This document shows, in pieces, positions 1-33,873 of a stretch of DNA of 33,873 nucleotides (position 1 is its first letter; the number at the start of each line of letters is the position of its first letter). Both the position numbers and the translations under genes were made by a program. Below the pieces are notes generated by a model. It saw only the letters and a list, made by a program, of their open reading frames with translations, did not search any database and was not told the origin of the DNA. This DNA comes from a virus: positions 1 through 33,873 of the IMG/VR virus record IMGVR_UViG_3300021438_000048; one strand, 5' to 3'.

Positions 1-161
1 GTTGGTCTAAAGTCTCCAACTGTGGCTATGTAATACGGGCCACGTTTCATAATCTTACCCAAGCCTTTGGTTGTTGACCAGATGCGACCATTCTCAGAGA
101 CCTGAGAGTCAGCACCTAGCACACACCAACCATCACCTTGAATACCTACAACGGTTGACAT
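1..161 (-). CDS. Ntn-hydrolase, proteasome beta/HslV-like protein (C-terminus cut by window edge)
   Basis: Only the first 53 codons are inside the window. The protein begins Met-Ser-Thr-Val-Val-Gly, followed by an Asp-Gly loop and then LGADSQVS. Laid against the mature N-terminus of HslV and proteasome beta subunits without gaps, Ser2 falls on the catalytic Thr1, the Asp of GADSQ falls on conserved Asp17, and a Lys in GKIMK lies within two residues of Lys33. The downstream YYIATVGDF resembles the second beta strand of that fold. If Met is removed, Ser would be the N-terminal nucleophile; no propeptide is present, as in HslV. The gene starts directly after the TAA of the TOPRIM gene with no spacing, so it belongs to the replication operon. 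A role in proteolysis during infection is inference. Actinobacterial hosts often carry proteasomes. The active-site residues farther along are outside the window, so activity cannot be judged. Confidence 0.7.
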   Translation of the reverse strand, partial: MSTVVGIQGDGWCVLGADSQVSENGRIWSTTKGLGKIMKRGPYYIATVGDFRP

Positions 162-797
162 TTATGCAGCAACTCTTTCGTTAAACCAATCAGGTCCGTG
201 TTGTAATAACACATCATTAACATCTGCATTAGGTGGCAGATGTACAACTGTTGCTTTATCTAATTCTTCTTTGATTCTTTTAGCGAGTTCTTGGCCAGGA
301 TTGCGACCATCTTCTTTAACATCATTGTCCGCAAAGATAAGTATGCGGGAGTAAGGCTCAAATAAGTTCTTGAACCAGGGTTTCCACTGGGATACACCAG
401 CCACTCCAACCGACGGTATGCCAACGACACCCGAAAGTATGATCGTATCAATCTCTCCTTCGCATATGGCGATAGTGTCGCTATGCTTATGCAAATCATT
501 AACATTAAATAGCCCAACCTTTTGACCTGTAGGCCAAAGATACTTTGGTGTTCCATTATCTAGTCTCCTAAACTTCATACCAATAACACCTGATGGTGTC
601 ATATAAGGGATGGATAACATTCCTTCACCAAGTTCGTGTCCACTTGCAGGATCAACCACGCTTCCAAGAAGGTACGTATCTGCGACTTGCTGGCTTATTC
701 CTCGCCCCTGTAGGTAAGAGGCTGTCGCCTCGTTGCGTGACTTGGAGTATCTTTGCGCTACGTCCGTTAGCAAGTTGCGTTGCTTTTCGTTTAACAT
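162..797 (-). CDS. DNA primase, TOPRIM catalytic part
   Basis: The 211-residue protein carries the RNA-polymerase/TOPRIM region of a DnaG/T7 gp4-type primase. Visible are YLQGRGIS near residues 28-35 (typical start of the catalytic core), the TOPRIM glutamate motif ICEGEID at 111-117, and the metal-binding acidic motif ADND at 156-159 followed by a helix with Asp-Gly. It should synthesise RNA primers at the replication fork. It has no zinc-binding domain of its own; that is encoded by the preceding gene in another frame, overlapping by 146 bases. Together they would form a two-subunit primase. Mycobacteriophage L5 is known to have its primase divided into two adjacent genes, so the arrangement has precedent. 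The ATG start is preceded by a weak GGGG-containing stretch inside the overlapping gene. Confidence 0.85.
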   Translation of the reverse strand: MLNEKQRNLLTDVAQRYSKSRNEATASYLQGRGISQQVADTYLLGSVVDPASGHELGEGMLSIPYMTPSGVIGMKFRRLDNGTPKYLWPTGQKVGLFNVNDLHKHSDTIAICEGEIDTIILSGVVGIPSVGVAGVSQWKPWFKNLFEPYSRILIFADNDVKEDGRNPGQELAKRIKEELDKATVVHLPPNADVNDVLLQHGPDWFNERVAA

Positions 798-1017
798 CGT
801 TGAACCCCTTTATGTTTTCTTTCGCCTTAACTAATTCATACACATCACCAACAACATTACATACTAGGCAGTTATATACCTGTATATCTAGGTTGTAGGC
901 TGCGCTTGCGTGTGCGTCGTCGTGTATTACACACTTGCAAGCAACCCAACCGTGCCTATCCTTTACATCTACACCGTAGTGTGTAAGGATGGACGCTAAG
1001 TCAGGTTTATTCTTGAT
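652..1017 (-). CDS. DNA primase zinc-finger part, probable ATC start
   Basis: The open frame encodes an N-terminal primase zinc-binding domain. Counting from the proposed start, the ligands are C29-x2-H32 and C50-x2-C53, with the family's HDD and AS residues between them and GDVYELV after it. The basic C-terminus (RRYVPSWKRG) resembles tails of actinophage primase fragments. The frame is closed by a TGA at 1026-1024, and no ATG, GTG or TTG occurs before the zinc ligands. The first canonical start, a GTG at 843, would delete the whole finger. A GGGTGA Shine-Dalgarno-like element lies six bases before an ATC codon at 1017, which gives a 121-residue protein with a normal N-terminus for this family. 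An ATA at 1023 is the alternative. A frameshift from the upstream nuclease gene or a sequence error are other explanations. It overlaps the TOPRIM gene by 146 bases. Confidence 0.75.
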   Translation of the reverse strand: MKNKPDLASILTHYGVDVKDRHGWVACKCVIHDDAHASAAYNLDIQVYNCLVCNVVGDVYELVKAKENIKGFNDVKRKATQLANGRSAKILQVTQRGDSLLPTGARNKPASRRYVPSWKRG

Positions 1018-1360
1018 TGTTATTCACCCATTGATCTAGTGTTTGTACTACCCAAGCCTGATCTAGGCCTGCGTTACTGCGCTTTACTATTACATAAGAT
1101 GGTGGTGCATAATCTAAGCCACGAGCCTTTGCATAATTACTTGCTTCAGTTGTAGCCTCACGCCAGAACTGTGGCAAATCTAATTTAACTCTAGCCTTTA
1201 ACTCAAATATCATTGGCTTACCTGCTACAAAACAAACGATATCTCCTTCATCATTTGATCCAGCCTTAGATAATCTTTCTGCTAATAATCCTTTTGATCT
1301 AAGCCACTTGAGGATTCCTGTCTCAAAGGCTGCGCCTTTACGCTTGCCATAACTAGACAT
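1007..1360 (-). CDS. PD-(D/E)XK nuclease, Holliday-junction-resolvase-like
   Basis: This 117-residue protein has the layout of a small PD-(D/E)XK endonuclease: a Lys/Arg-rich start (GKRKG), E13 on the first helix, D40 in EGDIVCF, and the E53-L-K55 pair in FELKAR, followed by Gln64 and a helical region. Archaeal Hjc-type resolvases and similar actinophage enzymes show this spacing. It probably resolves branched replication or recombination intermediates before packaging. Its start overlaps the stop of the preceding gene by eight bases, and its own stop lies inside the start of the primase zinc-finger gene. Substrate specificity cannot be read from the sequence. Confidence 0.75.
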   Translation of the reverse strand: MSSYGKRKGAAFETGILKWLRSKGLLAERLSKAGSNDEGDIVCFVAGKPMIFELKARVKLDLPQFWREATTEASNYAKARGLDYAPPSYVIVKRSNAGLDQAWVVQTLDQWVNNNQE

Positions 1361-1835
1361 AAATTATCTCCTCAACTGGTACTCGCCAGCCATTAATAGA
1401 TTCATCCCAATAATCTTCTGTCATATATTCATCTGACTTAAAACTACCATACACTTCTACTTGTGAGTAGTATTCCTCATCAAGAATTTTTGTGCCAAAG
1501 ATATATTTGCCAGCATCTTTATTCCAAAAAGGAATAGCCTTCTGTGTGCGTACAGTTCTTACCTCGTGGTAAGTACCAACATCACCAATATCTTTACGCC
1601 TTGTATGTAATCCATTTGGATACCAAGGTACTGACCAACTTAGATTATATTCTTTAGCAACTGCCCACTCAGATACATTCGCTCTGACATTGGCAAGTAA
1701 CTCGTGTTCTAATCTACCTGCCGCTTTTCCAGCAGCATAGTTAGGTCTATCAACTGAGCCAAACTTAGTGAGCCAACGCTCTACTGCAAGGTTAGTGCAG
1801 ACACGTACCTCATCTTGGCTAAGATCTACAATCAT
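1353..1835 (-). CDS. Unknown protein, possible PD-(D/E)XK-like nuclease
   Basis: The start at 1835 was chosen because the ATG overlaps the previous stop as TAATG; a longer frame to 1877 would overlap that gene by 43 bases. The 160-residue product contains an acidic/basic pattern that could be a degenerate nuclease core: E56 in SEWAVAKE, an HTRRKDIGDVG segment around 77-87, then E91-V-R93 in HEVRTVRT. The Lys usual in the E-x-K motif is Arg here. The rest is rich in aromatic residues and ends in a conserved-looking Trp-Arg-Val-Pro strand. Position among replication and recombination genes fits DNA metabolism. I do not recognise a named family; the nuclease suggestion is inference. Confidence 0.6.
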   Translation of the reverse strand: MIVDLSQDEVRVCTNLAVERWLTKFGSVDRPNYAAGKAAGRLEHELLANVRANVSEWAVAKEYNLSWSVPWYPNGLHTRRKDIGDVGTYHEVRTVRTQKAIPFWNKDAGKYIFGTKILDEEYYSQVEVYGSFKSDEYMTEDYWDESINGWRVPVEEIIYV

Positions 1836-2029
1836 TAACTGGCACTCTTGTCCCCTCTGAGGATTCGTATTGCCCATTCCATACCAGCGTTAAGGCCATC
1901 GCCCCACTCATCTGTTGGATTAATTTTTGCCGCTTCAATCTTTTCTATAAACCTATTGATCTCAACCTTAAGTTCAGCAAGGACTAACTCCTTTACTCTG
2001 AACTCAACATCCATATCGTCAGTCGTCAT
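1835..2029 (-). CDS. Small acidic helical protein, unknown
   Basis: This 64-residue protein begins MTTDDMDVEF and overlaps the helicase gene by 11 bases. A longer frame reaches 2089 but would run through helicase codons, so the shorter start is preferred; an ATG five codons later is also possible. The protein is mostly charged helix (VKELVLAELKVEINRF) ending in a segment with GDGLNAGMEWAIRIL. Small proteins ending in a similar GMEWAIRI-type helix are common in actinophage replication modules, but I know of no assigned function. Its stop is shared with the next start as TAATG. Confidence 0.65.
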   Translation of the reverse strand: MTTDDMDVEFRVKELVLAELKVEINRFIEKIEAAKINPTDEWGDGLNAGMEWAIRILRGDKSAS

Positions 2030-2888
2030 ACTTGTGGGTCCAATCCTGCACGTAATTATGGTTCCTGTTTGGAACACTATAAGTCGCAATTATATCACTA
2101 GTTCTCTCGTTATGTATCATCATACGAGATGCGTCTGCCCACAATGTGACGAACTGATCGCCAGTTGCAGAGTTCTTAGCAAAGCGATTCTTTACACAAG
2201 CAATTCTAAATTCTCCCGTGTCAGGTACTAATGCCACAGTTAAAATCATTTCAGGTAATTGAGATATCTTTCCCTGAATAGACTTACGACTTGGTGGCAA
2301 GTCAGGTTTACCTTCCGCCTCAGAGGTATGGTGTAGTAGAACTACGCCAGCCTCAGTCTCACGAGCGATATGGTGCATAGCCTTTGCGATCTCTCGCAAA
2401 CCTGACCATTCATTCTCGTGCATAGACACAACGTTCATAGCATTATCTACAATAATCATATGAGGATATTGCCCATAAGATTCTGCATATGCTCTGATTG
2501 CTAAGTCAATTTCATCTAGCGTTGGGCTAGGAGAAAAGTCAAATTGTAAATGATCTATTGATTGCAACTCGTGAGTATAAAACTCTTGACCTGCACCGTT
2601 AGCAAAGGCTTCTTCAACTGTAGAAACTTTATGCCCAGAGATCATTGCTGCTGCACGTATGGCTGTTGTATAGCCATCAGTATCTGCTGATATGTACAGC
2701 GTTGGCACCTTCATTTGCACCGCCATCCATAATGCAAGTAAAGATTTACCTGCGTTAGGTGCGCCAGCAATCATTGTCAATTGCCCCCGTCTGAACCTAA
2801 TCCCTTCCGCTTGTAGCGTAGGGAATAGGTCAGGCAGTAGTGCGTAATCATTAGTGCTTTTCGCTGCCGCTTGAGTTAAGGACAGCAT
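2019..2888 (-). CDS. DnaB/RecA-fold replicative helicase
   Basis: The 289-residue ATPase has Walker A GAPNAGKS at 42-49, Walker B MIIVDN at 144-149, LLHHTSE at 184-190 (the sensor histidine region of DnaB/KaiC-type ATPases) and a basic KNRFAKN segment at 233-239 in the place of the arginine finger. There is no N-terminal primase-interaction domain of the DnaB type, so it is a compact RecA-core helicase like those of many actinophages. It should unwind DNA at the fork with the split primase encoded downstream. A recombinase-type RecA function is less likely. No clear Shine-Dalgarno precedes the ATG. Confidence 0.82.
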   Translation of the reverse strand: MLSLTQAAAKSTNDYALLPDLFPTLQAEGIRFRRGQLTMIAGAPNAGKSLLALWMAVQMKVPTLYISADTDGYTTAIRAAAMISGHKVSTVEEAFANGAGQEFYTHELQSIDHLQFDFSPSPTLDEIDLAIRAYAESYGQYPHMIIVDNAMNVVSMHENEWSGLREIAKAMHHIARETEAGVVLLHHTSEAEGKPDLPPSRKSIQGKISQLPEMILTVALVPDTGEFRIACVKNRFAKNSATGDQFVTLWADASRMMIHNERTSDIIATYSVPNRNHNYVQDWTHKYDD

Positions 2889-2894
2889 TAGATA

Positions 2895-3263
2895 TTAACG
2901 TACGAACTTAGGCTCGCATTGATCTGGCGTACCCTTTGGAGATGGACAGAACCATCCCTTCCAAGGCTTAGGCGCATCTGACTTAGACTCACGCCATACT
3001 AGATCGCCGTGCTTACAAGTGTTGCCACCTACTGTGCCAACTACTGTTGCGCCAAGTGCTTGCTTAGCATAAGCAACCGCTGATGGTTGAGTGCGTTGTG
3101 TTGAGTTATTTAACGCACCTGATGTTGCAGCAATTAATGCAGATGTATCTTGAATAGTTGTTAAGCCAACCTCAAGTTCCTTTGCATCGTTTGCATATAC
3201 GTTAACCAAGGTACCATCGGCTAACTTAAAGTTAACCTGTAGTTTTGTACCGTCTTGTGCCAT
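2895..3263 (-). CDS. Unknown protein with C-terminal Cys/His cluster
   Basis: This 122-residue protein follows a strong AAGGAG ribosome-binding site. The first 35 residues look like a beta-rich segment; the middle is Ala/Thr-rich and probably flexible; the C-terminus has C83, H85, C106 and C116 within a Trp-rich region (WKGWFCPSP), a likely zinc site. It sits between the Cas4-like nuclease and the helicase, where phages often encode single-stranded-DNA-binding or recombination accessory proteins, but no OB-fold signature is obvious. Function unknown. Confidence 0.75.
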   Translation of the reverse strand: MAQDGTKLQVNFKLADGTLVNVYANDAKELEVGLTTIQDTSALIAATSGALNNSTQRTQPSAVAYAKQALGATVVGTVGGNTCKHGDLVWRESKSDAPKPWKGWFCPSPKGTPDQCEPKFVR

Positions 3264-3273
3264 TTGTTTCTCC

Positions 3274-3933
3274 TTATTTTATGTTTGCTAGTGGGTCGTA
3301 AACTTGTGCTAGTTCTCCACCAGTAGCGTAGCAGTAATCCTTCACGCCACAAGTGGAACAGGCCATACCTATATTAGGTAGGAATATTTCATTCTCTACA
3401 CCACGAGAGAATTGTGCGAATAGTTCAGTCAGTAGTGGAATAGTCCAGCGGTTTAAACCACTAGCCTCTAGGAACTGAGCCTTCCGTGCTGAGTAGTAGT
3501 AACCTCGTGTTGGTCTTGTACCAAACTTCATCTCCATTGCAGAGGCATAGATGCCCAACTGTAATGATGAGTCAGGTGTGTAAGCACCAGTCTTGAAGTC
3601 AACTACAACTAATTCACCAGCAGATGTAACTGCTATTAGGTCAGCAAATGCTTTAACAAAGACATCACCAAACTGTGAGTTCAATTCAATTTCAATACCA
3701 GGGACACCTTGAGGTGATTCCCAAATGGTCAGACCTGAATCTCTCCAAGCCTCAGTAAAGGCAACAAACATTTGTTTGCCATTGGTATCCCACCAAGCCT
3801 TGTTCTCTTTGTCGGGATTAGCATTGGTGGCTCTGCCACCTCTGCGCCAGTCAACAGGATTTGTTTTAGACTTTGCTTCTGTCTCAGCAATTGCTTCTAG
3901 GAAAACTTCATCCCAAATCTTTTCAAGATTCAC
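3274..3933 (-). CDS. Cas4/RecB-like exonuclease, catalytic C-terminal part
   Basis: The protein holds the PD-(D/E)XK core of a Cas4/AddB-type exonuclease: an acidic IEIEL strand, the FAD motif, VVVDFKTG, the QLGIYAS helix (Gln and Tyr typical of RecB nucleases), and near the end C-x2-C-x5-C in CSTCGVKDYC. Those three cysteines are the usual C-terminal ligands of a 4Fe-4S cluster; the fourth ligand is normally near the N-terminus and is absent here. The missing N-terminal module is encoded separately at 4452-4643. The GTG start is chosen because GGGGG sits six bases ahead; a TTG at 3951 is in frame but lacks this. It overlaps the preceding gene by 11 bases. Likely role: end resection or recombination. 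Confidence 0.82.
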   Translation of the reverse strand: MNLEKIWDEVFLEAIAETEAKSKTNPVDWRRGGRATNANPDKENKAWWDTNGKQMFVAFTEAWRDSGLTIWESPQGVPGIEIELNSQFGDVFVKAFADLIAVTSAGELVVVDFKTGAYTPDSSLQLGIYASAMEMKFGTRPTRGYYYSARKAQFLEASGLNRWTIPLLTELFAQFSRGVENEIFLPNIGMACSTCGVKDYCYATGGELAQVYDPLANIK

Positions 3934-4114
3934 TTGATTCCCCCGCCACAATTTTCTTTGCTGTCTCTAACCCTTTAATTATATCAGCATTTGTTTCTTT
4001 ATCAATCTCAGTCTGAATTAGTTTGCCTAATGCTAAGCGCATCACTACCTCAGTCTCAGCAAAGGCTACTCTAAATGCCTCTTGTCCTACGATCTTTGAT
4101 CTACGTGAACTCAT
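3923..4114 (-). CDS. Small helical protein, unknown
   Basis: The 63-residue protein starts MSSRRSKIVG at an ATG that overlaps the stop of the preceding 44-residue gene as TAATG. It is predicted by eye to be nearly all helix, with a basic start and an acidic end (AGESSES). It is one of three small genes placed between the two parts of the Cas4-like nuclease. No motif recognised; a role as an adaptor of that nuclease is only positional speculation. Confidence 0.65.
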   Translation of the reverse strand: MSSRRSKIVGQEAFRVAFAETEVVMRLALGKLIQTEIDKETNADIIKGLETAKKIVAGESSES

Positions 4115-4248
4115 TAGAACTCCACCGAAAACCAAAAGCATAGAAAATCTATTGTTAGCAAGTAACGATTTAGATTAAACCCTAAACCTAATTGCTTAGA
4201 CATTCCAAAAGCGATATGTTTATTTTTACTCATTATCATTTTATACAT
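4114..4248 (-). CDS. Very small hydrophobic/aromatic protein, unknown
   Basis: This 44-residue reading frame starts at an ATG seven bases after AAGGG, overlapping the zinc-ribbon stop by eight bases; two further ATGs follow in frame. The C-terminus is strongly aromatic (DFLCFWFSVEF), a pattern seen in tiny actinophage proteins encoded near Cas4-like nucleases. The stop overlaps the next start as TAATG, which supports that it is translated. No function is known to me. Confidence 0.6.
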   Translation of the reverse strand: MYKMIMSKNKHIAFGMSKQLGLGFNLNRYLLTIDFLCFWFSVEF

Positions 4249-4459
4249 TTAATTGCCCTTCATATGGTGCGACTGCAAGGCTGTCGCAGAGTAAGCATCG
4301 CATATCCAAGAAATAGATACCGATTGTTCCATCTTCATCAAACTTACATTTGACATTCCAAGTGTCAGAACCACACGGGCATACTCGGATTGGACCAAGC
4401 GACCTGTAGTCTCCTTCTTGTCCTTTATCAGGCTTGACATATGCTATGTCCTTAGCCAT
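4241..4459 (-). CDS. Zinc-ribbon protein, CPCG type
   Basis: The 72-residue protein has C27-x-C29 (CPCGSDTW) and C55-x2-C58 (MRCLLC) separated by a beta-hairpin region, a typical zinc ribbon, with a PYEG tail. Similar ribbons are widespread in actinophage early regions; I know of no defined activity. The start at 4459 overlaps the stop of the nuclease N-terminal part by eight bases and is preferred over an in-frame ATG at 4519 that would run through that gene. Its position between the halves of the split nuclease is notable. Confidence 0.75.
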   Translation of the reverse strand: MAKDIAYVKPDKGQEGDYRSLGPIRVCPCGSDTWNVKCKFDEDGTIGIYFLDMRCLLCDSLAVAPYEGQLNV

Positions 4460-4643
4460 TCTTTTTCTCAAACTCGTTGAGCAAAAACTTTTCTGCTGCT
4501 GAGTGGAATGCTGATCCACCTACGAACCACCACGCTGGAGATTGTGGTGCTTCCAATATTCTCTCCAGTTGATAAGCCTTACCACATCTTATCCACGTTG
4601 AGAATTGACTAAATGATTTATGACCTACTGTTATTTTTTCCAT
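4452..4643 (-). CDS. Cas4/RecB-like exonuclease, separate N-terminal part
   Basis: The 63 residues match the start of Cas4/RecB-type nucleases: KSFSQFSTWIRCGKAYQLER, with C20 as the expected first iron-sulfur ligand, then PAWWFVGGSAFH with the GxxxH motif (G43 to H47). The protein then stops, where a full-length enzyme would continue into the segment that begins the C-terminal part at 3933. The two parts are in different frames (710 bases between starts) and separated by three genes, so this is not a simple intein. It is the first gene after the control region at 4644-4796. No Shine-Dalgarno is evident before the ATG. It may complement the C-terminal part in trans, or be a decayed relic; the intact motifs favour the former. 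Confidence 0.75.
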   Translation of the reverse strand: MEKITVGHKSFSQFSTWIRCGKAYQLERILEAPQSPAWWFVGGSAFHSAAEKFLLNEFEKKNG

Positions 4644-4796
4644 TGGATAAATGTATCAGTGCCTGAGCGTAGCGTGTCAAACAGCGACACGCCAGAGATA
4701 TTTTCAATTGGTTTCAGTTTGACAATCTCCTGAGTGGGATGATTATAATACGAGCGAAGCGAGTGCGGTTGGCGAGAGGACTGCGTCCTCGTAGCC
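4644..4796 (-). promoter_or_regulatory. Control region upstream of replication operon
   Basis: The stretch lies between the lysis-module terminator and the first replication gene. On the minus strand it has a perfect TATAAT hexamer (4747-4742) without a convincing -35, and a TTGTCA hexamer (4725-4720) with an AT-rich element (AATATC) 17 bases on. Two perfect hairpins flank them: GAGGAC/GTCCTC at 4776-4790 with a 3-base loop, and GCGTGTC/GACACGC at 4672-4692 with a 7-base loop. The second would lie in the 5' leader or serve as an operator. Promoter activity is inferred from motifs only. Confidence 0.5.
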
Positions 4797-4831
4797 AAAA
4801 AAAAATAACCCCGCCGATTAAGGCGGGGTTA
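4797..4831 (-). terminator. Intrinsic terminator after the lysis cassette
   Basis: A 10-base-pair stem (TAACCCCGCC with GGCGGGGTTA) and 6-base loop are followed on the minus strand by nine consecutive T residues. Orientation and position just after the holin-like gene show it ends the late message before the replication promoter region. Confidence 0.92.
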
Positions 4832-4844
4832 AGGATATTACTGT

Positions 4845-5033
4845 TTACTTAGAGCCAACACCAAACTCTGGTGAATTTGGGTCAAGCGCTTTCAACGCTG
4901 GTCCTGCAACTGCTGCTAGTCCTGCAGCCAATAGTGCTTTTGGATCTGTGTTGCCTGCAAGGTAAACTGCTCCAACTGCTGCAGCAGCAGCACGGAAGTA
5001 AGACATTGCAATTGCTTTTGCTTTCTTATTCAT
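4845..5033 (-). CDS. Holin-like small membrane protein
   Basis: The 62-residue protein has a basic start (MNKKAKAIAM) followed by an Ala/Leu-rich stretch, roughly residues 12-28 and 32-48, that could form one or two membrane helices, and ends DPNSPEFGVGSK. Short Ala-rich proteins containing DPKALLAA-type segments sit next to lysins in many actinophages and are usually called holins. It directly follows the M15-like peptidase and precedes the terminator. Its expected role is to permeabilise the cytoplasmic membrane at lysis. Assignment is by context and hydrophobicity. Confidence 0.65.
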   Translation of the reverse strand: MNKKAKAIAMSYFRAAAAAVGAVYLAGNTDPKALLAAGLAAVAGPALKALDPNSPEFGVGSK

Positions 5034-5045
5034 TAGGTTCCTTTC

Positions 5046-5426
5046 CTATTTGAACCAAGGGGAAGTGTCATTACCCATACCGTCCTTGACCGATATGTGT
5101 ATGTGGTGGATATGTGGAGACGGACCTGTGTAGGCTCTTTCTCCTTTTTCATTAGACCATATTTTGCCATTATGAATCAGATACTTAACTCGCTTATCTG
5201 TTCTTAATGAAACAAAAAGTTTCTGTGCATCTACCCCATTGGCAGGATCGTGTGTTAAATCTGCAGCGTAACCAGTATCGTGATCTGATTTGATACCAGC
5301 CTTTAAGTCCATCGCTATATGTGCAGCAGATGGCAGTAAGCCATCAGACTTCTTACTACGCTTTGGCCACTTGGCTGTAGCCTGAGACAGTACTGCTTTG
5401 CAGGCTGGCTGTGGTACTACTGGCAT
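5046..5426 (-). CDS. M15-type peptidoglycan peptidase (endolysin)
   Basis: The 126-residue protein carries the zinc-ligand pattern of M15/D-Ala-D-Ala carboxypeptidase-like enzymes: SDH at 47-49 with Asp seven residues on (GYAADL, H-x6-D), and a histidine-rich HIHHIHIS motif at 105-112 supplying the last ligand and catalytic residues. Small single-domain proteins of this type act as endolysins or their peptidase component in actinophages, cutting stem peptides of the cell wall. There is no signal peptide or cell-wall-binding domain, so release would depend on the holin-like gene. The start overlaps the stop of the preceding membrane protein as TAATG. Confidence 0.82.
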   Translation of the reverse strand: MPVVPQPACKAVLSQATAKWPKRSKKSDGLLPSAAHIAMDLKAGIKSDHDTGYAADLTHDPANGVDAQKLFVSLRTDKRVKYLIHNGKIWSNEKGERAYTGPSPHIHHIHISVKDGMGNDTSPWFK

Positions 5427-5737
5427 TACGCTTCCGCCTTTGCTTTAATGATTTCTACTTCAGTCTTTATGATCTGTTGGTTTTCAACTAATTTATCTAC
5501 CTTATTGATAAGACCAGTATGACCATCGTTGTATAGTGCATACTCAATACGATCTAGTCTTCTAGATAATTCATTTAAACATTCAACTATTGGTTTGATT
5601 TGATCCGTTATTTCTTCTATGTGAGATTCAATAGATTTATGTACACCAAATTGAAAGATGCCCCAGAGTACTAGGCATAGGCCACCACCTACGAAACCGT
5701 AGTTGTAAACAATTTGTGATATGTCCATATTCCACAT
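5426..5737 (-). CDS. Membrane-anchored coiled-coil protein of the lysis cassette
   Basis: The 103-residue protein has one hydrophobic segment at about 11-33 (FVGGGLCLVLWGIFQFG) and then a long amphipathic, heptad-like helix rich in Ile, Leu and Glu to the C-terminus. This topology resembles XhlA-like or other holin-associated proteins. It lies directly upstream of the M15 peptidase. A second in-frame ATG at 5728 could be the true start because neither has a clean Shine-Dalgarno. A holin or lysis-accessory role is inferred from context. Confidence 0.7.
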   Translation of the reverse strand: MWNMDISQIVYNYGFVGGGLCLVLWGIFQFGVHKSIESHIEEITDQIKPIVECLNELSRRLDRIEYALYNDGHTGLINKVDKLVENQQIIKTEVEIIKAKAEA

Positions 5738-5742
5738 ACCTA

Positions 5743-7944
5743 TTATACCGTTCTAAACTCTACGTAACAGATACCACCAAATCCTGTAAAGCGTCGCTCA
5801 GGTGGAGTCATACGTACGAATTGGATTGATTCAATTACACCTTGCACTGTTTCTTTATTGGTGAAGTCTTGGAAAGTTACTACGTTTCCTGGTTCTTCCA
5901 ATGACTCAAGTGCAGCAATACGCTCAGATGCTCTACCTTCGTAGCCAACTGGCATATTGTATCTATCGCCTTCAAAGTCGTAGTTCATCAATGGAATAGT
6001 TATTACACGTTGACGGTGAACTGCAGGCAAAGCCTTCAATTGGTAGCCAGTAAATACTGGGCTAGAAGATAGGTCAGTACTTGGGTATAGATCAAAACGT
6101 AGAGCAAGTGCTGGTTGTTCGTGAGGAATATTGGTTGCTATGTCTTGGCTAAAGTTGAATGTGTTATCAACTGTAATAATGCTAGTCACGTCGCCATCTT
6201 CGGCAACTGTAGCAACACCAATCTTACCTGGGATAGGGTTCTCAACATTTACTTTAACTAACTTAAAGTGCTTATCTTCAAGGGTTAAGTAACGAATTAA
6301 ACCTGTTTGAATATAACCAGAAGCACATAAATTGTTTGATTGAATGTAGGTTCCAGCACCTGATATACCAATAGCAAGTTTATTGCTGCGTCCCCAGATA
6401 GCAACTCCTGATGCTTCGGCAGTACTTGGTACACGCAAGTGTGTAGCGTAAGCCATTTGATTAGGTGCAATCTCTCGGCTTAAGTCAATCTTAATTAAGC
6501 CAGATGAATAGGTACCATCACCATTATCAATATAGTTTGTTACTGTGCAATAGGCATAGCGATCATTAAAGGTAACAGACTTAACTGGGCTGCCATTTAC
6601 GTTAGCGCCTAGCACTGGGTTGTATCCATTTGTTACTACAGTCAGTGGGCCATATGTAATATAGCCAGATGTATAGTAACCAGCAGTATCAATCTGTCCC
6701 ATACGAATACCCTTGTTAGTTCCAAGGATTATGTACTTACCAATGTAAGCGCCAATGGCTGTTACGTATTCACCTCTTGGCATATCAGCAGCGGTTACTG
6801 CCTTGTTAAGAAGTGGTACGTTACCTGTTGTATCTAGATATAAACGATAGATAGTGCTGCTATCGCCACTATAGCCAGCAGCATAAATAGCATTTGGTCC
6901 TTCACAGATACCAGTCCATTTCCAGGTTGGATTAGGATGAACATAAATTGGTAGATCGCTATTGGTAGCAAGAACTGCAGTACCAGTATAGGTATTGTTC
7001 CAAGCCATATCTGCTTTGTTATGGTAATAAGAAAATTCATTTGCGGAAGGAACCGCAGTTACAACGAAGGTTCCGTTGTAGTCAACACTTACAGATGCAA
7101 CAGTTACCTGTGATCCAACTTGAAAGTTATGAGCAACGCTATCTGTTCTAAGTGTTGCAATGTTTGCAGACAAAGAGCCACCAGTTACTGTATATGAAGT
7201 AATAGGTACTACTTCAAACAAGTAATTGTTAATGCCTGCTATAAGGCGTTGCTTAGCCCAGGCTAATTTAACTGAAGTTACTGTACCTACGCTAGATGGG
7301 TGGGTAAAGATACTTGTACCAGATGTTGTACCAGTCAGCGGACCCTTGTAAATACCAGTTGCATTGGCAACATAATAGTTAACGCCATCATTTGCTAAAG
7401 CAAGAATAGTTCCAGATCCACCCCAAGTTAATGTGGTAGATGTGCCAATGGCTGTCATTCTCTTAAGGGTTGAACCATCTGCCTGAAGAATTACATCAAC
7501 ACCGTTGGTGTCAGTAGCGCCATCAATAATAGGTGTATTAGATGAAGCAACACCTAGTTCTACATCTGGCAATAACGTCATCTTACCTACGTTAAATACA
7601 TCAACACCTGCTGATTTATGAAAGCGGTAAGGAACTGTCTCGCCTTGAATAGGCTCTTGAAATTTAATACCAGATCCATAATGAAATGATGATTGAGAAC
7701 GAAGCCACCAACCAGTAAGCGTCTGCTCACCTGGTTCTCTTTGTTGGTCAATTTGTTGTTTACGATAAGGCGCAGTCTCACGCTTATATGGAAACTTATC
7801 AGTAATGCCTAAGAAGAATGGCAGACCACCAATAGCAACATCGTAAGAGTTTGCTGTGTTGATATAAGTGGTACCAGCGCTAGACGCTGGTTGACCAATT
7901 GGATCAACTGGACGCTCACTGATATGTTGGAAGCCGTCAACCAT
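5743..7944 (-). CDS. Large structural protein, probable tail nozzle/hub
   Basis: The 733-residue protein is beta-rich throughout, with many short strands separated by Gly/Asn/Thr turns and repeated units around 150-520 (for example IYRLYLDTTGNV, YIGKYIILGTNKGI), suggesting a propeller-like body. It lies after connector and fibre genes and before the lysis cassette, where short-tailed phages place the tail tubular/nozzle protein. No enzymatic motif is seen. A GGAG ribosome-binding site precedes the ATG. A minor tail or receptor-binding role is the main alternative. Confidence 0.65.
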   Translation of the reverse strand: MVDGFQHISERPVDPIGQPASSAGTTYINTANSYDVAIGGLPFFLGITDKFPYKRETAPYRKQQIDQQREPGEQTLTGWWLRSQSSFHYGSGIKFQEPIQGETVPYRFHKSAGVDVFNVGKMTLLPDVELGVASSNTPIIDGATDTNGVDVILQADGSTLKRMTAIGTSTTLTWGGSGTILALANDGVNYYVANATGIYKGPLTGTTSGTSIFTHPSSVGTVTSVKLAWAKQRLIAGINNYLFEVVPITSYTVTGGSLSANIATLRTDSVAHNFQVGSQVTVASVSVDYNGTFVVTAVPSANEFSYYHNKADMAWNNTYTGTAVLATNSDLPIYVHPNPTWKWTGICEGPNAIYAAGYSGDSSTIYRLYLDTTGNVPLLNKAVTAADMPRGEYVTAIGAYIGKYIILGTNKGIRMGQIDTAGYYTSGYITYGPLTVVTNGYNPVLGANVNGSPVKSVTFNDRYAYCTVTNYIDNGDGTYSSGLIKIDLSREIAPNQMAYATHLRVPSTAEASGVAIWGRSNKLAIGISGAGTYIQSNNLCASGYIQTGLIRYLTLEDKHFKLVKVNVENPIPGKIGVATVAEDGDVTSIITVDNTFNFSQDIATNIPHEQPALALRFDLYPSTDLSSSPVFTGYQLKALPAVHRQRVITIPLMNYDFEGDRYNMPVGYEGRASERIAALESLEEPGNVVTFQDFTNKETVQGVIESIQFVRMTPPERRFTGFGGICYVEFRTV

Positions 7945-7953
7945 TTATACTCC

Positions 7954-8040
7954 TTAGATTAAATTAAGTGAATCAAACTTGTCTATCTGATCGTCTATTG
8001 TTGATGACGGTTCAGTCGTGCAATCACCGTCTCGTAACAT
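7954..8040 (-). CDS. Possible 28-residue acidic peptide
   Basis: An ATG overlaps the stop of the glycine-rich protein as TAATG and opens a 28-codon frame (MLRDGDCTTEP to SLNLI), ending just before the Shine-Dalgarno of the 733-residue gene. The same coupling is used by many real genes here, which is the main support. It could instead be a spacer with a chance frame. Confidence 0.35.
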   Translation of the reverse strand: MLRDGDCTTEPSSTIDDQIDKFDSLNLI

Positions 8041-8864
8041 TAAACTGCGTAACGAACTATTACTAAGCCGTCAACGCCTGCTGCGCCAGCACTGGCACCT
8101 GACTGATTTGAATATGGGTTTGATCCACCACGTCCGCCAGAACCTTGTGAGCCATAACCTGTACCATTAGAACCACCATTAACACCTTGGTATAAATCTT
8201 GTCCACCGCCACCACCTGCTGCATAGTAACCGCCAGAACCAGTTGATGTTGCAGTAGCCCAAGTTGAATATGTATTTGTACCAGGACCACCAGATCCTGA
8301 ACGAGATGGTCCAACGCCACCTGCAATACCTGCTCCTGCGGATCCACCACCACCAAGACCAAAGATGTAAGTGTCTCCGTTGTAACCTTCTACTGGGCTA
8401 TATCCACCTTGGTTACCTGTACCGCCACCACCGCCAGATCCACCAGATCCGCCGTTACCGAATCCACCACCAGTGGATGAATAAGAATATGATCCACCTA
8501 TAAATGATGAGTTATTACCTTTAGTTCCATTTGGTGCAGAGCCAGTTCCGCCTGCTCCTGCTCCACCAACAGTTACTGTGTAACTAGTACCGCTAGTAAA
8601 TGATAAAGATGAGAAATAACGCAGACCACCAGCACCACCACCATTACCGTAGTTACCGTATTGTCCACCACCACCACCAGCAATTACCAACATTTGTGCA
8701 TTGTTAATATTTGCTAATGCAGTAAAAGTTCCACCTGCAGTAAATGTATGATAGGTATATCCACCAGTAGTTACAATAGTTCCGCCAGTAGCAAATGGTC
8801 CCACATTATTAAAAAGACCAAAACCTCTAACAGAGGCTCCGCCTCTAGATCCTAGTAAAGGCAT
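8040..8864 (-). CDS. Glycine-rich adhesin-like tail protein (G domain only)
   Basis: The 274-residue protein has a short start, then the module GGYTYHTFTAGGTFT and QMLVIAGGGGG, followed by about 180 residues extremely rich in Gly (up to runs of five) with Ser, Tyr and Asn, ending GLVIVRYAV. The same module forms the C-terminal half of the proteins at 14313 and 15650. Such domains resemble the polyglycine-II receptor-binding adhesins known from T4-like gp38; the comparison is by composition only. It lacks the N-terminal beta domain of its relatives. Likely exposed at the tail tip for host recognition. Confidence 0.7.
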   Translation of the reverse strand: MPLLGSRGGASVRGFGLFNNVGPFATGGTIVTTGGYTYHTFTAGGTFTALANINNAQMLVIAGGGGGQYGNYGNGGGAGGLRYFSSLSFTSGTSYTVTVGGAGAGGTGSAPNGTKGNNSSFIGGSYSYSSTGGGFGNGGSGGSGGGGGTGNQGGYSPVEGYNGDTYIFGLGGGGSAGAGIAGGVGPSRSGSGGPGTNTYSTWATATSTGSGGYYAAGGGGGQDLYQGVNGGSNGTGYGSQGSGGRGGSNPYSNQSGASAGAAGVDGLVIVRYAV

Positions 8865-8873
8865 TACTACTCC

Positions 8874-9758
8874 TTAAGCGAATTTAACTTGAGATGCAAA
8901 TACTGTAAAGGTAGCGCTTGCTGTCTTGATGATTGTATATGAGTAAGCATCAATTGATGATGGGTTACCAGCAGTAGGCGCTAAGCCTTGCCACTTAGGA
9001 GTAACCGCAGAGCCATCAATAGTTACTGCTGAGTTGTAGTAAGCAGTAGTTCCTTGTGTGGCTAAGAATGTAATAGTGATTGAACTACCTGTAGCCATTA
9101 AAGAGTTAAGGGTAGTACTTCCATCACCACGAATATTTAGCGTCCAGTTACCAGTAGCAGAAGTTGTGTAATAAAGAACTGCCTGAGTCTGAGTATCAAA
9201 GTTAATTGTTCCAGTGGCTGCAGTAGCAGACACAGTTGTAATTTCTTGAGGGGACTTTAATATTGCATAGTTTTCAGTTGCAGTATTAATTACTGGAGAT
9301 GTTAATGTCTTGTTAGTAAGAGTCTCAGTTCCAGTAAGAGTAGTTACTCCAGTAAGAGTATTACTTGCTGCAGAGATAGTTTTGTTTGTAAGGGTCTGAG
9401 TATCAGTTGTGCCTACTACTGAACCAGTTACGCCGTGTACTCCAGAAGATGCTGCTATGTGAACTTGTGGTTCACGCACATCTTGTGCTGAAATAACGTG
9501 ACGAATTACTGCGCCAATGTTATGTGATTGTGGAGATGTACCATCAACACCACGAGTAATGGTTAGTGTAAGACCAGCGGCAGCAGTTACACTTACTAGT
9601 TCTTCAGATGCAGTATCGTAGTCAACTGCTAATGTGAATGGATAACTAGTTGGGAAGCCAGTTGTTGAACCAACTGTCATACTTCCAGAACCAGATACTA
9701 TATTTCCTGTAAGTGTTGTATCTTGAGCAACAGATGAGTAGTAACGATTAACGGCCAT
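8874..9758 (-). CDS. Tail fibre-like protein with TLTNKT repeats
   Basis: The 294-residue protein starts MAVNRYYSS and has a beta-rich N-terminal domain with EELVSVTAA and ITRGVDGT, a pattern common in phage structural proteins. It then has two copies of the TLTNKT motif near residues 122 and 148 that is widespread in short tail fibres, and a C-terminal beta domain. It is flanked by connector-like and adhesin-like genes, so a fibre or spike role is likely. No catalytic residues are evident. Confidence 0.68.
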   Translation of the reverse strand: MAVNRYYSSVAQDTTLTGNIVSGSGSMTVGSTTGFPTSYPFTLAVDYDTASEELVSVTAAAGLTLTITRGVDGTSPQSHNIGAVIRHVISAQDVREPQVHIAASSGVHGVTGSVVGTTDTQTLTNKTISAASNTLTGVTTLTGTETLTNKTLTSPVINTATENYAILKSPQEITTVSATAATGTINFDTQTQAVLYYTTSATGNWTLNIRGDGSTTLNSLMATGSSITITFLATQGTTAYYNSAVTIDGSAVTPKWQGLAPTAGNPSSIDAYSYTIIKTASATFTVFASQVKFA

Positions 9759-9767
9759 TTATTATCC

Positions 9768-10658
9768 TTAGGAAGTGTAACGGGTGCGAGGTGGGTATTG
9801 CTCTTGTAGGCGACGTACTTCCACCTGCAAGCGTTGCTGATATAACTGGTACATATAACGAGATATGTTTACTGCAGATCCAACTGGATCGTTTCCTTGT
9901 TGTGCATCTGCTTCAGCAGTAGCAGCAGGAACACGACCTAAGTCTAGGTATGCAGCAGTTCTGTATGCAGCACCAAGAACAATTACTTCTCGTGCTGATT
10001 CAGGCAATCCTGTTTGAGTAAAATCATCTGTATCAAACTGTAGGTTTGATGGTTTCTTTGTGTAGGTAATCATTACGGGACGACCTGGAATAATACCTTC
10101 ACGAATAGATATAGTCTTACCTGTGTTCCAAGTTACTGGGTTAGCCATCTTATCCATACGAAGGTGACGAATTGGTAACCATTCTTTAGATGGTCCAATT
10201 GTTTGCCAAGATGCACCAAGAATATCAATTGCTTCTTGAGGCAATTGGTATGTAGTTACTGCTGCTTGGAAGTTAAAGGTTGTGTAGTAAGTACCAAATA
10301 GATCTGGGTACACACCATCAATTGCAAGGTTAACATTTTTACGTACTACTGAACGAGGGAATGAAGGAGCAATAGTTACACGAGTACCAGCAGAATGAGG
10401 TGCTGGTTCTGTATTACGGAATCCTCTGCCATAAGCAGGGATTGTTGCTATGTTGGTAGTGCGATCAAATGAGTCAACCCAGATAAGTTCCTCATCAATT
10501 TCAACAATACCTCTAGTAAGTACTGTTCCGTCTTGCACTGTAAATGTTAGAGCAGTTGAAGATAATGCTGCTGTAAGAAATGTAGCCTGATCTTGACGGT
10601 TAGTATAACCAGTCAGGGCTAATGTGGTTTCGTCAATGACGTCTGCAAATGTACTCAA
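9768..10658 (-). CDS. Head-tail connector/adaptor-like structural protein
   Basis: The 296-residue protein begins with helix-like FADVIDETTLALTGYTNRQ. It then has an inserted beta domain with IVEIDEELIWVDS and YGRGFRNTEPAPHSAG (about 48-95), a motif seen in virion proteins of many aquatic phages, then a mixed region, and a long C-terminal helix with many Gln and Arg. The overall plan resembles neck/tail tubular-A-type proteins of short-tailed phages. Its ATG overlaps the preceding stop by four bases (ATGA). Confidence 0.6.
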   Translation of the reverse strand: MSTFADVIDETTLALTGYTNRQDQATFLTAALSSTALTFTVQDGTVLTRGIVEIDEELIWVDSFDRTTNIATIPAYGRGFRNTEPAPHSAGTRVTIAPSFPRSVVRKNVNLAIDGVYPDLFGTYYTTFNFQAAVTTYQLPQEAIDILGASWQTIGPSKEWLPIRHLRMDKMANPVTWNTGKTISIREGIIPGRPVMITYTKKPSNLQFDTDDFTQTGLPESAREVIVLGAAYRTAAYLDLGRVPAATAEADAQQGNDPVGSAVNISRYMYQLYQQRLQVEVRRLQEQYPPRTRYTS

Positions 10659-10924
10659 GATACTATCTCCGCTGCTGCTTCGTTGATACCTAAACCTTTA
10701 GTTCCAGCAAGTGCATTAAGCACTCCTTGTAGGTCTAGGTTCAGATTGTTTCCGCTATTGCGGCTGGCGTATAAAGCGTTTAATGCGCCCGCAATGGCAA
10801 AGCCATTAGTGCCTGCCCAACGGTTAGCCGCACCTTGTGCGTCTAGAGATGGGACACCATTGACTAATGTTCCTGCCAAACGGTTTAAATGATATGTGTA
10901 GGTTAAGCCATCACGGACTGCCAT
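10655..10924 (-). CDS. Small structural protein, unknown
   Basis: The 89-residue protein contains LNRLAGT, ALNALYASRNSG and VLNALAGTKGLG, so parts of it form imperfect repeats around Leu-Asn-Ala-Leu-Ala-Gly-Thr. It precedes the connector-like gene and overlaps both neighbours (TAATG upstream, ATGA downstream). Proteins of this composition are often encoded beside neck genes in aquatic phages. Function unknown. Confidence 0.65.
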   Translation of the reverse strand: MAVRDGLTYTYHLNRLAGTLVNGVPSLDAQGAANRWAGTNGFAIAGALNALYASRNSGNNLNLDLQGVLNALAGTKGLGINEAAAEIVS

Positions 10925-11067
10925 TACTTACCTTCCTTAATTATCTCGCCAGTCTTAATATCTTTGCGAAGTTTTATTGTGCCATTCTTACGAAGGATGA
11001 CGATTGCGCCATCCTTGATAAGAGACTTATTAAATCCATCGTGGCGTTTATGTTGGCCAGATGACAT
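10924..11067 (-). CDS. Small basic protein, unknown
   Basis: The 47-residue frame (MSSGQHKRHD to IIKEGK) starts at an ATG overlapping the previous stop (TAATG) and ends overlapping the next start in the same way. It is rich in Lys, Ile and Gly and looks like a small beta-rich domain (AIVILRKNGTIKLRKD). The double coupling supports that it is translated. Function unknown. Confidence 0.6.
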   Translation of the reverse strand: MSSGQHKRHDGFNKSLIKDGAIVILRKNGTIKLRKDIKTGEIIKEGK

Positions 11068-11369
11068 TACTTCTTGCCTTTATTTCTTTTAGAAATTGCT
11101 GTTGCTTTTTTCTTAGCATCTGCTTTTGATGTTGCACCCCAGGCTTGTAGTGAAAGTAACAAGCGAGTAGGTTCACCATTTGGCTTACGCTCAGGTCCTG
11201 GTGCATTTCCCATACGTGCTAGGAAAGATGCTCTACGTGGATTATCACCAGACTTAACTGGTGGCTTGAGGTTCATTCCCTCTTTTTTGGCTGAGGCTCT
11301 GCCCTTCTCATTTAATCCACCCTTAGGATTTTTACCTTCTTTACGTTGCCAAGCAGGTGACTTAGACAT
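11067..11369 (-). CDS. Basic protein resembling DUF6321
   Basis: The 100-residue protein starts SPAWQRKEGKNPKGGLNEKG and continues with KPPVKSGDNPRRASF and GNAPGPERKPNGEPTR. I recognise this as a conserved small phage protein (DUF6321-like) common in aquatic phages and with no assigned function. It is very rich in Lys and Arg, so nucleic-acid contact or packing inside the capsid is plausible inference. Coupled to both neighbours by TAATG. Confidence 0.75.
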   Translation of the reverse strand: MSKSPAWQRKEGKNPKGGLNEKGRASAKKEGMNLKPPVKSGDNPRRASFLARMGNAPGPERKPNGEPTRLLLSLQAWGATSKADAKKKATAISKRNKGKK

Positions 11370-11488
11370 TACTTATCTGTTCCGCCTACACCTTTGTATA
11401 GGCCATATGGTGATGCTGTTGGCTTACCAGTTAAATTATCTGGTGTTCCACCAATTGCGTTGTCGTTGCAACCACATTCTTTGCACAT
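11369..11488 (-). CDS. 39-residue Cys-containing protein
   Basis: The frame begins MCKECGCND with three cysteines in the first seven residues and ends YGLYKGVGGTDK. The stop overlaps the DUF6321-like start as TAATG. The N-terminal CKECGC could bind metal, although only three Cys are present. Very small proteins like this are common in this part of aquatic phage genomes. Function unknown. Confidence 0.55.
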   Translation of the reverse strand: MCKECGCNDNAIGGTPDNLTGKPTASPYGLYKGVGGTDK

Positions 11489-11490
11489 AG

Positions 11491-11673
11491 TTACTTACCT
11501 TTCTTTGCTGGTAAAACCTTCTTAAGGTTTGGGTTTGCTTTCTTTGCTGCTGGAGATGCTTTGCGGGTAGCAGATGCGAGGATTGCACCAGCACGTTCCA
11601 TCGGGATGCCTTGCTTCTTGGCTATTCCTGCTTGGGCTTTCTTGAAGCCCATTCCTTTTTTGGCTGCGGCCAT
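11491..11673 (-). CDS. Lys/Ala-rich basic protein
   Basis: The 60-residue protein is dominated by Ala and Lys (KKGMGFKKAQAGIAKKQGIP, then KASPAAKKANPNLKKVLPAKK). The region AQAGIAKKQGIPMERAGAIL could be a small helical unit; the rest resembles histone-H1-like tails. It starts two bases after the previous stop. A DNA-binding or capsid-interior role is possible but unproved. Confidence 0.65.
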   Translation of the reverse strand: MAAAKKGMGFKKAQAGIAKKQGIPMERAGAILASATRKASPAAKKANPNLKKVLPAKKGK

Positions 11674-11675
11674 AA

Positions 11676-11837
11676 TTACTTAGCCTTCTTCTTAAGCATA
11701 GCCATACCTTTTTTAACTTCACGCTTTACCTCTGCCTTAGACTCAGGCTTTTTTAATTCAGCCTTCTTCTTAGCCTTTGATTCTGTCTTTTCAAATGCAG
11801 CGTATGCTGCCTTCTTAGTGATTTTTTTTGCTGCCAT
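11676..11837 (-). CDS. Lys-rich coiled basic protein
   Basis: The 53-residue frame (MAAKKITKKAAYAAFEKTES to LKKKAK) is about one third Lys, with regular Glu/Lys spacing suggesting a charged helix. Its ATG overlaps the previous stop as TAATG and the next gene begins two bases after its stop. Part of the cluster of five tiny proteins at 10924-11837. Function unknown. Confidence 0.6.
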   Translation of the reverse strand: MAAKKITKKAAYAAFEKTESKAKKKAELKKPESKAEVKREVKKGMAMLKKKAK

Positions 11838-12283
11838 TAGATTACTCCTGCCTCTTTCATCGCCTTAGCACTTTGCTTGGTGATTTTTTCTGCCGCTGGC
11901 ATAGCACCAGCGTCAAAAGCAACGCCCAGTTTTTCACTGGCTTCTTTGGCTTCATTAATCTTTTTCATAGAAGTTCCTGCTGGCTGGATACCTTCTGCTC
12001 TAGCATCACGGTATGCTGATAGTTCAGCATCCCATTTCTTTTGGGACATAGAATCTGCCCGTCCAGCATCACCTGTATTTAGTTCTAGTGTACAAACCTT
12101 GCAAGCAAAGCAGCCGTCAGTATAAGTGCGATGCTTATAGTGATCTGAGAAAATGTCTTCGGTAATAAAAGGTTCTGGTTGAGTTGCTTCGCAGTTTGAA
12201 CAACCATAGAGAGTCGGGATTGATTCGTACTTTTCATTAAAACCCCATTCTAAAACTTTTGATATGTGATCGCAGTTATCCAT
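11837..12283 (-). CDS. Zinc-binding protein, unknown
   Basis: The 148-residue protein has C4, H6, C28-x2-C31 (YGCSNCEA) and C58-x2-C61-x2-C64 (GCFACKVC), enough for one or two zinc sites in the first 65 residues. A helical second half follows with KKWDAELSAYRDARAEGIQP and the phrase EASEKLGVAFDA. Similar two-part proteins are frequent in aquatic phages near glycosyltransferases, with no known function. It overlaps the glycosyltransferase stop by eight bases. Confidence 0.7.
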   Translation of the reverse strand: MDNCDHISKVLEWGFNEKYESIPTLYGCSNCEATQPEPFITEDIFSDHYKHRTYTDGCFACKVCTLELNTGDAGRADSMSQKKWDAELSAYRDARAEGIQPAGTSMKKINEAKEASEKLGVAFDAGAMPAAEKITKQSAKAMKEAGVI

Positions 12284-13337
12284 TTTTAAGTTTCTCTTTC
12301 ATAAAATCTATGTTGCGTAAGATACGTTGTTGCTCAGGGCCATTGGCCTTAGCAGCGGATTCAGCAAAGGTTAATGCTTCTTGGTAATATCCGAGATTAA
12401 ACGCAGAAACTGCTGCGAGGTCGTAGGCTTTCCAATCCCATACAGCGGATTCGTAGCAGTAGTGGACTGAGCGAGGTAGTTCCATAATGTTAACAGAGGC
12501 ATCTAAACAGGCTGTCCAATCTTTCCTTCTGTAAGCATCTATCGCTAAGCCATACCAAGATTCACCTTCTTTAGGTAGAATCTCTATTCCCTTTTGGTAC
12601 CAAGCAGTTACTTCTGCTTCTGGTTTCTTTAGATAAAACGCTGCTTCACCAAGCCAGCGGCAAGTGGCTGCTTGTTCTACATCCCACGCTTTATCTTTAA
12701 GTTCTAGTGTGCGCTGTCCTGCTCGCATAACATCTTCCCACCTAGAGTGGAAATAATATTCACGAGTCATATATGTCCACATACGTGGATCATCTGGGAA
12801 CTCTTTAACACACATCTCAAGTAGGGGAAGGTATTGCCCACGAGACTTTGTGTTATCTGGTTCGTGTTTGATTACGGCATCAAAGATATTGCAGGCTTTT
12901 GCTTCACCTTCGCCGTACCAAATTTGTACTTCGTGACAAGGATACTTCCAGTTCCATCCCTGTCTTGAATGGAGTCTGTCTCTTTTCCATTGGCTACCAG
13001 TATCAATTGTAATCCAACCAAAGTCAGATCCTGGTATCCATTTGTCACGAATCTTTTTAAAGAAGTTCTTTTGAGGAACTTCATCTAAATCTAATATCAC
13101 ACAAACATCTGCATCTTCTGGAACTAATGCAAGTGCTGCGTTTCTTGCTGTGTCAAAGCGCCAAGGCTTTACACTAATCTGATGAACTGTTATTCCAAGT
13201 TCTTTGAGTCTTTCTTGAGTACCATCGGTACTACCAGTATCAGCAACAATCCGATAATCAGCACCCTCAGTAGCCTTAGCATACCTTTCAACGTGTTTTA
13301 TCTCATCTTTCGCAATTGAGTAAACTGCAATTTTCAA
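12276..13337 (-). CDS. GT2-family glycosyltransferase with TPR-like C-terminus
   Basis: Residues 1-150 form a GT-A domain: MKIAVYSIAKDE start, ADTGSTDGT at 32-40 (sugar-nucleotide contact), RNAAL and the metal-binding DLDE at 83-86, then the acceptor-side HEVQIW. Residues about 190-345 are helical repeats of TPR character (AWDVEQAATCRWLGEAAFYL, GESWYGLAIDAYRRKDW). It should transfer a sugar to a protein or glycan acceptor in the cytoplasm. The Thr/Ser-rich collagen-like fibre or adhesins encoded upstream are possible targets, but this is only an inference from proximity. Start overlaps the HNH stop as ATGA. Confidence 0.82.
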   Translation of the reverse strand: MKIAVYSIAKDEIKHVERYAKATEGADYRIVADTGSTDGTQERLKELGITVHQISVKPWRFDTARNAALALVPEDADVCVILDLDEVPQKNFFKKIRDKWIPGSDFGWITIDTGSQWKRDRLHSRQGWNWKYPCHEVQIWYGEGEAKACNIFDAVIKHEPDNTKSRGQYLPLLEMCVKEFPDDPRMWTYMTREYYFHSRWEDVMRAGQRTLELKDKAWDVEQAATCRWLGEAAFYLKKPEAEVTAWYQKGIEILPKEGESWYGLAIDAYRRKDWTACLDASVNIMELPRSVHYCYESAVWDWKAYDLAAVSAFNLGYYQEALTFAESAAKANGPEQQRILRNIDFMKEKLKNG

Positions 13338-13747
13338 GGTTGTTTTACATCCTTATACAGTTTAATTATTTCTAATGCCCATTCAACCTTGTCTTCAATA
13401 CGTTGACCTTTAGGTTGACGTGATGACCAAAGTTCTAAATTTTCTATTCTATTATCTTTTCTGTCACCGTTCTTATGATGGACTGTTTCATCTGGCAGTA
13501 ATTCTCTGCCAAGATAATTCTCCATTACTAAGCGGTGTTCTAATACAGCGGAGTTTCTATTTCTTTGCTTTGGATCAAAGACAGATATATAACCACCACG
13601 AACAGTATGTCTGCCTTGCTTGCGTGGTCTGATTAATCTTTCAGCAGGTCCAGTTTCTCCGTGCTTGGTCCATCTACTGTGGTGCATTTTGCACCAAGTT
13701 TTTGCATAGGTTGTATTCTCACAGCCATCTATTGAACAAGTATTCAT
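13334..13747 (-). CDS. HNH homing endonuclease, free-standing
   Basis: The 137-residue protein begins with a Cys/His zinc motif (C4, C9, C19, H22/H23). It then has the HNH_3-type core: LEHRLVMENYLGRELL, VHHKNGDRKDNR (H90, H91, N93, N99) and IENLELWS, with a short C-terminal helix. Such enzymes nick or cut DNA and spread by homing. It is not inside a recognisable intron, and both neighbours look intact. A TGGTACAAT extended -10-like element lies about ten bases upstream, so it might have its own promoter. Its four-base overlap with the glycosyltransferase suggests established co-expression. Confidence 0.88.
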   Translation of the reverse strand: MNTCSIDGCENTTYAKTWCKMHHSRWTKHGETGPAERLIRPRKQGRHTVRGGYISVFDPKQRNRNSAVLEHRLVMENYLGRELLPDETVHHKNGDRKDNRIENLELWSSRQPKGQRIEDKVEWALEIIKLYKDVKQP

Positions 13748-13771
13748 AGAGTCCAGATTGTACCATATGTC

Positions 13772-14002
13772 CTATTTGCCTAGTGCTTTAATTTCTTCTG
13801 TTGTTAATCCAATTGCAGCCAACTTAGATTCCGCATTAGCCTTAGCCTCTGCCGCTGCAGCATCTGCTGCATCCTTCTCTGCTTTAGCAACCTCTGCTGC
13901 TTGGCGATCTAACTCTAGTTGTGCTAACTCTTGATCGTTTAGAGGAACCTCAGAAACGACTCCAGTTTCGCAGTTGATTTCAACCTTCATAGGAATTGTC
14001 AT
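13772..14002 (-). CDS. Coiled-coil protein, possibly tail-associated
   Basis: The 76-residue protein has a short beta-like start (MKVEINCETGVVSEVPLND), then a long Ala/Glu/Lys-rich helix (QLELDRQAAEVAKAEKDAAD onward), ending LTTEEIKALGK. The plan resembles small tail-fibre-associated proteins of aquatic phages. It overlaps the upstream gene by four bases (ATGA). Function unknown. Confidence 0.65.
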   Translation of the reverse strand: MTIPMKVEINCETGVVSEVPLNDQELAQLELDRQAAEVAKAEKDAADAAAAEAKANAESKLAAIGLTTEEIKALGK

Positions 14003-14304
14003 TCAGTTATCTCCAATGGCTTGATGTCGTGGTCTGCGTTGGTGCAATCCCACAAATAAGTATCTGGGTTTAGTGTTGCTTCGTCGTGACAGGCTGGTGA
14101 ATGGAACCCAACGCCATCCCATAGGTATCCAATACCTGCATAGTTTTTATGTAAAGGTTCTCCACCTTGTGTGTGAACTCCACCGTGAGTGTTGTAAGAA
14201 GTTTGTACCCATTCGCCACCTAGTGTTTCTTCACACCAAAGTTTAGAGTGAGCCACAATAACTTGTGTTACTACACCATTTTCTATTTGAGCGTAATGTG
14301 CCAT
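13999..14304 (-). CDS. Conserved small virion-associated protein, unknown
   Basis: The 101-residue protein starts MAHYAQIENGVVTQVIVA and contains WVQTSYNTHGGVH and NYAGIGYLWDGVGF. I recognise this layout from many cyanophages and other aquatic phages, where it lies among tail-fibre genes with no assigned role. A clear ribosome-binding site (AAGGAG) precedes the ATG. It is followed directly by the coiled-coil protein. Confidence 0.75.
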   Translation of the reverse strand: MAHYAQIENGVVTQVIVAHSKLWCEETLGGEWVQTSYNTHGGVHTQGGEPLHKNYAGIGYLWDGVGFHSPACHDEATLNPDTYLWDCTNADHDIKPLEITE

Positions 14305-14312
14305 ATTTCTCC

Positions 14313-15650
14313 TTATACTAAGTATCTAACAATAATTATACCTGAACCGCCGTTACCACCTGCAGTGATATTTCCACCACCTGCTCCACCGCCACCAGTG
14401 TTAGGAAGACCAGAGTTAGCATTGCCTGCACCACCGCCGCCATAACCACCAGCACCTGCTGATGCACCTTGTATTGTGGAAGAACCACCGCCACCACCTG
14501 CATAGTAAACAGTTCCGCTTACATTATGACCAGTTGTTGTTGCAAGACCCCAAGATGAATATGCAGATGAACCTACGCCACCTGCACCAGATTGTGAACC
14601 AACTGCTGTTTGTCCTGCAGCACCTGCACCACCACCACCACCTGCTGGGTATGGAGATGCGAAGCCAGCAATACCATTACCACCAGCATTACCTTGTCCA
14701 GCAGTTCCTGCGCTTCCTGCGTTTCCTGGATAACCACCACCACCAGATCCACCTACGCCTGAACCGTAACCACCACCATCACCTTTACCACCACCTATTA
14801 CAGTAGTTAAAGATCCAAATTGTGAGTTACCACCAACAGAACCGCTTGCATTTGAACCACCTGCAGCACCTGCTGCACCAACAGTACAAGTATAAGAAGT
14901 TGCGCTAGTTAATGCTTGTGCGGTAAAACCTAATAAACCACCTGCGCCTGCACCACCAGCGCCATTGCCACCACCGCCACCGCCGCCGCCTGCTACAACT
15001 AATACATCAGCAGTTAATGCTTTAAGCGGAGTAAATGAACCTGAGTATTTGAAAGCGTGGTACCAGTAAGTACCATCAGTAGTAATGACATCTCCACCTG
15101 AAGCGTATGGGACTGAAGTATTTTGAGTGCTACTATTAGAGATGCCGTATAGGTAGAAGGTTGAGAATTCTTGAATTGTTTGTCCGCCACCATACGGTCT
15201 AATGGTTATAGATGTTATTGCGGCAGTAACTCCACTAAGAGTACCGCTAAAAAAAGCGTAACCAGTAGTTCCATTGTTTTCTGCTACTGCATCTGCAGAT
15301 AAACCTTTAGCATTACTAGATGTATAATTAGGAAGATAAAATTCTCCATTGCTAAAAATGCTTGCAGTTGCATTTGCGCCATCTGTTTCGCCAATATACA
15401 TATCAGCGGCAGAACCACTGGTATTGCTTGCAGCACTAGAACCAGTACCAAATGCTGTACGCCAAGAATAACCAGATGTAGTTGAATTAAACTGAACACC
15501 CATTGATTGTCCAACTGAAGCATTATCAGTTCTGCAAGTGTAAACAACTTTTAAATCAGTAAAGGTTTGAGGGATATTAGAGAAGGTGATGCTAGATGCG
15601 CCACCTGATCCTACGGTTTGCTTAGCGATAAGCGACATTGTTGTTGCCAT
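14313..15650 (-). CDS. Two-domain adhesin-like tail protein (beta domain plus glycine-rich domain)
   Basis: The 445-residue protein has an N-terminal beta-sandwich-like domain (about 1-170) with the phrases ITFSNIPQTFTDLKVVY, MGVQFNSTTSGYSW and ITSITIRPYGGG...FYLYGIS. A linker with YWYHAFKYSGSFTP and ADVLVVAGGG follows, then some 220 residues with long Gly runs, ending IIIVRYLV. The N-terminal module recurs in the genes at 15650 and 16962, the glycine-rich one at 15650 and 8040. Likely a receptor-binding or fibre-tip protein. The start shares TAATG with the preceding stop. Confidence 0.72.
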   Translation of the reverse strand: MATTMSLIAKQTVGSGGASSITFSNIPQTFTDLKVVYTCRTDNASVGQSMGVQFNSTTSGYSWRTAFGTGSSAASNTSGSAADMYIGETDGANATASIFSNGEFYLPNYTSSNAKGLSADAVAENNGTTGYAFFSGTLSGVTAAITSITIRPYGGGQTIQEFSTFYLYGISNSSTQNTSVPYASGGDVITTDGTYWYHAFKYSGSFTPLKALTADVLVVAGGGGGGGGNGAGGAGAGGLLGFTAQALTSATSYTCTVGAAGAAGGSNASGSVGGNSQFGSLTTVIGGGKGDGGGYGSGVGGSGGGGYPGNAGSAGTAGQGNAGGNGIAGFASPYPAGGGGGAGAAGQTAVGSQSGAGGVGSSAYSSWGLATTTGHNVSGTVYYAGGGGGSSTIQGASAGAGGYGGGGAGNANSGLPNTGGGGAGGGNITAGGNGGSGIIIVRYLV

Positions 15651-16960
15651 TAGTTTGCGTACCTCACAATCACAATACCTGAACCGCCAGTACCGCCATA
15701 ATAAATGTTATAACCTCTAGTTCCACCACCGCCTGAACCAGTGTTAGCAATACCATTTGTTGCAGAACTAGTATTTAATCCACCAGTTCCACCACCACCA
15801 GCACCGCCTGAACCAACAGCACCGTCACCGCCACCGCCACCACCGCCTGCGTAGTATCCAGATACACCAGTTGAAGTTGCAGTTGCCCAAGAAGACCAAG
15901 TATTTAAACCTGGACCACCGTTTGTACCACCACTACCGCTTGTTGCATTAACACCTTGACCGCCAGCACCACCGCCACCAGTTGCTGCATAAGCAGAAGC
16001 ACCCGCAATGTTACCGCCTTTAAAACCATAGCCAGTAGCGCCACCTGAATTACCCTGTGTTGCAGAACCACCCACACCAGATCCGCCATTGTATGCAGCG
16101 CCGCCGCCAGAACCACCGTTAATAGGAGTAGGATCATTATTGTAAGCACCGCCACCGCCACCGTTGGAAGTTATATTATCAAATACAGAATTTCCACCAA
16201 CACCACCAGCAGTAATTGCACCACTTGTTCCACCAGCACCTACAGTGCAAGTGATACCAACACCTGAAGTTAATGAACGACCTGCTTGATATGAAACACC
16301 ACCTGCTCCACCACCGCCACCAACATAGGCTCCGCCACCGCCACCGCCTGCAATAACTAATACATCTGCTGTTAATGCTTGTGATGGAGTAAAGGTTCCT
16401 GATGAAGTAAAGACGTGATATGTGTAATTAACATCGTGGTAAATAGTTCCACCACTTGCTTTAGCGGCCCAGTCTGGAAGTGCTTTGATACCGTAAAGAG
16501 TAGCAGTAGATCCTGAACCAAAAGAACCTGAACTTAATTTTAAAGTTATTGAATTAATTATTGCGGTAGAACGCCAAGTATTTGCATTGGCACTTACTAA
16601 AAAATTAGAAACAGAACCTCTTGAAATAACTGATTTGTATGTTGTATTGTTTGAATAATTTTGAATATTAATTATATAAGGCATTGGAGAAGAAGTGTTA
16701 ACGTTACCTACATAACAATAAGTGTATCCAGTATTACGATTTGAATAAGCACCGCTACCGTCTGCATATATATTCGTATTTGTGTAATTGCCAGCAGTAT
16801 CTCCATTAAATTGCACACCAACTTCTTGTGAAGAAGTAGTGCCAAATAAATTAGTAACTAAAACTAAGTCAGTATATGTAGATGGAATTGATGACATTAC
16901 TAAAGTTGATGTTCCTGAAAGAGTAACAGTTGCTAAAGGTACATAAGTTGTGGTTGCCAT
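15650..16960 (-). CDS. Two-domain adhesin-like tail protein (paralogue)
   Basis: The 436-residue protein has the same architecture as its downstream neighbour. There is an N-terminal domain (LVMSSIPSTYTDLVLV, VGVQFNGDTAGNY, WRSTAIINSITLKLSSG, LYGIKA), then YTYHVFTSSGTFTP and ADVLVIAGGGGGG, and a Gly-rich C-terminal half ending IVIVRYAN. The sequences have diverged clearly, especially in the Gly-rich loops, as expected for receptor-facing segments. The two genes are coupled by TAATG. Assignment as adhesin is by composition and context. Confidence 0.72.
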   Translation of the reverse strand: MATTTYVPLATVTLSGTSTLVMSSIPSTYTDLVLVTNLFGTTSSQEVGVQFNGDTAGNYTNTNIYADGSGAYSNRNTGYTYCYVGNVNTSSPMPYIINIQNYSNNTTYKSVISRGSVSNFLVSANANTWRSTAIINSITLKLSSGSFGSGSTATLYGIKALPDWAAKASGGTIYHDVNYTYHVFTSSGTFTPSQALTADVLVIAGGGGGGAYVGGGGGAGGVSYQAGRSLTSGVGITCTVGAGGTSGAITAGGVGGNSVFDNITSNGGGGGAYNNDPTPINGGSGGGAAYNGGSGVGGSATQGNSGGATGYGFKGGNIAGASAYAATGGGGAGGQGVNATSGSGGTNGGPGLNTWSSWATATSTGVSGYYAGGGGGGGDGAVGSGGAGGGGTGGLNTSSATNGIANTGSGGGGTRGYNIYYGGTGGSGIVIVRYAN

Positions 16961-16961
16961 A

Positions 16962-17594
16962 TCAGCCTTTCACGCCGTACAAGGCGAATTGACTATATTG
17001 AATAAAATTAGAACCACTTTGCCTATTAAATGTTATAGAAGTTACTGCGCTAGTATTTCTCCAGTTAGATGAATACATTTGAATAAACCCGCCATAACCA
17101 CTTACCGTTCCATTAACATCAAATCCACTTAATGAACGAGTGGTTTTATATTTATTTGTGTCAGCATAATCTAAAATATCTACAATAGATGCTGTAAATA
17201 CATTTGATGCAGCACTAGAAGATAATGTTCCAGTTCTAACATCAGTATTATTTGCAGCACTTCCTGAAGAAGCAGAAGATCCGTTACCTTCTAAAGAGTG
17301 AAAAGAATAGTTAGATCCTGTATCACTGTTTAAAGTAACAAACATATTATCAATAGCGTAAGTTGGTCTATCAGTTGCTGCAAGTATTCTGATTTGTAAA
17401 TGCTTATATCCATTAGAAGGAATACCAGTAAAGGTAACTGTAGAAACACCGCCTGCTCCTACTGTATAGGTAGCCAAAGCGTCAAATGAACCTGTTGGAC
17501 TAAACGGTGTATAGACCGCAGTGCCATCCCAAAAATTACTAGACTTTGGAAGTCTGTTACCAATTCGTGCTAATGAGCCGAATCTTACAGCCAC
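16962..17594 (-). CDS. Beta-domain-only relative of the adhesin proteins
   Basis: The 210-residue protein carries the same beta module as the N-termini of the two proteins downstream: VTFTGIPSNGYKHLQIRI, VTLNSDTGSNYSF, SLEGNGSSASSG, WRNTSAVTSITFNRQSG and FALYGVKG. It then stops, with no glycine-rich domain. It starts with GTG, overlapping the previous stop as TAGTG. It may be a structural base or head fibre to which other modules attach. Confidence 0.7.
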   Translation of the reverse strand: MAVRFGSLARIGNRLPKSSNFWDGTAVYTPFSPTGSFDALATYTVGAGGVSTVTFTGIPSNGYKHLQIRILAATDRPTYAIDNMFVTLNSDTGSNYSFHSLEGNGSSASSGSAANNTDVRTGTLSSSAASNVFTASIVDILDYADTNKYKTTRSLSGFDVNGTVSGYGGFIQMYSSNWRNTSAVTSITFNRQSGSNFIQYSQFALYGVKG

Positions 17595-17923
17595 TAGGCT
17601 ATCTCGCTTCCAAATGCACTAAAAGATAAATTTGTATTTGCTGCATAAACTGTTACAACGTCTGTTGCTGCCAGTGCTATTCCAAGTGTTAATGCTGTTG
17701 TGTCATTAGCAGCGATAGCAATATCGTAGGCAACATAATGTTGTGCCGCTAGTGTAGCACCTGCTGGGCGTACTGCTATGCGATAAGAAGCAGAGGTTGA
17801 TCCTTGATTACATACAGTAATTGTTGAGATCACCGCTTGTGTAGCAGATGGCACTGTGTACAGTGTTGTAGCCGTTGTTGCTGATGGATTGGATTGACCC
17901 AATACTTTGTAAGTTGTTGCCAT
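17594..17923 (-). CDS. Small beta-rich virion protein
   Basis: The 109-residue protein (MATTYKVLGQSNPSATTATT start; VPSATQAVISTITVCNQG; YDIAIAANDTTALTLGIALA; ending FSAFGSEIA) has the pattern of a small single beta-sandwich domain found in many phages beside collagen-like and fibre proteins, possibly a fibre or capsid decoration subunit. No motif suggesting enzyme activity. Coupled to the next gene by TAGTG. Confidence 0.7.
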   Translation of the reverse strand: MATTYKVLGQSNPSATTATTLYTVPSATQAVISTITVCNQGSTSASYRIAVRPAGATLAAQHYVAYDIAIAANDTTALTLGIALAATDVVTVYAANTNLSFSAFGSEIA

Positions 17924-17926
17924 TGC

Positions 17927-19335
<1,409 letters not shown>

Positions 19336-19343
19336 TGGTTCTC

Positions 19344-19601
19344 CTAGACGTTAGTGATGTATTGGCCGTAGCCTGCGGCTGTTAAAATGTCATACTCTGC
19401 TTGGGACAAATAATATTCGTGTCCACCTAAATAAAAGTAATCTGCTTCTTGTGATTCTAAAACTGATGGTGTGCGTTGACGCACTACTGCTGTTCCGTAA
19501 ACTAAAAGACTGTCGTTTCTATCTATCTTGTAGCGATAAAATAATCTACCAAAACCAGCAGGTCCTTCTTTGACTGTTGGAGTTCTTAATAGATATGCCA
19601 C
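19344..19601 (-). CDS. Small conserved structural protein, unknown
   Basis: The 85-residue protein (MAYLLRTPTVKEGPAGFGRL; RYKIDRNDSLLVYG; ending LTAAGYGQYITNV) lies just after the capsid-gene terminator and before the small beta-sandwich protein. Proteins of this kind are common in aquatic phages downstream of the major capsid gene, but I know of no defined role; a head-completion or neck role is possible. Confidence 0.65.
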   Translation of the reverse strand: MAYLLRTPTVKEGPAGFGRLFYRYKIDRNDSLLVYGTAVVRQRTPSVLESQEADYFYLGGHEYYLSQAEYDILTAAGYGQYITNV

Positions 19602-19620
19602 AATTTACCTTTCGTTAGTG

Positions 19621-19648
19621 AAAGACCCCGCCCTAAAGCGGGGCCTTT
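19621..19648 (-). terminator. Terminator after major capsid gene
   Basis: An 11-base-pair stem (AAAGACCCCGC with GCGGGGCCTTT) and 6-base loop sit between the capsid gene and the next gene. The single non-Watson-Crick position becomes a G-U pair only in the minus-strand RNA and an A-C mismatch in the other, so the structure is tuned to the direction of transcription. The U-tract is short (CTTTC), suggesting partial termination. Confidence 0.75.
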
Positions 19649-19665
19649 CTGTTATTTACCTAGAA

Positions 19666-20703
19666 TCAGGAAGCGTTGATTGAAGATGATGACTCAATAC
19701 GAACCAATGCAGCCTCACGGTAACGAGCGAAACCAAGTACGCCGTACCAGCCGATTGGACGGAAACGCATCAACTTGTCAACAATTGGACCGAAGATTAC
19801 GTGTGGTTCTTCAGCAACTGCTTCTGCAAGTGCTTGCTTACCAGCAACTAGAGTACGGAATACACGAACTCCACCTGTTGAGTAAACGTAGTTTGAAGCA
19901 CCCCAAGTACCTGTTGTACCTGTTGAGCCTGAACCGTCAGTTGTGTTGAATAGACGTGGTGACTCTACGAACATTGCGCCTTCGTAAGTACCGATAGTTC
20001 CTGGCCAGAACTCTGCTGCACCAGTCTCTGAGTACTTATGATCGTCACGCCATCCGCCTGAGCCAGTCTCAGCACGAAGATCGTGTGAAACTTCTGGGTG
20101 GATACCACACCAGTAGAACTCGCCTTGGCGAGGAACTACCTTGTTAGCACGTAGTTTCGCTACTGCTAAACGGATATCACGAGACTTGATAACAGAACCT
20201 GAACCGATAGAGGTTTGTGTAGTTCCGTTTGTGTATGAACCAGCATATGTGCTGATTGCTGAACCTGTTGCGCCAGTTTCTGCAATTACGTTTGAACCGA
20301 AGTTCAATTGACGTAATGCAACTGAGTCTAGAGAGTCAGCCATATTGAAAGCGATGATGTCAGCAATTGCTGGATCAACGTCAGACAATGAGAACAATTC
20401 TAACTTGCGAGTTGCAAGAGAAGCGTTACCGTATTCATTAAGTGTTACAGAAACTGTTGTTGTGTTTCCAAGTGCTACTGCATCTGGATCAGTTGTTTCT
20501 GTAAGTGGTGTTGTTGCTTGTGATAGATCTGTGTAGATTTGGAACGCTACAGAAGATCCTGGCATTGCCTGTTGTACTGGGCGCTTATCTGCGACATCAC
20601 GGATAAGAGGAACAGCACGTAGTGCAAATTCAACATAACGATCATAAGCGGTCTGTACTAAAGAAGTACCTAACGAACCACTTGAGGTATCGGTATATGC
20701 CAT
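19666..20703 (-). CDS. Major capsid protein, N4-gp56-like
   Basis: The 345-residue protein shows the layout of the N4-gp56-type HK97-fold capsid family. It has an N-terminal helix (VQTAYDRYVEFALRAVPLIR), then RPVQQAMPGSSVAFQIYTD and TTVSVTLNEYGNASLATRKL, a helical spine region, RDIRLAVAKLRANKVVP, YWCGIHPEVSHDLRAE, and a C-terminal GWYGVLGFARYREAALVRIE. It would form the icosahedral shell. The neighbouring upstream gene is scaffold-like, and a terminator follows directly, a common way to set high capsid expression. An AGAGGTG ribosome-binding site precedes the ATG. Confidence 0.9.
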   Translation of the reverse strand: MAYTDTSSGSLGTSLVQTAYDRYVEFALRAVPLIRDVADKRPVQQAMPGSSVAFQIYTDLSQATTPLTETTDPDAVALGNTTTVSVTLNEYGNASLATRKLELFSLSDVDPAIADIIAFNMADSLDSVALRQLNFGSNVIAETGATGSAISTYAGSYTNGTTQTSIGSGSVIKSRDIRLAVAKLRANKVVPRQGEFYWCGIHPEVSHDLRAETGSGGWRDDHKYSETGAAEFWPGTIGTYEGAMFVESPRLFNTTDGSGSTGTTGTWGASNYVYSTGGVRVFRTLVAGKQALAEAVAEEPHVIFGPIVDKLMRFRPIGWYGVLGFARYREAALVRIESSSSINAS

Positions 20704-20752
20704 TTGTTCACCTCTTTCTTTGGGTGTTTATTGTGCTTGGATGGGTTAGTTG

Positions 20753-21238
20753 TTACCGACGACGGTTCATACTTTGACCAAAGACCAACATATCTAGTTC
20801 TTCTTTAGAAGCGGTACCAGATACTTTCGCAAGCAAATCAGCATCCCTTACAGGAGTATTTGCATTTTGCGTAGCAGCATTGATACGTTGATAGTTTGCT
20901 TTAGTTTGTTCTTTTACTTCGTCGGCTGGAGCAGCCTCAGACTTAGATAAACCGAACACATCACTATGTTCATTTAACCAAGCGTCAATCTGCTCTGGAG
21001 CAGTGACGTCGCTAGGTATAAACTTAGCGATCTTGTCAGGAACTCCTTTTGAGGCCAATACTTCTTTAAGAGAACGATTACGTAGATCGGATTGAATTGT
21101 TGCCAATTGCTCAGCAAGTTCTTTCTTTTCTTTCTCTGCTCGCTTTAACGCTTTGCGTAAGTTAGCAGGACCATTAGCATCAACCTCTGGGGTTGGTTCT
21201 AGGTCTAGATCGTCTTCATCATCATATTGGTTTGCCAT
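20753..21238 (-). CDS. Scaffold-like capsid assembly protein
   Basis: The 161-residue protein starts at an ATG with GGGAG six bases ahead; an in-frame longer start at 21328 has no such site. It has a very acidic start (DDEDDLDLEPTPEVD), a coiled coil at about 24-58 (LRKALKRAEKEKKELAEQLA), a helical middle with VPDKIAKFIPSDVT, and a charged C-terminus ending SMNRRR. Acidic, helical and directly upstream of the capsid gene is the standard profile of a scaffolding protein that directs procapsid assembly. Confidence 0.82.
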   Translation of the reverse strand: MANQYDDEDDLDLEPTPEVDANGPANLRKALKRAEKEKKELAEQLATIQSDLRNRSLKEVLASKGVPDKIAKFIPSDVTAPEQIDAWLNEHSDVFGLSKSEAAPADEVKEQTKANYQRINAATQNANTPVRDADLLAKVSGTASKEELDMLVFGQSMNRRR

Positions 21239-21361
21239 TTGGCACTCCCTTTCGTGTTTGTTTGTCGCAGACCTCAACGTCCTACAGGGGAATAGGGGTT
21301 GGCTTCTACTACCAGTTTTTAGGTACACAGTTAGATACTGGTTGATCTAACTGGAATCTAT
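21239..21361 (-). promoter_or_regulatory. Gap before scaffold and capsid genes with competing hairpins
   Basis: About 120 bases without a gene in an otherwise gapless operon. It contains a perfect 8-base inverted repeat (CAGTTAGA at 21328-21335 with TCTAACTG at 21346-21353). An alternative 6-base pairing (ACCAGT at 21311-21316 with ACTGGT at 21337-21342) uses the loop of the first. No U-tract follows, so it is not a typical terminator. A processing site, mRNA stabiliser or control element for the capsid genes is possible. No convincing -35/-10 pair seen. Confidence 0.45.
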
Positions 21362-22510
21362 TTACAGGATGCCTGTTTGTTCTACGCCTAGACTTCCTTT
21401 ATCAAGTCCAGAACTACCACCAAACGATCCTTTTTCTAAGTTGGCTAAACGTTCACGTTCTGCAGCAGCAGCACCTGCGCCTGCTCCACCAAAGGCTTCT
21501 TGCATACCTTGTGCAGTGTTGTATTTACCACCATAAATATTTGCTAATATATTTGTTTCTGATGCAAGTCCTTTAGACTTAGCAAACGCTTCAGCCTGCT
21601 TAGCGTATGAAAGATCAGCGCCGCCAAGTTGTTGTGCAACTTGTGCAGCACCAGTATCGTAGCCTGCATTTGCTGCAGCGATAGCAGCAGTATTCTTGCT
21701 TGCCAATTGATTAAGGATCTGTTCACCCTTAGTTGGATCAAGTAAGTATGCAGTTGTAGCGGCTGTATCTAAACCGTAGTAATCTCTTAGTTGTTGACGT
21801 AATGCTGGATCAGTTAATTGAACTGCAGACTGTGCTGCTTGAACACGATCTGCTAATTCAGATGCTGATAAGTCATTAGTAATAAATGTTTTGTAATCTT
21901 CTGGGCTGTCATAGAATCCTGCTGGCAATCCATAGGATTGCATAATTTGTTTGTAGCCAGATTCTAATTTCATAATTTCACCCTCAGTAAGAGGTTGCAA
22001 TCCATTTTTAATTCTGGCTGTATTGGTTTCACCAAAACGCTTTTGATATGTTGGTGTTTTAGTTAATGCTAGATAGTAACCATCTGAAGTTGTAGGTGCA
22101 TCTTCAGATTTAACTAGGCTTAACATTTCATCTGCAAGGTCTCCAAGACCTTCAGCAACTAAACCTGCCTTAAATTCTTCAAAGGCTCCCATAGATTTAG
22201 ATGTATCTACAGAACCTGTTGATCCTGTTAATCCACCAGTAACGCCACCCGTAGATCCAGAAGCACCTGATGCACCTGAGGCGCCAGAAGCACCCGATCC
22301 ACCAGAAGCGCCTGATGCGCCACCAGTCACACCCGCTGGTGTCTCTGGACCTTTAACCCCTGGAATAGTAAATACTTGTCCAGGTTTAATTAAATTTACA
22401 TTTGTGATTTGAGGATTGGCTGCTTGAATTGCTTTAACAGTTGTGTTGTTAGCCTTAGCAATTGCTGAAAGGGTATCACCCTTTTTAACGGTTACTGTTG
22501 TATCTGCCAT
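21362..22510 (-). CDS. LysM-containing virion protein
   Basis: Residues 5-50 are a LysM domain (VTVKKGDTLSAIAKANNTTV, ending VFTIPG), which binds peptidoglycan. A flexible linker of repeated Gly-Ala-Ser (about 62-95) follows, then a helical domain of about 240 residues with YQKRFGETNTARIKNGLQPL, GLPAGFYDSPEDYKTFI and SASELADRVQAAQ, a pattern I recognise from virion proteins of aquatic phages but cannot name. No lytic catalytic motif is visible. Between the large internal protein and the scaffold gene, it may be carried in the virion and contact the cell wall at entry. Coupled to the previous gene by TAATG. Confidence 0.75.
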   Translation of the reverse strand: MADTTVTVKKGDTLSAIAKANNTTVKAIQAANPQITNVNLIKPGQVFTIPGVKGPETPAGVTGGASGASGGSGASGASGASGASGSTGGVTGGLTGSTGSVDTSKSMGAFEEFKAGLVAEGLGDLADEMLSLVKSEDAPTTSDGYYLALTKTPTYQKRFGETNTARIKNGLQPLTEGEIMKLESGYKQIMQSYGLPAGFYDSPEDYKTFITNDLSASELADRVQAAQSAVQLTDPALRQQLRDYYGLDTAATTAYLLDPTKGEQILNQLASKNTAAIAAANAGYDTGAAQVAQQLGGADLSYAKQAEAFAKSKGLASETNILANIYGGKYNTAQGMQEAFGGAGAGAAAAERERLANLEKGSFGGSSGLDKGSLGVEQTGIL

Positions 22511-23709
22511 TACGCCATCCGTCCAAATCGTCTTTTAATATCCATTGATAAACCTTCTAATAGGTTACGAACTTCTGGTGATTTATCAGCACCTGAGTTA
22601 GGATCTGAAAGAATCTTTGATCTAAGTACGTTATCAGCAAGTGTAGATTTACCATCACCTTTTAGATATGCCTGAACATATGGATTATCTAAAGTGATTA
22701 GGTCTTCATTCTTGCCAGTATATTTAGCAACTGTCTTAATACCAGGATCTGCAATCTGACGTAAAGATAAGCCAGCATCTAATGCTGGTGCTAAGTGAGA
22801 GTATTGTGCTAACACATTACCTTTCCATAACTTAGCAATATCATCTAAAGATTTAGTTCCTGCTTCTAAAGCAGCAACATCTTTGGCTGCGTTCATATAA
22901 AGTTTTTTAGTCTTTGGATCTACTACTGATACGCCGTACTCTTGAGCCAGTTGAGTATATTTATCTACTGTGCTGGCTGCTGCTTCAGCAGTTCCTGCTT
23001 CAATACCCTTTGTGTAATTAGTCATCAATTGATCTGTCAACCAATTTGTTGCATCAAATGGATCTGTGCTTGTAGTTAAAGAACCATCTTTGTTACGCTT
23101 TACTACAGTTTGATTTTCCTTCTTTTGGGCTTCAGCATTTAAAGCCTCTATCCAAGTTAACTTCTTACCATTAGCATCCGTAACAGTTGAAGCATAATCA
23201 GCGGCAGTAGGTTGACGATGGAATACATCTTGAAACGCTTTACGGAATACTGCATCACCAGTTGATCCAACATATTCTTTTACATAACGTTGTTCTAGCG
23301 GTGTGGTATCAGTTACATCTTGGCCAAGGCCAGCAGCCTTGTATTCTTTCATCCAAGTTGCAGGATCTTTTTGTGATGTGGCAGAGCCAATTAAAACTTG
23401 TAACCAAGTATTTTGAATAGTGGATAGACTTTTAACATTCTTACTAAGAAGTCCGTATTTAATCATACTGCTACGAATCCTTGCAGCGTTATTAGGATCT
23501 CTAGCGTCCTTGATTAATTGAGCAATAGTTTTTGGACCCTGAGGAGTAGGCACGGTTCTAGCAGTTGCTACCTGTGTACCAGTATTAGGATCTTGTACTG
23601 TTTCGCCAAGTTTTCCAGATGAGTCAGTATAAGCATTATCTAAATTTGTGCCATATGAACCAGCAGTTGTACCGTAGTCTGAAGGTGGTGAGTAATTAAA
23701 AGTTGACAT
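22510..23709 (-). CDS. Structural/internal virion protein, unknown
   Basis: The 399-residue protein starts MSTFNYSPPSDYGTTAGSYG, a flexible Gly/Tyr/Thr-rich region, followed by helical segments (TIAQLIKDARDPNNAARIRS, TWLQVLIGSATSQKDPATWM, VFRKAFQDVFHRQPTAADYA) and ends EVRNLLEGLSMDIKRRFGRMA. Both neighbours are virion proteins with which it overlaps or nearly abuts. Parts of its middle share a style (FxxVFxRxPTAADY) with internal proteins of other aquatic phages. No enzyme motif. Probably an internal or ejected protein. Confidence 0.65.
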   Translation of the reverse strand: MSTFNYSPPSDYGTTAGSYGTNLDNAYTDSSGKLGETVQDPNTGTQVATARTVPTPQGPKTIAQLIKDARDPNNAARIRSSMIKYGLLSKNVKSLSTIQNTWLQVLIGSATSQKDPATWMKEYKAAGLGQDVTDTTPLEQRYVKEYVGSTGDAVFRKAFQDVFHRQPTAADYASTVTDANGKKLTWIEALNAEAQKKENQTVVKRNKDGSLTTSTDPFDATNWLTDQLMTNYTKGIEAGTAEAAASTVDKYTQLAQEYGVSVVDPKTKKLYMNAAKDVAALEAGTKSLDDIAKLWKGNVLAQYSHLAPALDAGLSLRQIADPGIKTVAKYTGKNEDLITLDNPYVQAYLKGDGKSTLADNVLRSKILSDPNSGADKSPEVRNLLEGLSMDIKRRFGRMA

Positions 23710-23710
23710 T

Positions 23711-26700
23711 TTATCCTAACTTCATAAACACGCTATTGATTACTGGTTTTAAACGAGGTTCATTTTCTGCTAATGCCATCAAATAGTTTTGCCAGTTTTG
23801 AACTTCGTCTTGTGTGGCATATCCCTGAATACTTAGCATATTGTATTCAGACATAATTCCTGCGTGGCGTTGATAGTCACCCATTAACGCTTTAACCATC
23901 TTGGCTTGTTCGTGCTTTGGCTCTGTATTTGGATTAGCAAATATTTTTTGTAATTGATTGTACGCAGTTTGAGCGTTAATCTTACCCTCACCATTTGTGT
24001 AGTCTTTGTACCAAATAGGGTAAAGGTTCTTCATCTTTGTCATTACAGAAGACCATCTATCGTTTTCTTCTTTTTGAGCATAAGTGTCAAAGTTGGCTTT
24101 GGCCGCTGTAATAATTTGATTGTGTAGAGTTCTGTCTTTTGCAATAACTGCATCGCCTGCAGCGATGTAAAATTGTCTTAGTAGTTCTTCTGGTGAACGT
24201 TGTTCACGTAAGTGCATACTTACTAGATCATTATACACTTCACGATCAGACTCATTCTTAGCATTATCCTGTGGGATAAGGAAGAAGTAACCATTTGCTA
24301 CGCCAGATTTGTAATCAAACTTATCTTTATTTTGTTTAATAAAGTCAACGGTTTGTTGAATATAAGGGTATTTAACACCTGGAACTGTTGAAGATGTTTT
24401 ACTTACTGTATAGGAAATAGCGCTATCTCCGTGCTTGCCCATAAACTCAAGAAGGGCGTCTGCATAATTACCCTTTTGTTTTACAAGTTTCCAGAACTCG
24501 TCACGGAACCCTGGGTCTTCTTGTTCAACTCTTGGAGCAAGTGGTGATATAAGGTTTAATGCTGCTTTTACCAATAGAACTGAGCGAGCATTATTTTTAA
24601 TACGATCTACAAACGCTTGTTGTTCAAACTCTGTAGCATCTGGACCAGGTACTTGACCGTGATAATAAGCAGCGGCCAGGGCTGATGCTGTTGCGTTTGC
24701 AAGTGCTTTGTTTTTCTCGTTTGGTGTTACTGCTGCCCATAAAGACTTAGACCAAGTGGCTGGGTTAACAGTATCCCAGAATCCACGTTGATAAGAGATA
24801 TCTCCGATAGTGCCTTTAACAATTGGCTTAGTTGCTGGGAATAGATCCGCAATTAAGTTACCGCTTACTGCAACGAAAGGTGATACACCTGGAGTTTGTA
24901 GTTCAGGCAATACGCTCTTTAAAGAAATTGTGCTTCCTTTTGCAGAGATAGGTAATCCAGTTACCATTGGAATACCATATGCTGCTAAAGCACCTTGGAA
25001 AGATTCACCTAAAGCACCTACGCCTGGAAGATAAATATATTTGTTGCCGTTGTCATCCTCTTGCATAAAGCCAGGATCAGATAAAGCGTGTTCTGCTAAT
25101 TGATAAAAGCGCATACCAGATGAGAATAAAGGTGATGCGTAACTCGTATCTTTTAATGTGTTATATGCACGACGTAAAGCCTGCTCTTGAGCAAAGTAAA
25201 ATGGCAGGAAGTTACGTGCTAGTTGAGAAAATTGATTACGTAAAGCAGTATTGTGGATTTGAGGCAACATTGAATAAGAAGCCTGAGTTTGTGCTATACG
25301 TAATGCTTGGTCTTCCGTCATTCGTTTTGCTGTAACTTGAGGGATTAATCTTCCATAAGCCTCTGCTACGTGCATCATATACAAAGGTTCACGAGCAAGA
25401 CCATTAATAATAGGGTCAATTGCTTTTCTAAATCCAAGGTCAGTAATCTTGCTTATCCAACCTTTTTTATCTACATAAGGTTGTAGCATAGGTCCAGCAA
25501 CTGCTGCAGGGAAAGAATTTTTATTTGCAGATATTCTTTCGCTGATATCTTTCAAGTCTGACTTTGTACCATTTGATATGTTTTCAGCAATATCACGAAG
25601 GAATGTTCCATCTTTACCGATAAACATACCAAGTGTTGCATCTACACGATCTGCTGCAAATGTATATACATCAGCACTTGATTGTACGTCAGTCCAGCGA
25701 GTTAATGAATTAAGTTCTTTTTTATATGATTCGTACTCACCGCTGATTGTTTTCATCATACGGTCATACTCACTAGCAATAAGACTGTCACGAAATTCTA
25801 GATATTGTTTGTGTTGTGCTAGTTTGTCAATATCATCTTCTAATTGCGCCTTAGGTGTTTTAATAAACTTATTAAAGCGTTCAACCGCATCTGCTGATAT
25901 GTTCTTATGCGCTGCTTCATTAGCAGCGACGTTTATATTGTTTACATAACGAGGTACATAGTGAATATCAGATGCTGAATAGGTTGTGTATTCAGGCAGA
26001 TCCTTGAACATAGCGGTGTTCTTTTGGATCTGATAGTAATAATGTGCAGCCTGATTCATTTGATACGCAGTTGATGCGTCAGTACCGTGACCAGTTGATA
26101 CAGCCTCTGAAAGTAAATGACCTTGGTTAGCAATAATTAATCTAGTTGCAAGTTCCATTTGCTCATCTGGCAACATCTTTGCTGCAAAGTTTAAACCTTT
26201 ACGCTTAGCCTCTTGAAAAGCAGGCCATCCAACTGTAGCAAATTCTGGACCTAGACCCATATGGATTCCAAGTGCTGACATTGCTGCAGGCAAAATATGC
26301 TTTGCTTCACCAGGAGTTAAGTCGTAGTTAGCCTTTGCTGCGGCTGTAGCCAACTTTGCTTTGAATGTATTGAATACACCAAATCGTGCAAAGGTAGGGA
26401 TAATTTCAGCAGCGGCTACACGTAAACCAAAGCCTGTTGTAGCAAGTGCTAAAGGTTTAAAAACTTTATTTGTGTACCAGTGGGTAACCCATTCATCAAT
26501 TTGACCAACGTGTTTTTTGTATTTACCAGCATCACGTACAGCCTTTTTAATTGCCATAAAGTCTGGAATATCAAACATATCACGAGCGTGATGAGAAACA
26601 ATACCGCCAACCTTAGGACCAGCAGCAGTTTTATACTCGCCAATATTTTTACCTAGTGGACTAACTCCGTAAATCTGAGTACCTACAACTGGTTCGCTAA

Positions 26701-28138
26701 TCTTGTTGATATCATCCATAACATTTTTAACAAATAGATGATCGTCTGGCAAACCTAATGCTTTAAAAGATTCTAATATTGTGTGGTTTTTAATCTGACG
26801 TGCTAAACCTTTGTTGTTAATTACAACCGCTTCGGCATACTTTCCAGCCATCTCAAGGGCTGCTTGATGTCCCATACCAAAACGAGCAATACGGTAAATA
26901 ACAGTTGGTGCATCTGGTGCGTTCCAACGGAATTTCTTTTCAGATAGTTTTAAAGTTTGAGCATCAACGCTATATGGCATATAGCCAGTAAAGGTTTGAT
27001 ATACCTTGCTTGGGATCTTCTCACCGTTGCGTAGGTAATCTGCAACTTTGCTGTCACTTAATTTTGCTCGTAGTAAAGTACGAGAAGGAAGCATTGCTTG
27101 TCCAGCAAGATTGCCTTCCATCTCGCCAAAATATAATGCTGTCTTTAAAAAGTCGTGTACTTCATCTGCTGTCTTTAATTCACCTAAACGACCTGCTGCT
27201 GCAGTTCCCAACATTGGGTATTTAACTGCAATCTCACCAGCAGTAGATTGTGCAATATCTTCAATTGCTCTATTGTAAGTACGAGATGCTGCGTTGAATA
27301 TAGGACCAGCACCAATACGTACTGCATCCATTTGTTCTGAAGTTAAAGGAACCTTTGAGCGTGATGCTAAGAAATCTTTTACTCCAGGTACTACCTTCAT
27401 CATTGGGTATTTGACCTGTAGTTCGCCAGCCTTGTCTAAGGCTAGATATTTTCCGCCACGCATCAATTGACCAAATTTACCAACAAGCATTACTGGATCA
27501 CCGCTAATATCAAAACTAAGATCGCCAGTACCAGATATTACTTTTCCAATACCTTTGTCTGTATTACGAAATGCTTTTGCTGCACCATCTTTGCCAAGTT
27601 TATCAGCAGCAGTTGCAAACAAGTTTGAAAAGTCTCTACCTGCAGATACTTTATAGTTTTCATCTTCGCTCTTGGCGTATGAATCTTTGTATGTATCTTT
27701 CCAAGGACCAACTGTTGAAAGTTTACGTAGGCCAGATGCTGCTAAATCAGCGCCAATTTTAGTTCCTACTGGTCCAGCAAGGAATGTTCCTGCAACTCCG
27801 CCACCAATTACTCCAAGAGTAACGGCAAAGCCTGGAAGAAAACCGTGATCTACATAAACTGCGTGAGTAAATTTATAGTCTCTTTGAATTTCTTTTAATG
27901 GTTTTGATAACCATTCAGCGCCAGTTAATACACCGTGTCCTAGTCTTGACCAAAAGGTTTGTGTTCCATTTGTATCTGCGTGATCGTTAATAGCATCTTG
28001 TACGCCAACAGTGCGAACTGTGTGCGAAGCAACAGGTGCCACAAGTGCAGGGTTACTAGACTTGTAAACATCTGAAGCCAATGCAGGATTACGTGCTAGG
28101 TCAGGTGTTACCCAACCACTCCAAAGATTGTCAGCCAA
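23711..28138 (-). CDS. Giant internal virion/ejection protein (1475 residues)
   Basis: The largest gene in the window. Its product is mostly helical, with a hydrophobic Gly-rich stretch around 100-135 (FLPGFAVTLGVIGGGVAGTF) that could insert in a membrane, a middle with several amphipathic segments, and a motif near 1010 (FSQLARNFLPFYFAQEQAL) also seen in very large phage virion proteins. There is no transglycosylase or protease signature that I can see and no extended coiled coil of tape-measure type. It lies between the portal group and the capsid genes. Together these suggest a protein stored in the head and injected with the DNA, like the internal core proteins of short-tailed phages. That role is inferred. 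Confidence 0.6.
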   Translation of the reverse strand: MADNLWSGWVTPDLARNPALASDVYKSSNPALVAPVASHTVRTVGVQDAINDHADTNGTQTFWSRLGHGVLTGAEWLSKPLKEIQRDYKFTHAVYVDHGFLPGFAVTLGVIGGGVAGTFLAGPVGTKIGADLAASGLRKLSTVGPWKDTYKDSYAKSEDENYKVSAGRDFSNLFATAADKLGKDGAAKAFRNTDKGIGKVISGTGDLSFDISGDPVMLVGKFGQLMRGGKYLALDKAGELQVKYPMMKVVPGVKDFLASRSKVPLTSEQMDAVRIGAGPIFNAASRTYNRAIEDIAQSTAGEIAVKYPMLGTAAAGRLGELKTADEVHDFLKTALYFGEMEGNLAGQAMLPSRTLLRAKLSDSKVADYLRNGEKIPSKVYQTFTGYMPYSVDAQTLKLSEKKFRWNAPDAPTVIYRIARFGMGHQAALEMAGKYAEAVVINNKGLARQIKNHTILESFKALGLPDDHLFVKNVMDDINKISEPVVGTQIYGVSPLGKNIGEYKTAAGPKVGGIVSHHARDMFDIPDFMAIKKAVRDAGKYKKHVGQIDEWVTHWYTNKVFKPLALATTGFGLRVAAAEIIPTFARFGVFNTFKAKLATAAAKANYDLTPGEAKHILPAAMSALGIHMGLGPEFATVGWPAFQEAKRKGLNFAAKMLPDEQMELATRLIIANQGHLLSEAVSTGHGTDASTAYQMNQAAHYYYQIQKNTAMFKDLPEYTTYSASDIHYVPRYVNNINVAANEAAHKNISADAVERFNKFIKTPKAQLEDDIDKLAQHKQYLEFRDSLIASEYDRMMKTISGEYESYKKELNSLTRWTDVQSSADVYTFAADRVDATLGMFIGKDGTFLRDIAENISNGTKSDLKDISERISANKNSFPAAVAGPMLQPYVDKKGWISKITDLGFRKAIDPIINGLAREPLYMMHVAEAYGRLIPQVTAKRMTEDQALRIAQTQASYSMLPQIHNTALRNQFSQLARNFLPFYFAQEQALRRAYNTLKDTSYASPLFSSGMRFYQLAEHALSDPGFMQEDDNGNKYIYLPGVGALGESFQGALAAYGIPMVTGLPISAKGSTISLKSVLPELQTPGVSPFVAVSGNLIADLFPATKPIVKGTIGDISYQRGFWDTVNPATWSKSLWAAVTPNEKNKALANATASALAAAYYHGQVPGPDATEFEQQAFVDRIKNNARSVLLVKAALNLISPLAPRVEQEDPGFRDEFWKLVKQKGNYADALLEFMGKHGDSAISYTVSKTSSTVPGVKYPYIQQTVDFIKQNKDKFDYKSGVANGYFFLIPQDNAKNESDREVYNDLVSMHLREQRSPEELLRQFYIAAGDAVIAKDRTLHNQIITAAKANFDTYAQKEENDRWSSVMTKMKNLYPIWYKDYTNGEGKINAQTAYNQLQKIFANPNTEPKHEQAKMVKALMGDYQRHAGIMSEYNMLSIQGYATQDEVQNWQNYLMALAENEPRLKPVINSVFMKLG

Positions 28139-28139
28139 G

Positions 28140-28604
28140 TTAGAATACCTGTCCTACTCTTTGCGCTAAGTATTTCATAGTTGGCGATGCTGTTGGACTT
28201 GCTGCTAATTGATTAAATAACTCATAAGCGTTCTGGTATTCACCTTGAACTTGCGCTCTTGTAGGTAATACTTCAGATCCTGCCCCTGCACCAATATCTA
28301 CACCAGTAGTAATTGGTTCATAAGGACGTGCTGAAGGTGCGTTAAGTGGCGTAACTTGTGGCATTTCTGGTGCCATAGTTGCTTGTGCTACTTCAGCAGG
28401 TGCTGCTGGTTTAACGTCAGGTGTAGCAGCCATAGGTGCTGCAGTTTGAATGTTCATCAAACCGCCGTCGCCGTAATCTCCACCTGCCATATATCTTGCT
28501 GTTTGTGTGTCTGCTGGTCCGCCATCGGTTCGTTGGCTTAATGCGCCTGGTCCTGATTGTACAGCAGGTTCACTTGGTAATCTATAACCACCTTGTTCTG
28601 CCAT
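28140..28604 (-). CDS. Pro/Ala-rich linker-like protein
   Basis: The 154-residue protein is largely low-complexity Ala, Pro, Gly and Thr (GGYRLPSEPAVQSGPGA, PAAPAEVAQATMAPEMPQ), with a short C-terminal helical part (EYQNAYELFNQLA, MKYLAQRVGQVF). The ATG at 28604 is preceded by AGGTGA; a GTG two codons earlier overlaps the previous stop and is less likely. It ends one base before the giant protein gene, so the two may act together in the virion. Function unknown. Confidence 0.65.
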   Translation of the reverse strand: MAEQGGYRLPSEPAVQSGPGALSQRTDGGPADTQTARYMAGGDYGDGGLMNIQTAAPMAATPDVKPAAPAEVAQATMAPEMPQVTPLNAPSARPYEPITTGVDIGAGAGSEVLPTRAQVQGEYQNAYELFNQLAASPTASPTMKYLAQRVGQVF

Positions 28605-28606
28605 AA

Positions 28607-28825
28607 TCACTCACCTTTTCTTAATTTCTCAATGGTTCGGGCTGCATACTCGTGGAAGGATAACTTCTCATCCACGAAATCTGCGTGTGCGATTAACATA
28701 TTGGTTAATCCGTTAAAAAAATTTGTTACTGCTAAAAATAAATTTAAAAATAAACTTGAAACCAAAGCGAGGATATCCCAGTAGGTTACCCTTAGTGGGA
28801 TTTCATCCTCGCTATGATCGTGCAT
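28607..28825 (-). CDS. Single-span membrane protein
   Basis: The 72-residue protein has a charged start (MHDHSEDEIPLRV), a hydrophobic segment of about 25 residues (WDILALVSSLFLNLFLAVTN) and a charged tail (HEYAARTIEKLRKGE). Membrane insertion with one helix is likely. The start overlaps the previous stop as TAATG. A 48-base hairpin lies inside codons 5-20 of this gene (see separate entry). Its place beside head genes is unusual for a holin; it may be an ejection-associated protein. Confidence 0.68.
   Translation of the reverse strand: MHDHSEDEIPLRVTYWDILALVSSLFLNLFLAVTNFFNGLTNMLIAHADFVDEKLSFHEYAARTIEKLRKGE
28766..28813 (-). promoter_or_regulatory. Long hairpin inside the 5' part of the membrane-protein gene
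   Basis: AGCGAGGAT (28766-28774) pairs perfectly with ATCCTCGCT (28805-28813), and ATCCCA (28775-28780) pairs with TGGGAT (28796-28801), leaving only a 3-base bulge on one side and a 15-base loop. Fifteen base pairs within the early coding region is unusual and could influence translation or mRNA processing. Confidence 0.6.
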
Positions 28826-29199
28826 TAATTTCCTTTTGGTGCTTTATTATTTGGATGACGTCTAGTTAAGACTCCATTTTCCATTTTCTTTACCGCTCTA
28901 GATGCTGACCTTATTTGCTCGTTAGCCTTCCAAGATGGTGGAACGTCTTGTGGAGTTACTTCTCTAACAAGTTTTTTAAAATTGTTAACATCTTTTGTAG
29001 AATCTTGTTTATATTTTCTACCAGCGGCAGCCATTTGTCCAGGTGTATTGCCTACATCTTTTTTAGTTTCGGCTGTCTCACGTAGAGTTTGTACAGCATC
29101 AGCATATTTCTCTTTATCAGATCCTTTAGCATCTGGATTAATATTAGATACTCCACGACCTTTTGAGTAAATGCCTAGTGGTTTTTTAGGCGTTGCCAT
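28825..29199 (-). CDS. Basic, Lys-rich protein, unknown
   Basis: The 124-residue protein (MATPKKPLGIYSKGRGVSNI start; GSDKEKYADAVQTLRETAET; NNFKKLVREVTPQDVPPSW; ending RRHPNNKAPKGN) is rich in Lys and Arg, mostly helical in the middle with disordered ends. It lies in the portal-proximal group of small genes and overlaps the membrane-protein gene as TAATG. No family recognised; a head-interior or assembly role is only positional. Confidence 0.62.
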   Translation of the reverse strand: MATPKKPLGIYSKGRGVSNINPDAKGSDKEKYADAVQTLRETAETKKDVGNTPGQMAAAGRKYKQDSTKDVNNFKKLVREVTPQDVPPSWKANEQIRSASRAVKKMENGVLTRRHPNNKAPKGN

Positions 29200-29204
29200 T
29201 TTGG

Positions 29205-29384
29205 TTACTTAGCACCCTTGTTAGTACCACGAGTTCCTGATGGTTGCTTTGAGTAGTTCATTGTTGCTGAACCTGGCTTGTTTGCTCCAGCCTTCTTTTG
29301 AATGTTTGCTGGTTGTACGTTTACTGATGCGTGTCCACCTTGATTAGCAGGCTTTGGCACCTTTGTAGTCATTGATGATTTCAT
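29205..29384 (-). CDS. 59-residue basic low-complexity protein
   Basis: A clear AGGAG lies seven bases before the ATG. The product (MKSSMTTKVPKPANQGGHAS to GTRGTNKGAK) is rich in Lys, Gly, Asn and Ser, with no hydrophobic core, so it is probably disordered. It fills the gap between the portal gene and the next basic gene. Function unknown; similar tiny basic proteins occur elsewhere in this genome at 10924-11837. Confidence 0.65.
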   Translation of the reverse strand: MKSSMTTKVPKPANQGGHASVNVQPANIQKKAGANKPGSATMNYSKQPSGTRGTNKGAK

Positions 29385-29426
29385 TTATTTTCTCCTATAG
29401 GTTTTTTGTTTTTGTGGCCAGTGATA

Positions 29427-31259
29427 TCAAACTGGTTCACGTCTGAGTACGCCAGCACTTAAGTTGGCCTGCCCAGAAGAATTAAGTCCTGCTAGTAATG
29501 TTTGTAATGCGGGACGACCACCAGGAGCCATACCTTGTTGTCCAGGTGCTACGCCTTCCATACGACCAGATGCTTGTAATCCTGGTGGAAGATTAGGTTC
29601 TCCAGAAGGGGCCTGGCCTGGGGCGACAGCCTCACCAGCGGTACTCATCGCTTCTGGAGAAACTTCAGGTTGTGGTTTAGGAGCAAATGCTTCCTGCACA
29701 ACTTCTTCAATAGATTTACCTTTTTGACGGCCATTAATTACTGTAGCCATTGCGGTAAGAATTTGTGAAGGATCTTGTCCTTGCGCTGCCATAGCAGGTA
29801 GCGCTTGAGCATAACCAGAAACTGCTTGAATTAAAGAGTCACGCAGTTGTTCAATTTCAATCTTTTCTTCTTCCATAGTGACGTTAATTTCCCAAGGCAT
29901 CTGACGACGTAGGAAGTCACGAGAGATTAATTTATCTCCACGAGCCTGAAGACCAAACACTAATGCTCTGTTTGGATCTAGTCCTGCAATTAAGCCGTAG
30001 GTAACATCACACCAGTAGTCGCCATCAATAGCGTCTTTTGGTTTGTAAGTGATCTCATAAGGAGCGCCAGCGTTTACGCCACGTACTTCCTTCTCAACAT
30101 CACCAAATAACTTCTCGTCCATCATAAAGCAAAGACGCATTACGTGACGGAATGATTCTGCTAGAACTGCTTGTGCAGTTTTAACTTGTGTATCAAAGCC
30201 ACCCATAAGGGCTTGAACACCCTTACCAGTAATAATAGAACCTGATTGTTGTCCTAGTCGTCCTTCAGGATAACGTGAACCAACACGCATTTCTTGATCT
30301 AGGTTTGCGTTCTCTTGGAAAATTCCTGCTGGAATGTCTAATGCAACACGGCGGATCTTTTCTGGATTAGCAGAACGAATAGTTGCGTCTGGACCAATCT
30401 CAAGTACGTTAACATCTGAAGGTAAAGCGAATGGTGCTTGTACAGATTTTTGTGCTGCTTCAAGTGCTAATGTTGCAAAGCGTGAGCGAGCAACCTGTAC
30501 CCACATAACATCATCAAATTGACCACGTTGGTGTTCATCTGAATCTACACCTGGGCGAACTGCAATAACTACTTGGATCTCACCAAGATCGTTCTTGGCT
30601 TGAGCAAGGATTAAGTTGTTGCGCTCTGGTAGGAATAATAAAGTTTGATCTTTGTCGTGATAGCGGTACATCTCAAGAGTACGAGTAGATTCACGCTTCT
30701 CATAAGGTCCACGAATTTGTGATTCAAACTCTGGGAACTCGTTGCATAGTTCACGTACTGTCTTTGTGTAGCGCTTTGTGTAAGAAAGTAATTTGCCGAA
30801 GCGGTCCCATTCAGGATATGCACCGATAGGTGAATCCAGACGGATCATTGGGCGATTGTTTTCAAAATCTGGCTCAATAATAAATGGCAACATACCAAAT
30901 GTGATATAGCGATCTGCACCTGAGTACATCGCTGTTTGTAGGTTGCAAGAGTCACGGTAACCTGCAGCGATCATAGATCTGATATCTGCACGTTTTCTAG
31001 CACGATCAGATGTGCTGTTTGTTGTCATACAAGAGAATGTTGGAAGCGGAGCAATTACCTCAGCAACGTCACGGGCAGCAACATCAATAAAGTTTGCCAC
31101 CATAGGCTTAGGAAACTCATCAGGGAATTGGCCAGGGAATACCTGTTGAATGTTACCTTGACGGATTGAAAGCAGGTCAGAGTAACGAGAGTCACGCATA
31201 CCATACTTCTCACGTAACTTCTTTACCTTCTCGCTGACTTCTAGAATCTCTAGCGCCAA
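29427..31259 (-). CDS. Portal protein
   Basis: The 610-residue protein is the right size and place for the dodecameric portal through which DNA is packaged. Recognisable stretches are FPKPMVANFIDVAARDVAEV near 50-70, the FGMLPFIIEPDFEN/GAYPEWD wing region, GSIITGKGVQALMGGFDTQV in the stem/crown area, and a Pro/Gly/Gln-rich disordered C-terminus from about 510. It starts with TTG; GGGGG sits about six bases ahead, and it overlaps the terminase stop by ten bases. The next in-frame ATG (codon 21) would remove a conserved-looking N-terminus. Confidence 0.88.
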   Translation of the reverse strand: MALEILEVSEKVKKLREKYGMRDSRYSDLLSIRQGNIQQVFPGQFPDEFPKPMVANFIDVAARDVAEVIAPLPTFSCMTTNSTSDRARKRADIRSMIAAGYRDSCNLQTAMYSGADRYITFGMLPFIIEPDFENNRPMIRLDSPIGAYPEWDRFGKLLSYTKRYTKTVRELCNEFPEFESQIRGPYEKRESTRTLEMYRYHDKDQTLLFLPERNNLILAQAKNDLGEIQVVIAVRPGVDSDEHQRGQFDDVMWVQVARSRFATLALEAAQKSVQAPFALPSDVNVLEIGPDATIRSANPEKIRRVALDIPAGIFQENANLDQEMRVGSRYPEGRLGQQSGSIITGKGVQALMGGFDTQVKTAQAVLAESFRHVMRLCFMMDEKLFGDVEKEVRGVNAGAPYEITYKPKDAIDGDYWCDVTYGLIAGLDPNRALVFGLQARGDKLISRDFLRRQMPWEINVTMEEEKIEIEQLRDSLIQAVSGYAQALPAMAAQGQDPSQILTAMATVINGRQKGKSIEEVVQEAFAPKPQPEVSPEAMSTAGEAVAPGQAPSGEPNLPPGLQASGRMEGVAPGQQGMAPGGRPALQTLLAGLNSSGQANLSAGVLRREPV

Positions 31260-33163
31260 AATGTACCCCCACTTGCTAACTTCTCTTGAAGTTTCGCATA
31301 TTCTTCTAAGTTAACGACCTGGCGTTTGCGTAGATCGTTTGGTGTAAGGAATGGGTTTTTAACCCAACTTCCGCCGTATGCCCCAGACTGGTTGATGTAA
31401 TCTCGCATTTGAGTTTCAGCAAACCAGAGGGCCATAGGTCCGTCTTGTTTATTTTTAGTTCCTGCTGACCAAGTAATCAACTGCTCTATCAGAGCCTTGA
31501 TATGTTCATTATCTGTTCTTGGTAATTCTAAAAGATTGTTCTTAAGGTGCTTGCCTTGTGAATCAACTGATCCGAACAACGGTGCCATAGATGCAACACC
31601 GAACTCAGCATCCATCTTGTTTGCACCTGTGTAGTGCTGAACCAAACGAATACCTCGTGTAGCAAGAAACTTGTTGATTTCTTCATCTTGGGTTAAGAAC
31701 AACTGGAAAGCGTTTTTCTCAATTACCCAAACTTTAGGATTGTACTTTTCTGTCCAACTGAAGATTAATTCTCTAATAGCCTGTGGTGTAGGTGCTGGCA
31801 TACGGCTTGCGTCTAGCAAGTAACGTTTGCTATTTGTACGATCTCCAGCAAGTACTACTGAGAAAGTATCACCACTCATAGCAGGGTCCATAGAGCAGAC
31901 GATGTATTGAGAGTTCAAAGATTCTGGGTGACCAGGAGCGCCTGGGATAAGCGGACCTACAGATCGCATACCTGCGACTGATCCTCTTACACACTCTGGT
32001 GAGAAGACTGCGGTAGATTCAACATCTTGTTGTTGATATACCATCGCCCAAGTTTTAGGATCTAAAACTCCACGACGCTTCTTAAGGTTGACTCCATCCC
32101 AGCGAGGATATAAACCATCCTCATCTGGTGGCGTAGGATCTGTTGCCCAGGGGCGATCAGATTTAGGCCATAAAGTTTTCCACTTAGTTGGGTCGTCATC
32201 AAATTCTAAAACGGCTGGCATAGCCAGATATGTCCAAGGAGACTTGTCATCTGGATAACGCTCTGCGTTACGCATCTCTCGGTATAGATCCATAGGATCT
32301 ACACGAGTTCCTACTACTAGGATTTTTCCAGTAGGACCAACACGAGTTAAAACTTCCTGTTGAATCCAACGGATCTGCTTCTCGTACTCATTAGCGTTTG
32401 CCAGAGTGACACAGTCGTCAAGGATGATTAGATCTGCACGTGCGCCGTAGATCTGACCACCAATACCCAAGGCTTGAAGTGTTGGATCTTTTTCTCCTGA
32501 GTCACGCTCTAGGTAGATAGCGTCTTGGGTCCACTTCTCAGAGGTAGCCTTGTAGCCCTCTACTGGCGCATAGCGCCTTTGAAGATCAATATAGTTTGGA
32601 TGGGTAAGTCTTTGCTTAACCGCATATAAAAATTCTTTGGCCATTGCCTGAGTCTTGGAAACTAATTTGATACGTACATTGGGATCTGTTGCAATCCGAT
32701 AGGTAACGTAGTCAATTGATACTGTCATTGACTTGGCGTGTTCTGGCGGCATATTCACCAGTACGTAGTTTGGCATCCCTGGCTCGTAGGTCATATTCTC
32801 GTGGAGCCAAGCAGGTTTACCTTCTTGAAGAAGGCTGATGATGTTCCTCTGATGAGGGAAGGTCTCAGATGCTAGGTAAGTCTTACGGAAATCTTCAAAT
32901 GAGATAGAGGCATCTTCAGGTGCGATGACCCCCTTACGATGCCTCACCTCACGAGCAAGGTCAATCGCTTTTTTGAAATCTGGGTCTGAAGATCTGTAGT
33001 ACTCATAGGACTTGACTGACTTACCAACCGCCCGACAAGAGTCCTCAACCGTGTAGCCTTGGTTGATTAGGTCAATAATCTTTTGCTTGGCTTCCTGGCT
33101 GGAAAGGGAAGCCCCTGGTGCTAACTTAAATCTGTTGTTATCTGATGGTTTAGATTTAGACAT
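31250..33163 (-). CDS. Large terminase with N-terminal helix-turn-helix
   Basis: The 637-residue packaging motor begins at an ATG with GGAG/GGGA upstream; a longer frame to 33289 would run into the hairpin leader and looks unrelated. Residues 21-70 form a helix-turn-helix of the type found in small terminases or fused to large ones (DLINQGYTVEDSCRAVGKSV, then YRSSDPDFKKAIDLAR). The ATPase has a Walker A-like PPEHAKS at 139-145 with Ala in place of the usual Gly, and Walker B DLIILDD at 244-250. The RNase-H-like nuclease has SMDPAMSG with D425, IEKNAF with E482, and an Asp/Glu-containing DGPMALWFAE near 574. No separate small terminase gene is visible. Confidence 0.92.
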   Translation of the reverse strand: MSKSKPSDNNRFKLAPGASLSSQEAKQKIIDLINQGYTVEDSCRAVGKSVKSYEYYRSSDPDFKKAIDLAREVRHRKGVIAPEDASISFEDFRKTYLASETFPHQRNIISLLQEGKPAWLHENMTYEPGMPNYVLVNMPPEHAKSMTVSIDYVTYRIATDPNVRIKLVSKTQAMAKEFLYAVKQRLTHPNYIDLQRRYAPVEGYKATSEKWTQDAIYLERDSGEKDPTLQALGIGGQIYGARADLIILDDCVTLANANEYEKQIRWIQQEVLTRVGPTGKILVVGTRVDPMDLYREMRNAERYPDDKSPWTYLAMPAVLEFDDDPTKWKTLWPKSDRPWATDPTPPDEDGLYPRWDGVNLKKRRGVLDPKTWAMVYQQQDVESTAVFSPECVRGSVAGMRSVGPLIPGAPGHPESLNSQYIVCSMDPAMSGDTFSVVLAGDRTNSKRYLLDASRMPAPTPQAIRELIFSWTEKYNPKVWVIEKNAFQLFLTQDEEINKFLATRGIRLVQHYTGANKMDAEFGVASMAPLFGSVDSQGKHLKNNLLELPRTDNEHIKALIEQLITWSAGTKNKQDGPMALWFAETQMRDYINQSGAYGGSWVKNPFLTPNDLRKRQVVNLEEYAKLQEKLASGGTFWR

Positions 33164-33456
33164 AACTATCCCATCTCCATTAGGGCATCCGTCAGTGGAT
33201 GCCTTTAGGGGTATTCGCAAGGCCTTCAGCCTTGCTCTCAATTGGCAGCGAGTGTGGGGCGCAGCCCCTAAACGAGCCTTACGTCTCACCTGGCATCGTT
33301 CGCTTAAGGCTCACTCTGCCGTGAGCCGTACCGTTGGGAAGTTTCTATTGCGCTGTAAACTTCCCCTACTATATACTAAGGCGGGAAATTTGCCTTTTAT
33401 CCCGCCCTAGAGCGTGTGATTTACACCACACTGTAAATTATCAGTATTTTATACTG
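33164..33456 (-). promoter_or_regulatory. Structured leader: array of perfect hairpins upstream of the terminase
   Basis: No supported gene. Perfect inverted repeats follow one another: 33184-33203 (GGCATCC), 33217-33235 (GCAAGGC), 33256-33268 (GGGGC), 33308-33327 (GGCTCAC), 33336-33365 (GGGAAGTTT), 33380-33406 (GGCGGGA), 33419-33438 (ATTTACA), 33442-33456 (CAGTAT). Two longer pairings compete with these: TTTAGGGG (33204-33211) with CCCCTAAA (33265-33272), and GAGCCTTA (33274-33281) with TAAGGCTC (33305-33312). This could be a regulatory leader RNA, a packaging recognition site, or both. Confidence 0.6.
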
Positions 33457-33873
33457 GGTATAGCGTAAAAGTTTTTTTATAGGTGTCTCATATATTGATA
33501 CGGCATCTCAGTATTTAGGAAAAATATTTTGGTGGATAGTACGTCCGCCCCGTAGCAAAAATTAAAAATGGGGGGGTCAACCTATAGTTTAGGGTTAGAC
33601 TTTCCCCACCAATAATTAACGGGGTTATTGGTAGGGGTGAAAGGTTGCCCAGATTTTCCCCGCCGTTTTCTTTCCCTATTACCCCGTTTTATATTCTTAT
33701 ATAAAGGTTTGGCGGGCTTTAATTGGAATTAGTTGCGGTTATTTAAAGAAGGGTGGGCAACTATCAAAACCGCCAACCCCCGCAACTATTGGCGCCCCCG
33801 CTTCCCCCTATTTACGCAACACTTTTGTTGCTTAATTCCCTTGTGAATAGGTGTCCGATTTACCCCTTTTGTC
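33457..33873. other. Intergenic region with homopolymer tracts and inverted repeats
   Basis: No gene is supported on either strand. The sequence has a run of seven G (33570-33576), C-rich patches near 33775-33810 and AT-rich stretches. Inverted repeats include CCCCACCAATAA with TTATTGGTAGGGG (33604-33637, one unpaired base), AGTTGCGG with CCGCAACT (33731-33738 and 33780-33787) and GCAACA/TGTTGC (33816-33831). CAGTATTT at 33509 repeats the arm of the last leader hairpin. Possibly a promoter, packaging or terminus region at the genome end or circular junction. Confidence 0.4.

Follow-up and report, generated by a model that had tools for sequence, protein, structure and literature searches.

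A proteasome-type Ntn protease with a presumptive serine nucleophile behind the primase gene of a freshwater actinophage, and a zinc peptidase in the same gene slot of its relatives

Gene content of the protease locus

The analysed DNA (hereafter the window) is the IMG/VR record IMGVR_UViG_3300021438_000048, a linear fragment of 33,873 bases, and its left edge cuts a minus-strand ORF (161..3, open at the edge) that translates as MSTVVGIQGDGWCVLGADSQVSENGRIWSTTKGLGKIMKRGPYYIATVGDFRP. The ORF belongs to the same gene block as a primase, a Holliday-junction resolvase-like protein and other replication genes, with the head genes farther along the window (Table 1). A preceding reading of the DNA made from its letters alone (the sequence-only reading) had the gene transcribed with replication genes: the gene does lie directly behind the primase, the protease ATG following the primase TAA with zero gap, and co-transcription with the primase block seems probable from this spacing.

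Table 1. Features of the window and, where a locus prefix is given, of related phage records.
Feature	Position	Strand	Basis
Proteasome-type Ntn protease, N-terminal 53 codons; gene cut by left edge	3..161	-	Profile matches and orthologues L001-L004
Ser1 codon TCA, presumptive nucleophile bared by Met removal	156..158	-	Codon comparison
Asp17 codon	108..110	-	Asp in 67/72 homologues, Glu in the other 5
Lys33-equivalent codon, residue 35	54..56	-	Lys in 72/72 homologues
Oxyanion Gly47-equivalent codon, residue 48	15..17	-	Gly in 69/72 homologues
Toprim primase; stop codon abuts protease start codon	162..797	-	PF13362, E 2e-10; PHROG DNA primase, 6e-34
Holliday-junction resolvase-like protein, same gene block	1007..1360	-	phrog_244, E 1.5e-21
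DnaB-like ATPase; sole Walker A protein seen near protease, not an unfoldase	2019..2888	-	phrog_243, E 7e-70; motif scan
PD-(D/E)XK exonuclease, replication block	3274..3951	-	PF12705
Major capsid protein (MCP)	19666..20703	-	PF13252
Portal	29427..31259	-	Homology
Terminase large subunit; 43-49% identity to Streptomyces and Planktophila phages	31250..33289	-	
Small HExxH metallopeptidase, post-primase slot of relatives without the Ntn protease	L396:677-1003, L397:1653-1991, L399:3289-3609, L400:2817-3137		
C5 cytosine methylases, same post-primase slot of relatives	L398:662-1579, L400:3137-3793, L397:641-1285		

Two syntenic contigs extend the picture beyond the window. Contig L027 bridges the protease end and the terminase end over ~6.8 kb, so that the phage genome comprises ~41 kb and the truncation of the protease is an assembly edge. 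Contig L028 has the gene order of the window up to the protease and beyond, and encodes 3′ of the protease a MazG-like/DUF1599 protein, a sigma factor, WhiB, a DnaN-like clamp, terminase and portal. Because of this WhiB gene an actinobacterial host is indicated, as the sequence-only reading had supposed, in line with the kinship to isolated Planktophila phages. The nearest genome records, OX376640 and OX376641, are those of Planktophila phages LanE43AprE7 and LanE43AprF5 (39.1 and 38.9 kb; PMC10202952; here E7 and F5), which belong to the phage family of the window (~49% for portal and terminase) and encode a protease of the same enzyme family; their protease, however, has Thr1 and follows the portal, whereas that of the window has Ser1 and follows the primase. 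A literature search on the proteasome status of the host yielded nothing useful.

Other window ORFs include a glycosyltransferase family 2 protein with a TPR-like end (12276-13337; an enzyme type known from Planktophila phages too), a collagen-like Gly-x-Thr repeat protein of 354 aa (17927-18991), and three apparently related glycine-rich tail-region proteins ending in IVRY (8040-8864, 14313-15650, 15650-16960). The structural region also holds a 1475-aa protein (23711-28138) with no PHROG match, the counterparts of which in relatives are ~1500-2050 aa long and very divergent.

Family membership and fold

Taken by itself, the 53-residue fragment is only suggestive of a proteasome-type protein, with E-values of 0.0038 against Pfam PF00227 (17.3 bits, under the gathering score) and 0.01 against PHROG_1040. 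Complete orthologues are 186 aa long and 94-96% identical to the window protein over the common part, and the residues of the window protein past 53 are inferred from them. Orthologue L001 reaches the curated score of PF00227 (2e-5, 24.7 bits, cut-off 22.4) and matches PHROG_1040 at 2e-20 (2e-20 to 3e-25 across the clade with Ser1), and both profiles are matched by 11/11 full-length members. Since the full-length orthologues match both, the identity of the fragment is settled, and the window gene almost certainly encodes a proteasome-type Ntn-hydrolase.

The AlphaFold model of L001 (mean pLDDT 92.4) has the sandwich fold with both flanking helix pairs, including helices 51-60 and 72-93. Its best match in the PDB is BPH (5ovs, 5ovt, 5ovu; Z 20.9, rmsd 2.5, 172 aligned residues, 26% identity), followed by proteasome beta subunits, and Foldseek likewise placed BPH first, with HslV next. 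BPH has no known partner unfoldase; it is the product of a bacterial gene, with Thr1 and a heptameric double ring, and the window protein is likened to it at the level of the monomer model. The assignment to the proteasome/HslV superfamily made in the sequence-only reading thus agrees with the orthologue profile matches and the fold model, and the sequence past the left edge, supplied by the orthologues, contains the remainder of the Ntn fold in the model. Full-length score, N-terminal Thr/Ser with Asp17, Lys33 and oxyanion Gly, and fold are all those of PF00227.

Within the superfamily, the protein shares fold, triad, oxyanion Gly and Ser129 with HslV and prcB, but neither the HslU of the one nor the alpha subunit of the other was seen beside the protease. 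HslV identity was rejected on the score against TIGR03692 (23.5 bits, cut-off 157.75) and the lack of an HslU-like partner encoded in the window or L028, for which a host HslU could conceivably stand in, and prcB identity on the score against the bacterial 20S beta profile TIGR03690 (16 bits, cut-off 191.9), the lack of a propeptide, and no alpha gene being seen. Like PPH and AAH, the protein is a phage-borne group I proteasome homologue without propeptide; PPH, however, is ~140 residues long and devoid of helix H2, whereas the window orthologues have 186 residues and H2, so that PPH identity was also rejected (PMC8665760). For AAH, the cluster of alpha-proteobacterial and actinobacterial homologues, presumed members from Rhizobium and Streptomyces plasmids stood in as references; they fall outside the Ser1 clade (93/95).

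Phage proteasome homologues are an already known kind of protein (PHROG_1040; Fuchs 2021), a point absent from the sequence-only reading: phage-borne PPH and AAH have been described, with no Actinobacteria-specific phage with AAH noted (Fuchs et al. 2021, PMC8665760), and the PHROG_1040 “peptidase HslV family” (e.g. in DSL-LC01, Pumpernickel, Pitbull and pSal-SNUABM-04) comprises homologous single-subunit phage proteases without HslU. From these named phages the window clade differs by Ser1, by its small freshwater actinophage genomes and by its link to primase, at ~26-40% identity. No study giving a role for phage proteasome homologues was found in the literature. Relatives are encoded at no fewer than 187 IMG/VR loci, and one scan of cellular genomes for homologues gave seven distant matches, none of them actinobacterial.

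Active site and the serine nucleophile

From the letters alone, a Met-Ser start, a GADS motif spaced as Thr1 to Asp17 and a Lys near position 33-35 had been noticed; with Ser as residue 1 the Asp is residue 17, and the Lys, residue 35, aligns with Lys33 of HslV. In an alignment of 72 homologues, numbered from the nucleophile, residue 1 is Thr in 64 and Ser in 7, the columns of residue 17, Lys33 and Gly47 are as given in Table 1, Ser129 is kept in 70 and Asp166 in 66. The full-length orthologues retain Ser1 and Asp17, the equivalents of Lys33 and of the oxyanion Gly, as well as Ser129, Asp166 and Ser169, and thereby all three equivalents (Lys33, Ser129, Asp166) that the sequence-only reading had proposed to look for. 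In proteasomes, position 17 is Asp or Glu, and functions have been described for Ser129, Asp166 and Ser169 (PMC4792962).

Variants were found among the relatives. Glu replaces Asp17 in five proteases (L007, L019, L020, L023, L024) with close relatives that have Asp, and Lys-rich C-terminal tails of ~20-40 residues occur in the freshwater phage proteases L016 (221 aa), L032, L038, L051 and L056. The proteases of genomes G004 and G010 (L300, L304), with Gly at the Ser129 position (GGGG) and Asn at that of Asp166, may be weakened enzymes.

No propeptide is encoded, and the orthologues start with Met-Ser. The proteins with Ser1, namely that of the window, L001-L006 and a sister pair, L029/L030, group in a single clade (support 96/83 in one protein tree and 99/95 in another). 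The window and L002 spell Ser1 as TCA; L001, L004, L006, L029 and L030 use AGT or AGC. Because conversion between TCA and AGT/AGC needs more than one base change and passes via another residue, Ser (or Ser/Thr) has been kept by selection; Thr may have been the intermediate between the two codon sets. Judged by dN/dS values of 0.053 (L001 versus L004) and 0.075 (L029 versus L030), the clade is under strong purifying selection. The proposal of a presumptive Ser1 nucleophile is thus consistent with Thr or Ser at this position in the homologues and with the conservation of Ser1 in its clade, and a natural clade with a putative serine nucleophile, spelt TCA or AGY, is new. The Thr1Ser mutant of the yeast proteasome is functional and less efficient (PMC4792962). 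Compensation by Val46 for the methyl group lost with Thr1 was considered and discarded, as Val46 is limited to the window subclade, whereas the sister pair with Ser1 has Ala at this position.

Position of the protease gene in the phage family

Four gene positions were found in the phage family of the window, i.e. after primase (also in G001, G002, G003, G011), after portal, just after MCP (G004, G006, G007, G010), and after endolysin (G008). In the E7 clade the portal lies immediately 5′ of the protease in 79/80 loci, with a gap of 13-18 nt, usually 14-15. Among a first sample of relatives, chosen by portal alone, most had no protease near the portal, and 9 of the 10 records that reach 34 kb carried exactly one, elsewhere than at the portal, the sole exception being G005. 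The proteases of the primase slot are scattered in the protein tree: besides the Ser1 clade, that of G001 falls in another freshwater-phage clade, that of G002 is sister of the E7 type, and those of G003 and G011 belong to the AAH-like half. Several protease lineages accordingly occupy this slot, distant relatives apparently displacing one another; this and the four gene positions are new observations.

A second, independent sample, chosen by MCP, contributed six further records that reach 34 kb; the portal was present in 9/9 MCP-chosen records. The Ntn protease was found in G021 and G024 and was absent from G022, G023, G025 and G026, where a PHROG_1040 search was also empty. The 9/10 of the portal-chosen sample had suggested a near-universal core gene, but with 2/6 in the MCP-chosen sample this was abandoned; the gene is common but patchy in the family.

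From the post-portal position, a head-morphogenesis (prohead) protease trimming capsid, scaffold, portal or ejection proteins had been the first choice. The 79/80 E7-clade loci and the four records with the gene after MCP would suit such a role, an early gene position does not preclude a late substrate, and the genomes searched yielded no Clp (S14, PF00574), S49 or S78 protease above cut-off, with two sub-threshold S78 matches in G004 and G010. However, G005, devoid of the protease, has MCP, scaffold and portal that share 91%, 87% and 92% identity with their G006 counterparts and equal them in length, exactly or nearly. This loss without change in the head genes argues against obligatory head processing, as do the four further relatives without the Ntn protease and the distant xenologues in the same slot. 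An obligatory role in capsid maturation looks unlikely, and the prohead reading as a whole is now regarded as improbable.

In G005, the protease slot contains an 85-aa protein with a basic start and an acidic end (L306:16038-16292), for which family profile searches returned no significant match.

A zinc peptidase in place of the Ntn protease

In all four MCP-chosen records without the Ntn protease, a 107-113 aa protein with an HE[IL]TH motif is encoded between primase and the MazG-like gene. It matches the putative metallopeptidase family DUF6782 (above cut-off in 2/3 tested) as well as PHROG peptidase families. A search for this zincin over whole records found it in those four, in 0/11 Ntn-bearing records and in none of the E7-clade records; as its profile derives from genomes initially selected as Ntn-less, only the absence elsewhere constitutes a test. 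Across the 16 near-complete records of at least 34 kb, portal- or MCP-chosen, 11 carry the Ntn protease, four the zincin, one (G005) neither, and none both (Fisher p 0.003, uncorrected for relatedness; the records are mutually related, and the exclusion does not amount to many independent events). Closely related viruses thus carry an unrelated zinc protease in the same gene slot, which is a new observation.

A separate scan returned 51 zincin loci, with HExxH in 51/51 and an Ntn gene in 0/51 within the DNA examined around each; in most, the zincin follows primase directly or shortly and precedes the MazG-like gene. Zincin phages branch beside and around the Ntn phages in the portal tree; the best tree needs at least two changes, whereas the strongly supported branches force only one.

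In G023, G024 and G026 the slot behind primase also holds DNA methylases, and in G001 a class I methyltransferase. The slot is therefore an accessory region, possibly one of counter-defence or anti-restriction.

Proposed role of the protease

The reading we prefer, with a probability of roughly 0.6 on sequence and model evidence, is that of an accessory peptidase independent of an unfoldase. Host methionine aminopeptidase would remove Met1, and the bared Ser1 would make up the catalytic centre together with Asp17 and the Lys33 equivalent; the subunit would self-assemble, probably into a small BPH-like ring, and cut short or unfolded polypeptides with no need of ATP or an unfoldase. The target would most likely be a host or early phage polypeptide. 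As the gene shifts position, is displaced by distant relatives and is replaced by the zincin in the primase slot, peptidase activity as such seems to be selected during infection. The location of the gene among head genes in the E7 and post-MCP clades suits a late role and counts against this reading.

A phage proteasome completed by an alpha subunit or unfoldase, as envisaged in the sequence-only reading, was not borne out, neither being found in the window or L028; a motif scan of these two, with L027 spanning the gap between the window ends, revealed no unfoldase-like Walker A protein. That the phage supplies no unfoldase itself, and that the fold is that of HslV and prcB, could fit a partner of a host AAA+ unfoldase, or a subunit that joins host proteasome or HslV particles and redirects regulated degradation. 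Scores far under the HslV and prcB cut-offs and the interchange of xenologues of ~25-35% identity, unsuited to a specific docking partner, nevertheless make such a partnership a decidedly outside candidate. Less probable still, and hardly to be expected, is a protein that is no hydrolase in practice, either a ligase or transpeptidase like connectase, which demonstrates that the superfamily includes ligases (PMC8665760), or a binding protein devoid of catalysis, since hydrolysis is favoured both by the exchange with an HExxH peptidase and by the fully conserved triad.

The accessory peptidase may be part of a broader pattern, put forward here tentatively and at somewhat less than even odds, in which the phage family needs some peptidase behind primase (a “peptidase slot”), and several Ntn lineages and the HExxH zinc peptidase supplant each other, for instance as agents against one and the same host polypeptide, possibly a defence one; in the window lineage, serine would have replaced threonine as the nucleophile.

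The Ser1 clade bears on the question of why proteasomes use threonine, serine being kept here by selection. The phage family offers natural gains, losses and moves of a protease and its exchange for a zinc peptidase, and as the isolated Planktophila phages E7 and F5, of a cultured freshwater actinobacterium, carry a relative of the enzyme, its role is testable.
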